The notes beneath the pieces are model-generated. The model did not search any database. It was not told the DNA's origin and saw only the letters and a list, made by a program, of their open reading frames with translations. Below, in pieces: positions 1-64,000 of a stretch of 64,000 nucleotides of DNA (positions within the stretch are counted from its first letter, which is position 1; each line of letters begins with the position of its first letter). Where the stretch lies: the NCBI RefSeq assembly GCF_012767755.2, contig NZ_AP023189.1:3536001-3600000 (forward strand), in the 5' to 3' direction. The translations under genes and the position numbers were made by a program. The DNA is from Pseudomonas tohonis (GTDB lineage: Bacteria > Pseudomonadota > Gammaproteobacteria > Pseudomonadales > Pseudomonadaceae).

Positions 1-1
1 C

Positions 2-1012
2 CGGCTGACGGAACGGCCGCTGCAGACCCTGCCCAGCGCCAACCCCTCGTGGCTGGTGCTCTCGGCGGACGGCAGCCAGCTGTTCGCCACCAACGAGAAC
101 CCACCCCAGGGGCGTGACCCGGCCGGCCAGGTCAGCAGCTTCGCCATCGGCGGGGGCACCGAGCGCAGCCTCACGCCACTCAGCCAGGTCGCGACCCGGG
201 GTGCCGAGCCGACCCATGCCAGCCTCAGCGAAGACGGGCGCTTCCTCTTCGTCGCCCACTACAGCACCCGGCCCACGCCCGGAGGCAGCCTCGCGGTGAT
301 CCCGGTCACGGCCCACGGCACCCTGGGCGCCGTGGCCCAGCAGGTGCGCCAGAGCTTTTCCCGGCGCGGCTCGCAGCGCCAGGGCTCCTCGCACCTGCAC
401 GCGGCGGTGCTGGCCGGCGGCTACCTCTTCGTCACCGACCTGGGCGCCGACAAGGTCTACGCCTATCGCTACGACGGGGAAAAACCGAAAAAGCCGCTGC
501 AGGCCGCCAGGCCCGGCGCCTTCGCCCTGCCCAAGGGCAGCGGCCCGCGCCACCTCGCGTTCGACAAGAGCGGCACGCGCGCCTACCTGACCCTGGAGCT
601 GTCCAACCAGATCGCCATCCTCGGCCGCGACGAGGCCAGGCTGGAGCAGCAGGGCCTGGTGGACCTCGACCCGCCCGGCGCCAACGCCGAGGGCGACCGC
701 CGCCTGGGCGCCATCCACCTGTCGCCGGACGAACGCTTCCTCTACGTCGCCCGCCGTGGGGTGGAGAACCAGATCGTGGTCTATGCGGTGAGCCCCGCCG
801 ACGGCAGCCTCAGCGAAGTACAGCGGCACGCCAGCGGTGGCGAAGAGCCTCGCGAATTCACCTTCGCGCCGGACGGGCGCTTCCTGCTGGTGGCCAACCA
901 GAAGAGCGACAGCGTGGCGGTATTCGCCCGTGATCCGCAGAGCGGCCTGCTGGTGGAGCAGGTGCAAAGCATCAGCGCCCCCGCCCCCAGCGCGCTGCGC
1001 TTCGTGCCCTGA
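2..1012 (+). CDS. Lactonase family protein (6-phosphogluconolactonase-like beta-propeller), 5' end outside window
   Basis: The reading frame is open from base 2, so the gene begins upstream of the window; about 336 C-terminal residues are present. Repeated blades of the type LSxDGxxLF, LSEDGRFLFV, LSPDERFLYVARRG and FAPDGRFLLVANQ are the YVTN/lactonase beta-propeller pattern. The GPRHLAFDKSG segment is typical of the 6-phosphogluconolactonase (Pgl-like) family, which hydrolyses sugar lactones. The exact substrate cannot be told from sequence. Whether a signal peptide exists is unknown because the start is missing. The stop codon is immediately followed by the stop of the convergent Cys-rich gene, with no spacer. 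Confidence 0.85.
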   Translation, partial: RLTERPLQTLPSANPSWLVLSADGSQLFATNENPPQGRDPAGQVSSFAIGGGTERSLTPLSQVATRGAEPTHASLSEDGRFLFVAHYSTRPTPGGSLAVIPVTAHGTLGAVAQQVRQSFSRRGSQRQGSSHLHAAVLAGGYLFVTDLGADKVYAYRYDGEKPKKPLQAARPGAFALPKGSGPRHLAFDKSGTRAYLTLELSNQIAILGRDEARLEQQGLVDLDPPGANAEGDRRLGAIHLSPDERFLYVARRGVENQIVVYAVSPADGSLSEVQRHASGGEEPREFTFAPDGRFLLVANQKSDSVAVFARDPQSGLLVEQVQSISAPAPSALRFVP

Positions 1013-1357
1013 TCAGGCGGCCAGGGCCAGGCCCTGGCACTGCCTCGCGCACTCCTCGCAGACCTGGGCCAGCCGCTGGCAGTGCACCAGGTCGTGGCGC
1101 TGGCACTCTGCCGCGCACAGCCTGCACAGGCTCGCGCAGAACAGGCCGAATCCGATCACCTGGGCGCTTTGCCGCTCCACCAGCTCCTGCATCAGCAGGC
1201 AGCTGTCGGCGCATTCGCGGCTCAACTCGATGCAACGCCCCAGGTCCTCGCCGGACTCGTCCAGGCGACTCTCGGTGACGCACTGCGCGCATTCGCTGGC
1301 GCACACCAGGCAGGCTTCGGCACAGGCTTGGATCTCGGCATTCATGGGCATCTCCAT
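1013..1357 (-). CDS. Cys-rich four-helix-bundle copper-binding-type protein (DUF326)
   Basis: This 114-residue protein carries 16 cysteines, many in CxxC/CxxxC spacing along predicted helices (for example CAEACLVCASEC and CRLCAAEC). That is the hallmark of the DUF326 / Csp four-helix-bundle family, whose studied members store Cu(I) in the bundle core. There is no signal peptide, so it would be a cytosolic (Csp3-like) form. Two ATGs lie close together at 1357 and 1345 and either could be the start. It converges on the lactonase gene without a gap. Copper storage is inferred from the family; the Cys pattern is seen directly. Confidence 0.8.
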   Translation of the reverse strand: MEMPMNAEIQACAEACLVCASECAQCVTESRLDESGEDLGRCIELSRECADSCLLMQELVERQSAQVIGFGLFCASLCRLCAAECQRHDLVHCQRLAQVCEECARQCQGLALAA

Positions 1358-1419
1358 CCAGGGGGCTCATCTACTTCGGCCCCGCCCTGGCGCGGCGGTT
1401 CAGGAGATTTATGTGCGCC

Positions 1420-1503
1420 GTAGGTTGGGCGGAGGCACGAAGCCCAAGGCAACAGAGCCGAGCCCCGCTCCGTTGGGCCTCGCTGCGCTCGGCGCCAACC
1501 TGC
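1420..1503. repeat. Dispersed GTAGGTTGGGC-type repeat (REP/BIME-like), copy 1
   Basis: Block running from GTAGGTTGGGC to GGCGCCAACCTGC in the gap before the MscS gene. It contains internal inverted halves (GTTGGGC against GCCCAA, and GTTGGC against GCCAAC). A second copy in inverted orientation is at 22219-22301. Confidence 0.75.
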
Positions 1504-1582
1504 AACGGCCAGGGCAATCCATCCGAACCCATCGCCAGGCACCGGGTCACTAACAGGGTCATCGCGATCCCGGAGGTTCCCC

Positions 1583-2704
1583 ATGCTCGAAAACTGGCTA
1601 CCGTACCTGCCGCTGCCCGAACTCAGGGTCCTGCTCACGGCCCTGGTGGTGATGCTGGGCCTCAGCCTGGTCGCTCGCGGGGTCATGCGCGTGCTGGTCC
1701 GCCTGGCCAAGCCGGTGCTGTTCCTGCGCGAGCTGCTGCAACGGGTGCGCCGGCCGCTCTACCTCCTGCTGCCGCTGCTGGGCCTGCAGACGGTGTGGAG
1801 CGCCGCGGACGACGACCTGCTGTTCATCGGCCCGCTGCGCCAGCTCACCTCGATGGCCATCATCGGCACCTTCACCTGGCTCGGCCTGCGCGCGGTGGAC
1901 GCGGTGCAGCAGGTGATCCTGCTGCACAACCCCGTGGACATCAGCGACAACCTGCGCGCCCGGCGCATCCAGACCCAGACCCGCGTGCTGGTGCGCACCC
2001 TGAGCTTCTTCGTGCTGCTGTTCGGCGCCGCCACCATGCTCATGACCTTCCCCACCGCGCGGCAGTTCGGCACCAGCCTGCTGGCCTCGGCCGGGGTCGC
2101 CGGGCTGGCGGTGGGCTTCGCCGCCAAGCCGGTGCTGGGCAACCTGATCGCCGGGCTGCAGATCGCCATCACCCAGCCCATCCGCCTGGATGACGTGGTG
2201 ATCGTCGAGAACGAATGGGGGCGCATCGAGGAGATCACCGGCACCTACGTGGTGGTGCGCATCTGGGACGACCGCCGCCTGGTGGTGCCGCTGCAGTGGT
2301 TCATCGAGAACCCCTTCCAGAACTGGACGCGGGTCAGCTCCTCGATCACCGGCGCCGTGGTGCTCTGGGCCGACTACGAAATGCCGCTGGACCCGCTGCG
2401 CCAGGAGCTGGAGCGCCTGTGCAAGGAAGCCCCGCAACTCTGGGACGGGCGCGTCAGCGTGCTGCAACTGGTGGACGCCACCGAGCGCTCCATCCAGCTG
2501 CGGGTGCTGGTCAGCTCCATCGACTCCTCGCGCAACTGGGACCTGCGCTGCTACCTGCGCGAGAACCTGATCAACTTCATCGCCCACCGCTACCCGCACT
2601 GCCTGCCGCAGCTGCGCGCCGAACTGTCCCGCAGCGCCGCGCCGGAACTGCGGGACCGCCACCCGGAACCCATCGTCGAGCCCGAGCGCCAGCCGCCGGT
2701 GTGA
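1583..2704 (+). CDS. Small-conductance mechanosensitive (MscS) family channel
   Basis: This 373-residue inner-membrane protein has hydrophobic helices near residues 15-35, 55-75, 85-105, 135-155 and 165-190. An MscS pore helix and beta domain follow: Gly/Ala-rich LLASAGVAGLAVGFAAKPVLGN, then ITQPIRLDDVVIV and the EEITGTYVVVRIWDDRRLVVP beta segment. Residues ~290-350 form the C-terminal alpha/beta part. Such channels release solutes on hypo-osmotic shock; the small size suggests no extra sensor domain. The start ATG is preceded by GGAGGTTCCCC, a good ribosome site. The gene stands alone, between a repeat and a convergent cinA-type gene. Confidence 0.88.
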   Translation: MLENWLPYLPLPELRVLLTALVVMLGLSLVARGVMRVLVRLAKPVLFLRELLQRVRRPLYLLLPLLGLQTVWSAADDDLLFIGPLRQLTSMAIIGTFTWLGLRAVDAVQQVILLHNPVDISDNLRARRIQTQTRVLVRTLSFFVLLFGAATMLMTFPTARQFGTSLLASAGVAGLAVGFAAKPVLGNLIAGLQIAITQPIRLDDVVIVENEWGRIEEITGTYVVVRIWDDRRLVVPLQWFIENPFQNWTRVSSSITGAVVLWADYEMPLDPLRQELERLCKEAPQLWDGRVSVLQLVDATERSIQLRVLVSSIDSSRNWDLRCYLRENLINFIAHRYPHCLPQLRAELSRSAAPELRDRHPEPIVEPERQPPV

Positions 2705-2705
2705 G

Positions 2706-3224
2706 TCAGCCGCCGGCCGCCTCGATGGGCAGCTTCGCGGCGACGGCCTGGCGCAGACGCTCGTAGTAGTAGGGCAATTGCAGCAGGCCATGCCGGGCGG
2801 CCGCCTCGCGCACCTGGTTGCGCTCGCCGTCGAAGCGCAGGTGCTCGCTGACCACCCACGGCTCGCCGTCCATCAGCATGGCGCAGGCGAAGCACACCAG
2901 GCCGTCCATCTCGCCTTCGGCCTCGGCCAGCCCGGTGTTGGCCAGCGCCACGTTGGCTTCGCTGTTGTCCAGGGCGCCCAGGGCCATCTCCCGCGCCACC
3001 TCTTCGCTGGTCAGGCCGTAGCGGGCGATGGTGCCCGGGTCCACGCCCAGGCATTGCTGCTTGGCCTCGGGCGAATAGGCGACATAGCCCCGATCCAGCA
3101 CCGCACCGCAACCGGGCACCCCCGCCAGCAGGGACGCCATCATCCCCCCGGTGCAGGATTCGGCGGTGACCAGGGACAGCTGGTACTTCTCGAGGAAACT
3201 CACAACCTGCTCGACGCTCTGCAT
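2706..3224 (-). CDS. CinA family protein (nicotinamide-nucleotide amidohydrolase domain)
   Basis: 172 residues, matching a stand-alone CinA C-terminal domain (PncC type). The signature TAESCTGGMMASLL is at residues ~20-33, with the conserved Ser/Thr/Gly stretch and a GYVAYSPEAKQ segment downstream. Family members deamidate NMN to nicotinate mononucleotide in pyridine nucleotide recycling. Length is close to E. coli PncC (~165 aa). The last ~40 residues (YYYERLRQAVAAKLPIE) are less family-like, so substrate specificity is uncertain. It converges on the MscS gene with a 1-bp gap. Confidence 0.85.
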   Translation of the reverse strand: MQSVEQVVSFLEKYQLSLVTAESCTGGMMASLLAGVPGCGAVLDRGYVAYSPEAKQQCLGVDPGTIARYGLTSEEVAREMALGALDNSEANVALANTGLAEAEGEMDGLVCFACAMLMDGEPWVVSEHLRFDGERNQVREAAARHGLLQLPYYYERLRQAVAAKLPIEAAGG

Positions 3225-3415
3225 GACGGCCTCCGGGGAATATGTCTGTGCCTGTGTAGAGGCTTAGGGAGGCGCCGGAGCGGCCGAGTTCCCACTATCC
3301 ACCGGCACAGGCGACGGGCGCGCTCGCAGCCGCCGCTCACTCCAGACGTAGGGGTGTGCTGCGCGCACCTGGGGCTCGCCGGGAGCACCGCCCTACAAAA
3401 GTATCGCGAGTGTTG

Positions 3416-3727
3416 CTGGAGGTTCTGGCCGAGCCGATTGCCGAGTTTTGCTGATGTTTCTGGTTTCGCCCCCCGGGCGAGTTTCTTTTGGCAGTCGCCC
3501 CAAAAGAAACCAAAAGGGCTTGCCCCATCATCCGGCCCGACTGCGTCGGGTGCCCTCACTCCGTCGTCGCTCTGGGGGCCGGCGCGATGGGCCATCCATG
3601 GCCTGGGGCGCCTCTCGCGGCATCCATGCCGCTCGTCCCCCGGCGCAACGACTGCGTTCGGCCTCCTGGAGGGGCGTTTCCGCTGCTCCAACCTCTTCGC
3701 CGGAATCTTCATCGGTGTGCGCATCAC
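3416..3727 (+). repeat. ~300-bp structured dispersed repeat, copy 1 (multi-hairpin)
   Basis: Non-coding block containing a hairpin at 3481-3491/3500-3510 (11 bp stem, 8-nt loop), a hairpin at 3536-3541/3545-3550, and a branched structure. In the branched part an outer helix (3563-3567/3648-3652 and 3574-3578/3637-3641) encloses two CATCCATG-centred palindromes at 3590-3603 and 3617-3632. A diverged direct copy is at 22309-22626 with paired changes that keep the stems. No ORF with convincing coding character runs through it. Confidence 0.8.
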
Positions 3728-3747
3728 GCTCGGTGCGCATGGCTTCC

Positions 3748-3785
3748 GTAGGATGGCGTAGAGCGAAGCGAAACCCATGCGGCGG
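3748..3785 (+). repeat. Short dispersed repeat GTAGGATGG...GAAACCCATGC, copy 1
   Basis: Runs from GTAGGATGG through GAGCGAAGCGAAACCCATGC; ATGG and CCAT halves can pair. A near-identical copy is at 33389-33426. The type is common in Pseudomonas intergenic DNA. Confidence 0.7.
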
Positions 3786-4136
3786 GCCTGCCAAGCACCC
3801 AGAATGCCCCCGAAAGCACGGTCCTTGAACCTTCTCGTTGGTTCCACTACAGCGTGAATTCGCTCGAACGAGGAGCCGGTGGAAACCGGGGGCGCGCCCT
3901 GGCGCTTGGCTGCCGACAACCCTCATCGGCAACGTTCCCCGATAGCCGGGCGGAGGGAAAAATAGTCGAAACTTCTCCGCTCCGCGCCCAGTCAAGGCTT
4001 ATGTGGGGATGTGACGTCTGTGCTGGGTTTCCAAACTCATCTTTCCATCTGGCACCGGCTCGACAGGCGGTGCAGGAACGATGACCCGCGCACGGACGGT
4101 GAGACTGCATCCCCCTATTCAGGGATTTTGGATAGC

Positions 4137-4146
4137 GGAGGATGAT
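4137..4146 (+). promoter_or_regulatory. Ribosome binding site that sets the glgA start
   Basis: GGAGG at 4137-4141 sits 5 nt before the ATG at 4147. The longer frame from 4081 has no such site, so the first 22 codons of that frame are probably untranslated leader. Bases 3786-4136 contain no gene that I can support; they presumably hold the glgA promoter, which I could not pinpoint. Confidence 0.6.
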
Positions 4147-5688
4147 ATGGGAAATGCTGTAGCGAGCGCTCAGCTCGGGGGTTTGAGTTCCGTGACCAAT
4201 CGCCCCCAGCTGCATGTTGAAAGCCTGCACGCCAACAAGAAAAGAATTCTGTTCGTCACCTCGGAGTTCGCCGACCTGGTCAAGGTCGGCGGCCTGGGGG
4301 ACGTTTCCGCTGCACTGCCCAGGGCCCTGGCTTCCCGACATGACGTTCGCGTTCTCATCCCCGGCTACCGGCAGGTGCTGGAGAGCGGCAACCCGATCCG
4401 CGTGATCGGCCGGGTGCCGGGGCATGCCGCCCTGCCCGCCTGCCGCATCGGCCGCATGGATCTCAAGGACGGCCTGATCGTCTACGTCATCATCTGCCCC
4501 GAGCTCTACGAGCGCGAAGGCACGCCCTATGGCGACGCCGAGGGCCGCGACTGGCCGGACAACCACATCCGCTTCGCCCGCCTGGGCCTGGCCGCCGCCG
4601 AGCTGGCTGCCGGCACCGCCTGCCTCAGCTGGTGCCCGGAGCTGATCCACGCCAACGACTGGCCCGCCGGGCTCGCCCCTGCGTACATGGCCTGGCGCGG
4701 GCAGACCACGCCCAGCGTGTTCACCATCCACAACCTCGCCTACCAGGGCCTGATCGACCCGCAGTGCAGCCCCGAACTCGGCCTGCCGCCGGAAGCCTGC
4801 AGCCACGAAAGCATGGAGTTCTACGGCAAGCTGTCCTTCCTCAAGGCCGGCATCGCCCACGCCAGCCACGTGACCACCGTGAGCGAGAACTACGCCCACG
4901 AGATCACCACCGAGGACTTCGGCTGCGGCCTGGAAGGCATGCTCAAGCACCGTGTCGACCAGGGCCAGCTCAGCGGCATCACCAACGGCATCGACGAGAG
5001 CTGGGACCCGCGCACCGACGAGCACCTGGTGGCCAGCTTCAGCGCCCAGCTGTGGCAGGGCAAGCGCGAGAACCGCGAGTACGTGGAGAAGCTCTTCGAC
5101 CTGGAGCCGGGCGACGGCCCCCTGTTCGCCGTGGTCTCGCGCCTGGTGCAGCAGAAAGGCATCGACCTGACCCTGGAGATCGCCGACGCCATCGTCGCCG
5201 GCGGCGGCCGCATGGCCATCATCGGCCGTGGCGAGCCGGCCCTGGAGTCGGCCATGCAGGACCTCGCCCAGCGCCATCCGCGCCGCATCGGCGTGCACGT
5301 CGGCTTCAACGAGACCGATGCCCGGCGCATGTTCGCCGGCAGCGACTTCCTGCTGATGCCTTCGCGCTTCGAGCCCTGCGGCCTGAGCCAGATGTACGCC
5401 CAGCGCTTCGGCTCGCTGCCCATCGCCCGGCGCACCGGCGGCCTGGCCGACACCATCGAGGATGGCGTCACCGGCTTCCTGTTCCGCGAGGCCGATGCCG
5501 CCAGCTACCTGGATGCCGTGCAGCGTGCGCTCAACGTCTACCGCCACCCCGAGCTGCTCAATGCCATGCGCTGCCAGGCCATGGCCTCGCCGCTCTACTG
5601 GCACCAGTCGGTCAAGCCCTACGACCGCCTCTACAAACGGCTGCTCAAGGCCGGCTCGATGACGCTGCAGGCAGGGGGTCAGGCTTGA
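4147..5688 (+). CDS. glgA: Glycogen synthase (starch synthase type, GT5)
   Basis: 513 residues from the ATG at 4147. It transfers glucose from ADP-glucose to the end of an alpha-1,4-glucan in the cytosol. The N-terminal nucleotide-sugar motif KVGGLGDV is near residues 45-52. The C-terminal GT-B domain has the conserved PSRFEPCGLSQMYAQRFG block and the TGGLADTI acceptor segment. It is the first gene of a tightly overlapping operon: its stop TGA overlaps the treZ ATG (TGATG). The order glgA-treZ-malQ-treY-DUF2934-glgX matches P. aeruginosa PA2165-PA2160. No glgC (ADP-glucose pyrophosphorylase) lies in the window, so the source of ADP-glucose is not shown here. Confidence 0.95.
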   Translation: MGNAVASAQLGGLSSVTNRPQLHVESLHANKKRILFVTSEFADLVKVGGLGDVSAALPRALASRHDVRVLIPGYRQVLESGNPIRVIGRVPGHAALPACRIGRMDLKDGLIVYVIICPELYEREGTPYGDAEGRDWPDNHIRFARLGLAAAELAAGTACLSWCPELIHANDWPAGLAPAYMAWRGQTTPSVFTIHNLAYQGLIDPQCSPELGLPPEACSHESMEFYGKLSFLKAGIAHASHVTTVSENYAHEITTEDFGCGLEGMLKHRVDQGQLSGITNGIDESWDPRTDEHLVASFSAQLWQGKRENREYVEKLFDLEPGDGPLFAVVSRLVQQKGIDLTLEIADAIVAGGGRMAIIGRGEPALESAMQDLAQRHPRRIGVHVGFNETDARRMFAGSDFLLMPSRFEPCGLSQMYAQRFGSLPIARRTGGLADTIEDGVTGFLFREADAASYLDAVQRALNVYRHPELLNAMRCQAMASPLYWHQSVKPYDRLYKRLLKAGSMTLQAGGQA

Positions 5689-7454
5689 TGTTTCCCCTTA
5701 CGCGCAGCCATGGAGCGCTGCTCGAGGAAGACGGCACCACACGCTTCGCCCTCTGGGCGCCGGATGCCGGCTCCGTCGAGGTGGAACTGGCCGACGGCAG
5801 CCGCCACCCGCTGCGCGCCCACGGAGAAGGCTGGTACTGCAGCCGCCTGCCCCTGGGCGCCGGCACCGTCTACCGCTACCTGATCGACGGGCACCTGCGC
5901 GTGCCCGACCCGGCCTCGCGGGCCCAGGAGGACGGCCCCCACGGCTTCAGCCGGGTGGTCGACCCCAAGGCCTACCGCTGGCGCCACGCCGACTGGCGGG
6001 GCCGCCCCTGGCACGAGGCGGTGATCTACGAACTGCACGTCGGCCTGCTCGGCGGCTTCGACCGCGTCGAGGCGCTGCTGCCCGGGCTCAAGGAGCTGGG
6101 CGTCACCGCCATCGAGCTGATGCCCCTGGGGGAATTCCCCGGTGCACGCAACTGGGGCTACGACGGCGTGCTGCCCTTCGCCCCGGACAGCTCCTACGGC
6201 CCGCCCGAGGCGCTCAAGCGGCTCATCGACAGTGCCCACGGCCTGGGCCTGATGGTGTTCATCGACGTCGTCTACAACCACTTCGGCCCCGACGGCAACT
6301 ACCTCGGCCAGTACGCCGGGGCCTTCTTCAACCGCGAGCGCAAGACCCCCTGGGGCCCGGCCATCGACTTCCGCCAGGTGCAGGTGCGCGACTTCTTCTG
6401 CGAGAACGCCCTGATGTGGGTGCTGGACTACCGCGTCGACGGCCTGCGCTTCGACGCCGTGCACGCCATCACCGAGAAGGACTTCCTGGTGGAGATGGCC
6501 GGCCGCCTGCGCGCCGCCGCCGGCAAGGGCCGCCACCTGCACCTGGTGCTGGAGAACGAGGACAACGACGTCGACCTGCTGGAAAAGGGCTACGACGCCC
6601 AGTGGAACGACGACGGCCATAACGTGTTGCATGCCCTGCTCACCGGCGAACGCGAGGGCTACTACGCCGACTTCGCCACGGAGACCACCAGCAAGCTGGC
6701 GCGCTGCCTCGGCGAGGGCTTCGTCTACCAGGGCGAGTCCACCCGGCGCGGCCACCTGCGCGGGCAATCCAGCGCGCACCTGCCGCCGACCGCCTTCGTA
6801 CTGTTCCTGCAGAACCACGACCAGGTCGGCAACCGTGCCTTCGGCGAGCGTCTGGCCAGCCTGGCCGAGCCGGACGAACTCAAGGCCGCCACCGCCCTGC
6901 TGTTGCTCAGCCCGATGATCCCGCTGCTGTTCATGGGCGAGGAATGGGGCTCGCGCCAACCCTTCCTGTTCTTCACCTCACACAACGAGGAGCTGGGCCG
7001 CGCGGTGCGCGACGGGCGGCGCAACGAGTTCCGCGAATTCGCGGTGTTCGCCGACGAGCAGATCCGCCGCAGCATTCCCGACCCCAACGCCCTGGGCACC
7101 TTCACCGGCTCCATCCCCGACTGCGCCACCTGCACCGAGCCCGGCCAGCAAGCCTGGCGCGTCTACTACCGGCGCCTGCTGGAGCTGCGCCACGCGCAAC
7201 TGGTGCCACGCCTGCCCGGCAGCCAGGCCATCGGCACCCGGGTGCTGGAGGAAAAGGCCGTATCGGCCAGCTGGCGCCTGGGTGACGGCAGCCTGCTGCG
7301 CATCGACCTCAACCTCGCCTCCGCCCCGGTACGTGCGCCGCTGCCGCACGACGGCGCGCGGGTGATCTTCTCCAACCGCATGGACCTGGACGACTACCGC
7401 CAGGGCCTGCTGGCGCCGCGCAGCGTCGCCGTGACCCTGGAGGACAGCGCATGA
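5688..7454 (+). CDS. treZ: Malto-oligosyltrehalose trehalohydrolase
   Basis: 588 residues, GH13 family. It cleaves the trehalose end unit off maltooligosyl-trehalose made by TreY. An N-terminal CBM48-type beta sandwich (residues ~10-95, FALWAPDAGSVEVEL) precedes the TIM barrel. Barrel motifs are FIDVVYNHFGPDGNY, VDGLRFDAVHAI (nucleophile Asp), LVLENEDND (acid/base Glu) and FLQNHDQVGNR (transition-state Asp). The start ATG overlaps the glgA stop by one base, indicating translational coupling, and the 3' end overlaps malQ by 4 bp. Confidence 0.95.
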   Translation: MFPLTRSHGALLEEDGTTRFALWAPDAGSVEVELADGSRHPLRAHGEGWYCSRLPLGAGTVYRYLIDGHLRVPDPASRAQEDGPHGFSRVVDPKAYRWRHADWRGRPWHEAVIYELHVGLLGGFDRVEALLPGLKELGVTAIELMPLGEFPGARNWGYDGVLPFAPDSSYGPPEALKRLIDSAHGLGLMVFIDVVYNHFGPDGNYLGQYAGAFFNRERKTPWGPAIDFRQVQVRDFFCENALMWVLDYRVDGLRFDAVHAITEKDFLVEMAGRLRAAAGKGRHLHLVLENEDNDVDLLEKGYDAQWNDDGHNVLHALLTGEREGYYADFATETTSKLARCLGEGFVYQGESTRRGHLRGQSSAHLPPTAFVLFLQNHDQVGNRAFGERLASLAEPDELKAATALLLLSPMIPLLFMGEEWGSRQPFLFFTSHNEELGRAVRDGRRNEFREFAVFADEQIRRSIPDPNALGTFTGSIPDCATCTEPGQQAWRVYYRRLLELRHAQLVPRLPGSQAIGTRVLEEKAVSASWRLGDGSLLRIDLNLASAPVRAPLPHDGARVIFSNRMDLDDYRQGLLAPRSVAVTLEDSA

Positions 7455-9529
7455 GCGACGCCCTGTTGGCCGACCTGGCCGGTGCCGCCGGCCTCAGCAT
7501 CCACTGGACCGACGCCGACGGCCGCCCGCAGCAGGTGGCCCCCGAGGCCCAGCGCGCGTTGCTCGAAGCTTTGGGCTACCCCGCGCAGAGCGAGCAGCAG
7601 ATCCACGCCAGCCTCGCCCACATCGACCAGCAGCGAAGCAGCGCCGCCCTCGCCCCCCTGCTGACGCTGGACCAGGGCCAGCCGCTGTCGCTGGCCCGGC
7701 ATTTCGCCGCCGGCACGCCCTTCCAGCTGCAGCTCGAAGACGGCGCCCGGGTCGACGCCCGGCTCGACCACGAAGGCCGCCTGCCCGCCATCGCCGCCTG
7801 CGGCTACCAGCGCCTGCTGATCGGCGACCAGGCGCTGACCCTGGCCGTGGCCCCGCCGGCCTGCCAGAGCGTGGCCCAGCTCTGCGACCACCAGCGCCGG
7901 CACATCTGGGGGCTCACCGCGCAGCTGTATTCCCTGCGCCGCCCCGGCGACGGCGGGCTGGGCGACACCCAGGCGCTGGAGGAGCTGGCCCGCAGCGCCG
8001 CCGCCAAGGGCGCCGACGCCATCGCCCTGAGCCCGGTGCACGCCATGTTCAGCGCCAACAGCCACACCTACAGCCCCTACTCGCCCTCCAGCCGCCTGCT
8101 GTTCAACGTGCTGCACGCCGCCCCCGGCTGCATCCTCGGCGAGCGCGCCATGCAGCAGGCGATCGCCGCCTGCGGCCTGGGTGCCGAACTGGCGCGCCTG
8201 GAAGCCCAGCCGCTGATCGACTGGCCCGCCGTGGCCAGCAGCCGCCAGGCCATCCTGCGTGCGCTGTTCGACGGCTTCAGCGGCCCGGAGAACGCCTTCA
8301 GCGCCGACTTCGCCAGCTTCCGCGAGCACGGCGGCGACGCCTTGCTGCAGCACTGCCGCTTCGAGGCCCTGCACGGCTTCATGAGCCGCAGCGGCCTGCC
8401 CACCGACTGGCGCGTCTGGCCGGAGCAGTACCGCGATCCCCAGCACGAGGCGGTGCTGCGCTTCGCCGCCGAGCACGAGCAGGAAGTCACCTTCCACGCC
8501 TTCTGCCAGTGGCTGATCGCCCGGGGCCTGGACCGCGTGCAGAGCGCTGCCCGTGGCGCGGGGATGAAGATCGGCCTGATCGCCGACCTCGCCGTCGGCG
8601 CCGACGGTGCCGGCAGCCAGGCCTGGGCCCGCCAGGCCGAACTGCTGACCTCGGTGACGGTCGGCGCACCGCCGGACATCCTCAACCGTTCCGGGCAGAG
8701 CTGGGGGGTCTCGGCCTTCTCCCCCGAAGGCCTGCAACGCCACGGCTACCGCGCCTTCATCGAAATGCTGCAGGCCAACCTGGCCCACGCCGGCGGCATC
8801 CGCATCGACCACGTCATGGGCCTCAAGCGCCTCTGGGTGCTGCCCCAGGGCGCCCCGCCGGAAGCCGGCGCCTACCTCAACTACCCGCTGCAGGACCTGC
8901 TGCGCCTGCTGTCGCTGGAGTCCTTCCGCCACCGCGCCCTGGTCATCGGCGAAGACCTCGGCACCGTGCCCGCCGGCCTGCGTGAAGAATTGGCGCAGCG
9001 GATGATCCTCGGCATGCGCGTGCTGCAGTTCGAGCAGGCCGACGGCCGCTTCCTGCCGCCCCACAGCTGGCCCCGCGACGCCCTCGCCACCACCACCACC
9101 CACGACCTGCCGAGCATGCGCGGCTGGCTCCTGGGGCGCGACATCGAGTGGCGCGAGGTCACCGGCCAGCGCAGCGCCGAGCACAGCCACGGCGACCGCG
9201 AGGCCCGCGCGCGGGAGAAGCTGGCGCTGACCACGGCGCTCTACGCCAGCGACCCGGGCCACGGCCCGGACAGCGACAGCGAGGCGCAGCTGGAGGCCTG
9301 CATCGGCTTCGTCGGCCGCACCCCCGCGCCCCTGGTGCTGCTGCCCCTGGAAGACGTGATGGGCAGCGAGGAGCAGCCCAACCTGCCCGGCCCCGGCGAC
9401 CAGCACCCCAATTGGCGGCGGCGCTGGAGCGAACCGGCCGCCAGCATGCTCGACGGCCCGGGTGCCAGCCGCCGCCTGCAACGCCTCGACGACGCACGCC
9501 GCCAGCTGGAGGGCCAAGGCCATGAATGA
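7451..9529 (+). CDS. malQ: 4-alpha-glucanotransferase (amylomaltase)
   Basis: 692 residues, GH77. It moves maltosyl and longer units between alpha-glucans, supplying chains for the TreY/TreZ route. An N-terminal extension of ~150 residues precedes the catalytic barrel, as in the long proteobacterial MalQ form. Catalytic blocks are GGIRIDHVMGLKRLW (nucleophile Asp), VIGEDLGTVP (acid/base Glu) and TTTTHDLPSMRGWLLGRD. Start ATG overlaps the treZ stop (ATGA); the end overlaps treY by 8 bp. Confidence 0.95.
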   Translation: MSDALLADLAGAAGLSIHWTDADGRPQQVAPEAQRALLEALGYPAQSEQQIHASLAHIDQQRSSAALAPLLTLDQGQPLSLARHFAAGTPFQLQLEDGARVDARLDHEGRLPAIAACGYQRLLIGDQALTLAVAPPACQSVAQLCDHQRRHIWGLTAQLYSLRRPGDGGLGDTQALEELARSAAAKGADAIALSPVHAMFSANSHTYSPYSPSSRLLFNVLHAAPGCILGERAMQQAIAACGLGAELARLEAQPLIDWPAVASSRQAILRALFDGFSGPENAFSADFASFREHGGDALLQHCRFEALHGFMSRSGLPTDWRVWPEQYRDPQHEAVLRFAAEHEQEVTFHAFCQWLIARGLDRVQSAARGAGMKIGLIADLAVGADGAGSQAWARQAELLTSVTVGAPPDILNRSGQSWGVSAFSPEGLQRHGYRAFIEMLQANLAHAGGIRIDHVMGLKRLWVLPQGAPPEAGAYLNYPLQDLLRLLSLESFRHRALVIGEDLGTVPAGLREELAQRMILGMRVLQFEQADGRFLPPHSWPRDALATTTTHDLPSMRGWLLGRDIEWREVTGQRSAEHSHGDREARAREKLALTTALYASDPGHGPDSDSEAQLEACIGFVGRTPAPLVLLPLEDVMGSEEQPNLPGPGDQHPNWRRRWSEPAASMLDGPGASRRLQRLDDARRQLEGQGHE

Positions 9530-12320
9530 AGTCCGCGCCACCCTGCGCCTGCAGTTCCACCGGGGCTTCACCCTGGACGACGCCGTGCCCCTGGTGCACT
9601 ACTTCGCCCGGCTGGGCATCAGCCATGTCTACGCCTCGCCGCTGCTCACCGCGCGCAAGGGCTCGGTGCACGGCTACGACGTGGTCGACCCCACCCGGGT
9701 CAACCCCGAGCTGGGGGGCGAGGCGGCGCTCAAGCGCCTGGTCGCCGCCCTGCGCGAGCAGCGCATGGGGCTGATCCTCGACATCGTCTCCAACCACATG
9801 GCGGTGGGCGGTGACGACAACCCCTGGTGGCTCGACGTGCTCGAATGGGGCCGGAGCAGCCCCTACGCGCAGTTCTTCGACATCCAGTGGCGCTCCCACG
9901 ACCCGCTGCTGCGCGGCCAGCTGCTGGTGCCCTTCCTGCGCAGCGACTACGGCGAGGTGCTGGCAGCCGGCGAGATCGCCCTGCGCTACGACGCCGAGGA
10001 CGGCAGCCTCTACGCCCAGCACTTCGACCATCGCTTCCCCCTCACCCCGCCCAGCTACGGCGAACTGCTGCGGGCCAGCTGCGAGCCGTCGCTGGCGGAC
10101 CTCGCGGCGCGCTTCGAGGCCCTGGACGGGCAGCCCGATGCCTGGCAACAGGCCCGGGAGCTGCGCCGCCAGCTGGCCGAGGCCACCCCGGACGACGTGC
10201 CCATGGCCCGCGCCCTGGAGCATTACCACGCCGACACCCCGGAAGGCCTGGAGCGCCTGCACCAACTGCTCGAGCGCCAGCACTACCGCCTGGCCAGCTG
10301 GCGCACCGCCGCCGACGACATCAACTGGCGGCGCTTCTTCGACATCAACGAACTGGGCGGCCTGCGCGTCGAGCGGCCCGAGGTGTTCGAGGCCACCCAC
10401 GCCAAGGTCTTCGAGCTGATCGCGGCGGGCCTGGTGGACGGCCTGCGCATCGACCACGTGGATGGCCTGGCCGACCCGCGCGGCTATTGCCGGCGCCTGC
10501 GCCGCCGGGTCGAGGGGCTGCTCGCCACGCGTCCACGCGCCCTGCTCGGCCAGCACTTCCCGATCTACGTCGAGAAGATCCTCGGCCAGGGCGAACGCCT
10601 GGCCGACGACTGGGGCGTGGACGGCACCACCGGCTACGAATTCATGAACCAGGTGTCCCTGCTGCAGCACTCCCCCCTGGGCGAGCTGCAGCTCAACGCC
10701 CTGTGGAGCACCCTCAGCGGCCGCTCCGGGCGCTTCCAGGACGAGGTGCTCGAGGCACGCCAGCTGGTGCTCACCAGCTCCCTGGCGGGGGATCTGGAAA
10801 ACCTCGCCCAGGGCCTGCTGCTGGTGGCGCGCGAAGACATCGCCACCCGCGACCTGACCCTGGGCGCCATCCGCCGCGCACTGCTGGAACTCATCGTGCA
10901 TTTCCCGGTGTACCGCACCTATGCCGGTGCCTGCGGCCGCTCCGAGCAGGATCGCCGCGTCTTCGAGCAGGCCCTGGCCAGTGCCCGCAGCACCCTGGGC
11001 GAGGCCGACCAGCCGCTGTTGCAGCACCTGGACCGCTGGCTCGGCGGCCAGCCCCTGCGCGAGGTGCCGCCCGGCCCGCAGCGCAAGCAGCGGCGCAAGG
11101 TCCTGGCGCGCTTCCAGCAACTCACCTCCCCGGCCGCCGCCAAGGCCGTGGAAGACACCGCCTGCTACCGCTCGGCGGTGCTGCTCTCGCGCAACGACGT
11201 GGGCTTCGACCCGCAGCAGTTCAGCGGCTCGGTCGCCGAGTTCCACGCCCAGTGCCTGGCGCGCTCGCAGCACTTCCCCGGCAACCTGCTGACCACCGCC
11301 ACCCACGACCACAAGCGCGGCGAGGACAACCGCGCGCGCCTGGCCGTGCTCAGCGAGCGCTCCGCCTGGTTCGCCGCCCGCTGCGAGCACTGGCGGCGCC
11401 TGGCAGCGCCCCTGCGCGCGGTGCTGGACAGCGACGGCGCCCCCAGCGCGGCGGACGAGCTGATGCTCTACCAGTGCCTGCTCGGCAGCTGGCCGCTGGA
11501 CCTCGACGCCGACGACCGCCACGCCCTGGAGGCCTACCTGGAGCGCCTGCTGCGCTGGCAGGAAAAGGCCCTGCGCGAGGCCAAGCTGCAAAGCAGCTGG
11601 AGTGCCCCCAACGCCGCCTATGAAGTGGCCTGCCGCACCTTCCTGCACGACCTGCTGGCGCGCGACACCGCCCGCGAGCTGCGCATCGACATCGCCGCCG
11701 CCGCCAACGCCATCGCCCCCGCCGGCGCCCTCAACGGACTCGCCCAGTGCCTGCTGCGCATGACCACGCCCGGCATCCCCGACCTCTACCAGGGCACCGA
11801 ATTCTGGGACTTCAGCCTGGTGGACCCGGACAACCGCCGCGAAGTGGACTTCGCCCGCCGCATCGACGCCCTCACCGAACCGGCCGACCAGCGCCAGCTG
11901 ATCGAGCACTGGCGCGACGGCCGCATCAAGCAATGGCTGATCACGACCGTGCTCTCGGTGCGTTATGCCCGCGCCGACCTGTTCGCCCGGGGCGACTACC
12001 AGCCGCTGCAGGTGGAGGGCGATCACGCCGAGCAGGTGCTGGCCTTCGCCCGCAGCCAGGGTGGCGACTATCTGGTGGTGCTGGTGCCGCGCCTGGCCAG
12101 CGAGCTGCTGGACGAGGCCGTCACCCCACACATCCCGCCAGCACGCTGGGGCGACACCCGCGTGGTGCTGCCCACCGCCATTGCCGACAGCACGCTCACC
12201 GGCGTGTTCTCCAGCGCGCCGCTGCACCCCGTCGATGGGCGCATCGCTCTGGCGCAGGCGCTGGCGGACTTCCCCGTCAACCTCTTGTGTTTCAGACCTC
12301 ACCAGGAGCCACAGCCATGA
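9522..12320 (+). CDS. treY: Malto-oligosyltrehalose synthase
   Basis: 932 residues, GH13. It isomerises the reducing-end alpha-1,4 bond of maltooligosaccharide to alpha,alpha-1,1, giving maltooligosyl-trehalose for TreZ. The start is set at MNEVRATLRLQFHRGFT, which overlaps the malQ stop; a 20-codon in-frame extension upstream lies inside malQ and is unlikely to be used. Motifs: YASPLLTARKGSVHGYD, DIVSNHMAVG, DGLRIDHVDGLADP, VEKILGQGE and TATHDHKRGEDNRARL. With treZ it completes the two-enzyme route from glycogen to trehalose, a compatible solute. Confidence 0.95.
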   Translation: MNEVRATLRLQFHRGFTLDDAVPLVHYFARLGISHVYASPLLTARKGSVHGYDVVDPTRVNPELGGEAALKRLVAALREQRMGLILDIVSNHMAVGGDDNPWWLDVLEWGRSSPYAQFFDIQWRSHDPLLRGQLLVPFLRSDYGEVLAAGEIALRYDAEDGSLYAQHFDHRFPLTPPSYGELLRASCEPSLADLAARFEALDGQPDAWQQARELRRQLAEATPDDVPMARALEHYHADTPEGLERLHQLLERQHYRLASWRTAADDINWRRFFDINELGGLRVERPEVFEATHAKVFELIAAGLVDGLRIDHVDGLADPRGYCRRLRRRVEGLLATRPRALLGQHFPIYVEKILGQGERLADDWGVDGTTGYEFMNQVSLLQHSPLGELQLNALWSTLSGRSGRFQDEVLEARQLVLTSSLAGDLENLAQGLLLVAREDIATRDLTLGAIRRALLELIVHFPVYRTYAGACGRSEQDRRVFEQALASARSTLGEADQPLLQHLDRWLGGQPLREVPPGPQRKQRRKVLARFQQLTSPAAAKAVEDTACYRSAVLLSRNDVGFDPQQFSGSVAEFHAQCLARSQHFPGNLLTTATHDHKRGEDNRARLAVLSERSAWFAARCEHWRRLAAPLRAVLDSDGAPSAADELMLYQCLLGSWPLDLDADDRHALEAYLERLLRWQEKALREAKLQSSWSAPNAAYEVACRTFLHDLLARDTARELRIDIAAAANAIAPAGALNGLAQCLLRMTTPGIPDLYQGTEFWDFSLVDPDNRREVDFARRIDALTEPADQRQLIEHWRDGRIKQWLITTVLSVRYARADLFARGDYQPLQVEGDHAEQVLAFARSQGGDYLVVLVPRLASELLDEAVTPHIPPARWGDTRVVLPTAIADSTLTGVFSSAPLHPVDGRIALAQALADFPVNLLCFRPHQEPQP

Positions 12321-12640
12321 GTGCAGAAGAACAGCGCATCCGCGAATTCGCCTACCAGATCTGGGAATCGGAGGGCAAACCCACGGGCCAGGAAGCCCGC
12401 CACTGGGAAATGGCGCGCAAGCTCGCCGAGTCGGAAACCCGCGGCGAGCGCCCGCCGGCGCCCAAGCCGCGCCGGGTCAGCAAGCCCAAGGAAGTACCGG
12501 CCAGCCCGCCCGCCGAGGCCCTCGTCGCCCAGCCGGCCCCGCGCAAGCCACGTGCCGCCAAGGCCCCCGCCGAAGAAAAACCCGCGCTGCTGAAGAAGCC
12601 GCGCGCCACCAAGGCCACGCCCAAGGCGCCGAAAGCCTGA
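12317..12640 (+). CDS. DUF2934 protein with Lys/Ala/Pro-rich tail
   Basis: 107 residues. Residues 1-40 (EQRIREFAYQIWESEGKPTG) are a recognisable DUF2934 helix pair, a small domain of unknown function often coded beside stress and glycogen genes. Residues ~45-107 are low complexity, with repeated PK, APAEEKP and KATPKAPKA units like histone-H1/AlgP-type basic tails, which suggests nucleic-acid or polyanion binding (inference). It overlaps treY by 4 bp and is 31 bp upstream of glgX, so it is co-transcribed. The tail is inherently variable and length differences between strains would be expected. Confidence 0.8.
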   Translation: MSAEEQRIREFAYQIWESEGKPTGQEARHWEMARKLAESETRGERPPAPKPRRVSKPKEVPASPPAEALVAQPAPRKPRAAKAPAEEKPALLKKPRATKATPKAPKA

Positions 12641-12671
12641 GCCCAACCGAGTCGTTTGAGGAGAAGCACCA

Positions 12672-14797
<2,126 letters not shown>

Positions 14798-14798
<1 letters not shown>

Positions 14799-14929
14799 TG
14801 GGCGGCGCCCCGGCCTGCTCCGCCGACCGCCTGGAAGGCGACCTGGCGGAGTACCCGCGCCGGGGCGCCGACACGCCCGGACCCGGTCGCCTCGCCACCT
14901 CGGCCGCACAGGGGAGCTGGATGCCATGA
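14798..14929 (+). CDS. Possible 43-residue ORF coupled to glgX and the PIG-L gene
   Basis: ATG overlaps the glgX stop (TGATG) and the TGA stop overlaps the ATG of the PIG-L gene (ATGA), so it fills the whole gap with the same overlap style as its neighbours. Third codon positions are almost all G or C, as in the surrounding genes. No known domain; the sequence is polar with two Pro/Gly-rich parts. It lacks a clear own Shine-Dalgarno site beyond the glgX end, so it may be fortuitous. Confidence 0.35.
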
Positions 14930-15681
14930 GAGCCCACCTCATCCACGGCGACGGCACGCCGCTGCAGGCCTGGAACGCCTCGCAGCACCTGAGCCTGGTG
15001 CCGACCATCCGCTGCGAGCGCCTGGTACCGCCGGAAGCCCGCGCGGTGATCGTCGCACCGCACCCGGGCGACGAGGTGCTCGGCTGCGGCGGCCTGCTGC
15101 AGCTGCTGTTCCAGCTGCACCGCCAGGTGCTGCTGATCTCGGTCACCGACGGCAGCGCCAGCCACCCCGGCTCGCGCTACTGGACCGCGCACCGCCTCGG
15201 CATCGTGCGCCCCCAGGAAAGCGCCGAGGCGCTGCATCGCCTGGGCATCCCGGTGGCGGAGCTGAAGTGGCTGCGCGGCGGCTTCCCCGACACCGGCGTC
15301 GGGCGCCACCTGGGCGAGCTCAAGCGCTTCCTCGCCACCTACCTGCAGCCCTCCGACGTGGTCTTCACCCCCTGGCGCGAGGACGGCCACGACGACCATG
15401 AGGCGGTGGGGCTGGCCGCCCTCGAAGTCGGCAGCGAGATCGGCGCGCTGGTCCACGAGGTGCCTATCCGGGCCTGGCACTGGGCGAGCCCGGAAGACCC
15501 GCGCATCCCCTGGGAGCGTGCGCGCAAAGTCGAACTCGACATCTGGACCCTGGCCCGCAAGCGCCACGCCGTGCAGGCCTTCGCCAGCCAGCTGTACGCC
15601 GACCCCGGTGGTGGCCCGCCGGCGCTCGGCAGCGCCAGCCTGGAACGCCTGCAACAGCCCTTCGAGCTGTTCTTCCTATGA
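14926..15681 (+). CDS. PIG-L family deacetylase-like protein
   Basis: 251 residues. The LmbE/PIG-L fold is shown by VIVAPHPGDEVLGCGGLL (residues ~45-62) and the metal-ligand histidine region EDGHDDHEAVGLA (~147-159). Family members are Zn-dependent N-acetylglucosamine-type deacetylases. The usual motif is HPDDE; here the first Asp, which in MshB is the general base, is Gly (HPGDE), while the metal-binding His and Asp remain. Activity may therefore be altered. It sits in a deacetylase-methyltransferase-glycosyltransferase set, suggesting modification of a small glycoconjugate. It overlaps the methyltransferase by 4 bp. Confidence 0.85.
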   Translation: MRAHLIHGDGTPLQAWNASQHLSLVPTIRCERLVPPEARAVIVAPHPGDEVLGCGGLLQLLFQLHRQVLLISVTDGSASHPGSRYWTAHRLGIVRPQESAEALHRLGIPVAELKWLRGGFPDTGVGRHLGELKRFLATYLQPSDVVFTPWREDGHDDHEAVGLAALEVGSEIGALVHEVPIRAWHWASPEDPRIPWERARKVELDIWTLARKRHAVQAFASQLYADPGGGPPALGSASLERLQQPFELFFL

Positions 15682-16289
15682 GCGTGGCCGACACCTACTT
15701 CGACAAGCTCTACCACGACAGCCGCGACCCCTGGGCCTTCCGCCGCCGCTGGTACGAGAAGCGCAAGCGCAGCCTGGTGCTCGCCGCCCTGCCCCGCGGC
15801 TTCTACGACAGGGTCTTCGAGCCCGGCTGCAGCAGCGGCGAGCTGAGCCTGCGCCTGGCCGACCGCTGCCACGACCTGCTGTGCTGCGACACCTCGGCGC
15901 GCGCCGTGGAGCTGGCCGCCCAGCGCCTGGCCAACAAGCCCAACGTGCGCCTTTTGCAGGCGCGCCTGCCGCAGCAGTGGCCGGGCGGGCGCTTCGACCT
16001 GATCATCCTCAGCGAGCTGTGCTATTACCTCGACGCCGACGACCTCGACCGCCTCATCGCGCATTGCCTGGAATCGCTGAACCGCAGCGGCACCCTGCTC
16101 GCCTGCCATTGGCGGCCGGAGATCGACGGCTGCCCGCTGACCGGCGACCAGGTCCACGAACGCCTGGCCCGGGGCCTGGGCATGCCGCGCCTGCTGCGCC
16201 ACGAAGAGCCCGACCTGCTGCTGGAGGTCTGGTGCCACGACGCCACCTCGGTGGCCGAGCGGGAGGGGCTGCGGGAGCACGGTGCATGA
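15678..16289 (+). CDS. SAM-dependent methyltransferase (NodS-like)
   Basis: 203 residues, class I Rossmann methyltransferase of the NodS type. The SAM-binding motif VFEPGCSSGELSLRLADRC is near residues 38-56, followed by an acidic strand end (LLCCDTSARAVELA) and the motif RFDLIILSELCYYLD. NodS proteins N-methylate deacetylated chitooligosaccharide; here the partner deacetylase is the overlapping PIG-L gene. The natural substrate is unknown. Its stop TGA overlaps the ATG of a glycosyltransferase remnant. Confidence 0.85.
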   Translation: MSVADTYFDKLYHDSRDPWAFRRRWYEKRKRSLVLAALPRGFYDRVFEPGCSSGELSLRLADRCHDLLCCDTSARAVELAAQRLANKPNVRLLQARLPQQWPGGRFDLIILSELCYYLDADDLDRLIAHCLESLNRSGTLLACHWRPEIDGCPLTGDQVHERLARGLGMPRLLRHEEPDLLLEVWCHDATSVAEREGLREHGA

Positions 16290-16366
16290 CCGGCGTCATC
16301 CCGGAGCACAGCGAGGAACGGCTGCTCGGCCCCCGCATCGAATCGGTGCTGGCGGCAGCCGCCCGT
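16286..16366 (+). pseudogene. 5' stub of a family-2 glycosyltransferase gene, truncated by REP array
   Basis: The frame opens with ATG overlapping the methyltransferase stop and encodes MTGVIPEHSEERLLGPRIES-VLAAA. This resembles the usual GT2 N-terminus (GVVIPAHNEERLL...) with one codon missing and Asn changed to Ser. After about 27 codons it runs straight into the tandem REP repeats and no further glycosyltransferase sequence follows. The deacetylase-methyltransferase-glycosyltransferase order is a familiar set, so I read this as a decayed gene. A short fortuitous match is the alternative. Confidence 0.55.
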
Positions 16367-16826
16367 GTGGGAGCGAATTCATTCGCGATCGACGCCACAC
16401 CACACACCGTGTTTCACCCGACCTACCCGCCGCCCCGCCATCGATGCCCGGGCCTCACATCGATGCGCGCGCCGCCTTCCCAGGTGCGCGCAGCACACCC
16501 TACGGCCGTGCACCGCGCCTCCCCGGACCTGTAGGGGCGAATTCATTCGCCAAGCGGTGCGCAACGCCGCCCGCGTGGGAGCGAATACATTCGCGATCGG
16601 AGCCACACCACACGCCGGGTTTCACCCGACCTACCCGCCGCCCCGCCCTCGATGCCCGGGCCTCACATCGATGTGCGCGCCGCCTTCCCAGGTGCGCGCA
16701 GTACACCCTACGGCCCTGCACCGAGCCTCCCCGGAGCTGTAGGGGCGAATTCATTCGCCAAGCGGTACGCAGCGCCGCCCGCGTGGGAGCGAATTCATGC
16801 GCGATCGGTACTCCACCACACGCCGG
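16367..16826 (+). repeat. 208-bp tandem repeat array built of REP-type hairpins
   Basis: The phrase GTGGGAGCGAATTCATTCGCG begins at 16367, recurs at 16575 (one base changed) and again at 16783, giving two full units of exactly 208 bp and a partial third. Each unit also holds a second REP-like palindrome (TGTAGGGGCGAATTCATTCGC) and CATCGATG-type inverted repeats. Units differ at scattered positions. No gene is supported between 16367 and 16983; bases 16827-16983 lead into the dehydrogenase gene. Confidence 0.85.
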
Positions 16827-16983
16827 CCCGAAACCCGGGCTGCGCCTCGTGCCCAACGGGCAGAAAACCTGAACCGCTCCCTCGCTGCCCAGTCGGAACT
16901 ATCACAGGTGCCGCCAGGGCACCTGCCGTTTTCCATGCCTGGTCGCCGGCGAGCACCGGCCCGGGCCCGAACAGGAGCCACCC

Positions 16984-18273
16984 ATGAAGGCAGTCGTATT
17001 CCATGACGTGGGCGACATCCGTCTCGACGACGTCCCCGAGCCGACCCTGCAGGCGCCCACGGACGCGATCATCCGCCTCACCGCCTCGGCCATCTGCGGC
17101 ACCGACCTGCACTTCGTGCGCGGCACCGTCAGCGGCATGGTCAAGGGCACCATCCTCGGCCACGAGGGCGTCGGCATCGTCGAAGCCCTGGGCAACGACG
17201 TGCGCAACCTGCAGATCGGCGACCGCGTGGTGGTGCCTTCCACCATCGCCTGCGGCAACTGCTCCTACTGCCGGGCCGGCTACTACGCCCAGTGCGACGT
17301 GGCCAACCCCAACGGCAAGGAGGCCGGCACCGCGTTCTACGGCGGGCCCCAGGCCACCGGCCCCTTCCATGGGTTGCAGGCGGAGAAGGCCCGCATCCCC
17401 CACGCCAACATCGGCCTGATCAAGCTGCCCAGCGAGATCAGCGACGACCAGGCCATCCTGCTCTCCGACATCTTCCCCACCGGCTACTTCGGTGCCGAGA
17501 TGGCCGAGGTCACCCCCGGCGACACGGTGGCGGTGTTCGGCTGCGGCCCAGTGGGTCAGTTCGCCATCGCCAGCGCCAAGCTGATGGGTGCCGCCCGGGT
17601 GTTCGCCATCGACCACCTCGACGACCGCCTGCGCATGGCCCGCCAGCAAGGCGCCGAAGTGATCAACTTCGACCTGGAAGACCCGGTCAAGACCCTGCGC
17701 CGGCTCACCGATGGCATCGGCGTCGACCGCGCCATCGATGCCGTGGGCGTGGACGCCGAGCACGCCTGCCACGACCACCACGCCGCCGGACGCATGCGCC
17801 GGGAGATGGCCGAACTGACGCCGCGCACCCACCCGGACGGCGACAACTGGCACCCAGGCGATGCCCCGAGCCAGGCCCTGCAATGGGCGGTCGAAGGCCT
17901 GGCCAAGGCCGGCACCCTGTCGATCATCGGCGTCTACCCGCAGCAGGCGCGCAGTTTCCCCATCGGCCTGGCGATGAACAAGAACCTGACCATCAACATG
18001 GGCAACTGCCACCACCGCAAGTACATCCCCAAGCTCATCGAGCTGACCCTGAACAAGCGCGTCGACCCGGCCAAGATCCTCACCCAGGTCAAGCCGATGA
18101 GCGATGCCATCGAAGCGTTCAAGGCCTTCGACCGCCGCGAGAGCGGCTGGATCAAGGTGGAGTTGCACCCACAGCGGATGCAGCCGGCGGGCGATGGCGG
18201 CGAAGAAGTGATCGCCGACGAGGCGCAGCTGGAACGGACGCTCGCGTCCGTCACCCCGGCTCCGGGACGCTAG
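16984..18273 (+). CDS. Zinc-dependent alcohol dehydrogenase (formaldehyde dehydrogenase-like)
   Basis: 429 residues, medium-chain dehydrogenase family, long form close to glutathione-independent formaldehyde dehydrogenases. Catalytic zinc ligands are in ICGTDLHF and GHEGVGIVE. The structural zinc site is CGNCSYCRAGYYAQC. The NAD-binding Gly motif FGCGPVGQFA is near residues 183-192. Length and the HHRKYIPKLIEL region match the FdhA-like branch. Equivalent to PA2158 by position. First gene of a second overlapping operon with DUF72, EEP, clsB and ybhN genes. Start ATG follows AGGAGCCACCC. Confidence 0.9.
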   Translation: MKAVVFHDVGDIRLDDVPEPTLQAPTDAIIRLTASAICGTDLHFVRGTVSGMVKGTILGHEGVGIVEALGNDVRNLQIGDRVVVPSTIACGNCSYCRAGYYAQCDVANPNGKEAGTAFYGGPQATGPFHGLQAEKARIPHANIGLIKLPSEISDDQAILLSDIFPTGYFGAEMAEVTPGDTVAVFGCGPVGQFAIASAKLMGAARVFAIDHLDDRLRMARQQGAEVINFDLEDPVKTLRRLTDGIGVDRAIDAVGVDAEHACHDHHAAGRMRREMAELTPRTHPDGDNWHPGDAPSQALQWAVEGLAKAGTLSIIGVYPQQARSFPIGLAMNKNLTINMGNCHHRKYIPKLIELTLNKRVDPAKILTQVKPMSDAIEAFKAFDRRESGWIKVELHPQRMQPAGDGGEEVIADEAQLERTLASVTPAPGR

Positions 18274-18284
18274 CGGAGGCGAGG

Positions 18285-19205
18285 ATGGCAGAGATCCGTA
18301 TCGGCATTTCCGGCTGGCGCTACGCCCCCTGGCGGGGTGATTTCTACCCCAAGGGCCTGGTGCAGAAGAAGGAGCTGCGCTTCGCCTCCCGCGCCGTCAA
18401 CAGCATCGAGATCAACGGCTCCTTCTACGCCCTGCAGACGCCCGAGCGCTACGCCGGCTGGGCGGCCGACACCCCCGAGGACTTCGTCTTCAGCGTCAAG
18501 GCGCCGCGCTACATCACCCATGTGACGCGCCTGCGCGAGCTGGAGCAGCCCCTGGCCAACTTCATGGCCTCGGGGCTGTTCCGCCTGGGCGGGAAGCTGG
18601 GGCCGGTGCTCTGGCAATTCCCGCCCAGCTTCAAGTTCGACCCCACGCTGTTCGCCGATTTTCTGCAAGCCCTGCCCCACGACAGCGACGCCGCCCGTGA
18701 CCTGGCCCGCCACAGCGACGCGCGCATGCACGTGGAGGGCTACCTGGACATTCCCAAGGGCCTGCGCCTGCGCCACGCGGTGGAGATCCGCAACGACAGC
18801 TTCCTCGACGAGGCCTTCGTCGCCCTGCTGCGCCGGCACAAGGTGGCGCTGGTGGTCGCCGACACGGCGAAGAAGTGGCCCTACGCGGAGGACCTCACCA
18901 GCGACTTCGTCTACATGCGCCTGCACGGCGACAAGCAGCTCTACGCCAGCGGCTACTCGGACGCCGCGCTGGACGCCTGGCAGCGCCGCATCGAAGCCTG
19001 GACCCGTGGCAGCCAGCCCGAGGACGCCCGGCTGATCAGCGCCAAGGCACCGGCCCGGCGCAAAAGCCGCGACCTGTACTGCTACTTCGACAACGACATC
19101 AAGGTGCGCGCGCCCTATGACGCCCGCCAGCTGCTGGAACGACTCGGCCTGGCCGGGCACCTGCAGACCGAACCCGGCCAGCCCCTGGAAGGAGCCGACC
19201 TGTGA
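18285..19205 (+). CDS. DUF72 domain-containing protein
   Basis: 306 residues, TIM-barrel-like DUF72 (YecE) family of unknown function. N-terminal signature RIGISGWRYAPWRGDFYP, then NSIEINGSFYALQ, and the WQFPPSF motif mid-protein; VYMRLHGDKQLYASGYSD is near the end. The start ATG lies 11 bp after the dehydrogenase stop with GGAGGCGAGG upstream. The 3' end overlaps the next gene by 4 bp. Confidence 0.88.
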   Translation: MAEIRIGISGWRYAPWRGDFYPKGLVQKKELRFASRAVNSIEINGSFYALQTPERYAGWAADTPEDFVFSVKAPRYITHVTRLRELEQPLANFMASGLFRLGGKLGPVLWQFPPSFKFDPTLFADFLQALPHDSDAARDLARHSDARMHVEGYLDIPKGLRLRHAVEIRNDSFLDEAFVALLRRHKVALVVADTAKKWPYAEDLTSDFVYMRLHGDKQLYASGYSDAALDAWQRRIEAWTRGSQPEDARLISAKAPARRKSRDLYCYFDNDIKVRAPYDARQLLERLGLAGHLQTEPGQPLEGADL

Positions 19206-19990
19206 ATACCGTCACCAGTGCCCCCTTGCCCGCCACCGACCTGCTGCCGGCCGTGCACCAGCTGCGCATCATCACGGTGAACACCCACAAGGGCTTCACG
19301 CCCCTCAACCGCCGCTTCATCCTCCCGGAGCTGCGCGATGCCGTGCGCACCCTCGGTGCCGACCTGGTGTTCCTGCAGGAGGTGCTCGGCACCCACCAGC
19401 TGCATGCCAGGCGCTTCAGCAACTGGCCGCCGACGCCCCAGTACGAATTCCTCGCCGACAGCATGTGGACCGACTTCGCCTACGGCCGCAACGCGGTCTA
19501 CCCGGAAGGCGACCACGGCAATGCGCTGCTGTCGAAATTCCCCATCCTGCGCTACGAGAACCTCGATGCGTCCATCGCCGGCAACGAGGAACGCGGCCTG
19601 CTGCATTCGGTGCTGGACGTGCCCGGCCACCGCGAGGTGCATGCCATCTGCGTGCACCTGGGGCTGCGCGAAGCCCACCGCCGCGAACAGCTGGAACTGC
19701 TCTGCCGCCTGCTCGACAGCCTGCCGCCGCTGGCGCCGGTGATAGTCGCCGGCGACTTCAACGACTGGCGCGTGCGCGCCGACGACATCCTCGCCAGCCG
19801 CGGCATGGTCGAGGCCTTCGTCAACGCCTATGGCGCCCCGGCACGCAGCTTCCCGGCACGCTGGCCGCTGCTGCGCCTGGATCGCGTCTACGTGCGCAAT
19901 GCCACCAGCCACTCACCCCAGGTGCTGCTGCGCCGGCCCTGGTCCCACCTGTCCGACCACGCCCCCTTGCTTGTGGAGGTGCACCTGTGA
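19202..19990 (+). CDS. Endonuclease/exonuclease/phosphatase family protein (YbhP-like)
   Basis: 262 residues, EEP fold. Metal and catalytic motifs in order: ITVNTHKG, VFLQEV (Glu), VIVAGDFNDWR (Asp/Asn), LRLDRVYV and LSDHAPLLVEV (Asp-His). Start GTG overlaps the DUF72 stop; the end overlaps clsB. In E. coli the same trio ybhP-clsB(ybhO)-ybhN is an operon, which supports a phospholipid-related phosphodiesterase or phosphatase role, though the substrate is unknown. Confidence 0.88.
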   Translation: MNTVTSAPLPATDLLPAVHQLRIITVNTHKGFTPLNRRFILPELRDAVRTLGADLVFLQEVLGTHQLHARRFSNWPPTPQYEFLADSMWTDFAYGRNAVYPEGDHGNALLSKFPILRYENLDASIAGNEERGLLHSVLDVPGHREVHAICVHLGLREAHRREQLELLCRLLDSLPPLAPVIVAGDFNDWRVRADDILASRGMVEAFVNAYGAPARSFPARWPLLRLDRVYVRNATSHSPQVLLRRPWSHLSDHAPLLVEVHL

Positions 19991-21210
19991 AATTCGACTG
20001 GCGTGAAGGCAACCATGTCGAGTTGCTGATCAATGGCGAGGCCTTCTTCCCGGCGGTGTTCGAGGCCATCGACAAGGCCCGCCACGAAGTGCTGCTGGAG
20101 ACCTTCATCGTCTTCGAGGACAAGGTCGGCCTGCGCCTCAAGGAGACCCTGATCGCCGCCGCACGGCGCGGCGTGCGCGTGGAGCTGACGGTGGACGGCT
20201 ACGGCACCGCCGACCTCGGCACCCGCTACATCCGCGAGATGACCGAGGCCGGCGTCAACCTGCACATGTTCGACCCACGCCCCCGGGTACTGGGCATGCG
20301 CACCAACCTGTTCCGCCGCCTGCACCGCAAGCTGGTGGTGGTGGACGGCGAGCTGGGCTTCATCGGCGGTATCAACTTCTGCGCCGATCACCTCGCCGAC
20401 TTCGGCCCCATGGCCAAGCAGGACTACGCGGTGGCGGTACGCGGGCCCATCGTCTGCGACCTGCACCGTACCTGCGGCCAGCTGCTGTCCCACAGCGCCA
20501 GCGAGGTGCACAGCCTGCTGCCGGAATCGCCGGAAAACCGCGAGGCCGGGCCTGCCCGCATGCTGCTGTCGATCCGCGACAACGAGCGCCATCGCAACGA
20601 CATCGAGGAACAGTACCTGCGCGCGCTGCGCTCGGCCCGGCAGCGGCTGGTGGTGGCCAATGCCTATTTCTTCCCTGGCTACCGCCTGCTGCGCGAGCTG
20701 CGCAATGCCGCCCGGCGCGGCGTACAGGTGACCCTGATCCTCCAGGGCCAGCCGGACATGCCGCTGGTGCGCCTGTGCTCGCGGCTGCTCTACAACTACC
20801 TGCTGCGCGACGGCGTGGTGATACACGAATACTGCCAGCGGCCGCTGCACGGCAAGGTGGCGCTGGTGGACGGCGAATGGGCCACGGTGGGCTCGAGCAA
20901 CCTCGACCCGCTGAGCCTGTCGCTGAACCTGGAGGCCAACCTGGTGATCCGCGACCCGGCCTTCAACCGGCAGTTGCACGACCACCTGCAGCAGCTCGCC
21001 GACGCCAAGTGCAATCGCGTGACGTTGCAGCGCATCACAAGGGGCCACTGGTGGCGGGCGCCACTGATCTTCCTCAGCTTCCACTTCCTGCGGCACTTCC
21101 CGGCCATCGCCGGCTGGTTCCCCGCCCACTCACCGCGCATCAAGTCGCTGCAGCCGCTGGAGGATGCCGGCGTCGAGCCGGTCTACGAACAACAGGAGAA
21201 AAGCTCATGA
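19987..21210 (+). CDS. clsB: Cardiolipin synthase B (phospholipase D family)
   Basis: 407 residues, GTG start overlapping the previous stop. Two HKD motifs are seen: LHRKLVVVDGELGFIGGIN (residues ~113-131) and LHGKVALVDGEWATVGSSN (~288-306), each with His-x-Lys-x4-Asp. It lacks N-terminal membrane helices, as ClsB does. It joins phosphatidyl groups to form cardiolipin, or phosphatidylglycerol, at the inner membrane. It overlaps ybhN by 4 bp. Position matches PA2155. Confidence 0.92.
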   Translation: MKFDWREGNHVELLINGEAFFPAVFEAIDKARHEVLLETFIVFEDKVGLRLKETLIAAARRGVRVELTVDGYGTADLGTRYIREMTEAGVNLHMFDPRPRVLGMRTNLFRRLHRKLVVVDGELGFIGGINFCADHLADFGPMAKQDYAVAVRGPIVCDLHRTCGQLLSHSASEVHSLLPESPENREAGPARMLLSIRDNERHRNDIEEQYLRALRSARQRLVVANAYFFPGYRLLRELRNAARRGVQVTLILQGQPDMPLVRLCSRLLYNYLLRDGVVIHEYCQRPLHGKVALVDGEWATVGSSNLDPLSLSLNLEANLVIRDPAFNRQLHDHLQQLADAKCNRVTLQRITRGHWWRAPLIFLSFHFLRHFPAIAGWFPAHSPRIKSLQPLEDAGVEPVYEQQEKSS

Positions 21211-22166
21211 GCGCGCGCAAGGCCACCTGGAAGACCTGGGCCAAGCGCGGCCTGACGGCGTTCTTCTTCTGCCTGGTGCCGGTGCTGCTGTTCATGCTGG
21301 TGAAGAACCTCGACTGGCAGGAAGTGCGCCAGGCCATCGCCAACTACAAGGCCACCACCCTGGCGCTGGCCGGGCTGGCCTGCGCGGCGAGCTACGCCAC
21401 CTACTGCTGCTTCGACCTGGTGGGCCGCCACTACACCGCGCACAAGCTGCCGGCCTGGCAGACCATCCCGGTCACCTTCGTCTGCTACGCCTTCAACCTC
21501 AACCTCAGCTCCTGGGTGGGCGGCATCGCCCTGCGCTACCGCCTCTACTCGCGCCTGGGGCTGGACGTGCCGACCATCACCAAGGTGCTCAGCCTGAGCC
21601 TGATCACCAACTGGCTGGGCTACATGCTGCTGGCCGGCTGCGTCTTCTCCCTGCGCCTGGTGGACCTGCCCGAAGGCTGGAAGATCGGCGAGACCGGCCT
21701 GCAACTGATCGGCTTCGCCCTGGTGGCCGCCGCCCTCGCCTACCTCGCCGCCTGCCGCTTCTCCAAGCGCCGCAACTGGCGCTTCCGCAACCAGGAGCTG
21801 ACCCTGCCGAGCCTGCGCATGGCGCTGATCCAGGTCGGCCTGGGCATGCTCAACTGGTCGTTGATGGCGGCGCTGATCTGGATCCTGCTGCCCAAGGAAG
21901 CCTTCTACCCGTCGATCCTCGGCATCCTCCTGATCAGCAGCATCGCCGGGGTCATCACCCACATCCCCGCCGGGCTCGGCGTGCTGGAGGCGGTGTTCAT
22001 CGCCCTGATGCAGCACCAGATGTCCAAGGGCACCCTCCTCGCCGCGCTGATCGGCTACCGCGCCATCTACTTCCTCCTGCCCCTGGCCATCGCCTGCGTG
22101 GTGTACCTGGTGCTCGAACGCCGCGCCAAGCAGATCCGCAAGCGCGATTGGGCGCATGAGGGGTGA
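21207..22166 (+). CDS. YbhN/UPF0104 (lysylphosphatidylglycerol synthase TM-type) membrane protein
   Basis: 319 residues with about eight hydrophobic helices. The conserved VGGIALRYRLYSRLGLD and ITHIPAGLGVLEAVFIALM motifs mark the UPF0104/flippase-like membrane domain shared with MprF. It lacks the MprF catalytic domain, so lipid handling or flipping rather than lysylation is inferred. Last gene of the operon; a perfect hairpin (22182-22199) follows. Confidence 0.85.
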   Translation: MSARKATWKTWAKRGLTAFFFCLVPVLLFMLVKNLDWQEVRQAIANYKATTLALAGLACAASYATYCCFDLVGRHYTAHKLPAWQTIPVTFVCYAFNLNLSSWVGGIALRYRLYSRLGLDVPTITKVLSLSLITNWLGYMLLAGCVFSLRLVDLPEGWKIGETGLQLIGFALVAAALAYLAACRFSKRRNWRFRNQELTLPSLRMALIQVGLGMLNWSLMAALIWILLPKEAFYPSILGILLISSIAGVITHIPAGLGVLEAVFIALMQHQMSKGTLLAALIGYRAIYFLLPLAIACVVYLVLERRAKQIRKRDWAHEG

Positions 22167-22175
22167 CGCCTATCG

Positions 22176-22210
22176 CTGTAGGGGCGACTTCAGTCGCCCA
22201 GCGATGCGCC
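22176..22210 (+). repeat. REP-type hairpin after ybhN
   Basis: GGGCGACTTCAGTCGCCC at 22182-22199 is a perfect 7-bp stem with a TTCA loop, 15 bp after the ybhN stop. No T-run follows, so it looks like a REP or mRNA 3'-end stabiliser rather than a classical terminator. Confidence 0.6.
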
Positions 22211-22218
22211 GCATCGCC

Positions 22219-22301
22219 GTAGGTTGGCGCCGAGCGTAGCGAGGCCCAACGGCGTGAAACCCGGCCCCGTCATGTTGGGCTTCGTACCTCAGCCCAACCT
22301 A
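22219..22301. repeat. Dispersed GTAGGTTGGGC-type repeat, copy 2 (inverted)
   Basis: Reverse complement of the element at 1420-1503: it reads GTAGGTTGGCGCCGAGCG to AGCCCAACCTA here. The two ends are nearly identical between copies, while the middle ~25 bp differ. Confidence 0.75.
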
Positions 22302-22308
22302 TGGAGCT

Positions 22309-22626
22309 GGCGTTCTGGAGCCCAGCAGATTGCCGAGTTTGCTGATGGCTTCTGTTTCGCCTTGCCGGGCGAGTCCCTTTTAACAATCGCCTTAAAAGGA
22401 ACCAAAAGCGCTCGCCCCTCCATACGGGTCTGGCTTCGCCAGACTTCCCTCACTCCATCATCGTTTCAGGGGCACGCCGCGAAGGGCCATCCATGGCCCA
22501 TCGCGGCTCTCGCGACATCCATGTCGCTCAACCCCTGAAACGACGATTGCGCTCGGCCTCCTGAAAGGGGCGTTTGGCCGCTGCTCCAACTTCCTTCCCA
22601 GCGCTTCACATTGGTGTACGCATCAC
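22309..22626 (+). repeat. ~300-bp structured dispersed repeat, copy 2
   Basis: Same orientation as 3416-3727. Stems at 22373-22383/22392-22402, 22428-22434/22438-22444, an outer 12-bp helix 22461-22472/22532-22543, and palindromes at 22484-22499 and 22512-22527. Sequence differs from copy 1 inside several stems, but base pairing is kept, with identical 8-nt and 3-nt loops. The remaining bases 22627-22700 show nothing more. Confidence 0.8.
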
Positions 22627-22700
22627 CCATCCACTCGCACACCCGCTTCACGTAGGGAGTGCTGTACGTACCGTCCCCGCACCGACTCCCCTTCCGAACG

Positions 22701-23669
22701 CTAGAACCAATCCCGGCGCTCATCGAAGGCGGCATGCACCAGGGCGACGAGGCGGCGGACTTCCTCGCGCTCTTCTTCGCCGGCACGGACAGCGAGCCAG
22801 GCCTGCATGTCCATGCGCGGTTCGAACAACGCCGGCAGGGCCATGAGGTTCTTGTCCAGCTGGCTGACGTAATGGGGCAACAGGCCGATGCAGGCGCTCC
22901 ACTGGATCATCTGCCGGAGCATTTCGTAGGAGTTGACTCGGGTGACCCCGGCGCGGCGTTCGGCGATGGCCAGGTTCCAGGGTCGCAGCGCCTCGATGCC
23001 GGCGTAGCCGTGGAGGTCGACCAGCATGTAGTCCGCAAGCTCCACCAGGCTGCGCGGGCGGCTGGTCTCGCGGGAGTAGCGCTTGGCGATGTGGGGCAGG
23101 TATTCCATCTGGGCCAGGCACACCTGGTGGGCGCTGGCGAAACCCGGCCAGGGCGTGGCGTCACCGGGCGGGGCCAGCCATACGCGCAGGTCGGTGTCCG
23201 CCGCCGGCGCCTCGCCCTCGTCGAGGCGTGCCAGTTCCAGGCGCACGTTGGCGTGCTGGCGGAGGAAGGCCAGCAGGTCGCGGCCGAGGATGTCGTGCAG
23301 CAGCGGCTCGGCGACGGCGATGCGCACCAGCGGCTGGTCTTCGTTCTGCGCCAGGCCCGGGGACAGCACCGCCAGGCGCGCCGCCAGCTGGGTGCGCAGG
23401 CGCCGGCCTTCGGGGCTCAGCACCAGGGCGTTGCCCTGGTGCTGGAACAGCGGGTGCCCGGCCCAGGCCGCCAGCACCCCGAGCTTCTTGCGCAGCAGCG
23501 TCGGCTTGACGCTCAGGCTGCGCGCCGCCTGCATGAAGCAGCCGCAACGGGCGGCCACCACGAAGAAGTGCGCCGCCTCCATGTCCAGGCCGGCGAAGCC
23601 CTCGTCGGCCCCGTGCTCGCTCACGGCGCCGCCGCCGCTTGCCGGGTGGTCGTTCTCCTGCAATGCCAT
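22701..23669 (-). CDS. LysR-type transcriptional regulator
   Basis: 322 residues from the ATG at 23669, which follows CGGAGGAGGGTTT. The N-terminal winged helix (EAAHFFVVAARCGCFMQAA, then SVKPTLLRKKLGVLAAW) is followed by a periplasmic-binding-type effector domain. It has an unusual ~28-residue N-terminal extension before the DNA-binding domain. It is the last gene of the pdt-exb operon, 52 bp after the isomerase gene, and corresponds by position to PA0701. Effector and targets are unknown; autoregulation of the operon is possible but not shown. Confidence 0.85.
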   Translation of the reverse strand: MALQENDHPASGGGAVSEHGADEGFAGLDMEAAHFFVVAARCGCFMQAARSLSVKPTLLRKKLGVLAAWAGHPLFQHQGNALVLSPEGRRLRTQLAARLAVLSPGLAQNEDQPLVRIAVAEPLLHDILGRDLLAFLRQHANVRLELARLDEGEAPAADTDLRVWLAPPGDATPWPGFASAHQVCLAQMEYLPHIAKRYSRETSRPRSLVELADYMLVDLHGYAGIEALRPWNLAIAERRAGVTRVNSYEMLRQMIQWSACIGLLPHYVSQLDKNLMALPALFEPRMDMQAWLAVRAGEEEREEVRRLVALVHAAFDERRDWF

Positions 23670-23721
23670 AAACCCTCCTCCGTAAGGTTGCCTCGCGCCG
23701 GGCCTCCCGCCCGGCGCCGTC

Positions 23722-24699
23722 TCAGTGGGCCCGCTCCAGCGCCTGGTTGAGGCTCGCACCGTCGATGCTCAGGGTCGCCGAGCTGACCATGCCGTCCAGG
23801 TAGGCCCGTGCCACCTGTTGCTGGCGTTGCGCACGCAAGGCCTGGCGCAGGCGGTCGCGCACCTCGTCGAGACTGGCGACGCGGCCGGGCTGCTGCTCGG
23901 TGAGCTTGAGAATGTGGTAGCCGGCCTCGCTGCGCAGCGGCTCGGTCACACTGCCCACGCGCTGGCGGGCGAGTACCTGGCGCATCGCCGGGACGAACTG
24001 CGCAAGCGGTTGCAGGCCGGTGTCGCCACCCTGCTCCGCCGTGCGGGCATCCTGGGAATACTGGCGCGCCAGGGCGGCGAAATCGGCGTTGGCAGCCGTC
24101 GCGCGGCGGGCCAGCTCGATGGCCTGCTTGCGCACCTGCTCCTCAGCCGCACCGGGGCCGACGGCGAGAAAGATCTGGCTGACGCGGTACAGCGCCGGGG
24201 TCATCCAGTTGTCCTTGCCGGCCTCGTAGGCGGCCTGCAGCTCGGCGTCGCCGGGGTAGTCGGCGGGCACCTGGCTGACCGACTCCAGGTAGGTGCGCAG
24301 GAGGATCTGCTCGGTGGCGGCGCGGGTCAGGCGCTGGATGTCGGGGCGCTCTTCCCAGCCCTGGGCCTGGGCCTGCTGCAGCAGGGCCTTCTCCGCCAGC
24401 CGCCCGCGCACCCAGCCTTCCAGGGCGCCCCGGTCGGCACGCAGCTGTTCGCGGGTGGCCGGCGGCAGGCCATCCAGCACCGCCTGCAGCTCGCCCTCGC
24501 CCAGTTCCAGCTCGCCCAGGCGCGCCACCGCACGCTCGGCGGGGGCGGCCTGGGTGGACACCCTCGCCTGCTGCACTTGGGGCGCGGCCTGCACCGCCGC
24601 TTCAGGCGCACTGCCCGGGCGCAAGCCGAGCGCCAAGCCCACCGCCAGCGCCACGGCGGCCAGTGCTCCGATGCCGACCATCCGGCCCTTGGCGTTCAT
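23722..24699 (-). CDS. Periplasmic/membrane-anchored peptidyl-prolyl isomerase (PpiC/SurA parvulin type)
   Basis: 325 residues from MNAKGRMVGIG. A single N-terminal hydrophobic segment (residues ~7-27) would anchor it in the inner membrane or act as a signal. A SurA-like helical part is followed by a parvulin domain (residues ~175-290): YRVSQIFLAV, FAALARQYSQD, GGDTGLQPLAQFVPAM and EAGYHILKL. It probably chaperones the large exported TpsA or outer-membrane proteins of this locus (inference). Equivalent to PA0699. Start lies 5 bp after the YbjN gene. Confidence 0.88.
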   Translation of the reverse strand: MNAKGRMVGIGALAAVALAVGLALGLRPGSAPEAAVQAAPQVQQARVSTQAAPAERAVARLGELELGEGELQAVLDGLPPATREQLRADRGALEGWVRGRLAEKALLQQAQAQGWEERPDIQRLTRAATEQILLRTYLESVSQVPADYPGDAELQAAYEAGKDNWMTPALYRVSQIFLAVGPGAAEEQVRKQAIELARRATAANADFAALARQYSQDARTAEQGGDTGLQPLAQFVPAMRQVLARQRVGSVTEPLRSEAGYHILKLTEQQPGRVASLDEVRDRLRQALRAQRQQQVARAYLDGMVSSATLSIDGASLNQALERAH

Positions 24700-24704
24700 C
24701 GCGC

Positions 24705-25187
24705 TCACGCCTCGCTGTCGGCGGTTTCGGCCGGCGCCGGGGTGGCGGCGGCCTGCTCGCGGGCCATGACCTGGCTGTAGTCGCGCAGGTAGGCGATGAA
24801 CTCCTGCAGCAGGCGGTCCCACAGTTCCATCTGGCCCTGCAGGTGCTGCGGGCTCACGCCGGCGGCGACGATGGCGTCCATCTCCAGCACGAGGAACTCG
24901 CCCTGGCGCGAAAGGCGGGCGAAGCGGCGGCTGGCGTTCCACACCTCGGCGAGGCCCGCCGGCAGCTCGCCCTGGATGCGCAGGGCGCAGCTGAAGCAGT
25001 AGTCGAGGTAGGCACCCGCGTCAGTGGCCGGATTGCCGAAGCGCACGGCGAAGCCGATGCCCTGGCTGGCGCTGAGCAGTTGCACCACGCCGCCCTGCTC
25101 GGTGCGGTTGACGCGGTAGCCGGCGGCCTGCAGGCGCTCGGTGAGCTGGTCGGGGGTGATGCTGTGGATCATGTCGATGGCGGTCAT
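24705..25187 (-). CDS. YbjN domain-containing protein
   Basis: 160 residues. Matches the YbjN fold, a type III chaperone-like alpha/beta domain: DQLTERLQAAGYRVNRTE, LSASQGIGFAVRFGNP, then YLDYCFSCALRIQGE. It ends with a long helix and an acidic, Ala-rich tail. The ATG at 25187 is preferred over one at 25223 because AAGGAACCGCGC precedes it. Likely cytosolic helper protein of unknown role, in the PA0698 position. Confidence 0.75.
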   Translation of the reverse strand: MTAIDMIHSITPDQLTERLQAAGYRVNRTEQGGVVQLLSASQGIGFAVRFGNPATDAGAYLDYCFSCALRIQGELPAGLAEVWNASRRFARLSRQGEFLVLEMDAIVAAGVSPQHLQGQMELWDRLLQEFIAYLRDYSQVMAREQAAATPAPAETADSEA

Positions 25188-25238
25188 TGCGCGGTTCCTT
25201 GTCTGCGGTTCGGTGTCGGCCATGCCGGCACCCGTGGG

Positions 25239-25892
25239 TCACTGGCCGGCGGCGGGCACCATGGCGGCGTCGAAGTGGGTCTTGTAGAGCGCGTCACCGT
25301 AGGTCTGCGCCAGCTCCTCGAACTTCACCCGGGCGCTGCCGGCGAAGGGCTGGCGGATCTTCATCACGTCGCTGACGTCGATCTTTTCGTAGGCCTCGAG
25401 GATGTCCTTGGCCACCTGGTACATCTGCTGGTTCTTGGCGGTGCACTGCTGCACCTGCTCGTCACGCGTGGCGAGGTCGGTGGCCAGTTGGGCGCGGGCC
25501 GACTCGATGCCACGGGCGCGGCCCAGCAGTTCGTCGTAGGCCTGCTTGAACTTGCCCACCTGCAGGGTGCTGGCCGCGACCTGGGCCTGGGCGGCGCTGC
25601 GCAGGCTGTCCTGCTGGCCGGCGAGTTGCTCGGCCTGGCCCTTCGCCTTGGCCAGCTCGGCGGTGAGCTGCTTGATCTGCGCCTGGGCCGCCGCCAGCTG
25701 GCCCTCGGCCGCGGTGCGCGCGGCGGCGGCCTGGGCCTGCTCGCTCTGCAACGCCTGCAGCTGCTGGGTGGTGCTGCGCAACTGGGCGCGCAGGCGCTCC
25801 TCCATGCCTTCGGCCGAGGCCGCGTTGGCGATGCTGGCCCCCAGCAGCAGGGCAAGGCCCAGCTTCAGCGGCGTGTGCGATCGGGTGTTCAT
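25239..25892 (-). CDS. Periplasmic coiled-coil protein
   Basis: 217 residues with a cleavable signal peptide (MNTRSHTPLKLGLALLLGAS..., cleavage near ASA). Residues ~30-130 are an Ala/Gln-rich heptad coiled coil; the C-terminal ~70 residues (YQVAKDILEAYEKIDV...) form a separate short domain. Likely periplasmic structural or tethering protein acting with the porin and TonB-ExbBD. Equivalent to PA0697; no known function. The start follows AAGGAGCGAGAGC. Confidence 0.75.
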   Translation of the reverse strand: MNTRSHTPLKLGLALLLGASIANAASAEGMEERLRAQLRSTTQQLQALQSEQAQAAAARTAAEGQLAAAQAQIKQLTAELAKAKGQAEQLAGQQDSLRSAAQAQVAASTLQVGKFKQAYDELLGRARGIESARAQLATDLATRDEQVQQCTAKNQQMYQVAKDILEAYEKIDVSDVMKIRQPFAGSARVKFEELAQTYGDALYKTHFDAAMVPAAGQ

Positions 25893-25918
25893 GCTCTCGC
25901 TCCTTGGCCACACGCGCG

Positions 25919-27613
25919 TCAGAAGCGCGTGTTGACCTCCAGTTGCAGGACATCGATGTCGAAGGGCGCGCCGTAGACCTCCTCTGCGCTCAGCCAGCGG
26001 ACGCTGCCGACGATGTTCTTGTCGAAGCCGTAGTTGGCGCCGAGGAACCAGCCCTTGGCGTTGGTGCCGCCGAGGTGGAAGGACGAGTCGTTGAAGCCGT
26101 CCGGCAGGGCGTCGGGCTCGATGCGCTTGTAGCCGGCGTAGAGGTTCCAGTCGCCGTGCTTCTTCAGGTCCAGGGCGTTGCCCAGGGTGAACTGCAGCAT
26201 CCAGGCGGTATCGCCGCTCTCGATGTTGCCGCTGGCGTCGACGTTGTTGGCCAGCTGGCCGGCCGAGCGCTTGCGGATCTCACCCTCGTCGTAGCCCAGG
26301 TTGCGCACGTAGTGGGCCTGGCTGCGCAGCTTGAAATCGTGGAACAGCGCGGTGTCCCAGGCGAGGTTGAGGTCCACCAGGTTGAACTCGGAGGCCAGGC
26401 CGAAGTACTGCGGCTGCGGCGTGGTGGTGGGGTTGGCCGGGTCGATGACGATGTTGCGCAGCTGCATCAGGGTGTTGCCCTTCTGCATGAAGGCGGGGCG
26501 CGACTCGTCGGTGTCGCAGGCCGGCTGGCCGGAGTACAGGGAACAGGGGCTGGAGCGCCGGCCTTCGATGTCGTCGAAGCGGTAGTAGGCCAGCGCGCCC
26601 TTGACGCTGTTGTCCGCGTCCAGCTGCCAGCGGGCGCCGAGCTGGGCGCCGTAGAGCCAGTTGTTCCTGCTGCTCTCCTTGTCGAAGCCGTTGCTGCTGG
26701 CGGTGTCGGAGCTGTATTCCACCGGGAAGGCGCCGAGGGTGCCGAACAGCCCCATGTCGCGGTCCAGCGGCTGGTCGAACACCGCCGCCAGGCCGTCGAA
26801 GTTGAGGTCGCCCGAGTACAGCAGGTCGGTGGTGTAGAACGGGTTGGGCATGCGCCCGCCGGTGAGGGTCAGGCGCTCGTCGGGCTTGTAGGCGAGGTAG
26901 CCCTGGTCGAGCCACAGGTCCTTCTTGCCGAAGCCGCCGCCCAGGGTCTGGGTGGTGGACACCGGGCCGCTGTCGGAGCCGGTGCCGATGCGCATGACCG
27001 CCGTCCAGCTCGGCGAGAGCACGGCGCGCATGCCCAGGCGGGCGCGCAGGCGCAGCAGGTTCTCGCGGTCCTCGCGGGTGTTGAGCAGCGGTGGCAGCTG
27101 CCGGTTGGTGTTGGTGTTGATGTCGTAGGGGCCGCGGTCGTTGATCCGCGCGAAGTCGACGATGCGGTCGCTGTTGGTGTCGGAGTAGTAGCGCGATTCG
27201 CTGCGCAGGCGCACGTCGCCCTCCAGGCTGATGCGCGACACCCAGTCGGGGAAGGTGTTGGGCGCGGCCCAGTTCTCCTGCCTGGCCTGGGCCATGACCT
27301 CGGCCTTGACCTGGTCGCGGATCTGGTCGCGGACGATGGCCGGCACGTACTGCACGCGCACCTCGCCCGGCACCCCGGCCGGGGCCGATGGGGCCGTGGC
27401 GGCGGCCTGGCGGGCCTGCACGGCCTCGGCCTCGGCCTGCTGGATCAGCGCCTGGGCCTGGTCCTGCTTGAGCACGCCCTGCTGCACCAGCAGGCGGATC
27501 AGGTTGATGGTGGCGTTTTCCGAAGGCGCCGGCGGTTGCGCCAGCACCGGGCCGGCCAGGCCGGCGACCACGGCGCCTATCCCCAGCGCCAGTCGGCTCA
27601 TTCTGCAGATCAT
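25919..27613 (-). CDS. Putative outer-membrane porin
   Basis: 564 residues. Signal peptide to about residue 25 (ending VLAQ), then a helical Gln/Ala-rich segment (~30-75, QQGVLKQDQAQALIQQAEAE) probably forming a periplasmic coiled coil. A long beta-barrel follows with alternating aromatic strands, ending in Phe (LQLEVNTRF), the BAM sorting signal. This fits the 'putative porin' (Porin_5) family. The ATG at 27613 follows AAGGAGTAGAACC. With tonB-exbBD it may form an energised uptake or release route linked to PdtA. Confidence 0.82.
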   Translation of the reverse strand: MICRMSRLALGIGAVVAGLAGPVLAQPPAPSENATINLIRLLVQQGVLKQDQAQALIQQAEAEAVQARQAAATAPSAPAGVPGEVRVQYVPAIVRDQIRDQVKAEVMAQARQENWAAPNTFPDWVSRISLEGDVRLRSESRYYSDTNSDRIVDFARINDRGPYDINTNTNRQLPPLLNTREDRENLLRLRARLGMRAVLSPSWTAVMRIGTGSDSGPVSTTQTLGGGFGKKDLWLDQGYLAYKPDERLTLTGGRMPNPFYTTDLLYSGDLNFDGLAAVFDQPLDRDMGLFGTLGAFPVEYSSDTASSNGFDKESSRNNWLYGAQLGARWQLDADNSVKGALAYYRFDDIEGRRSSPCSLYSGQPACDTDESRPAFMQKGNTLMQLRNIVIDPANPTTTPQPQYFGLASEFNLVDLNLAWDTALFHDFKLRSQAHYVRNLGYDEGEIRKRSAGQLANNVDASGNIESGDTAWMLQFTLGNALDLKKHGDWNLYAGYKRIEPDALPDGFNDSSFHLGGTNAKGWFLGANYGFDKNIVGSVRWLSAEEVYGAPFDIDVLQLEVNTRF

Positions 27614-27647
27614 GGTTCTACTCCTTGGCTGTTCTTGGTGGCGCGGC

Positions 27648-28376
27648 CTAGCTGGGCCGGCGTCCTTGCAACGAGATTCGGACCGGCATCGATATCGAGG
27701 CCGGCGGGCGTTCCAGGGCGGGCGAGGCACGCAGCGCGGCCAGCACCTTGGCGTCGAGTTCCGGGTCGCCGGTGGATCGCGTCAGCTCCACGCGGATGAC
27801 CTGGCCGCCCTGGTCGATCCACACGTCCAGGTGCACGCGGAAGGCCAGCGAGCGCAGCTCGGGGCTGTCGCGCATCAGGCGCTGGAAGGCGTAGGCGAGG
27901 AACTGGCTGTAGGTGCCGTTGCCCAGGCGCCCACCGCCGCTGCCGGCCATGCCGCCGCCCTTGCCGGCGCCGATGTTGAAGGCGTCGGAACCGGCCTGGG
28001 CGTCGCCGTCCATCTGCATGGGGTTGGCCAGGTCGTCGGCGGGCGTAGGCGGTGCCTCCTCCTCCGGCTTGACCTCCTCGGGCTCGGGGGTGGGTTCCGG
28101 CTCGACGATCTTTTCCTCCACCGGGGTTTCCGGCTCCGGCGGCTTCTCCTGCACCGGCGGTGGGGGCGGCGGCGGTGGCAGCGGGATGATCGCGGGGATC
28201 TTCGGCGCCTCGCGGCGCACGCCGCTCATGTCGTTGGCCCACTGCCAGAGCAGCCAGGCGAGGCCGGCGGCGACCAGCGCCCCCAGGCCCCAGGCCAGCG
28301 GCCGGCGCCAGGTCGGCTCGGCCCTGCGGACTTCGGCGAGCCCGCTATCGGGGCCCTTGCTGGGAAAGGTGGTCAT
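27648..28376 (-). CDS. TonB-family energy transducer
   Basis: 242 residues. One N-terminal membrane helix (residues ~28-48), a periplasm-spanning Pro-rich region with an eight-Pro run followed by EPE/KPE repeats (~65-110), a Gly-rich hinge, and a C-terminal TonB domain (FRVHLDVWIDQGGQVIRVELTRSTG...). Family members transmit proton-motive force from ExbBD to outer-membrane receptors. Starts 2 bp after the exbD stop; equivalent to PA0695. Confidence 0.9.
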   Translation of the reverse strand: MTTFPSKGPDSGLAEVRRAEPTWRRPLAWGLGALVAAGLAWLLWQWANDMSGVRREAPKIPAIIPLPPPPPPPPVQEKPPEPETPVEEKIVEPEPTPEPEEVKPEEEAPPTPADDLANPMQMDGDAQAGSDAFNIGAGKGGGMAGSGGGRLGNGTYSQFLAYAFQRLMRDSPELRSLAFRVHLDVWIDQGGQVIRVELTRSTGDPELDAKVLAALRASPALERPPASISMPVRISLQGRRPS

Positions 28377-28378
28377 GG

Positions 28379-28804
28379 TCAGCCCTGGTTCGGTTTGCCG
28401 GTGACCAGCCCGACCTGGGACAGCTCCAGGCGCCGCAGCAGGTCGAGCACTTCGATGACCTTCTGGTACTGCACCGTGGCGTCGCCGCGCACGATCACCG
28501 GGAAGTCGGGGTTCAGCGCCTTCTCGGTGCGCAGGCGGTCCTCCAGCTCCGGCAGGGTCACCGGGTAGGCGTCGAGGAACACCTGGCCGCCGTCGTTGAC
28601 CGAGATGGCCTTGGTCTTCGGCTGCGCCAGGGAGATGGCGGCGCTGGCCTTGGGCAGGTTGATCTGGATGCCCGAGACCTGGGCGGTGGCGGTGAGGATG
28701 AACATCACCAGCACCACCATGAGCACGTCCACCAGGGGCGTGATGTTGATGCTGTCGACGGCGGCGTCCTCGTCGTCGTCATGGCTGCTGCTCAGGTTGG
28801 CCAT
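28379..28804 (-). CDS. exbD: ExbD/TolR family biopolymer transporter
   Basis: 141 residues. The N-terminal INITPLVDVLMVVLVMFILTA helix contains the essential membrane Asp; the rest is the periplasmic domain ending YQKVIEVLDLLRRLELSQVGLVTGKP. Works with ExbB as the proton channel powering TonB. It lies between the ExbB fusion gene and tonB with gaps of 10 and 2 bp. Confidence 0.93.
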   Translation of the reverse strand: MANLSSSHDDDEDAAVDSINITPLVDVLMVVLVMFILTATAQVSGIQINLPKASAAISLAQPKTKAISVNDGGQVFLDAYPVTLPELEDRLRTEKALNPDFPVIVRGDATVQYQKVIEVLDLLRRLELSQVGLVTGKPNQG

Positions 28805-28814
28805 GGCAGCGTCC

Positions 28815-30662
28815 TCAGGCGGTCAGCGGCGCACTGCCGGCATGGAGGCCCCGCCGGTGCGCCGTTTCGCTGAACTGGGATTCGCCGTGCACTTCGGCCA
28901 GGCGGGTGACGAACTCGTCGACGAACACCCGCATGTCGGCGCTGACCTCGCGGTTGCGGGTGGTCAGGCGGTTGTAGCCGAACAGCGCGGGGATGGCGAC
29001 GAACAGGCCCATGGCGGTGGCCAGCAGCGCGGCGGCCATGCCGGGGGCGATGGCGTTGATGTTCACATCGCCCGCCATGGCGGTGCCGAGGAACACCACC
29101 ATGATGCCCAGCACGGTGCCGAGCAGGCCGATGTAGGGGCCGCCGGCGATGGCATTGGACAGGGTCGACAGGCGCGAGGACAGCTGCTGGTTCTCGCGGG
29201 TGCGCACGCCGTCCATGGAGGCGCGGATGGCTTCGATGGTGGCGGCGGAGATGGACGAGGTGTCGGCGCCCTGGTCGCGGCGGGTGCGGATCTCCTTCAC
29301 CGCCACCTGGTACAGGCGCCAGAGCGAGGAATGCACCAGGGACTCGTTGAGGGCGCGGTCGTCGGCGAGCAGCTCCAGGCGGGTGCCGACCCGGGCGAAC
29401 TGCTCGCGGAACAGCTGGTTGGCGCGCATCACGCGGGCCACGCTGCGGCTCTTGCGGATCATGATCACCCAGGACTGGATCATCATCAGCACCAGCACGG
29501 CGATGATCACCCAGGCGTCCACCGGCACCGCCTTGAGCAGGAAGCCGAGGCTGCCGAAGCCGAAGCCGGACTGCTCTTCATCCACGCCGTAGGCCACCAG
29601 ACGCGATTCGGCGCCCTGGGCGGTGGCGTCGGCGAGGATCAGCGCCGCCGGGCGCGCGACCTTGGACAGGCGCAGTTCGTCGATGGCCCCGGCGAAGGCA
29701 CCGAAGGCGGCTGGCGCCGGGGCTTCGGCGGCGCCTTCCACGGGCACGGCCTGGCTTTGGGGCAGGTCGGCGCCGATGGCGATCACCGAGGCGAAGGCCG
29801 GCAGCGAAAGCGCGAGGCTACCGGACTCGCGTCCATTGACGTACAGGCGCAGGGCGCTGCCGTCGGCGCTCAGCGCCAGGTGCTGCCACTGCCCGGCGGC
29901 CAGGGCCTGGGTGGCCTGGACGCGCTGGCCGTTGACCTCGACGAAGGGCAGGCCCTGGGCCAGGCCCAGCAGCAGTGCGTTGCCGCCATCACGGCGGGCC
30001 AGCAGCAGCTGGTCGCCCGCAGACTGGTCGGCACGCACCCAAGCGCTGAAGGTGAAGGCGCCACCGGCCGGCAGGGCCAGGGACGGGCTGGCCGGCAGCA
30101 TCAGCGGCTGGCCGTTGAGCTGGGCGGCGCGCCCGATCACCCCGTCGATGCTGCTGGCGGGCGGCGTCTGCCCATGGTTGCCGTAGGCGGTGGTGTCACG
30201 CGGGGGTGCACCGACGGCACCGTCGAAGTGGTAGACCAGGCTGTAGTCCGGGTCGAAGGTCAGCTGGCCGTTGCCAGTGGCCGGGGCCTTGGCGTTGCCG
30301 TAGTACATCCAGATGTCCTGGCGCTGGCCGCCTTCCACCTGGGGTACGTCCACCCAGATCAGCGCCATACCCATCAGCGGGTCGAAGCTTTCCACCTGGT
30401 GGTTGAGCACGGTCTTGTCGTCGGCGGCGACGAAGCGGATGTCCGAGCCGTTCTCGTTGACCCCGTCGAAGCTGAAGTTGCCGGTGTGCAGGCGCACCAG
30501 CAGCGGCGTGCGCCCGGCGGCCTGGTCGATGGCGGCGCCCTGGGGCGTGGTGTCGACGGAGATCTGCTTGCGGTAGAGCCAGTCGTCCTGCCACCAGGCA
30601 CTGGCGATCGCCGGGTACAGGAGCCCCAGGCTGATGAGCGCGGTGAAGATCAAGCGTTGCAT
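28815..30662 (-). CDS. exbB: ExbB/MotA-TolQ channel protein fused to DUF2341 and LamG-like domains
   Basis: 615 residues from MQRLIFTALIS. Signal peptide, then a DUF2341 domain (WQDDWLYRKQISVDTTPQ..., residues ~22-150) and a concanavalin/LamG-like domain (~190-345: FTFSAWVRADQS, GQWQHLALSADGSALRLYVNGRESG, FAGAIDELRLSK). A MotA/TolQ/ExbB unit follows (~395-600) with helices at AWVIIAVLVLMMIQSWVIM, GPYIGLLGTVLGIMVVFLG and AAALLATAMGLFVAIPALFG. Ordinary ExbB is ~240 aa, so about 370 periplasmic residues are added. The extra domains could bind glycans or cell-wall material (inference). Equivalent to PA0693. Confidence 0.88.
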   Translation of the reverse strand: MQRLIFTALISLGLLYPAIASAWWQDDWLYRKQISVDTTPQGAAIDQAAGRTPLLVRLHTGNFSFDGVNENGSDIRFVAADDKTVLNHQVESFDPLMGMALIWVDVPQVEGGQRQDIWMYYGNAKAPATGNGQLTFDPDYSLVYHFDGAVGAPPRDTTAYGNHGQTPPASSIDGVIGRAAQLNGQPLMLPASPSLALPAGGAFTFSAWVRADQSAGDQLLLARRDGGNALLLGLAQGLPFVEVNGQRVQATQALAAGQWQHLALSADGSALRLYVNGRESGSLALSLPAFASVIAIGADLPQSQAVPVEGAAEAPAPAAFGAFAGAIDELRLSKVARPAALILADATAQGAESRLVAYGVDEEQSGFGFGSLGFLLKAVPVDAWVIIAVLVLMMIQSWVIMIRKSRSVARVMRANQLFREQFARVGTRLELLADDRALNESLVHSSLWRLYQVAVKEIRTRRDQGADTSSISAATIEAIRASMDGVRTRENQQLSSRLSTLSNAIAGGPYIGLLGTVLGIMVVFLGTAMAGDVNINAIAPGMAAALLATAMGLFVAIPALFGYNRLTTRNREVSADMRVFVDEFVTRLAEVHGESQFSETAHRRGLHAGSAPLTA

Positions 30663-30693
30663 GTGTGTCACTCCGGAGTCGGTGCCTGTGGGG

Positions 30694-32343
30694 TCAGAAG
30701 TTCGCCTGCACGCTGAAATGCACGCGCGGGTCTCGTTTTTCGGTGTTGGGGCCATCCTTCAGCGGGTAGCCCCAGTCGAGGCTGCCGGACAGCCATTCGC
30801 GCAGCGTGGCGCGTGTGCCCAGGCCGACGCTGGCGAGGCTGTAGCTGTCGTCCTGGTCGGGCAGCGGGTCCTGCAGGGAGAGCTGCGCGCCCTCGGCGAA
30901 GGCGTAGAGGCGCCAGTCCTCGACGTAGCCGGCCAGGCCCTTGCCGAGGAAGGCGGCCAGCGAGGGCGTGCGCAGCTCCTGGGAGAACAGCCAGCCGTCA
31001 TCGCCCGTGCGTTCGGCGGCCAGGTAGCCGCGCACGCTGGTGGCGCCGCCGGCGGAGAACTGCTCGTTGGAGACCAGCGGCCCGGAGGCCAGCTGGAAGC
31101 CCAGCTTGGTCGCCGACTGCCAGTCGCCGCCGAAGCCGAAGGTGTAGGTGGCGTCGCCCTTGAACACGGCGAAGCTGGGGTTGGCGCGGTAGCGCTTGTA
31201 GTCGAACGCCTCGGCGTCGCTGCCGTAGCCGAGGAACTCGCGGGTGCCGGCCACCAGCGCCAGGCCGAGGCCCAGCTGCGAGGCCTCGGTGTAGCGGTAG
31301 CCGTTGTAGCCCAGGGTGATGGGGGCGTACTTGAGCGGCACCTTGTCCTCGGCGCCGCCGAATTGCAGCGACTCCTCGAAATCCTTGAAATCGACGCCCA
31401 CCGACAGCGAGTGGGCCCAGGGGCCTTCCGGAGGCAGGCCGTAGATCAGCGAGACGCCATAGGAGTGGCCCTTGCCGAGCACGTTGCTGCCGCCGATGGT
31501 GGCCACGTCGCTGTCGGACTGGTAGCCGGAGAACTGCAGCGTCCAGCGCTCGTCCAGGGGCGCGGCGTAGGAGCCGGACCAGACCTCGGCGTTGTCGCGG
31601 TCCTCGGGGGCGGTGAAGTAGGTCAGCGAGGCGCTGTGGCCGCGCTGGAAGAGGTTGTTGTAGCCGAGGCTGACCACCGAGCGCAGTTTCTCGGTGTCGG
31701 CGCTGTAGTCGTTGTTCAGGCCGACGCTGGCCTGCCAGGGGTTCTTGTCCTCCACCTGCAGGTCCACGTCCATGGTCCCCGGGCGCTGGCCTTCGCGCAC
31801 CAGCGGCACCACCTGGCGGCCGGGGTTGCGATTGATCGCCGCCAGCTCGCCCTGGACCTTGGCGAAGTCGGGCACCTTGCCCTCCTCCAGCGCCGGCACG
31901 TCGTCGAGGATGGCCACCGGCGAGTAGTGCCTGGCGCCGACCACGCGCACGCGGCCCACCTTGGTCTCGCTGACCTGCAGGTAGACCACGCCGCCTTCCA
32001 CCTGCTGCTCCGGCAGCTCGACGAACACCGACTGGTAGCCCTTGCCCTGGTAGCGCTGCTGCAAGGCGTCGCGGGCGCCCTCGATATCGGCGAGGCTGCG
32101 CTGCGGGCCGAGGAAGGGGTAGACCGCCTCCTCGATGTCGCGGGCCTCCAGCACCGTGTTGCCGCGCACCACGTACTCGTTGACGTCGACCCGCCGAGCC
32201 GGGGCGTCGGCGCTGGCCGCCGGCTGCGCCCCCTCCTCCGCGGACACCGGCGCGGCGTGGATCGCCAACGCCAGGCAGGCCGGCGCGAACGGCAGGCTCA
32301 GGGCCGCGACGACGCCTCGTTGGTTGAATGACAGATGACCCAC
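30694..32343 (-). CDS. pdtB: TpsB two-partner-secretion outer-membrane transporter (PdtB-like)
   Basis: 549 residues, GTG start after GAGGGGGCTGT. Signal peptide to about residue 35, POTRA domains (~50-200: VDVNEYVVRGNTVLEARDIE, then VYLQVSETKVGRVRVVGARH), and a 16-strand FhaC/ShlB-type barrel. The conserved VRGYL motif of TpsB loop L6 (SAGGATSVRGYLAAER) is near residue 440, and the C-terminal residue is Phe. It should export the giant TpsA whose gene is now >13 kb upstream (46230-58832). Equivalent to PA0692 PdtB, a phosphate-starvation-induced system in P. aeruginosa. Confidence 0.9.
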   Translation of the reverse strand: MGHLSFNQRGVVAALSLPFAPACLALAIHAAPVSAEEGAQPAASADAPARRVDVNEYVVRGNTVLEARDIEEAVYPFLGPQRSLADIEGARDALQQRYQGKGYQSVFVELPEQQVEGGVVYLQVSETKVGRVRVVGARHYSPVAILDDVPALEEGKVPDFAKVQGELAAINRNPGRQVVPLVREGQRPGTMDVDLQVEDKNPWQASVGLNNDYSADTEKLRSVVSLGYNNLFQRGHSASLTYFTAPEDRDNAEVWSGSYAAPLDERWTLQFSGYQSDSDVATIGGSNVLGKGHSYGVSLIYGLPPEGPWAHSLSVGVDFKDFEESLQFGGAEDKVPLKYAPITLGYNGYRYTEASQLGLGLALVAGTREFLGYGSDAEAFDYKRYRANPSFAVFKGDATYTFGFGGDWQSATKLGFQLASGPLVSNEQFSAGGATSVRGYLAAERTGDDGWLFSQELRTPSLAAFLGKGLAGYVEDWRLYAFAEGAQLSLQDPLPDQDDSYSLASVGLGTRATLREWLSGSLDWGYPLKDGPNTEKRDPRVHFSVQANF

Positions 32344-32466
32344 ACAGCCCCCTCGTGAAATGGCGCCCGGTATGCCCGGGCCGCCTTCCGTGCAGGCGTG
32401 GCCGCGCCCGAACGCGCGTGCCGCACCGCATCAGTGAACGTTTCGTTGTTGGTTCGCCGGCCGCCT

Positions 32467-33075
32467 TCAGCGTTGCCGTGCGCCGGCCGCGTGCCGGGCC
32501 AGCCAGGTATGCAGCTGGGCGAAGTTCAGCGAGAACTCCGGCATCTGCATCAGGCCGCCGGAGAACACCTCGCCTATCACCCGCTCGATCAGGCGCACCG
32601 CCTGCGGGTTGTCCAGCACCTGCCCCAGGTCCCGGACGAAGACCGAGAAGCCCCAGACCCGCTGGTTCAGCTCCAGGCCGACGAACCAGCGGAACAGCAG
32701 GTTGTAGTTGAGCTGCTCGTAGAGCTGCTTCTCGCTGGGCAGCGAATAGAGCAGTTGCAGCAGCAGCGCATGCAGCAGGGCCGGCAGCGGCACCTGCAGC
32801 TGCTGCGCCCGGGCCCAGCCCTGCAGCTCGGCCAGGGCCTGGCCCATCACCTCGTCGATCTGCGGCCGCAACAGGACCAGCGAATGGCCGGGCGGGATGT
32901 AGCTGGAGACCTCCTTGAGCGCGCTCTGCCAATCGTCCTGGGACACGATCCAGACCCAGGGCGCGGCGTAGCGGTAGACCGAGACCGGCTTCTTGCGCGC
33001 CGCCTCGACGATCTTCGACAGACGCTGGTCGAGCTCCTGCATGCCCACTTTCGAGTAACCGTCCATATTCCCCAT
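32467..33075 (-). CDS. phdA: PhdA-like protein: Phd-type N-terminus joined to IS5-type transposase DUF772 segment
   Basis: 202 residues. Residues ~8-60 (KVGMQELDQRLSKIVEAAR, VSVYRYAAPWVWIVSQDDW) resemble Phd/YefM antitoxin DNA-binding domains. Residues ~100-155 (LHALLLQLLYSLPSEKQLYE, LNYNLLFRWFVGLELNQRVW) match the N-terminal DUF772 domain of IS5/IS1182-type transposases. No catalytic DDE part is present. First gene of the pdtB-exb operon and equivalent to PA0691. No toxin gene is adjacent. Two ATGs (33075, 33066) are possible starts. Regulatory role is inferred from the fold only. Confidence 0.8.
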   Translation of the reverse strand: MGNMDGYSKVGMQELDQRLSKIVEAARKKPVSVYRYAAPWVWIVSQDDWQSALKEVSSYIPPGHSLVLLRPQIDEVMGQALAELQGWARAQQLQVPLPALLHALLLQLLYSLPSEKQLYEQLNYNLLFRWFVGLELNQRVWGFSVFVRDLGQVLDNPQAVRLIERVIGEVFSGGLMQMPEFSLNFAQLHTWLARHAAGARQR

Positions 33076-33214
33076 CGCCCCTGTTCCACTGGCCTCGGCA
33101 CGCCCGCAAACCGCGGGCGAAAGTCGTCGCCCTCCCTGGCGACACGTTCCCTTTCGGCGATATCCCTCGCCGTTGACGCTCCGTACATCACCTTGACCGG
33201 GGCCGGACGGCACC

Positions 33215-33241
33215 ACCGAACTTTTGTCATCGAATCTTCAT
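33215..33241 (-). promoter_or_regulatory. Putative Pho-box-containing promoter block upstream of phdA operon
   Basis: Plus-strand ACCGAACTTTTGTCAT (33215-33230) is identical to 58891-58906 upstream of pdtA. TTGTCAT (33224-33230) and TCTTCAT (33235-33241) are 11 bp apart, the spacing of PhoB half-sites (CTGTCAT repeats). It lies ~140 bp upstream of phdA. The identity and repeat are seen; PhoB or sigma-VreI control is inferred from P. aeruginosa. Confidence 0.55.
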
Positions 33242-33388
33242 GAACGGATTTCGGTGGGGTTGCTTTCAAGGGGCCGGAAGCGTCTGGAATGCGCATTACA
33301 GGGGAGACCTGCCCACCTCCGCCCGGTGGATGCGAAGAGCGGCATCCACCCTACACACGGCCCAGCCCCGTGCCTCGCTCAGCTTTTC

Positions 33389-33426
33389 GTAGGATGGGTA
33401 GAGCGCAGCGAAACCCATGCGGCGGA
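33389..33426 (+). repeat. Short dispersed repeat GTAGGATGG...GAAACCCATGC, copy 2
   Basis: Matches 3748-3785 with about two differences; inverted ATGGGT/ACCCAT halves. The rest of 33242-33531 contains other short GTAGG/GCGC inverted repeats and no gene that I can support. Confidence 0.7.
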
Positions 33427-33531
33427 TCTCGCAGCCCCTCCCGGGATCGCCAAGGGCTGCGCTCGTAAACGTGCTGTCCGGGGCACCCGGAACCTCTGCC
33501 GTCTCTGCAAAAACGGCTCGCCCGAAATGAA

Positions 33532-33557
33532 GAAGCCCGGCTGATGCCGGGCCTCTT
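33532..33557 (-). terminator. Hairpin terminator after small-protein gene
   Basis: GAAGCCCGGC / GCCGGGC-CT-CTTC with a TGAT loop, 18 bp beyond the stop of the minus-strand gene at 33576. Weak T-run; could act in both directions. Confidence 0.55.
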
Positions 33558-33575
33558 CATGGGTACGTAAAGGGC

Positions 33576-33857
33576 TTAGCGACGAACGCCAAGGCGATCA
33601 CGCCGCACCGCCTCGCGGGCAGCACGGAACAAGTCGCTGGCATCCGACAGCAGCAAGTAAGCCGCGTCGGCCACATTGGCCAGATCACGCCCATCGACAC
33701 AGGAGCCCTCCATGCACGAGAGACTGGCGAGCAAATCTCGCGCAGCAACCAGGCGGTACTCGGCTGTTTCCTGGAGTTCCATGTAGGACCGGCTGCCATC
33801 GAGCAAGAGGACAGAAGAACCGGAAGGGTTGGCGGAGAGCGGGCGCAGGTCAGCCAT
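33576..33857 (-). CDS. Small conserved-looking protein of unknown function
   Basis: 93 residues starting MADLRPLSANPSGSSVLLLD, with two amphipathic helices (ETAEYRLVAARDLLASLSC and VADAAYLLLSDASDLFRAA). I recall proteins of this type in several Pseudomonas genomes but no function. The start is chosen because GGAGG lies 8 nt upstream. It overlaps by 8 bp a 28-codon upstream ORF and is followed by a hairpin terminator, so it is a genuine small transcription unit in the inserted segment between phdA and pdtA. Confidence 0.65.
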   Translation of the reverse strand: MADLRPLSANPSGSSVLLLDGSRSYMELQETAEYRLVAARDLLASLSCMEGSCVDGRDLANVADAAYLLLSDASDLFRAAREAVRRDRLGVRR

Positions 33858-33936
33858 GATGAACACCTCCACCGCTGCAAAGTTGGCTGGGTGCGAATAC
33901 AGAAGAGATGAAGTTATCGAGAGCGGCGCGAGTCAT
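33850..33936 (-). CDS. 28-residue leader ORF coupled to the 93-residue gene
   Basis: ATG at 33936 after CTAGGAGCATCACGTC. The peptide begins MTRAALDNFISSVFAPSQLC and ends at a TGA that overlaps the start of the downstream gene. The overlap and ribosome site suggest real translation and coupling. The phrase NFISSVFAPSQL is familiar from leaders of similar Pseudomonas genes, but I cannot verify this without a search. Confidence 0.5.
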   Translation of the reverse strand: MTRAALDNFISSVFAPSQLCSGGGVHHG

Positions 33937-33947
33937 GACGTGATGCT

Positions 33948-34157
33948 CCTAGAGTGAGAGCCATCACCCTTCGCGGCCAAGCGAAGGAAATGGGTGACGG
34001 CTGTACGCAGGTTGGCCGACCGGGACTCTAGGTGCCCGGCACACCCGAAGGTGTCCCGCGCACAGCCGCCATAACACGACGTCGCAGGCATGAAAAAAGC
34101 GCCTGCAATCGGATGGTCGGCGCCTGTGCGCCTAGAGAGTTCGACCGGCCAAGGTCG
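33948..34157 (-). promoter_or_regulatory. Highly structured leader upstream of the small-protein operon
   Basis: Nested stems: CCTAGAGT (33948-33955) pairs with ACTCTAGG (34025-34032). It encloses AGCCATCACCC/GGGTGACGGCT (33959-33969/33992-34002, one mismatch), which in turn encloses TTCGC/GCGAA. Outside it lie ACACC-CGAA-GGTGT (34041-34054), GCAGGC/GCCTGC (34084-34106) and CGACC/GGTCG (34142-34157). It ends 11 bp before the leader ORF start codon, so it would form the 5' UTR of that mRNA or a separate small RNA. The function is unknown. Confidence 0.55.
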
Positions 34158-34271
34158 GCTACGGGATTGACCGCAACGGGCGGACTATATGAGGCAGTGG
34201 GAAAGCCTGCAAGGGCAGTTTTGCATGTGAGTACCGCTAACACCTGCCAGGTGCGAGCCCGTAAGAAACAC

Positions 34272-34298
34272 AAAAAAAGAGCGGCAGTCGCCTGCCGC
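34272..34298 (-). terminator. Rho-independent terminator (duplicated pdtA terminator)
   Basis: Minus strand GCGGCAG-GCGA-CTGCCGC followed by TCTTTTTTT. It is identical to the one at 46159-46185 and would stop minus-strand transcription coming from cdiI. Confidence 0.85.
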
Positions 34299-34342
34299 CC
34301 TCGGGAAAGGGGTGCCGCCCCAAGGGGCGGCCGGGGGTGAGG

Positions 34343-34411
34343 TCAGAGGGTCAGGTTGCGCTGTTCCTCCGGAGTCAGCTGGTTGCGTGTCTGGTAGTCC
34401 AGCTGGCCGGC
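34343..34411 (-). pseudogene. Orphan 3' fragment of pdtA
   Basis: In frame it encodes AGQLDYQTRNQLTPEEQRN then LTL-stop. The intact pdtA ends AGQLDDQVRNQLTPEEQRN then LTL-stop. It has no start codon or upstream portion and abuts the LysE fragment at 34412. It is the trace of a duplicated or exchanged pdtA end. Confidence 0.88.
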
Positions 34412-34418
34412 GGAGCAG

Positions 34419-34784
34419 GTCATTGCCGGTCTTCAGGGTGGCGCCGCCACAGGCCTGCTCGCCGCCTCCGCACTCGGCCTCGGCGCCTTGCTGCTGGCCT
34501 CCGAGCAGCTGTTCAGCCTGCTCAAGCTCGTCGGCGCGCTCTACCTCTTCTACCTCGCCTGGCAGAGCTGGAAGCAATCGCGCAACGCCGCAAAACCTGT
34601 GGCCGCCGAGGAGCAACCGATCAACCCCGGCTTCCGCGTCCTCTACTGGAAAGCCTTCGGCCTCGCCGCCAGCAACCCCAAGGACATCCTCTTCTTCGCC
34701 GACTTCCGGCCCCAGTTCATCAGCGCCGGGCGTTCGGTGCAGGGGAACGGCCGCATTGATATCCCGCTGAGACGGTTCTCCTGA
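34419..34784 (+). pseudogene. LysE/RhtB amino-acid exporter fragment
   Basis: The frame VIAGLQGGAATGLLAASALG ... LKLVGALYLFYLAWQSWKQS ... SNPKDILFFADFRPQFISAG matches the central part of LysE/RhtB exporters (~205 aa). The first ~50 residues, including the PGP motif helix, and the last ~70 are missing. The 5' edge is the end of the 140-bp direct repeat; the 3' edge drifts into unrelated sequence after QFISAG. An internal start at 34488 could give 98 residues, but a functional exporter is not possible. Confidence 0.8.
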
Positions 34785-34790
34785 AATGAC

Positions 34791-34817
34791 GAAGCCCTGT
34801 GGATGCCGGGCTTTTTT
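34791..34817 (+). terminator. Hairpin terminator after LysE fragment
   Basis: GAAGCCC ... GGGCTTTTTT on the plus strand, 7 bp past the last LysE-frame codon. Short stem with a good T-run. Confidence 0.55.
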
Positions 34818-35026
34818 ATGGTGGAGCTGAAAGCGTAGTTGTAGAGAGTCAATCTAGACGAATCGCACTTCGACCCACGCCACAAAAGCCAGACAAGTCG
34901 AAAGCTTGGGTGAGTAGCGGGGTGTTTTGCTAACCAACCACCCCACGCTTCAGATCAACGAGATTACTTAGCAACCCAACTATTAGAACCAGGCCAATAA
35001 ATTTACACTGCCACGCAAACTACAAC
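34818..35026. other. AT-rich spacer downstream of cdiI, no gene seen
   Basis: About 210 bp of low-GC sequence between the LysE fragment and the immunity gene. Composition matches cdiI and the cdiA 3' end rather than the flanking genes, so the foreign segment begins near 34850. I see no orphan toxin fragment or second immunity gene in it. Confidence 0.5.
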
Positions 35027-35629
35027 TCAAGAATAAAGCTTAGGAAAATATTCACTTATATTACTCCCAGCCAGAACCCTATCAACTGAGAAATCCACAG
35101 TCACAGAAACCGCAACCCCTCTACGCAATTCCTCCGGAAAATCCTCAATCCCACCTAAAACACTGGGCATGAGAAACCTGAAATAATCCCCCATTTCAGT
35201 TGTTCCGTCGTAGCCCACTGGGTAGTCCTCCCCCGCGCAACTCCCCTCCACCCCATGATAGATATAAAATCCTTTATTTTTCGGGATATTTGCATCCGAA
35301 AACCGCCCCCTACGCATAAATTCCTTTAGTAGACTTTCAAAGACTTCCTCGCGAGAGGAGCGCTTACTCCAAGCAGACGCAGAGTACAAATCCACTTCAA
35401 ACCCCCCATTCTTATCCTTGGGGTAATTTGTAAATCCAGCAGACTCCTCCCATAAAAACTCATTCATCCTATCAAGAAAATCCTCAGCTTTATCCATCAT
35501 CAGCAACTGCTGCGGCAAATCACCAAAACAATTATTCACCATCATTGCCAGCCTGCCATTTTTATCCATAGCAAACCAAGTATATATAGTGCCAAAACCT
35601 GGCATCCAATCTTTATTCAAATCACCCAT
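35027..35629 (-). CDS. cdiI: Putative CdiI immunity protein
   Basis: 200 residues, mostly soluble, no signal peptide. It begins MGDLNKDWMPGFGTIYTWFA and has an acidic composition with motifs FGDLPQ and EDYPVGYDGTTEMGDYFRF. Its ATG lies 6 bp after the cdiA stop on the same strand. It is very AT-rich compared with the rest of the window and matches the composition of the cdiA 3' end. By position it should bind and neutralise the CdiA C-terminal toxin in the cytosol. I do not recognise the immunity family with certainty; the assignment rests on position and composition. Confidence 0.75.
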   Translation of the reverse strand: MGDLNKDWMPGFGTIYTWFAMDKNGRLAMMVNNCFGDLPQQLLMMDKAEDFLDRMNEFLWEESAGFTNYPKDKNGGFEVDLYSASAWSKRSSREEVFESLLKEFMRRGRFSDANIPKNKGFYIYHGVEGSCAGEDYPVGYDGTTEMGDYFRFLMPSVLGGIEDFPEELRRGVAVSVTVDFSVDRVLAGSNISEYFPKLYS

Positions 35630-35635
35630 AAAAAT

Positions 35636-38600
35636 TCACCATGTGTTCTTGCAGTTCCCACACATACCCACCCTAGCATCATCTGGGATATCTTGCTCAC
35701 CCCAGACCTTGGCAGGCCGAAGAGCCCTTGTAAATTTAAGATTCTCAGGCCTTGACCCCTGCCTAACTAATACATCAGCCCCAGATATCTCAGCACATGC
35801 TCCAACCTTATTTGCACATATATCGGTAAACTCACCAACCTTAACCCCTAGTCTTTCCTCAACAAATCGAACCGTATCGGGATGCAGATCAGCAGCAGTA
35901 ATTCTCCCATTACTACTGCCCACCGCTATACGCCCTGTCTCCGGATCATAGACACCAACCATAGTTGCAATTTTGGCAGCCTGAGTTCGAGATGAAAACT
36001 TATTTATCTCTTCAAGCATCGCCTGATCAGCCTGAGTCGATAGGTCGAGATCGTTTGTAGAGCCAACACTCTCTTGATACATCGCCCATGGGAACAGCGA
36101 TTTCGGCACCGGTTTTGTTTCGGTCCACCATACGCCGGATTCATTTATTTCGCTGCCACCAGTTGATACTGGCCCAGTAGCAACTCCACCAGAACCATAC
36201 CCACCACTAGAAGCATTCTGACCAGAGGGTTTAACACCAGGATTTATAAGTGGCACATAGTCATCTTCATGAATTAGCCTACCCCCCAGCCTCCCTATTA
36301 TGCCATTGACTTCATTTACTCTCTCCAGAGCCTCTTCTGGACTAGAGGTTTCTTGAAGCAAGCGCCCTAATGCCTCGTTCATCTTCTTTTGATTATCTGG
36401 GCTAGATACAACAGCGATAGCTCCAACAGCCAGCACCACGACCCCGAGCACGGCAAGCTCTGCTAGCGCGAAATTATTGCTACCCACCGGCGCTCGCTCA
36501 TGTGCAACGCTCTTATTTAGCATCGACATAACTTCAAGAGCAGCCGCAGGATTATCAACAGCCAGTTTATTTATTCGATCTACAACTATTCCTGCCCCCG
36601 GAGCAGCTAGCTCCGGCAAGAACATATCCATGAGTTGTTTAGCGGCCGCAAGGCGAGTCTGCTCCCCGCCCTTCAGCAAAGCTCTTTCAGCACTATAGGC
36701 TTGAATCACTTTATTGACGGCATCCGGAGGAATACCGCTCCCCACCGCGACTCCCGCAAAAATCAGCTCTCTACTCTGCTCAACCGCATTCTCGGTTTTA
36801 TAAGCATATTCATCTGCCGCCTGCCCCCATCGCTTTAAGGTTTCAGCCGGACTACCAACAGCCTCCACAGACGACTTGGTCACATAAAGATCCGTACGCT
36901 CTTCATGGTCCCTGGTGATCTCATACGCCTTGCTGACATCACGATTGAGCCCAGCGGTGGAGTCGGCACCCGTCTCTGAGTCCTTGCGCACGACGATGTC
37001 GCCATTACCCACGGTAGCGCGGACGATCTGTTGGCGATCCTTCTCGTATTCCCAGCCGTTTACGCTCCAGCCGGCTTCGCCTTCCTTGCCTTTGCCAACC
37101 TGGCTGGCGTCCTGCGTCGTGCCACCACTGCTGCCTCCGGCGCTATAGGTGCCACCAACGTTGAGGTAGTAGCCGTGCTCCTTGTCCACGCCGGCAATGT
37201 CGCTGTGGCCGAGCGTGTTGGTGTCCAGCTTTAGATTGCCGCTGTCGGATGCGATGAGTGCGCCGTCGATCTGGGTGTGGTTTTCAGTGCGGATATCCAG
37301 CTTGTCCTTGGCGGTGATGCTGGTCTGCTCTCCCACCCAGTTGGTCTTGCCGGTGGTCTGCCCATAACCGGCGGAGCCACTGAAGCCCGCACCAGGGCCG
37401 AAGGTTGCGGTGGCACTGACATCGAACTCCTTGCCTTTCACTTCGCCGGTATCGACGGCAGAGGAAACGTGCAGGTCGCCTCCCACGCGCCCGACGACCT
37501 CATCGCCGCGTAGCGTGGCGCCTGAGATGGTGGTGTCTTTGCCACTGTTGAAGTTCAGACCGTTACCCGCGTAGAGATAGGCCTCCTGCTGGCGATCCGC
37601 GTCTCTCTCCAGATCGCCCTTGCCCATGTTCACGCTGACATAGACGCCCACCCCTTGCGAGCCGAAGGTCAGGCCGACCTCGCCACCCGCGTTGTGGCGG
37701 TTGCTTTCGCTGTTGCTGGCGTTCTGCGCGGAAACAATATTGAGGTCGTTGCCCGCGTTCAGGTTGATGTCCCGCTCGGCCTTCGCCTCGGCACCGATCA
37801 AGGTCAGATCGTTGCTGGCCTGAAGATTGATGTCGCGTCCCGCCTCCAGTTGGGTCGCGGTGGAACTGCCCTGGCTAAAGTCCTCGTTCGCGACGCCATT
37901 GCTGCCGCCGACCCCGACCTTGAAGCCGCCGGACGTGCCGCCATGTATACCGCCCCAGCTCTGCCGCTCCTGGTTCTCCTCTCGGGTTTCGCCCTTGGCC
38001 ACGTCCAGGGTGATGTCACGCCCCTTGACGTTGATGTCGCGTCCGGCGCCGAGCTGGCTGCCTTTCACCTGCACATCGTTGCCCGCGGTCATGTTCAGGT
38101 CGTTGCCAGCCTCCAGGGTGGAGGCGCGGGTAGTCTGCTCGGTAATCTCCTGGCTCGAGCTCTGCTTGGAGTTGCCCAGTTTCACATCCGCCGTTGGGCC
38201 GGCCAGGAACTGGCTGACCGCATCCACACCACGCAAGGCGCTGGAGCCCTGGCTGACGCTGTTCTCACCTTTGCCGGCGTTGCTCACCGCATCCTTGGTG
38301 CTGCCGAAGTTGTGATTGAGGCTGATACCCAGGCCCTGACGCTCCTGGACTTCGACATGCTCGATGACCTTGGTCTCGCGGGCAGCATCGATATTGATGT
38401 TATGCCCGGCCTTCAGGTTGATGTCGTTGGATGCCGCTAGGTCGGAGCCGATCTGGTTGATATCGCGCCCCGCATTAACGCCAAGATCCTTCCCGGCAGT
38501 GATCTGGCTGGCCGCAGCCGTCTGTTGCTCCAGACGGTTCTTTTCCTGGGCGCGATCAGCACCGATGAACAGGTTGATGCCGTTGTCATTGCCAGAAATG

Positions 38601-41600
38601 CCGATACCGACCTGCTTCTTCTTCTTCCAATCGCGCTCGGCGCTGCTGTTCTGAGCCGCTACGACGTTTACATCACGGCCGGCGTCTAGACTGACATTGC
38701 GACCAGCATTGATGCCGCTGCCGATCACGTTGATGTCGCGCTCCGCCTGCAGCGTCGCATCTCGGTCCGCGTACACCTGGCTGCCAACACTGGTACTGCT
38801 CTGCGCCTCGCGACCGGCCTCCTTGGCCGAAGAGATCGACAGGAAGCCACCCGAAGTGGAGAGACCGACCTTCTTCTTGTATTCCTCGGTGAGGCTATAT
38901 GCCGTGTCGTTGGCGGAGACGAGGTTGATGTCGCCGGTGTCCTTCACCAGCCCGGCACGCAATTCCACGTCATTACCCGCGCTGGCTTCACTGGCGCGCA
39001 GGCGAATGTCGTTACCCGCCGCGATCACGACATCGTTGCCAGCCTCCAGCTCGCTGGCGACCTGGGTCGCGCTGGTCTTGAGCTGGCTCTTGCCGCTCTT
39101 CGACATGCCGAGGAAACCGGACTTGGTCTTCTTGCTGTAGGAGCCGTGCTCCTCGACACCGGACAGGACTGCGACATTCCCGGTCGCTCCTACCAGCAGG
39201 TCATTACCGGCATGCAGTTCGCTGCCGATCACGGTGACGTTGCGCCCACCGTCGATGTTCAGGCTGCCATCGGCCGCCGTGCTGGTATTGAGGGTGAGAT
39301 CGCCACCAGCTTCGACGACGGACGCGATATTGGTGCTGTCGTAGCTTTCCCGCTGCTCGGTCTTCTTGCGCCCAAAGGAGCCCTTGCTCTTCTTGAAGTA
39401 AAAACTGGCGTCCTCATCCTTCGCGGAAAGCAGGTTTGTGTCCCGCTCGGCATCCAGGGCCACATCCTTCGCGCCCTTGATCTGGCTAGCGACCAGGGTC
39501 AGATCCTGGCCTGCCTCGATGGAGATATCGCCACCGGCCTGAACGACGGACGCCTGCTGACGAATCTGATCGTTGCTGCTCTGGACCTTCTTGCTCTGGG
39601 AAGCACGATGGCTCTCGTTGGCGGCCGACTCGATGCTGACATCGCGACCTGCGATCAGCGCCAACTCCTGTCCAGCCGTCACCTTGCTGGCGACTATCCC
39701 CAGATCCTGGCCCGCTTCGGCTCGGAGAGCCCCACCGACCTGAACTTCACTGCCGTGCTGGGTGACCTGCGACTGGGTCGCATGGGATTTCTTGTACCGG
39801 GCATCAGCACTGTCCACCTCAGCGACCGCACCGATGGTGAGGTCACGCCCGGCGCTCAGGTTGGCGTTGCCTCCAGCCTTGAGTACGCCGCCCAGATTGT
39901 TCAGATCGCGGCCCGCGTCCAGATCGAGGCTGTTGGTCGCTTCGATCCTCGCCGCACTATCGACCGACGCCTGGCTCCAGCTGAAACGCCCGCTGTGTTC
40001 GGTGTAGCCGACAGAGCGCTCGTTGGTGATATCGCCCTTGATGGCTGCGACGCTGACGTCCTTGCCGTTGATGATGCCGCCCTGGGCGTTGCGGATGCTG
40101 TCCGTGGCCAGCAGCGCCAGGAGGTCGCCGGCCTGGACCAGGCCCCTGTTGTCGATGCTTTCGGCGCTGGCCTGGAGGCTCGCGCTGGCGCGCAGGGTGC
40201 CCTTGTTGGCGAGGGCACCGCCGCTGATCAGGGCGACGTCGCGGCCCTGGATCAAGGCGCCGGTGGGGGCGAGGCGATTGTTGGCCTGGGCCAGGTAGAG
40301 CACCGGTACCAGGACCCTTTCGCCGTTCACGACCTGTTCCTGCATCCACACGATGTCGTGGGTCAGGGCGGCGACTTGCTCGGCGGTGAGGGCCACGCCC
40401 GGAGCGAGGTTCAGCGCGTCCTTGCTGGCGATGGCGTTGTCCATCAGGTAGCGATACATGGCCTCGTCGCTGTCCAGGCCGGCGATCAGGCGCTGGCCGG
40501 TGCGGGCAATGACGGCTTCACGGATCAGACGCTGCTCGTAGAGGCCATCACCCAGGCGCTTCTGCGCCTGGTCGGGGTCGAAGCCGAGGCGGCCCAGCAG
40601 GTAGTCGGAACTGAGGAAGTTCTTCAGGTTGGCGAAGGCGGGGTTGGTCTCCACCAGGTAGCGGTGGCTGGGGTTGCTGCTGACCTGGAACAGGCCGTTC
40701 TGGCCCTGGGGCAGGCTGAAGCCCGGCAGGGACAGCGGGTCGACGGACTGCTGATGGGTATCCGGGGGCAATTGGGCGTTGAGGGTGGCGACCGGCTTGG
40801 CATCGCTGTTCACGGCAGTCTGGCCGACGCGGCTTGCGCCTCGGTCGATCTGCTCACCTGGGCGTAGCAGGCCGTTCTCGATCGTCTGCGTGCCCTTGAT
40901 ATCGACGCGACCGCCAGCCTGGACCACCGCGTTGGCGACGTCGCCACCACCCGAGGTCTGGGAAACGCTGGAGTTGCGCACACTGCCGATGGCGATAGCG
41001 CCCAGCGGCATGGCAGCCGGGTTGTAGTTCGGCGAGGCGGGGTCGTTGTAGTCGTTGTAGCGGCCGATGTTGGCAATGAAGCCGTAATACTCGCTCTCGC
41101 TCTTGGTATAGATGTAGTAGTCGTAGTAACGCTTCTCGCCACCAGCTGCGCCGGTATTGAGGAAGTTGCGGGTGTCGAGGCTGATGTCGCCACTGGCGGA
41201 CACGGTGCTGAAGCGGTTGTCGAAATCCCCACCGACGAAGGTCAGGTCGCCGCCCGCAATGAGGCTGGCGCGAGCCGAATCCTGGGTGATCTTGAGACCG
41301 AACTCCTCCTCCACCACATAGGAGGCTTCGCAATGCTTGCCCTTGCAGTTGTCGGTACCGGTAAGGGTAATGCGACCGCTGGTCTGGCTGATGGTGGAAG
41401 CGAAGATGTCCTTGCGGTTGATCAGTGAAGCGACGTCCAGGCGCATGTCGCCCGCACTTTCAACGGTGCCGGAAACGTTCTCCAGCAACGCCATCTGCCC
41501 ATTCGCATCGTCCTTCGCCGCGCTCAGCGCGCCCAGGCTGTAGAGGTCGCCCTTGAGGTTGGTGAGGCTGTTGGCGCGCAGGGCCATGTCGGCGCCGCTG

Positions 41601-44221
41601 AAGAGCAGGCCCTGGTTGAGCAGGGTCGGGGCTTCGATGCGCAGTTTCTGCGCCGCGCCGAGGGTGCCGCGGTTGTCGAGGCTGGCGACGACCAGCAGGG
41701 CATCGCCCACGGTGCTGATGGTGCCGGCGTTGACCAGGCTGCTGCCGAGGCGGAATTCGCCCTTGCCGCCGCTGCGCAGTTGGGCGCCCTGGCCGAGTTC
41801 GGCGCTGGCGGCGCTGAGGGTCAGGTCGCCCAGGCTCTTCAGGCTGCCGTTGCCCTGGTAGCGGCCGCTGAGGGCCAGTTGCAGCCTGCCTTCGGTTTCG
41901 ATGGCGCCGTCGTTGGTCCAGTCGCCGCCGCTGGCGGTGATGTCGTCGATGGACACCAGCTTGCCGCTGACGGTCTGGGTGAAGGTGCCGACCTTGAGGT
42001 CCAGGCGCTGGGCCTGCAGCAGGCTGCTGTTGGTCCAGTCGGCGACGTCGAGGCTGAGCACGCCGTTGGTGGTGAAGCTGCCGCCGGCCTGCCCGGCATC
42101 GGCCAGGCTGAGGGCGAAGCCCTGGGTGCCGACGTGGCGCAGGGTGCCTTGCTGGTTGCTGAGGCTGGCACTGGTGAGGCTGAACCCGGCGTTACCGATT
42201 TCCACCAGGCCGCCGTCGTTGTCGAAGCGACCACCGATGGCGAAGGTGCTGCTGCCGGTGCTGCCGAGGGCGCGCAGCTTGCCACCGGCGTTGCTGGCGG
42301 AGCCGAGGTCGAGGTTCAGCGTCTTGCCGGCTTCGATCAGGCCGCCGTCGTTGGTCAGTTTGCCGCTCAGCGTGAGGCCGACGTTGTCGCCGCCGAGGGT
42401 GCCGCCCTGGTTGCGCAGGCTGTCGGCGTCGACCTTGACCGCCTGCTTGGCCAGCAGTTGGCCGCCGTCGTTGATGACTTCGCCACGCTTAATCTCCAGG
42501 TCGCCCTGGGTGGCGACGATCTGGCCCTGGCCGTTGTCCAGGCGGGTGCTGCTGGTGAGTTCGACGCTGTCGCCCTGGATGCGGCCCTGGCCGTTGCCGA
42601 GGCTGTCGGTGCTGGCCTTGAGGGCGCCGCCCTGGGCGTTGAGGCGGCCCTGCTGGTTGTGCACTTCGCCGGCTTCGAGGGTCAGCGTGCCGTCGCCGGT
42701 GAGGACCTTGCCGCTGCGGTTGTCCAGGCGGGTGCCGGCAGTGGCCTTGAGTTCGCCGCTGTCGGCCTGGAGGGTGCCGCCCTGGTTGTCCAGTACCTGG
42801 GTGGTGAGGGTCAGGCCGTCGGCCTTGGAGAGGATCAGGCCGTCGCCGAGGTTCTTCACCTCGTCGGTGACGGTGACGGTCAGCGCCTGGTTGGCGGCCA
42901 GGGTGCCGCCGCTGTTGTCCAGCTGCCTGCCGTCGACCGTCAGGTCCTGCCGGCCGATGAGCTGGCCGCCCTGGTTGTGCAGGGTCTGGGCCTTCACCTG
43001 GGCGGAGCCGGCGGCGACCAGTTGCGCCCCCTGGTTGTCGAGCGTCGTGAGGTCGGTGGTCAGGCTGCCCTGGGCCAGCACCTGGCCACGGTTGGCCAGG
43101 GTGCCGCCCTGGATGTCGAGGACGCTGGCGGTGTTGGCACTGCCGTCGGCGCGCACGCCGGCTTCCAGGTGGCCCTGGTTGTCGATGCGCGCGGCGCTCA
43201 GGTTCAGATCGCCGGCGGCGGCCAGGCTTTCCTTCACCTCGACGGTGCCGGCGCTGGTGACGCGGGCCTTGCCGCCGGCGTAGGCGCCGCGGGTCAGGTC
43301 GATGTCGGTGGCCTTGAGGGCGATATCGCCGCTGGCGGCGGTGCGCGCGAGGGTCAGCTTGCCGTTGGCGTCGATCTGGATGTCGCCGCCGCTGGCGGCC
43401 ATGTCGCCGGCCAGCTTCACGCCCACGCCCTGCTCGGTGCCCACCAGGCGGATCGCGCCGGCGTACATGCCGCCGAGGGCGGAGCTGTCGATGGCCAGTT
43501 GCGGCTGTGCGCTGCCATCGGCGGCCTTGGCGGTGGCGGCCAGGGTGGCGGCGTCCACCTCGTTGCGGCCGGTGACCAGGGCCAGTTGCCTGGCGTGCAA
43601 CTCGGCGTTGATCTGCGCGCTGCGGGTGATCAGCTCGAACTGGTCGACGTTGCCGGCGTTGAGGCCGGCGCCCTCGATGGCGATGGCGCCGCCGTCCACG
43701 TCGTAGCGGTCGAGGCGGCCGTTCTCCACCACCGGCTTGCCGGTGCTCAGGGTGACCTTGGGCGTGTTGATGAAGCCGCAGCCGTCACAGGTGATGCCGT
43801 GGGGGTTGGCGACGATGACGTGGGCGCCCTGCCCGGCCACCTCGGTGTAGCCCTTGAGCTGGCTGGGGCTGCCACCGCTGACCTCGTTGAGGATGAGGCC
43901 GGCGGCGCGGCCGTTGAGGTTGGCGTTGCCGATGATGTAGCCGCCGAGCTGGGTGTTCTGCAGCTTGTCGGTGGCGTTGTTGAGGATCAGCCCCTGCTGG
44001 CCGACGTTGTAGTCGGTGAAGCGGTTGTGGGACAGGCCGTTGGCGTTGGGCGTGGCGATGTTGACCACCGGCACGCCGTTGCCGGCGCTGCCGATGCTGG
44101 TGTTGCCACCGGCGGCCGCGTCCACCGCGAGATCAGCGGCGGTGGAGACGATGGGGTTGAGGAACATCACGCCGACGAGGACGGTGGCGATGTTCTGGAA
44201 GAAGGGGCTGCGAACGTCCAT
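35636..44221 (-). CDS. cdiA: CdiA: TpsA contact-dependent inhibition effector with C-terminal deaminase-like toxin
   Basis: 2861 residues. Signal peptide MDVRSPFFQNIATVLVGVMF..., then the TPS secretion domain (~40-300) with VANPHGITCDGCGFINTPKV. FHA-1 type DNQGG/LDNSGGxL repeats cover ~340-1000, and hemagglutinin repeats of the type LxAGNDLxxxAGxDI cover ~1330-2300. A hydrophobic segment FALAELAVLGVVVLAVGAIA occurs at about residue 2600, as in membrane-translocation domains. The C-terminus has the YwqJ-type deaminase pattern: LHPDTVRFVEE, then C2809-A-E2811 and C2854-x-x-C2857. No VENN motif is seen. Roughly the last 420 codons are AT-rich and look acquired. It starts 27 bp after cdiB and ends 6 bp before cdiI. 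Toxin activity on nucleic acid is inference. Confidence 0.88.
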   Translation of the reverse strand: MDVRSPFFQNIATVLVGVMFLNPIVSTAADLAVDAAAGGNTSIGSAGNGVPVVNIATPNANGLSHNRFTDYNVGQQGLILNNATDKLQNTQLGGYIIGNANLNGRAAGLILNEVSGGSPSQLKGYTEVAGQGAHVIVANPHGITCDGCGFINTPKVTLSTGKPVVENGRLDRYDVDGGAIAIEGAGLNAGNVDQFELITRSAQINAELHARQLALVTGRNEVDAATLAATAKAADGSAQPQLAIDSSALGGMYAGAIRLVGTEQGVGVKLAGDMAASGGDIQIDANGKLTLARTAASGDIALKATDIDLTRGAYAGGKARVTSAGTVEVKESLAAAGDLNLSAARIDNQGHLEAGVRADGSANTASVLDIQGGTLANRGQVLAQGSLTTDLTTLDNQGAQLVAAGSAQVKAQTLHNQGGQLIGRQDLTVDGRQLDNSGGTLAANQALTVTVTDEVKNLGDGLILSKADGLTLTTQVLDNQGGTLQADSGELKATAGTRLDNRSGKVLTGDGTLTLEAGEVHNQQGRLNAQGGALKASTDSLGNGQGRIQGDSVELTSSTRLDNGQGQIVATQGDLEIKRGEVINDGGQLLAKQAVKVDADSLRNQGGTLGGDNVGLTLSGKLTNDGGLIEAGKTLNLDLGSASNAGGKLRALGSTGSSTFAIGGRFDNDGGLVEIGNAGFSLTSASLSNQQGTLRHVGTQGFALSLADAGQAGGSFTTNGVLSLDVADWTNSSLLQAQRLDLKVGTFTQTVSGKLVSIDDITASGGDWTNDGAIETEGRLQLALSGRYQGNGSLKSLGDLTLSAASAELGQGAQLRSGGKGEFRLGSSLVNAGTISTVGDALLVVASLDNRGTLGAAQKLRIEAPTLLNQGLLFSGADMALRANSLTNLKGDLYSLGALSAAKDDANGQMALLENVSGTVESAGDMRLDVASLINRKDIFASTISQTSGRITLTGTDNCKGKHCEASYVVEEEFGLKITQDSARASLIAGGDLTFVGGDFDNRFSTVSASGDISLDTRNFLNTGAAGGEKRYYDYYIYTKSESEYYGFIANIGRYNDYNDPASPNYNPAAMPLGAIAIGSVRNSSVSQTSGGGDVANAVVQAGGRVDIKGTQTIENGLLRPGEQIDRGASRVGQTAVNSDAKPVATLNAQLPPDTHQQSVDPLSLPGFSLPQGQNGLFQVSSNPSHRYLVETNPAFANLKNFLSSDYLLGRLGFDPDQAQKRLGDGLYEQRLIREAVIARTGQRLIAGLDSDEAMYRYLMDNAIASKDALNLAPGVALTAEQVAALTHDIVWMQEQVVNGERVLVPVLYLAQANNRLAPTGALIQGRDVALISGGALANKGTLRASASLQASAESIDNRGLVQAGDLLALLATDSIRNAQGGIINGKDVSVAAIKGDITNERSVGYTEHSGRFSWSQASVDSAARIEATNSLDLDAGRDLNNLGGVLKAGGNANLSAGRDLTIGAVAEVDSADARYKKSHATQSQVTQHGSEVQVGGALRAEAGQDLGIVASKVTAGQELALIAGRDVSIESAANESHRASQSKKVQSSNDQIRQQASVVQAGGDISIEAGQDLTLVASQIKGAKDVALDAERDTNLLSAKDEDASFYFKKSKGSFGRKKTEQRESYDSTNIASVVEAGGDLTLNTSTAADGSLNIDGGRNVTVIGSELHAGNDLLVGATGNVAVLSGVEEHGSYSKKTKSGFLGMSKSGKSQLKTSATQVASELEAGNDVVIAAGNDIRLRASEASAGNDVELRAGLVKDTGDINLVSANDTAYSLTEEYKKKVGLSTSGGFLSISSAKEAGREAQSSTSVGSQVYADRDATLQAERDINVIGSGINAGRNVSLDAGRDVNVVAAQNSSAERDWKKKKQVGIGISGNDNGINLFIGADRAQEKNRLEQQTAAASQITAGKDLGVNAGRDINQIGSDLAASNDINLKAGHNINIDAARETKVIEHVEVQERQGLGISLNHNFGSTKDAVSNAGKGENSVSQGSSALRGVDAVSQFLAGPTADVKLGNSKQSSSQEITEQTTRASTLEAGNDLNMTAGNDVQVKGSQLGAGRDINVKGRDITLDVAKGETREENQERQSWGGIHGGTSGGFKVGVGGSNGVANEDFSQGSSTATQLEAGRDINLQASNDLTLIGAEAKAERDINLNAGNDLNIVSAQNASNSESNRHNAGGEVGLTFGSQGVGVYVSVNMGKGDLERDADRQQEAYLYAGNGLNFNSGKDTTISGATLRGDEVVGRVGGDLHVSSAVDTGEVKGKEFDVSATATFGPGAGFSGSAGYGQTTGKTNWVGEQTSITAKDKLDIRTENHTQIDGALIASDSGNLKLDTNTLGHSDIAGVDKEHGYYLNVGGTYSAGGSSGGTTQDASQVGKGKEGEAGWSVNGWEYEKDRQQIVRATVGNGDIVVRKDSETGADSTAGLNRDVSKAYEITRDHEERTDLYVTKSSVEAVGSPAETLKRWGQAADEYAYKTENAVEQSRELIFAGVAVGSGIPPDAVNKVIQAYSAERALLKGGEQTRLAAAKQLMDMFLPELAAPGAGIVVDRINKLAVDNPAAALEVMSMLNKSVAHERAPVGSNNFALAELAVLGVVVLAVGAIAVVSSPDNQKKMNEALGRLLQETSSPEEALERVNEVNGIIGRLGGRLIHEDDYVPLINPGVKPSGQNASSGGYGSGGVATGPVSTGGSEINESGVWWTETKPVPKSLFPWAMYQESVGSTNDLDLSTQADQAMLEEINKFSSRTQAAKIATMVGVYDPETGRIAVGSSNGRITAADLHPDTVRFVEERLGVKVGEFTDICANKVGACAEISGADVLVRQGSRPENLKFTRALRPAKVWGEQDIPDDARVGMCGNCKNTW

Positions 44222-44248
44222 GTACTGGAACTCCGGGCGAAGCTGAAA

Positions 44249-45952
44249 TCAGAAGAAGAGGTCGAAGCGGAAATACACCGGGTGCTCCTGGCGCGTGATG
44301 GCGTCAGGGCGTTCCAGGGACCGCGCGAAGGTGACCGAGGCGGCCAGGTGCTGGCCCCGGGCACTGAATTCGAAGGCGTTGCCGCTGAGGCGGCCGCTCT
44401 GGCCGGGGTTGTAGCGATCCCCGTGGATCACCCCCAGGTCGTAGGCGAAGGCGGCGCCGTATTCCTGCACGAACGGCTGCAGCGCCGCCCAGGTCACCGG
44501 CCGCCGCCAGCGCAGCTGGTTGCGCCAGTAGGCACCGGTGTCGCCGGAGAGGGATTGTTCCTTGAAGCCACGCACCGAGCTGAGGCCGCCGACGCTGATG
44601 CGCTGCGGGCTGTAGAGCACGTCTTCGCTGTGCTGGCCGTTGACCAGGCTGTCGACGCTGAAGGATTCGCCCAGCAGCTGGAAGGACTGCAGGTAGCTGG
44701 CGGTGAGGCTGTACTTGTTGTAGCGGGCCTCGGGCGAGTGGTGGAACGGTGTGCGGTCGTGCTGGGCGTCGAAGGCGCCGATGCCGCGCTGCCAGCCGAC
44801 ATCGACGTTGACGAAGGCGTTGCCGATGCGCCGGCCGTGGTTGAAGCCCAGCTGGGATTCGGTCAGGCGCGGGCTGGAGTTGCCGAGCAGGCTGTTTTCC
44901 ACGTAGTTGCGCGTTTCCAGGTGGGCGATGCCGAGGCTGGCAGCGGTCTTGCTGACGCTGTCGCGATGCAGCACGCGCTCGGCACGCAGCTGGTGGTTCT
45001 TGCTCTCGCCGTCGGTGCCGAAGGCGAAGCCGTCGCCCTGGTTACGGGTGCGGTAGTAGCTCTGGCTGTAGGCGTAGCTGAAGTTCCACCAGCCGTAGGG
45101 CAGGTTGTAGAGGACGCTCTGGTTGGCCGAGTGCTTCCAGTGGTCGCTGGCCAGGTCGCCGCCGCCGCGCAGGCTGAGCTGGTCGGCCAGGCCGAAGGGG
45201 CTGTCCCAGTCGAGGCTGGCGCCCCACTGCTGCTCGCCGGTGCTGCGCTGGCCGTCGTTGTGGCGGTTCAGGCCCACGCGCCAGGGCTTGGCAGGCTCGC
45301 CCTTGAGTTGCACGCGGCTGCCGCCCACGTCCGCGCCGGGCACCAGTTCCAGTTGCGCGGGGCGCGACGGCAGGCGGTTGATCTGGTCCACCAGCTGTTC
45401 CATTTCGCGCAAATCGAGCACCTCGCCGTCGCGCGCGGGCGAGGCCATGGCCAGTTCGCGGTCGCTGGCGATGGCGGAGCTGTCGAGGCCTTCGAGCTTG
45501 CCCTCGACCACGATCACGTCCAGCTCGCCGTCGGCCAGGTCCTGCTGCGGCAGGTAGGCGCGCGAGGTGACGTAGCCCTTGTCGATGTAGTGCTGGGTGA
45601 TGGCCTTGAGCAGCTCGTTGAGACGGCCGCTGTCCAGGCACTGGTTTTCGAACGGCTTGAGCAGCTCGCGCTGGCGTGGCGCGGCAATCAGGTTGGCACC
45701 CTGCAGGCGGATGCTGCGGATGTCGAAGCACGGCCCCTGGGTGGCGGGGGCGCTGGGCTGGACGGGGGCCTCACGGCCGGGCAGTTGCTGCAGGTCCTGC
45801 AGGCGCTTGCGCTGCTCCTCGAGGATGCGGTCCTGGCGCTCGCGGATCAGGTCGCGATCGCCAGCAAAGGGCGCACCGGGGCTATCAGCCGCGAAAACGG
45901 AAAAAGCAGGAAAAAGCAGGCAGAAACCCGCAGCGAAAGACTGCAGACGCAT
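44249..45952 (-). CDS. cdiB: CdiB: TpsB outer-membrane transporter for CdiA
   Basis: 567 residues from MRLQSFAAGFCLLFPAFSVF (signal peptide, cleavage near AFA/AA). An N-terminal helix rich in Arg/Glu/Gln (RQDRILEEQRKRLQDLQQ), as in FhaC helix H1, precedes two POTRA domains (~75-225) and a barrel. The conserved L6 motif SVRGFKEQSLSGDTG is near residue 465. The last residue is Phe. It belongs to a different TpsB branch from PdtB (which has VRGYL and no H1-like helix). AAGGACGGTCGC precedes the ATG; codons upstream in the same frame lie in the putative promoter. First gene of the cdiBAI operon. Confidence 0.92.
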   Translation of the reverse strand: MRLQSFAAGFCLLFPAFSVFAADSPGAPFAGDRDLIRERQDRILEEQRKRLQDLQQLPGREAPVQPSAPATQGPCFDIRSIRLQGANLIAAPRQRELLKPFENQCLDSGRLNELLKAITQHYIDKGYVTSRAYLPQQDLADGELDVIVVEGKLEGLDSSAIASDRELAMASPARDGEVLDLREMEQLVDQINRLPSRPAQLELVPGADVGGSRVQLKGEPAKPWRVGLNRHNDGQRSTGEQQWGASLDWDSPFGLADQLSLRGGGDLASDHWKHSANQSVLYNLPYGWWNFSYAYSQSYYRTRNQGDGFAFGTDGESKNHQLRAERVLHRDSVSKTAASLGIAHLETRNYVENSLLGNSSPRLTESQLGFNHGRRIGNAFVNVDVGWQRGIGAFDAQHDRTPFHHSPEARYNKYSLTASYLQSFQLLGESFSVDSLVNGQHSEDVLYSPQRISVGGLSSVRGFKEQSLSGDTGAYWRNQLRWRRPVTWAALQPFVQEYGAAFAYDLGVIHGDRYNPGQSGRLSGNAFEFSARGQHLAASVTFARSLERPDAITRQEHPVYFRFDLFF

Positions 45953-45996
45953 TGCGACCGTCCTTGGAGTAATGGCATATCGACATCGGGGCGGCA

Positions 45997-46024
45997 TTTT
46001 TATGGCGCCGGGAACTTCGCTCAA
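45997..46024 (-). promoter_or_regulatory. Possible sigma70 promoter for cdiBAI
   Basis: Minus strand TTGAGC (46024-46019), a 16-bp spacer, then TAAAAA (46002-45997), about 45 bp upstream of the cdiB ATG. Moderate match to consensus. Bases 46025-46158 show nothing else. Confidence 0.3.
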
Positions 46025-46158
46025 GCCCTTTCCCGACCAAATGCGAACCACTCGTCACTTCGGCCGGTCATGAAGGGCGGCAAATGATAGCCAACTACAA
46101 AATCGATGGAGGCCGAGCAGGGTCTACCCGCTCGCTGGGAAATTTCCGAATCGCAGGT

Positions 46159-46185
46159 AAAAAAAGAGCGGCAGTCGCCTGCCGC
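46159..46185 (-). terminator. Rho-independent terminator of pdtA
   Basis: GCGGCAG-GCGA-CTGCCGC stem followed by TCTTTTTTT on the minus strand, 45 bp past the pdtA stop. A second GC stem (46200-46217 region, GCCGCCCC/GGGGCGGC) lies just before it. Confidence 0.88.
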
Positions 46186-46298
46186 CCTCGGGAAAGGGGT
46201 GCCGCCCCGAGGGGCGGCTGGGGGTGGGGTCAGAGGGTCAGGTTGCGCTGTTCCTCCGGGGTCAGCTGGTTGCGTACCTGGTCGTCCAGCTGGCCGGC
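46159..46298 (-). repeat. 140-bp direct repeat, right copy (intact pdtA 3' end plus terminator)
   Basis: Right-hand partner of 34272-34411. Here the coding part (46230-46298) is the true 3' end of pdtA, so this is the original copy and the left one is the duplicate. Confidence 0.93.
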
Positions 46299-49200
46299 AC
46301 CGAGTACCTGCACGCTGCTGCCGGGGTCGTAGGTGGGGGTGCGGCCGGCGCCTTCGCCGGAGGGCGCCACGCGCTCGTTGCCGAAGCCCAGCACCTGGAC
46401 CGTGAAGATCGACGGCTGGCGCTGGCGCGAGGCGGCCTGCTGGTCGCGGGCCACGCCTTCGGCGGCGTCGCTGGCGGAGCTGGCCGCCGAGCTGGCCGAG
46501 GACAGCGCGCCGGTGTTCACCGCGGCCACCACCGGCACCCCGCTGGACTTGCCCTGCACCTGGATGTTGGCGGCGTTGACCACCTGCAGCGCGGCGATGT
46601 TGACGTTGCCGGAGACGCGGATGCCCGCCTCGCCCGCATCGATGGTGCCCAGGGGCGCCAGCAGGTCGATGTCGCCCGGCGGCACTTCGGCGATGGGCGC
46701 CAGGGTGGCGATGCCGGCACCGGTGCTGGGCACGGTGGGCGACAGGGTGACGTTGCCCCAGTTGTCGTAGACCCGGCGCGGTGGCGTGTACACCAGGGTG
46801 GTCTTGGAACCCCGCCCGGCGTTGATGTCGCCGGCTGCGGACCAGGCCAGGATGTCGCCGCCGAAGGTGGTCATGATGCGGCTCTGGCCCAGCAGCACGC
46901 TACCGTTGGCGAACAGCTGGATGTCGCCCGTGCCCTGGGTGATGACCCCGGCGGTGGACGGCGGGGCCTCGCCCTCGATGCCGAACACCTGTTGCCCGCC
47001 CGGGGTGAGCATCTGGATGCCGCCGCCGAAGTTGGTGTGCACCCCGGCGCCGCCGTACATCGTGATGTCGCCCTGGTAGAGGATCGCGTTGCCGGCCACG
47101 TCGTGGGTGGGGAACAGCGCGGCGATGGCGTTGCGGCCCCGCAGGTAGCTGCCGAAGCGCGGGCTGGCTTCATCGTTGTACTCGCGGCCGCCGGCGCGCA
47201 GCTCGGCGAAGTAGATCTCCCGGGCGAACACCCGTTGCTGCTCCGCCGGCAGCGCGGCGTAGTAGGCGCGCGCCTCCTCGCTCGTGCCGCTGAAGCCGAA
47301 CCGCTCGGCGAGCCAGGCCGCCAGTTCCACCTCGTAGGTCTTGGCCACGCCGCCACCCACCAGGCTGCCGCCGGCCTCGACGCGGTTGGCCGGGTCCAGG
47401 TAGCGCTGGGCGAAGGCCAGGTAGTCCGGGCCGCTGCCGACGCCGGCCTGCATGACGATGTCCGCCCCCGGCCGGTTGTCGCCCGGCACGATGGCGCCGA
47501 GGCTGGTCACCGCAGCCTTGTCCTCCATCAGGATGTTGCGCCCGGCGCTGATCTCCAGGGAGCCGGGGCCGGCGACGTTGAAGGTGCTGTAGAGGATGTC
47601 GCGGCCGGCCGAGACGATGGAGATGTCGGTGGGGTCGTCGTGGATGAAGAGGTTGCCGGTGCTGGTGGCCAGGCCTGCGAACTGCGACAGCAGCGTGCCG
47701 GTCAGCTGGCCGCTGTTGACGATATCGCGGCCGGCCATGATGCGCGCCGGGCGAGCCGCTTCGTACCAGGTCTCGCCCGCCCTCGGTGCACTGGCGAAGG
47801 TGATGATCTCACCGGTACGCAGCCCGATGATGTCGCCGTTGAGGGCGTAGAAACGGGCCGGCTCGTCGGCACCGCGGTAGGCGCTGCGGGTCCCCGTGCC
47901 ACCAAAGGCGAACAGGCTGCGCCCAAGGGCCCCGGCACCAGACAGGTCTCCCTGGTTGGCGCCTCTGGAGTCGAAGTAGTAGAACGCCGGGTTGAAGGGG
48001 GTGGCCAGGCTGGACACCGGCGCGTTGCTGGGCGTGATGGCATAACCCCCTGCATAGATCGAGTCGCCTGCCAGGAATTCCAGCTGCGCTCGGCTGCCGG
48101 GTGCCAGCAACAACGAATAGCGGGTGGTGTTCAGGCTGTTGTCCGTCCACAGCGCGGATGGGCCGTAGTAGAGGCTGCCGCCCGGTGCGACTGCGCGCAG
48201 GATCGACGGATAGACGAACCGGCCATCGGTGGCGGAGAAGTCCATGCGGTCCCGAACACTATCGCTGGAGCCCGCCGCAAGCTCACCGACCTGCGTCGAG
48301 GGGGTGAGGTTGCCGCCTGCGGAGAACAGGTCGATGGCCGTGTGGTCGGTCCACAGGCTGAACCAGGAGCGGCCAATGCTCTTGCCGCCATCGAGATCCA
48401 CCGGCTGCCAATTGCGGGCGTCGGTCCGCCCGGCATCGGCCGCCCCGCCAAGCACAAGGTCACCCCGGGCGCCCAGGCTGATGGTGGCGTCGCCCGGCAC
48501 TAGTACCAGGCCGCCGGTGGCGCTGGCCATGGTGGCCTTGAAGGGGTCGTAGGCACGGCTTTCACGAGGGTCCTGCAGCAACTGCAGCGGCCCATTGACC
48601 TGCTCGATGCCGCCGAAGGAGCCCGCACTGGCACGCACGGTGCCACGCAGGTTGGCCAGGCTGCCATTCAGGTCGTGGCGTTGTGCGACCGGGCGGCTCC
48701 GGTCGTCCAGCATCGCCCGCGCCGTCAAGGCCGGGTTGAGCCCGCCGCCCACCTTCAGATCGAGGTCGCCACCGCCGGTGAGCACCAGTTCACCGTCCAC
48801 CATGCGCCCGGTCGAGCCCACCGCCAGTACCAACCCCTGGCTGCGGGTGGCGATGGTGTTGTCCAGGGTGCCCCGGGCAGCCAGCATGCCGGCGTCACCG
48901 CCTACACGTACATAGAGGTTGCCGCCCCCCAGGGTTCCGAACCCCGTGAAACCGGTGAAGGCGACGTTGTCCTGGAAGGGCATGTAGGTGCCGAAGTTGA
49001 TCCACCAGGCCGTGGGCACTTCGCCATTGACACCGCCGCCCTGGCGCCACAGCCAGCTGCCGACGCTGGAGCTTTCAGGCTGGTCGAGTCCGCCACCGCC
49101 CATCAGCTTGGAACCGAGGATATCGCCGGTCAGGTCACCGCCGACGGAAAGCAGCAGGTTGCCGCCATGATCCGGGTACCAGGCGCGATAGAGGCTGCTG

Positions 49201-52200
49201 GCCCCACCATTGACCAGGGCCTCGTAGCTGCCGCCGTTATTGCCCAGCACCGTGGTATCGGGCATGCCACTGGAACGCAGGGCGAGACTCCGTGGCTGAT
49301 TGAAGGCGGCCGACTCCGCCAGGCTCAGCGCCGAGCTGCCGGCGGTGTAGATGCCGTACAGGGACTGCATGCCGAGGTCGCCCGCGCTGACGAGGTCGAG
49401 GTCACCGGTCCCGGTGCGCAGAACACTGAAGGCGCTGGTACCCGGCTTGTAGTCGTATGCGTACTGCGCTTCGCCGGACTGCGCGATGCACAGCCCTGGC
49501 CCCTGGGAACAGAACTCGTCCACGGTCCAGCCGTACTGGTCGGCCAGCTCGCTGGCCGGGCGGCCGGCAAAACTGAGGTCGCCCCACCATTGGGTCGACC
49601 CCTCTTCCGTGACCACCAGCGCGCTGTTCATGCACAAGCCTGCGCTCTGAGCGCAGAAATCCTCGACGGACATGCCGAGCTGCACGGCCAGTTCCGCTAC
49701 CGGACGCCCGGTGTAGGTGCCGTCACCCCAGTAATCCAGGGATGCCTGCTCGGTCAGTACCAACGGGTCGCCGGGCCCGCCCGGCACGGGTCCGCCACCC
49801 GGCAGCTGGACACGGCTGACCAGCATCCCGTAGTGGGTATCGGCCACCTTCAGGCTGCCACGCTCGGCGTAGGGATCGACCAGGCGGTTGTCGGCAGCGG
49901 CCAGGTCGGCCCCGGCCACAAGGCGCACCGACCAGGACTGCGAGCCCTCCGGCAGCATCTGTGCGGCGGCCCAGTTGCGCCCCTTGCCATCGCCACCGCG
50001 CAGGTTGATCTTCTCCACCCCCGCCGCCAGCTTCACATCGGTGCCCGCCGGGATCAGCGCACCCAGCGGCAACAGCACGGCGCCGAGCTGCGCCACGGTG
50101 CTGGGGTTGGACAGGCTGGTCGTACTGGCCGGACGGCTTGGCAGCGCCACGCCCTTGGGCCATATCAGCCCGGTCAGTGCGGTGTCGCCCAACAGCAGGG
50201 AGCCGCTGCCGAGAATCATGCCCGGCGCCAGGGCCAGGTCCGCACTCAGGCGCGTGCCGGCCGCGTAAGCCACGGTGCGATCCGGGTTGAGGATGTCGCC
50301 CGCCAGTACCGTGCCAGCCGGAAGGGAGATACCGGTCGCCAGTTCACCCGCTACGGGCAGACGGGTGCCGGCGGCCAGGGTGATCGCTTGCAGCGGCAGA
50401 TCGAAATTGAGCACCACCCCGGAGAGGTAGGTGGTGCCGTCCTGCAGTTCGATGCCCGTGCGCGGCACCACCACATCACCATTGAAGGGCTGCTTGCCGG
50501 GCGTCAGGACCCAGCCGTCGTTGTCCGGGGTGTCCGGCGGCGGCATGAAGCCGTCGTTGAGACTGCCATAGACACTCAGGTCGCCGCCGGCGCGGATCAC
50601 CAGGTTGCCCACCTCGCCCGAGCCGTAGACGCCATTCAGCTTCTGGGTATGGGGATTGAGGCTTGCGTAGCGATGGCCGGAAAGGTCCAGGTCACCCTGC
50701 ACCACCAGGTCGCCATCAGCGGTCTTGCTGACGATCTCGACGCCCGGGCGCAGGTGGAAGGCGTCGGCATAGGCGCCGTTGTTGAGGCCGGCCAGCTTGC
50801 CGTTGACCAGCGCGCCATTGGCCAGGGCGTTGTCGATGAAGGCCAGGCTGTCGGTGTGTTTCTGGTCCAGGTAGTTCTGGTCGATCTCCTGGTAGGTGTG
50901 CCCGTTGACGGGGTCGGTGACCTCGCGGGCATCGTCGTAGCGCTGCACGCCGTTCACCGCGATCAGCCTGGCGCCCTGGATGTCCAGGCTGCCGCTGGCG
51001 TCGATGGCGATATCACCGGCGGTGGCGCCGCCCAGGCGCGGGGCGTTCAGTTCCAGGGTGCCGCGGGCCTTGCCGTCATGGCCACTGGTAGCAGCGGTGC
51101 CGTGGCGCAGGTCAATACGTGCGCCCTCGGCCAGGGTCAGCAGGCCGTCGCCGGAGCCCAGTTCCACCACGGCGCGGTTGGGCGAGTCGATGATCTTGCC
51201 GTAGCTGTCCACCCGCAGGCGGGTGCCGTGGGCGTCCAGCAGCGCATTGCCGCCAATGGTCAGGCCCTGCTTGCCGGCCAGGCGGATGGAACCCACCCGC
51301 TCGCCGCTGGCGTCCACGGTGCCGTTGACGGTGAGCGTGCCACCGTCCACCGAGACGTTGATCGCCCCGGCCTTGAGGCCGTCGCCGATCACCAGGTCGC
51401 CCTGCTTGAGCTGGAAGCTGCGGGCTCCGAACACCTGGCCCTGGTTGAGCCGCTGGTTGAGGGCGGCGAAGTCGTCGCTGAGGCTGCCACTGCCCAGGTG
51501 CTGGGCGCGGATATCCACGCTGCCGGCCTTGAACGGCACCAGGGTGCCGCCGGCGTCGTAGTAACCGCTGCTGCCACCGAGGATGCTGCCGCGCAGGTCG
51601 ACGCTGCCGGCACCCGCTGCCAGGGCGGTGGCCTTGAGGCTGCCGGCCTGGTTGTTCGTGGCCGAGAGGTCGATCACCGAGCCGGCCGCCTGGCGGATGT
51701 CGCCGTTGCGGCTTTCCAGGATCAGGTCGCCGCCCCAGCTGTACTTGTTCACGTCGTTGAAGGTGACCTTGCGCCCGGCGAGGTCGATGCGCGCGGCATC
51801 GGTGAGGCTCAGTTGCGCCTCGGCCTTGAGGCTCAGCTTGCCGCTGGGCAGCACCACGGCCCCCTCCAGCAGCAGGTTGCGGCCGCTGAAGGACAACTCG
51901 GCGCCCAGCGCATCGCCCCCGATGCTGGGCAGCACGCTGCCCGTGGGCGCGCTGACGCGGATATCGCCACCCGCGGTGATGCGGTTGACTGAGCCGGCGC
52001 CGCCGGTCATCACCGGGGTGCTGATGGTCAGGTTGCCGCCGCTGTACTGGAAGCCCTTGCCGCTGACATAGCCGTCCTGGCGCTGGTACACCGACAGGCC
52101 GCCCTTGTGGTTGGCGGTGATGCGGTCGCTGGCGTTGAGGTTGACGTTGGCGAAGCCCACGGCCAGGCGATCGCGAATCGTCGCGGCGGTGGGTTGCGCG

Positions 52201-55200
52201 TCCGGCTGGTAGCCGAACTCGATGCGCTCGGCGTCGATCACCAGGTTGCCCGCGCCGGTGCCGGCACCACCGGCGATGATGGAACCGGCCTCGTTGTGGG
52301 CGCCGTTCCAGATCAGGTTGGAGGTGTGGATGCGCGCGGTCTCGCCCGCCTCGCCCTTGCCGTAGAGGGCCGGGGTGGTCAGCACCAGTTCCTTGAGGCG
52401 CGATTTGCCGTCGGCCGCGTAGGTATCCAGGCTGGCGTTGCCGAAGAAGTTGAGCGAGTCGCGAGCGCCCAGCACCAGGGTCTCCAGGGCCGGCGCGCCG
52501 GTGCTGGTGTCACCGCGCAGCAGGCGGTCGAGCACCTGCTGGTTGAGGGTCAGGCCGCTGGGCAGCAGGTTGCGGGCGGCGAGGTCGGCCAGCGCCTCGG
52601 CACTGCCGACGTTGATGCCGCCCACTGCCAGGGTCAGGTTGCGGGTGCCGTAGTTGACCGCCTCGCCCAGTTCGAAGGCATTGTCGGTGGCCGTGGCGAT
52701 GGTGCCCTCGGAATAGAGCCCGGTGGTGCCGCTGCAGATGCCGTCGCAGACGCCGATGCGGATGCTGCCCGGGGCCTTCTGCGGCTCCTGCGGGTTGGCG
52801 GCGTCGGGCGCCAGCATGTTCAGGTAACCGTTGGAGACGGCCAGCACGCTGTTGCGCCCCGGTTTGTAGATGTAGCCATCGCGGGAGTCACGGGGCGCCG
52901 CGCCCTGGCCCAGGGTGCTGATGCTGGCGCCCTGCTCCACCGTGATGCCGCCGGTGGGCCCGGAGGTGACCAGGAAGACTTCCGGGGCCTTGAGGGTCGC
53001 ACCGCTGCGCAGTACCAGGTTGGTGGTGCGGGCCACGCTACCGCCCGTGCTGCTGGCTCCGTCGTCGAACTGGATGAAGTTGCCGCCCTGGCCGTAGAAG
53101 GAGCGCGCATAGGCGCCGATGTTGAGGCTGCCGGCACCGATGGCGTTGAGGGATTCATCGGTCAGGGTCACGCCGTTGAAGCCGGCGGTGGCGCCCTGCC
53201 CGGCCCTGACGATCTCCAGGTTGCCCGTGGAGGTCTGGGTGACGCTGGAGGTGCTGCCGCGCCCGCCCTCCCCGCGCGCCTTGAGCAGTTCGCCGGCGAA
53301 GCTGAAGCTGGGCCGGTCGGTGGTGTTGTTCGCAAAACTCAGGTTGAAGGCCTTGGCGTCCCTGGGCATCAACGCGGCGGGGATGCCCAGGCGCGCCGCG
53401 TCGGCCTGGAGGAACTGGCTGAAGCGGGTCTCGTTGTACTGGGAGTAGCGGCGCAGCACGTCGGCCGGGGTGAGGATCACCCGGCTGGCCAGGCTGTCCC
53501 GCGCGCCGCTGGCCAGGCCGAGGGTACCGGCGGTGGACCAGGAGCCATTGCGCATGGCCTGGGTGGCGATGACGCCGCCCTGCCCGGCCAGGCCGTTGAC
53601 CTCCACGCGGAAGGCCCCCGGCAGCAACGCATAGGTGGATGGCAGCAGCGTATAGGTGCCCGCCGGCAGGCCCGGCACGCCGGCGGCGATGGTGATCTGC
53701 TGGCCCACCCTGGGGTCGACCGCGCCGCCCTCGCCGCCCTGGGGCGCATAGCCCGCCTGCACGCCGGGGACGATGGCGTAGACCGGGTTGCTGCCAAGGG
53801 CCGGCAGCAGGAAGCCCTCGGCGCCGTACTGCATCAGCGGGTTGAAGCGCGCATCGGTGGAGCCACCGCGCCCGGAGACGAAGCCCGCACCGACCAGCTC
53901 GCCACCGCCGGATACATCCACCACCGCGCCCTGGGCGACATCGATCACCTGCCCCACCAGGTCGACCTTGCCCGGCATCAGGCTCTGCCCTTCCTTGAGC
54001 AGGTCGTTGGACAGCGACACGCCGTCGTAGAGCCAGGTCTTGCCGTCCACCGTGCCGCCGTAGGGGATCACCAGGCCGGCACCGCTGACCGAGGTGAGGC
54101 TGCCGGGCAGCAGGTTGACGATGCTGGCGGGGCGGGTGGCGTCGCCCTGGTAGCCGAGTATCAGATCGCCCAGCGGCGCACGCAGGATGCCGCCCTGGTT
54201 GATGACGTCCGCCTGCAGGCTGAGCGAGCCGAAGGCCGAGTAGGGAACGGACGGCAGGCCGCTACCGCTGCGGGCGATGTCGATCCTCGACGCACTCACC
54301 TGCCCTTTGACACCGGTACCCGGATAGATCTGGGCGGCGCTCATGGCCAGGTTGCCGGGCACTTGCAGGCGCATGGCGCGGGCATCCTCCGTGCTCAGCA
54401 GCCGCAGGTCCCCCTGGCTGCTCAGGTGCACATCGGAGAAGGCCCGACGGTCCACCACCTGCGCGCCCCCCTGCAGCATCAGGATGTTGCCCCGGGCGCC
54501 CAGCCTGACGGCATCGCGCACATCCAGCAGGCCTCGGGCCGACAGGTTCAACCGACCCGTGGCAGCGCGCTGTGAGCTGCCGACGCGGATGGCGGTGTCC
54601 GTACTTGCGCTGTCTGCAGGCGCCCCCAATGCCCCGGCCAGGCGCAGGTAGCCGCCCCGCAAATCAACGATGGATCCTGCAGCGGCGGTCTCGGCCAGGG
54701 CGTAGGTACCGGCATAGAGGTTGAGCGCATTGGCCATGTCCAGGTTCAGGCTGCCGTCGAAGCTGAGCAAACCGGTGCTGAGCAGGGAAAGGTTGTCGAA
54801 GCCCCCGCCCACCACCTGATCCACGCCCAGCCGACCGTGTCCGTATTGCAGCCAGGCGGCGCCCTGGCCCGGCTCACCGCCGCTCGGCAGCGATTCGCCC
54901 TGGTGTTGCGCCAGGACCAGCTCCCGCGCCTGGCGTACCGCATCGGTCGCCCTGGGGTCGTTTATCCGATAGGACGGGGCACCGAGTGCAACGGAGAGGC
55001 TGCCCCCCGATGCCCCTGCGCCACCGGCCTCGGCCTTGAACTGGCCGTCCAGATAAAGCCCGCTGGTGGACGCGAAGGCGATGCTGCCGCCATGGCTGGC
55101 CACGGGGGTGGCGCCCTGCCCCGGGATGTCCAGCACGGCCTGGGCACCGGATGCGTCCAGGCGCGCGCCCTGGCGTACCACCACGAAGGCGTCGGTGGCG

Positions 55201-58200
55201 GTGAGGCCGCCCGTGGCGTGATCGATCTCACCGCCGATGACGATGCTGCCGCCGTTGCGCACCGTGCCATAGCGATTGCCACGGCTGTCCACGGCCGTGA
55301 CGGCGCGTGCGGCGGCATCCAGCAAGGCATTGTCGCCGATCCAGATGGACTGGTAGGTCTCCAGCGGTTTTTGCAGCTCGGTATCCGGGGCCGAAACGAT
55401 GATCGAGTTGACCTTGATCCGTCCGCCCCAGGCGTTCAGGGTCCCGTCCACCGTCACCTGGCCGATGCCGGCCAGGCCGATGGATTGGCCGGGGTCGACG
55501 TTGAGTATCGCCCCCTTGCCCACCAGCAGAGGGGTGGTGGCGATATCACCCGCCGCCGTGATGCCGCTGCCGGCGCGCAGCGACAGGCTGGCGCCCTGGC
55601 GCTGGGTCAGCACGCCCTTGGCGGCATCGTCCAGATAGACCGGGGGCGTCCAGGTTTCCAGGGCGTCACGGGGCGCGCCGCCCGTGGCCAGGTTGGTCGC
55701 CCCTTCGCCCTGCCGGTACACCGGCATGCTCACATCCACCCGGGTGCCCTCGGCCACCTCAAGGCCACGGTTGCCCGCCACCTCGTAGGCGGAGAAGCCC
55801 TTGGCGAAGAAGTCGCCACGCAGCAGCAGGGTGCCGGCATCGGCCGAGGTGGCGCTGTCGCTGATCAGCACCTTGCCGGCCTGCAACGCCAGGGTGCCAC
55901 CGCCCTTGACGCCCTGGCCGCGCAGCTCGCCGCCCAGGCCCAGCACACCTGCGCCACTGTCGGTGTTGGCGTTGGCCGCCAGGGTCAGGTTGCCACCCTT
56001 GCCGCCTTGCAGCTTGCCGCTGGCCAGCAACGCGGCGCCGGAGGAGACGTCCACCAGGCTGCCGCTACCCAGCAGGGTGCTGCCGCTGCTGCGCAGGGAG
56101 ACGCTGCCGCCATCGAGGTAGGCCAGCGCACGGCTGTCGTTCGGGTCCAGCAGCAGGTTGCTCCACAGGCCGCTGGTATCGAGCCTGGCTCCACTGGCGA
56201 GGATGACGGACGCCGCTCCGCCCAGCGTGGTATCGGCCTTGCCGTTGGCGGTGATCTGGTTGAGCACGTTGCCCAGCCGGATGCTGCCGCCATGGGCGGT
56301 GATGTCGGCGTTCACCTGCACCTTCGGGCCGAACAGGGTGACGTTGCCCGCCGGGGCCACCTGCAGGTCGCCATCGACGCGAATGCCCTCGCTGGCGGCC
56401 ACCTTGATCGCCCCCAGGTTGAAGCCGTTGAGCTGGGCACTGTCAAGGTAGAGGGTGCCCTGGCGGCCGGCCGGCAGGGCCGAACCCAGGTCCAGCCCAT
56501 CGGCGATGCGGGTGCCGCCCTCGCCGAGGATCACGTTCTTCAGGGTGTTGGCATCGGCGCCCAGGGCGTATTCCAGGGTGCCGCTGCTCTTCACGTACCA
56601 GGGGGTGTAGCTGCCCACCACCAGTTGGGCACCACGGGCCACGGCCTTCTGCGACTGGCTGTAGCCGTCGAGCCCGGCCTGGGCGCCACGGGTCTGGCGC
56701 TCGCCCTGGTAGGTGTCGCTGGCCAGGGTGCCTTCCAGCACGGCGTTGCGGGTGCCGATCACCAGGGTGCCGGCGTCGCGGCCCACGGTGTAGCCGCCTT
56801 CCTTGCGCTCGTTCGGGGCGATCAGCGGGGTGTAGTAGTAGTCGGTCTGGCCCCAGCGCTGGCTGTGGTCCTCGTAGCCCTTGTAGAGGCCGGTGTAGAG
56901 GATGTCCCCCGGCGCGCTGGAGAGCTCGTAGAGGCGCCCGTCGGCGCCCTTGAGCCAGGTCTGCCTGATAGTGCCGGCCTGCACGTCCAGGGTGCCGCCG
57001 GAGAGGTTGATCTGCGAGCCGGCCTGGGTCACCACCTCGTTGCCGGTGAAACTGACGGTGCCGCCCTGGGCCATCCACTCCGCCACGCTGTGGCCCTGGG
57101 TGCCCAGGTAGCCGCTGACCTCCAGCAGGCCGCCGGCGGTGTACCAGCGGTCCGTGGCATAGCCGTTGGTGCCGGCGGGCACGAACACCAGGTCGCGCAC
57201 ATCGACCCAGACGTCGTTGTTGTTCAGGCCGCCGCCATCGCGGTTGACCGAGGAGTCGCGCTGTTCGTTGCCCTGCAGGTTGACCTTGACGCTGTTGGAC
57301 TCCATCGCGACCTTGACCCCGGTGGCGCCGGAGACGTCGATCACCGCGCCATCGCGCACCAGGCTGCGCTGGCCGGCGTTGACCGCCACCTGGCCACCGG
57401 TGGCCAGGGTGATGGAGCCCTTCTGGAAGTCCACGGTGCCGCTGCTGTCGATCTGCACCAGGGACAGGTCGCGGCGGTAGGCGTCGCCGGGAATCACCTT
57501 GCCGTCCTGGGTCACCGCCGGGGCGATCAGCGCATCGCGCTGGCTGTCCAGGGCCGTGGCGCTGGCGTCCAGCAGGATGGCGGTGGTGCTGCCCTCGCCC
57601 AGGGTCACGCTGCCGTTGGCGCCGGTTGCGGTGAGGTGCACCGTGCCACGGGCATCGGCCGAGGTGCTGGCCAGGGCCGCGCCGTTCTGGCGCACCTGGT
57701 TGCCCGCCAGGGTCACGTCGCCGCTGGCGGCGAGGATCACCCCGCTGTTGGTCACGGTGCCCGTGCCGCCGATGGTCACCTCGTTGCCACGGGTGGTGGA
57801 GGTCGGGCTGCCGTCGGTGCCATAGCCCTTGCGGATGGTGAAGCTGTCGCCCGCCGCCAGCAGCGCCTGGCCCTTGGGCGTGGCGATGGTGCCGGCATTG
57901 TCCACCTCCTTGCCCAGCAGCAGCACGTAGCCGCCGCCGGCCGTGGAGGTGGCCGGCGCGGCGGTGTTGAGCTGCGCGCCCTGCTCAACGCGGATGGTGC
58001 CCTGGGCGTTGGTGAAGGCCGGGTTGCTGCCGCTGTAGAGGCCGCCGGTCTTGAACTGCTCGTCGCTGAAGTCGGTGGCCGCGGCCACCAGGTTGCGCAC
58101 GTTGACCTGGCTGCTGCCGCTGAACACCACGCCGTTGCCGTTGAGGATCATCACCGTGCCGTCGCCCTTGATCTGGCCCTGGATCTGGCTCGGCGCCGTG

Positions 58201-58832
58201 CTGTTGTTGACCTTGTTCATCAGGGCCCAGCTGGCGTCCTGCTGGAAGGCCACGGTGGTGTCGCGGCCGACGTTGAAGGTCTCCCAGTTGAGGATGGCCT
58301 TGTCGGCGGTCTGCTTGATGGAGACCAGCACCTTGCCATTGGCGTCGGTCTGCACCGGCCCCTCGGCGTTGACGAACAGCGGCTTGCCGTCCGGGCCGAT
58401 CACCACGTTGAGGCCGTTGCCGCCCAGGCCGTTATGAATGGTCTGCGGGCCGCTGGAGGCAGCGGCCCGCCCCGCCGCCTGGGCGGCCTGGGCCGCGGCG
58501 ATGGCCGCCACCGTGTTGTTCATGTTGGCGAAGCTGCGCCCCAGGCGCTCCTGCACCCGTTGCTGCTGGGCCAGGGGCGGCGGCGTGCCCGGCGCCGGGG
58601 TGGTCGGCCGCGTGGTGCCCGAGGCCTGGGCCGCGCCCTTGGCGGCGAACCAGGCGGCGCTGAAGGCCGGCTCCGCCTGGGCGCCGCCGGCCAGCAGCAT
58701 CAGGGCGATGGCCTGGGCCAGGGGCTTGAGCGGCAGGAAGCCGTCGTGGCGGGTGGCGGTGCGGGAAGCGGGCTTGCTCGGCTGGGAACGCATCACTACG
58801 GGTCCTTGTGTTCTCGCGAAAGACGGGCGCAT
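46230..58832 (-). CDS. pdtA: Giant TpsA filamentous haemagglutinin-family exoprotein (PdtA-like)
   Basis: 4200 residues if the ATG at 58832 is used (AGGGGAGGGCG upstream); a second start at 58793 has AAGGA upstream. Extended signal region with the hydrophobic core PLAQAIALMLLAGGAQA. The TPS secretion domain (~110-260) includes ILNWETFNVGRDTTVAFQQ and ILNGNGVVFSGSSQVNVRNL. The bulk is beta-helical repeat. An unusual pair of ~50-residue Cys-containing repeats (GRPxxELAxQxGxxVxxFC...GLC) lies at residues ~3030-3117. The C-terminal part resembles the DUF3739-type end of such proteins. No toxin module or immunity gene is associated. Secreted by PdtB in P. aeruginosa under phosphate starvation (PA0690). 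Confidence 0.92.
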   Translation of the reverse strand: MRPSFARTQGPVVMRSQPSKPASRTATRHDGFLPLKPLAQAIALMLLAGGAQAEPAFSAAWFAAKGAAQASGTTRPTTPAPGTPPPLAQQQRVQERLGRSFANMNNTVAAIAAAQAAQAAGRAAASSGPQTIHNGLGGNGLNVVIGPDGKPLFVNAEGPVQTDANGKVLVSIKQTADKAILNWETFNVGRDTTVAFQQDASWALMNKVNNSTAPSQIQGQIKGDGTVMILNGNGVVFSGSSQVNVRNLVAAATDFSDEQFKTGGLYSGSNPAFTNAQGTIRVEQGAQLNTAAPATSTAGGGYVLLLGKEVDNAGTIATPKGQALLAAGDSFTIRKGYGTDGSPTSTTRGNEVTIGGTGTVTNSGVILAASGDVTLAGNQVRQNGAALASTSADARGTVHLTATGANGSVTLGEGSTTAILLDASATALDSQRDALIAPAVTQDGKVIPGDAYRRDLSLVQIDSSGTVDFQKGSITLATGGQVAVNAGQRSLVRDGAVIDVSGATGVKVAMESNSVKVNLQGNEQRDSSVNRDGGGLNNNDVWVDVRDLVFVPAGTNGYATDRWYTAGGLLEVSGYLGTQGHSVAEWMAQGGTVSFTGNEVVTQAGSQINLSGGTLDVQAGTIRQTWLKGADGRLYELSSAPGDILYTGLYKGYEDHSQRWGQTDYYYTPLIAPNERKEGGYTVGRDAGTLVIGTRNAVLEGTLASDTYQGERQTRGAQAGLDGYSQSQKAVARGAQLVVGSYTPWYVKSSGTLEYALGADANTLKNVILGEGGTRIADGLDLGSALPAGRQGTLYLDSAQLNGFNLGAIKVAASEGIRVDGDLQVAPAGNVTLFGPKVQVNADITAHGGSIRLGNVLNQITANGKADTTLGGAASVILASGARLDTSGLWSNLLLDPNDSRALAYLDGGSVSLRSSGSTLLGSGSLVDVSSGAALLASGKLQGGKGGNLTLAANANTDSGAGVLGLGGELRGQGVKGGGTLALQAGKVLISDSATSADAGTLLLRGDFFAKGFSAYEVAGNRGLEVAEGTRVDVSMPVYRQGEGATNLATGGAPRDALETWTPPVYLDDAAKGVLTQRQGASLSLRAGSGITAAGDIATTPLLVGKGAILNVDPGQSIGLAGIGQVTVDGTLNAWGGRIKVNSIIVSAPDTELQKPLETYQSIWIGDNALLDAAARAVTAVDSRGNRYGTVRNGGSIVIGGEIDHATGGLTATDAFVVVRQGARLDASGAQAVLDIPGQGATPVASHGGSIAFASTSGLYLDGQFKAEAGGAGASGGSLSVALGAPSYRINDPRATDAVRQARELVLAQHQGESLPSGGEPGQGAAWLQYGHGRLGVDQVVGGGFDNLSLLSTGLLSFDGSLNLDMANALNLYAGTYALAETAAAGSIVDLRGGYLRLAGALGAPADSASTDTAIRVGSSQRAATGRLNLSARGLLDVRDAVRLGARGNILMLQGGAQVVDRRAFSDVHLSSQGDLRLLSTEDARAMRLQVPGNLAMSAAQIYPGTGVKGQVSASRIDIARSGSGLPSVPYSAFGSLSLQADVINQGGILRAPLGDLILGYQGDATRPASIVNLLPGSLTSVSGAGLVIPYGGTVDGKTWLYDGVSLSNDLLKEGQSLMPGKVDLVGQVIDVAQGAVVDVSGGGELVGAGFVSGRGGSTDARFNPLMQYGAEGFLLPALGSNPVYAIVPGVQAGYAPQGGEGGAVDPRVGQQITIAAGVPGLPAGTYTLLPSTYALLPGAFRVEVNGLAGQGGVIATQAMRNGSWSTAGTLGLASGARDSLASRVILTPADVLRRYSQYNETRFSQFLQADAARLGIPAALMPRDAKAFNLSFANNTTDRPSFSFAGELLKARGEGGRGSTSSVTQTSTGNLEIVRAGQGATAGFNGVTLTDESLNAIGAGSLNIGAYARSFYGQGGNFIQFDDGASSTGGSVARTTNLVLRSGATLKAPEVFLVTSGPTGGITVEQGASISTLGQGAAPRDSRDGYIYKPGRNSVLAVSNGYLNMLAPDAANPQEPQKAPGSIRIGVCDGICSGTTGLYSEGTIATATDNAFELGEAVNYGTRNLTLAVGGINVGSAEALADLAARNLLPSGLTLNQQVLDRLLRGDTSTGAPALETLVLGARDSLNFFGNASLDTYAADGKSRLKELVLTTPALYGKGEAGETARIHTSNLIWNGAHNEAGSIIAGGAGTGAGNLVIDAERIEFGYQPDAQPTAATIRDRLAVGFANVNLNASDRITANHKGGLSVYQRQDGYVSGKGFQYSGGNLTISTPVMTGGAGSVNRITAGGDIRVSAPTGSVLPSIGGDALGAELSFSGRNLLLEGAVVLPSGKLSLKAEAQLSLTDAARIDLAGRKVTFNDVNKYSWGGDLILESRNGDIRQAAGSVIDLSATNNQAGSLKATALAAGAGSVDLRGSILGGSSGYYDAGGTLVPFKAGSVDIRAQHLGSGSLSDDFAALNQRLNQGQVFGARSFQLKQGDLVIGDGLKAGAINVSVDGGTLTVNGTVDASGERVGSIRLAGKQGLTIGGNALLDAHGTRLRVDSYGKIIDSPNRAVVELGSGDGLLTLAEGARIDLRHGTAATSGHDGKARGTLELNAPRLGGATAGDIAIDASGSLDIQGARLIAVNGVQRYDDAREVTDPVNGHTYQEIDQNYLDQKHTDSLAFIDNALANGALVNGKLAGLNNGAYADAFHLRPGVEIVSKTADGDLVVQGDLDLSGHRYASLNPHTQKLNGVYGSGEVGNLVIRAGGDLSVYGSLNDGFMPPPDTPDNDGWVLTPGKQPFNGDVVVPRTGIELQDGTTYLSGVVLNFDLPLQAITLAAGTRLPVAGELATGISLPAGTVLAGDILNPDRTVAYAAGTRLSADLALAPGMILGSGSLLLGDTALTGLIWPKGVALPSRPASTTSLSNPSTVAQLGAVLLPLGALIPAGTDVKLAAGVEKINLRGGDGKGRNWAAAQMLPEGSQSWSVRLVAGADLAAADNRLVDPYAERGSLKVADTHYGMLVSRVQLPGGGPVPGGPGDPLVLTEQASLDYWGDGTYTGRPVAELAVQLGMSVEDFCAQSAGLCMNSALVVTEEGSTQWWGDLSFAGRPASELADQYGWTVDEFCSQGPGLCIAQSGEAQYAYDYKPGTSAFSVLRTGTGDLDLVSAGDLGMQSLYGIYTAGSSALSLAESAAFNQPRSLALRSSGMPDTTVLGNNGGSYEALVNGGASSLYRAWYPDHGGNLLLSVGGDLTGDILGSKLMGGGGLDQPESSSVGSWLWRQGGGVNGEVPTAWWINFGTYMPFQDNVAFTGFTGFGTLGGGNLYVRVGGDAGMLAARGTLDNTIATRSQGLVLAVGSTGRMVDGELVLTGGGDLDLKVGGGLNPALTARAMLDDRSRPVAQRHDLNGSLANLRGTVRASAGSFGGIEQVNGPLQLLQDPRESRAYDPFKATMASATGGLVLVPGDATISLGARGDLVLGGAADAGRTDARNWQPVDLDGGKSIGRSWFSLWTDHTAIDLFSAGGNLTPSTQVGELAAGSSDSVRDRMDFSATDGRFVYPSILRAVAPGGSLYYGPSALWTDNSLNTTRYSLLLAPGSRAQLEFLAGDSIYAGGYAITPSNAPVSSLATPFNPAFYYFDSRGANQGDLSGAGALGRSLFAFGGTGTRSAYRGADEPARFYALNGDIIGLRTGEIITFASAPRAGETWYEAARPARIMAGRDIVNSGQLTGTLLSQFAGLATSTGNLFIHDDPTDISIVSAGRDILYSTFNVAGPGSLEISAGRNILMEDKAAVTSLGAIVPGDNRPGADIVMQAGVGSGPDYLAFAQRYLDPANRVEAGGSLVGGGVAKTYEVELAAWLAERFGFSGTSEEARAYYAALPAEQQRVFAREIYFAELRAGGREYNDEASPRFGSYLRGRNAIAALFPTHDVAGNAILYQGDITMYGGAGVHTNFGGGIQMLTPGGQQVFGIEGEAPPSTAGVITQGTGDIQLFANGSVLLGQSRIMTTFGGDILAWSAAGDINAGRGSKTTLVYTPPRRVYDNWGNVTLSPTVPSTGAGIATLAPIAEVPPGDIDLLAPLGTIDAGEAGIRVSGNVNIAALQVVNAANIQVQGKSSGVPVVAAVNTGALSSASSAASSASDAAEGVARDQQAASRQRQPSIFTVQVLGFGNERVAPSGEGAGRTPTYDPGSSVQVLGAGQLDDQVRNQLTPEEQRNLTL

Positions 58833-58890
58833 CGCCCTCCCCTGAGGTGCGCGCCATGGCTATACCCCAAGGCGGTGCCAGCGGCCTCCG

Positions 58891-58917
58891 ACCGAACTTT
58901 TGTCATGCAAAGTTCAT
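58891..58917 (-). promoter_or_regulatory. Putative Pho-box-containing promoter block upstream of pdtA
   Basis: ACCGAACTTTTGTCAT (58891-58906, plus strand) is identical to the block upstream of phdA. TTGTCAT (58900-58906) and AGTTCAT (58911-58917) are 11 bp apart. A GGTATAG sequence (minus strand, about 58860-58866) between it and the ATG could be a -10 region. Confidence 0.55.
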
Positions 58918-58945
58918 CTGCCCGGCAGGCGGCTGAAACAGGAAA

Positions 58946-58974
58946 ACCGGCAAGGGCGCGAGGCCATTGCCGGT
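58946..58974 (-). terminator. Terminator-like hairpin after the DING gene
   Basis: ACCGGCAA ... TTGCCGGT stem, 27 bp past the stop of the gene at 59001, followed on the minus strand by TTTCCTGTTT. Confidence 0.6.
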
Positions 58975-59000
58975 TCGTGGTGCGGGGACCCGATCAGGGC

Positions 59001-60155
59001 TTAGAGCGGACGGCCGATGCCGGTGCAAGCGGTGGTGTTACCCACAGCCAGGGAGCTGCTCACCAGGAAGAAGCTGTTGCGAACAGCGGTCTTCCAGTCG
59101 TCGGTCAGCGGGATCAGCTTGTTGGCGATGATCTCGTCATCGTTGTTGGAGGCGTCGGAAAGGGTGTAGTGACGGTTGATGAAGTTGCGGATGGCAGTCT
59201 GGTCGGCGCTGTCCTTGTAGCACTGGCTGAACACCAGGTTGGTGTAGCCGACGATCTTGTAGCCGCTGGCGGGGTTGGCCAGTACCGGAACCCACTTGGA
59301 GGGGTCGGCGCGGTCAGCGGCGGTGGACGGCGGAGCGATGGTGCTCAGCGCGGTGGTGACGTTGCCGATGGTGGGCAGCAGGCCGTTGACCTTGGCCACT
59401 ACGGCGTTGTTGGTGGCATCGACGTCTTCCGGGCCGACGTAGCCGATGGCGCCTTCGGTGGAAGCGACGGTGCTGGCCAGGTTGGCACTGCCGGTGGCAG
59501 CGATCCAGGAAGCCGGCTCGGCACCGACATTAGCGGTGGTGAAGGTGCTGTTGGCGGTGAACTTGGCCGAGCACTGGCTGTTCAGGTGACGGGTGAAGAT
59601 CTCGGTGGTACCGCTGCTGCCGGCACGGTAGACGACCGTGATGGGAGTGGACGGGTAGCTGGCGTTGACCTGGTTCCAGGTGGTGATGGTGCCCGAGAAG
59701 ATGTCGCACAGCTGAGCACTGGTCAGGTCCAGGTTGTTCAGCGCGGCGCCACCGGCCAGGGTCAGTTTGTAGGGGATGGTCACCGAAGTGGCGGCCGAGG
59801 GAACCTGGACCAGCGGGCCCCAGTTGGCGGCGCTGGTGGTGGGAACGGCCGGGGACTGGTGGGCGGCCTGGTAGGTGGAGATCTCGCTGGCGGACAGGAT
59901 GGAATCGCTGCCGGCGTAGTCGACGGTGATGCCGGCAGCCAGGCCCAGCTTGGTGGAGTCGTTGGTCAGCACGGCGGATTTGCCAGCGCCGCTGCCCACG
60001 CCGATGTAGGCGTTGAAGCCCGACGGCAGGACGGTAGCGGTGTTGTACAGGTTCTGCGGCAGAGTGGCGCCGCCACCGACTACGGCAGCCATGGCCTGGG
60101 CGGAGCACAGGCCGGCGACGGCCATGGAAACAGCGAGAACATTGCGCTTGAACAT
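59001..60155 (-). CDS. Secreted DING/PstS-like phosphate-binding protein (LapA-like)
   Basis: 384 residues. Signal peptide MFKRNVLAVSMAVAGLCSAQ ending AMA, then the mature start AVVGGGATLPQNLY, related to the DINGGG start of DING proteins. Periplasmic-binding fold with phosphate-loop motifs GVGSGAGKSAVL and RAGSSGTTEIFTRHL, and the C-terminal NTTACTGIGRP tail with paired Cys typical of the group. Related P. aeruginosa proteins (LapA) are released by the Hxc type II system, whose genes follow here. Strong ribosome site AAAGGAGATTCTTC. Whether it hydrolyses phosphate esters or only binds phosphate is not visible. Confidence 0.85.
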   Translation of the reverse strand: MFKRNVLAVSMAVAGLCSAQAMAAVVGGGATLPQNLYNTATVLPSGFNAYIGVGSGAGKSAVLTNDSTKLGLAAGITVDYAGSDSILSASEISTYQAAHQSPAVPTTSAANWGPLVQVPSAATSVTIPYKLTLAGGAALNNLDLTSAQLCDIFSGTITTWNQVNASYPSTPITVVYRAGSSGTTEIFTRHLNSQCSAKFTANSTFTTANVGAEPASWIAATGSANLASTVASTEGAIGYVGPEDVDATNNAVVAKVNGLLPTIGNVTTALSTIAPPSTAADRADPSKWVPVLANPASGYKIVGYTNLVFSQCYKDSADQTAIRNFINRHYTLSDASNNDDEIIANKLIPLTDDWKTAVRNSFFLVSSSLAVGNTTACTGIGRPL

Positions 60156-60743
60156 GAAGAATCTCCTTTCATCGTGTCTGGACGTTGAGTGGTTCGCTCT
60201 TGCATCACGCTGCGGCCTGGCCCCGAGCCACATTCCCCTGCTCGTCGGTGGGCTGGCCACGAGGTAGAAGCTCTCAATTTCCGGTGACAGAGAAAGGAAA
60301 AAACCTCGGGAGCCTGTACGGATTTTTTCCAGTACTTCTCGGGAGTTAACGAAACTTTCCTGACATGTCGGCCAGTCCCTGCGGCCGTTTACGCTGGCTA
60401 TGGATCACCCTCTCCCGCCATTGCTGAGCGGGGCCGTCGTTGCATGACTGAAGGATGAACCCGAGTGGCCCGGAGACGGGGCTCAGGTGTTGGCAAGGCC
60501 GGTGCCGGTCAGTGGTTTTTTGTGGGAGCGAATTCATTCGCGAAGGGGCTCGGCAGGATGAACCCGTGCCGTAGGGTGTGCCGTGCGCACCGCCGCTCGG
60601 TGCTTCCGGAAAATCCTGATGTACGGGACGAGGCTCGGCTTGTTCAGTGGGTCCCCGCGTACAGGGTGATGACGGTGCACTGAAACCTCCCTGCTCGCCT
60701 CGTCACCCTCGCGAACGCGGGGGTCCACTCGACAGACAGCTCG
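60156..60743. other. Intergenic region between DING gene and gspF
   Basis: Contains the DING upstream region (a direct CTCCCGAG pair near 60308 and 60340 on the minus strand), then REP-type sequence. No coding region is supported. I could not define a Pho box here with the same confidence as for pdtA and phdA. Confidence 0.5.
60522..60543 (+). repeat. REP hairpin
   Basis: GTGGGAGCGAATTCATTCGC followed by GA; the same core as the 16367-16826 array. A GTAGGGTGTGCCGTGCGCAC inverted-repeat follows near 60571. Confidence 0.75.
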
Positions 60744-61952
60744 CTACTGCACCAGCTGGTTGATCTCGATGATGGGCAGCAGCACGGCCATGACGATGGT
60801 CAGCACCACGCCGCCCATGACAACGATCATCAGCGGCTCCAGCAACGCGGTCATGCCCATGGCGCGGCGCTCGATGTCGCGGGAGAGGGTCTGCGCGGCG
60901 CGGTCGAGCATGGGCGGCAGGGAGCCGGTCTTCTCGCCGCTGGCGATGAGGTGGATGAGGATCGGCGGGAACACGCCGCCGGCCTTGAGCGCGCTGGCCA
61001 GGCTGATGCCTTCGCGCACGGCGAGGGTGGCGTCGGCCACGCAGGCGGCCAGGCGGTCGTTGGCCAGGGTCTCGCGGGCGGCGTCCAGGGCGCGCAGCAG
61101 CGGTACGCCGGCGCTGCCGAGGATCGCCAGGGTGGAGGCGAAGCGCGCGGTGTTCACCCCCAGCACGAAGCGCCCCAGCAGCGGCAGGCGCAGCACACGG
61201 GCGTGCCAGGCCAGGCGCGCGGCGCCGTCGCGCAGGTACAGCCGCCAGCCCCAGAAGGCCCCGGCGATGCCGGCGAAGCAGAGCACGCCCCAGGCCCGCA
61301 CGAAGTCGCTGGCCTGGAGCATCACCCGGGTCAGCGCCGGCAGGTCCTGGCGCGCCTGGGAGAAGGCGCTGACCACCTGGGGCACGACGAAGCCGAGGAG
61401 GAAGATGACGATGCCGATGGACACCAGCCCCACCACCGCGGGGTAGATGAAGGCGGTGAGGATCTTGCCGCGCAGGTTGTTGCGCTCCTCGATGTAGTCG
61501 GCCAGGCGCTCCATCACCTGGGCCAGGTTGCCGGACTCCTCCCCGGCGGCGATCAGCGCGCGGTAGATGTCGGGGAAGTCGCGCGGGCGCGCGGCCAGGG
61601 CTTCGGCCAGGCGCATGCCGCTGCGCACGTCGGTGCGGACCGCGCCCAGGGTCTCGGCGATGTGGCGGCGCTCGGCCTGGTCGACGGTGGCCGACAGCGC
61701 CGACTCCAGGGGCAGCCCCGCCGCCAGCAGGCTGGCCAGCTGGCGGGTGGCCCAGGCCAGGTCGCCATCGGACAGGCGCGGCGCGAGCAGGCCGCCAGCG
61801 GCGCTGCCACCGCCCTCCTCCTCGGCCAGCTCCAGGGGCGTCAGGCCACGGCTGCGCAAGAGCCCCATGGCACCGCGCGGGCTGTCGGCCTCCAGGGTGC
61901 CGCTCTCGATGCGGCCGCTGGCGTCGGCGGCTTCGAAACGGTAGCGGTTCAT
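60744..61952 (-). CDS. gspF: Type II secretion inner-membrane platform protein GspF (HxcS-like)
   Basis: 402 residues from MNRYRFEAADASGRIESGTLE. Two GspF/T2SSF domains (~65-190 and ~265-390) with AGLPLESALSATVDQAERRH and SAGVPLLRALDAARETLAND. Three membrane helices at about 165-190, 215-235 and 370-395. Its ATG overlaps the gspE stop (ATGA). It anchors the ATPase and pseudopilus machinery. Position next to the DING/lapA-like gene matches hxcS (PA0687). Confidence 0.92.
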   Translation of the reverse strand: MNRYRFEAADASGRIESGTLEADSPRGAMGLLRSRGLTPLELAEEEGGGSAAGGLLAPRLSDGDLAWATRQLASLLAAGLPLESALSATVDQAERRHIAETLGAVRTDVRSGMRLAEALAARPRDFPDIYRALIAAGEESGNLAQVMERLADYIEERNNLRGKILTAFIYPAVVGLVSIGIVIFLLGFVVPQVVSAFSQARQDLPALTRVMLQASDFVRAWGVLCFAGIAGAFWGWRLYLRDGAARLAWHARVLRLPLLGRFVLGVNTARFASTLAILGSAGVPLLRALDAARETLANDRLAACVADATLAVREGISLASALKAGGVFPPILIHLIASGEKTGSLPPMLDRAAQTLSRDIERRAMGMTALLEPLMIVVMGGVVLTIVMAVLLPIIEINQLVQ

Positions 61953-63370
61953 CAGGCGTCCCTCGTCACGCGGAGGATTTCCTCGGGCGTGGTGAAGCCG
62001 TCCCGCACCCAGCGCTCGCCGTCCTCGCGCATGCTGGCCATGCCGGCGGCGCGGGCGGCCTCGCGCAGGCATTGCTCGGCCTCGCCCTGGTGGATCAGGC
62101 GGCGGATGTCGTCGTCGATCACGAAGAGTTCGTGGATGCCGGTACGGCCGCTGTAGCCGGTGTGGTTGCAGGCGGCGCAGCCCACCGCGCGCCACTGCCC
62201 GGGAACGCCCGGGTCGGGTTCGCGGCATTGCATGCAGAGGCGGCGCACCAGGCGCTGGGCGAGCACGCCGAGCATGCTGGAGGCCAGCAGGAAGGGCTCC
62301 ACGCCCATGTCGGTGAGGCGGGTGACGGCGGAGACGGCGTCGTTGGTGTGCAGCGTGGCCAGCACCAGGTGGCCGGTGAGGGAGGCCTGCACGGCGATCT
62401 GCGCCGTCTCCAGGTCGCGGATCTCGCCGATCATGATGATGTCCGGGTCCTGGCGCAGGATCGCGCGCAGGGCCAGGGCGAAGCTCATGTCGATGCGCGC
62501 GTTGACCTGGATCTGGCTGATGCCCGGAAGGTCGTATTCCACCGGGTCCTCCACCGTGAGGATGTTGCTGGTGGCGGCGTCCAGCCGCGCCAGGGCGGCG
62601 TAGAGGGTGGTGGTCTTGCCGCTGCCGGTGGGCCCGGTGACCAGCACGATGCCGTGGGGCTGGTGGATCAGCCGGTCGAGCCGCTCCAGCAGCGTCGGCG
62701 CCATGCCCAGGGTCTCCAGGCGCAGGCGCCCGGCCTGCTTGTCCAGCAGGCGCATCACCACCCGCTCGCCGTGGCCGGTGGGCACGGTTGAGACGCGCAC
62801 GTCGATGGGCCGCCCGGCCACCCGCAGGGCGATGCGGCCGTCCTGCGGCAGGCGTTTCTCGGCGATGTCCAGCTGCGCCATGATCTTGATCCGCGACACC
62901 AGCGCCGCGTGCAACGCCTTGCGCGGGGCGACCACGTCGCGCAGCGCGCCATCCACCCGGTAGCGCACCACCGAATGGGTCTCGAAGGGCTCGATGTGGA
63001 TGTCGCTGGCCTCGTCCCGCGCGGCCTGGGTCAGCAGGGCATTGATCATGCGGATCACCGGTGCGCCGTCCTCGGTATCCAGCAGGTCGGTGACCTCGGG
63101 CATGTCCTGCAGCAGGCGGTCCAGGTCCACCTCGCTCTCGGCGGCGCCGACCACTGCCGCGGCGCTGCCGGTATCGGCGTAGGCGCTGGCCAGCAGGGTT
63201 TCCAGCTCGGCCTCGGTGACCCGCTGGATGGCCGTCGCGCCATGGCGGCGGCGCACCTCGCCAATGGCCCAGCCGGGGGTGCTGGGGCTCACCAGCAGCA
63301 CCGCGCCCTCCCCCTCGCCCTGCAGCAGCAGGCGCTGGGCGCGGGCCCAGGCGTAGGGCAGCGCGCTCAT
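61952..63370 (-). CDS. gspE: Type II secretion ATPase GspE (HxcR-like)
   Basis: 472 residues from MSALPYAWARAQRLLLQGEG. Walker A GPTGSGKTTTLYAAL, Asp box TSNILTVEDPVEYDLPG, Walker B IIMIGEIRDLETAQIAVQAS and His box TGHLVLATLHTNDAVSAVTR. The zinc tetra-Cys CMQC...CAAC is present. Powers pseudopilus assembly. The ATG overlaps the gspD stop, and the 3' end overlaps gspF. The frame upstream of 63370 lies inside gspD and is not used. Confidence 0.94.
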   Translation of the reverse strand: MSALPYAWARAQRLLLQGEGEGAVLLVSPSTPGWAIGEVRRRHGATAIQRVTEAELETLLASAYADTGSAAAVVGAAESEVDLDRLLQDMPEVTDLLDTEDGAPVIRMINALLTQAARDEASDIHIEPFETHSVVRYRVDGALRDVVAPRKALHAALVSRIKIMAQLDIAEKRLPQDGRIALRVAGRPIDVRVSTVPTGHGERVVMRLLDKQAGRLRLETLGMAPTLLERLDRLIHQPHGIVLVTGPTGSGKTTTLYAALARLDAATSNILTVEDPVEYDLPGISQIQVNARIDMSFALALRAILRQDPDIIMIGEIRDLETAQIAVQASLTGHLVLATLHTNDAVSAVTRLTDMGVEPFLLASSMLGVLAQRLVRRLCMQCREPDPGVPGQWRAVGCAACNHTGYSGRTGIHELFVIDDDIRRLIHQGEAEQCLREAARAAGMASMREDGERWVRDGFTTPEEILRVTRDA

Positions 63371-64000
63371 GGCTGCTCGCCCGGGCGCAGCGGCACGGCG
63401 CGCATGGGCCGGGGTTGCGGGGCCGGCAGCGGCGCGGCCGGCTCCAGCGGCATGGCTTGTTCGGCCGGCGGCAGCTGCGGCGCCTGCATGTCGCTGAGGG
63501 ACCACTTGCGCTCGGGCTGCAACGCGCCCTGGGCACGGCGGATGAAGTCGTAGCGGTTGAGGGTGATGCTGCGCCCCACGCCGTCGTCGCGAATGATGTA
63601 GGGCCGCAGGAACACCATCAGGTTGGTCTTGGTCCGGGCGCGGCGGTCGCTGCGGAACAGCGCGCCGATGCCGGGCAGGCTGCCGAGCCCGGGCACGGCG
63701 TCGCTGCTCTGCACGAAGCTGTCCTGCAGCAGCCCGCCGAGCACCATGATCTGCCCGTCGTCGAGGAGGATGCTGGTGTCGATGGCGCGCTTGTTGGTCA
63801 CGGTGCCGGCGTCGTTGTCGGCGCGCTCGTCGACGCTGCTGACCTCCTGGTAGATGTCCAGCTTCACCGTGCCGCCCTCGGAGATCTGCGGCCGCACGTT
63901 GAGGCGCAGGCCCACCTCCTCGCGCTCGATGGTCTGGAACGGGTTGTTGCTGGTGCCGCCGCCATTGGTGACGTAGTTGCCGCTGACGAAGGGAATGGTC
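63367..64000 (-). CDS. gspD: Type II secretion secretin GspD (HxcQ-like), N-terminal part outside window
   Basis: The frame is open to the window edge, giving the last ~210 residues. Secretin-domain motifs VGLRLNVRPQISEGGTVKLD, LLDDGQIMVLGGLLQDS, VPGLGSLPGIGALFRS and TKTNLMVFLRPYIIRDD are present. A Pro/Ala-rich tail of ~50 residues follows, which could carry the S-domain or a pilotin-independent targeting region. Forms the outer-membrane channel of the Hxc-like system. Confidence 0.93.
   Translation of the reverse strand, partial: TIPFVSGNYVTNGGGTSNNPFQTIEREEVGLRLNVRPQISEGGTVKLDIYQEVSSVDERADNDAGTVTNKRAIDTSILLDDGQIMVLGGLLQDSFVQSSDAVPGLGSLPGIGALFRSDRRARTKTNLMVFLRPYIIRDDGVGRSITLNRYDFIRRAQGALQPERKWSLSDMQAPQLPPAEQAMPLEPAAPLPAPQPRPMRAVPLRPGEQP

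Follow-up and report, generated by a model that had tools for sequence, protein, structure and literature searches.

A cdiBAI locus between direct repeats of the pdtA 3' end in Pseudomonas tohonis, and a possible route by which it settled behind the pdtA terminator

In this analysis, we describe a region of the P. tohonis chromosome (genome G000, one contig of 6.83 Mb) in which a predicted contact-dependent inhibition (CDI) locus lies between the 3' end of pdtA and an orphan copy of that same end. Positions refer to the window, that is, the whole stretch of 64,000 nucleotides analysed. The gene names pdtA and phdA come from an earlier, sequence-only reading (the initial annotation), and for pdtA the domains fit. 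From left to right, the region holds the following features.

32467-33216, minus strand: gene in the phdA position (PF05598), by domain search
33557-34232, no strand assigned: small-ORF segment separating phdA from the orphan tail; G009 has it too, G004 has part of it and G008 lacks it
34272-34411, minus strand: left repeat, orphan pdtA 3' end and terminator, by alignment, translation, hairpins and polarised differences
34412-34844, plus strand: broken, internally deleted lysE piece followed by the lysE 3' flank found beside the uraH-lysE cdi locus
35027-35629, minus strand: cdiI by position, a predicted immunity gene of 200 aa from an uncharacterised family, by ORF list and homologues
35636-44221, minus strand: cdiA, 2861 aa (TPS domain, haemagglutinin repeats, C-terminus without a Pfam match), by domain search
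43209-46057, no strand assigned: 2849 bp without a mismatch to the cdi copy at uraH-lysE in G000, by DNA comparison
44249-45952, minus strand: cdiB (TpsB; POTRA_2, POTRA_3, ShlB), by domain search, with the start codon assigned in this analysis
45953-46158, minus strand: cdi leader, directly after the T-run of the pdtA terminator, by sequence comparison
46159-46298, minus strand: right repeat, the real pdtA 3' end (last 22 codons) and terminator, by alignment, translation and hairpins
46230-58832, minus strand: pdtA, a 4200-aa exoprotein (TPS domain, DUF3739), by ORF list and domain search

Alignment recovered the direct repeats at the coordinates first described, 34272-34411 and 46159-46298, as a gap-free pair of 140 bp with 7 mismatches (95%) and a longest exact run of 50 bp; a search of the whole genome with the 140-bp repeat gave 2 matches only at E <= 0.001. 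As the initial annotation had claimed, both copies include the final 22 pdtA codons in frame, with translations ending in AGQLDDQVRNQLTPEEQRNLTL (right) and AGQLDYQTRNQLTPEEQRNLTL (left) before the stop codon, followed by the same two-hairpin terminator ending in a T-run (z -4.5 and -3.1). The right copy is the end of the 4200-aa ORF at 46230-58832 on the minus strand; the left copy has no pdtA frame ahead of it and abuts a LysE (PF01810) fragment, in agreement with the earlier view of a real gene end and an orphan running into truncated LysE. Both ends of the LysE fragment are missing, since the match spans only profile positions 40-133 of 193. Likeness between the repeats ends sharply on both sides, and they lie 11,747 bp apart, or 11,887 bp start to start, which agrees with the 11.9 kb originally given for the insertion. 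Within pdtA itself, the middle of the gene (49159-50658) is 20-24% diverged from G008 and G009, compared with 1.6-9.8% in other 500-bp intervals, and is likely a swapped or hypervariable segment.

The genes between the repeats have the features of cdiBAI. CdiB matches PF08479, PF17287 and PF03865 above cut-off, as expected of a TpsB protein with POTRA and ShlB-FhaC domains, and CdiA matches PF05860, PF13332 and PF05594, the TPS domain and haemagglutinin repeats. Over residues 1-1745, the CdiA proteins of the two G000 loci are 74% identical; their C-terminal ends have no significant alignment to one another, as expected of a polymorphic C-terminus. The VENN pretoxin motif is absent from both; at least five pretoxin classes are reported in Pseudomonas (PMC4725963), so membership of the CDI family does not rest on VENN. 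Pfam gave no match to the CdiA C-terminus, and neither NCBIfam nor PDB gave a credible one from which to read a toxin class. The predicted cdiI likewise had no Pfam match, and of its 219 homologues the source-named ones among the 120 listed are hypothetical or uncharacterised. ORFs of at least 80 aa in 34412-46158 comprise the cdi genes, the lysE piece and frames overlapping these. No recombinase/integrase or transposase domain was found in the four main ORFs of this interval, and the only repeat longer than 100 bp within 28000-52000 is the pdtA end rather than an IS flank. An IS- or integrase-borne element was set aside, none being recognised in the interval ORFs scanned.

Searches of 18 genus genomes with CdiB and with the LysE fragment led to a second address in the same chromosome. 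A CdiB 100% identical in amino-acid sequence to that at pdtA is encoded at G000:C1:4293980-4295779, and an intact lysE lies at 4285024; the order there, at 4.29 Mb, is uraH-cdiB-cdiA-...-lysE. This address is also used in G008 and G009, with conserved flanks, while G015 and G017 lack cdi there and have about 0.6 kb between uraH and lysE, and G001 has lysE without uraH in the 3-kb stretch examined. The two G000 copies match over 41396-46057; all 84 mismatches lie within the first 1813 bp, and the remaining 2849 bp, which cover cdiB and the start of cdiA, are free of them. At one end of this tract, the leader is identical to the uraH-site leader over 45953-46057 and differs from it over 46058-46158; at the other end of the locus, 34845-39831 has no DNA match in the uraH-lysE cdi copy. 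Upstream of the stretch matched between the two G000 copies, the pdtA-site cdiA belongs to the G008 type (94% over 38645-46057) and that of the uraH site to the G009 type. The lysE piece is 93% identical to intact lysE over 304 bp (34441-34744), followed by a deletion and then by the lysE 3' flank. At both addresses the cdi leader starts right after the T-run of the upstream terminator; at the left junction, pdtA codon -22 is joined to lysE without evident homology. Given the identical 2849 bp and the adjoining broken lysE, the pdtA-site locus would most simply derive from a uraH-lysE-type cdi locus, and the match of the cargo to such a locus, still present in G000, explains the truncated LysE. 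The cdiBAI genes between the repeats are thus most likely not foreign to the lineage; a foreign origin is not favoured, as the same genome holds the uraH-lysE locus.

Comparison of pdtA loci bears on whether cdi was inserted. Among the 18 genus genomes, strong matches to the protein in the phdA position occur in four (G000, G004, G008 and G009) and weak ones in 11 others, and pdtA-end matches occur in the same four. In a set of 63 pdtA-type loci, phdA could be placed in 25; 17 of these have an estimated pdtA-phdA gap of less than 1.2 kb, and the other 8, of which one (L007) is G008, a gap of 3.6-7.6 kb. The shortest gaps, estimated at 91-102 nt, occur in other Pseudomonas and are taken as the uninterrupted site. 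Because other Pseudomonas have such short intervals, cdi looks like an insertion between pdtA and phdA. None of the 63 loci has cdi behind pdtA within the stretch examined, and many of these stretches end soon after pdtA or are non-Pseudomonas; 26 weak cdiB matches (21-24%) sit at the pdtB position. Seven loci of other Pseudomonas (L010, L022, L028, L031, L032, L036 and L038) have gaps of 6.1-7.6 kb without cdi, and on these comparisons insertions between pdtA and phdA are common. Separate promoters are reported for the two genes in P. aeruginosa (PMC4971064), so insertion between terminator and promoter need not disturb either gene if the same holds here.

The search for an empty site among relatives, which had been proposed as a check, gave a divided answer: short pdtA-phdA intervals exist, but the nearest two cdi-less relatives, G008 and G009, carry a piece of the cdi leader at the pdtA end. 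At pdtA, both lack cdi and carry an insert of three genes (TauE, a 325-aa protein and LysR). The leader piece of G008 consists of an exact 39 bp and a further 49 bp at 76%, that of G009 of 38 bp at 95%. A 27-base leader motif (at most 2 mismatches) occurs twice each in G000, G008 and G009, at the native cdiB and at the pdtA end, and not in G004; the reversed control occurs in none of the four genomes. A dispersed repeat was rejected as the source of this motif, which has two copies per genome in the three genomes having it. Because the short leader piece remains, we infer that cdi was probably once present at pdtA in G008 and G009 and then lost, and G008 and G009 are not favoured as virgin empty sites. 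The motif at the pdtA end of all three genomes also suggests that cdi was probably at pdtA before these species separated. On the phdA side, the small-ORF segment of G009 is flanked by 288-bp direct repeats (96%; L070, about 4953-5239 and 6126-6413), and G008 (L072, 5400-6000) has a single 288-bp repeat without the segment, the state that recombination between the two would leave.

G004 has its cdi behind typA, and it also has a degraded orphan pdtA tail, 93% identical over 56 bp to its own pdtA end and 81% over 57 bp to the left copy of the window. This tail lies beside the phdA-side flank on a different contig from pdtA; both contigs are read as ending in transposase sequence. Beyond the tail are ORFs read as toxin/immunity remnants, of which one was scanned and had no Pfam match. 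Orphan tails in strains that never carried cdi would have spoken against the initial annotation. In the 18 genus genomes and 63 pdtA loci, a tail through the stop codon occurs only in G000 and G004, beside cdi in the former and presumed remnants in the latter; none was present in the 63 loci among up to four best matches per locus, though some of these loci have weak or non-coding matches to the pdtA tail.

The divergence of the tails bears on their age and direction. The left and right tails differ at 7 of 140 positions, compared with 15, 15 and 22 substitutions between the orphan and the pdtA ends of G008, G009 and G004 (plus one gap against G008 and G009), and 11 substitutions and one gap each between the right tail and the ends of G008 and G009. 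The suggestion that the divergent copy came from a donor with a diverged pdtA-like end is not borne out, the orphan being nearer to the pdtA of its own genome than to any of these. When the 7 differences are polarised with the alignment of G008, G009 and G004, the derived base is on the orphan in 5 cases and on the real gene in 2, one of these 2 being less clear, with a third base in G008 and G009. The smaller distance between the two tails is as expected for a younger, within-species orphan allele. If cdi at pdtA is older than the species, we prefer, at about an even chance, an orphan made younger by within-species recombination over one that was homogenised. The choice is not proven, because there is no mosaic in pdtA near the gene end: G000 is about 5% diverged from G009 and G008 in that part, a value typical of most of the gene, and no donor segment was seen.

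Duplicated gene ends also occur at other cdi loci. Twelve cdiB loci were placed in the genus, eight behind typA, three behind uraH and the twelfth in G016, where the order is intact typA (G016:C43:340039-341884), a two-gene cargo read as a phosphatase and an MFS transporter, an orphan typA tail, cdi and a third typA end. The nested ends lie at 1142-1198 and 16512-16606 of L227 (G016:C43:343286-363285); the first orphan holds 19 codons and the terminator, and the third end about 3-4 codons and the terminator, overlapping a 248-aa ORF. Both are nearest to their own typA among 9 typA ends (7/109 and 4/61 columns), a set that does not include the relative nearest in typA, G007, which also has cdiB beside typA. 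In G005, short CdiB remnants (G005:C24:64759-64994) lie beside typA at 65342 and are a probable lost cdi locus. Across the family, 117 of 298 genomes have a cdiB match at E <= 1e-150. We oriented 44 loci, 39 from the family (40 chosen; G020, with 3.5 kb only, was dropped) and five from G000 (two), G004, G008 and G009, several of them cut by contig ends. Two of the 44 have a duplicated gene end with coding sequence, a count that leaves out short matches resembling terminators at some loci and, at L251, a multi-copy repeat of 142 bp, with G004 as an additional case; the footprint is therefore real but rare. Paired cdiB genes with at least 90% nucleotide identity occur in 8 of 18 other multi-copy genomes (18 of the 20 with at least two cdiB; G023 and G270 were left out), so shared front halves are frequent and the full identity in G000 is at the extreme; G057 has an exact run of 1822 bases.

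Taken as a whole, an account to which we give an even chance is that a second, uraH-lysE-derived cdiBAI settled behind the pdtA terminator and that the left repeat is the displaced pdtA end of the recipient. The cargo adjoins lysE-flank DNA and carries the uraH-lysE leader, cdiB and the start of cdiA, and an origin at that address would be the simplest explanation. The uraH and pdtA terminators share AAAAAAAG, and their T-runs may be where the right join arose in an ancestor. Next, a close relative would have supplied a pdtA-cdi-lysE' fragment, which entered the lineage with one end recombining homologously in pdtA. Its other end, inside lysE, would have been joined with no clear homology at a point 22 codons short of the pdtA stop, leaving the last pdtA codons and terminator of the recipient behind as the orphan. 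Later, to judge from their identity, the two cdi copies would have exchanged sequence, giving the 2849-bp identical tract while the toxin ends stayed different. In support of a route anchored in pdtA, the G004 orphan is nearer to its own pdtA end, and the orphan typA ends of G016 are nearest to their own typA and have other break points. Against it, the donor piece at the pdtA end is not seen, although a same-species donor would leave no trace; gene conversion between the tails would explain their closeness too; and the short leader pieces of G008 and G009 may be one event, given the common three-gene insert. The G004 tail and pdtA are on different contigs, and coding orphan tails are rare (recognised at 2/44 oriented cdi loci). 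Of the original claim that cdiBAI came with or through a pdtA-like 3' end, the insertion, the orphan left copy and recombination through the pdtA end, as the most economical route, find support.

An alternative that we consider unlikely, though it survives best, is a single insertion that duplicated its 140-bp target, the ends of a cdi-lysE fragment having been joined to two sister copies of the pdtA end at points 140 bp from each other. No donor pdtA is required, and the boundaries of the tails fit plain target duplication. The tails would have been identical at the start and later kept similar by gene conversion, and the 2849-bp tract does suggest exchange between the two cdi copies. However, the leader pieces of G008 and G009 suggest that cdi at pdtA is older than the species split, and tails of that age should be more diverged unless converted. 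Somewhat less probable again is a circle with a pdtA tail, cdi and the lysE piece, integrated by a Campbell-type single crossover in the tail: it yields exactly the observed order with a direct repeat, and the 50-bp exact run could be the crossover substrate, but a pdtA-cdi-lysE' circle with the same lysE-pdtA join must already have existed. In genomic islands at gene ends, the insert restores the 3' end of the gene and an orphan end lies at the far side. Our locus resembles these, yet a site-specific integrative element with the pdtA 3' end as attachment site and the repeats as attL and attR seems very improbable, since the four main interval ORFs lack a recombinase domain and the lengths of orphan tails vary between species and genes. 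Least credible of all is an assembly artefact, for although perfect identity over 2849 bp of distant loci could reflect collapsed or polished repeats, the genome is a single 6.83-Mb contig, the repeats differ at 7 sites and related arrangements occur in G004, G008 and G009.

Returning to the route anchored in pdtA, a more tentative generalisation, which we hold to be possible but short of an even chance, is that each cargo entry is anchored in the upstream gene and displaces the gene end of the recipient, so that orphan 3' ends would be a recurrent footprint of CDI loci and other cargo settling behind terminators. If true, orphan tails would allow successive entries to be counted and dated, for example from the nested typA ends in G016 and from the pdtA tails that G000 and G004 carry.

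Two CDI loci have been reported in P. aeruginosa PAO1, and the Pseudomonas cdiBAI loci described in the same work (PMC4725963) share with ours the cdiB-cdiA-cdiI order, TPS domain, haemagglutinin repeats, variable C-terminus and presence of two loci per genome; the second locus of G000 differs in adjoining flank DNA of the first address and a duplicated host-gene end, with 2849 bp identical. The CDI/CDS megacircle transposon of Burkholderia thailandensis (PMC6350997) likewise places a CDI locus at new chromosomal positions with repeated ends, but is described with IS ends, a transposase and a 210-kb circle, whereas the G000 repeat is the end of a gene, with no IS recognised. Homology-facilitated illegitimate recombination (PMC3240628) has one homologous and one illegitimate end, as in the proposed route, and in T6SS effector swaps of P. 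aeruginosa (PMC11751169) antibacterial effector genes are similarly exchanged at conserved sites; compared with what these two sources describe, G000 keeps the orphan 3' end of the anchor gene as a footprint, and here the process is read from sequence. A literature search of titles and abstract openings, mostly without subscription papers, turned up neither a description of cdi in the pdtA-phdA interval nor one of orphan gene tails at cdi loci. What G000 offers is one chromosome with a CDI locus at two addresses and a piece of flank pointing to the address of origin. The orphan gene tail is a readable footprint of how antagonism loci may enter post-terminator sites without an obvious mobile element, and recombination through pdtA is a way in which such loci could spread between chromosomal sites. 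A pair of loci that have the front half in common and differ in toxin ends would widen the arsenal of the strain, letting the common half recombine. As a further observation on the leaders, the palindrome GGAAATTTCC at 46138-46147 recurs near the upstream terminator in several cdi leaders, among them those of L135, L136 and, behind pdtA, G004 (end of L074).
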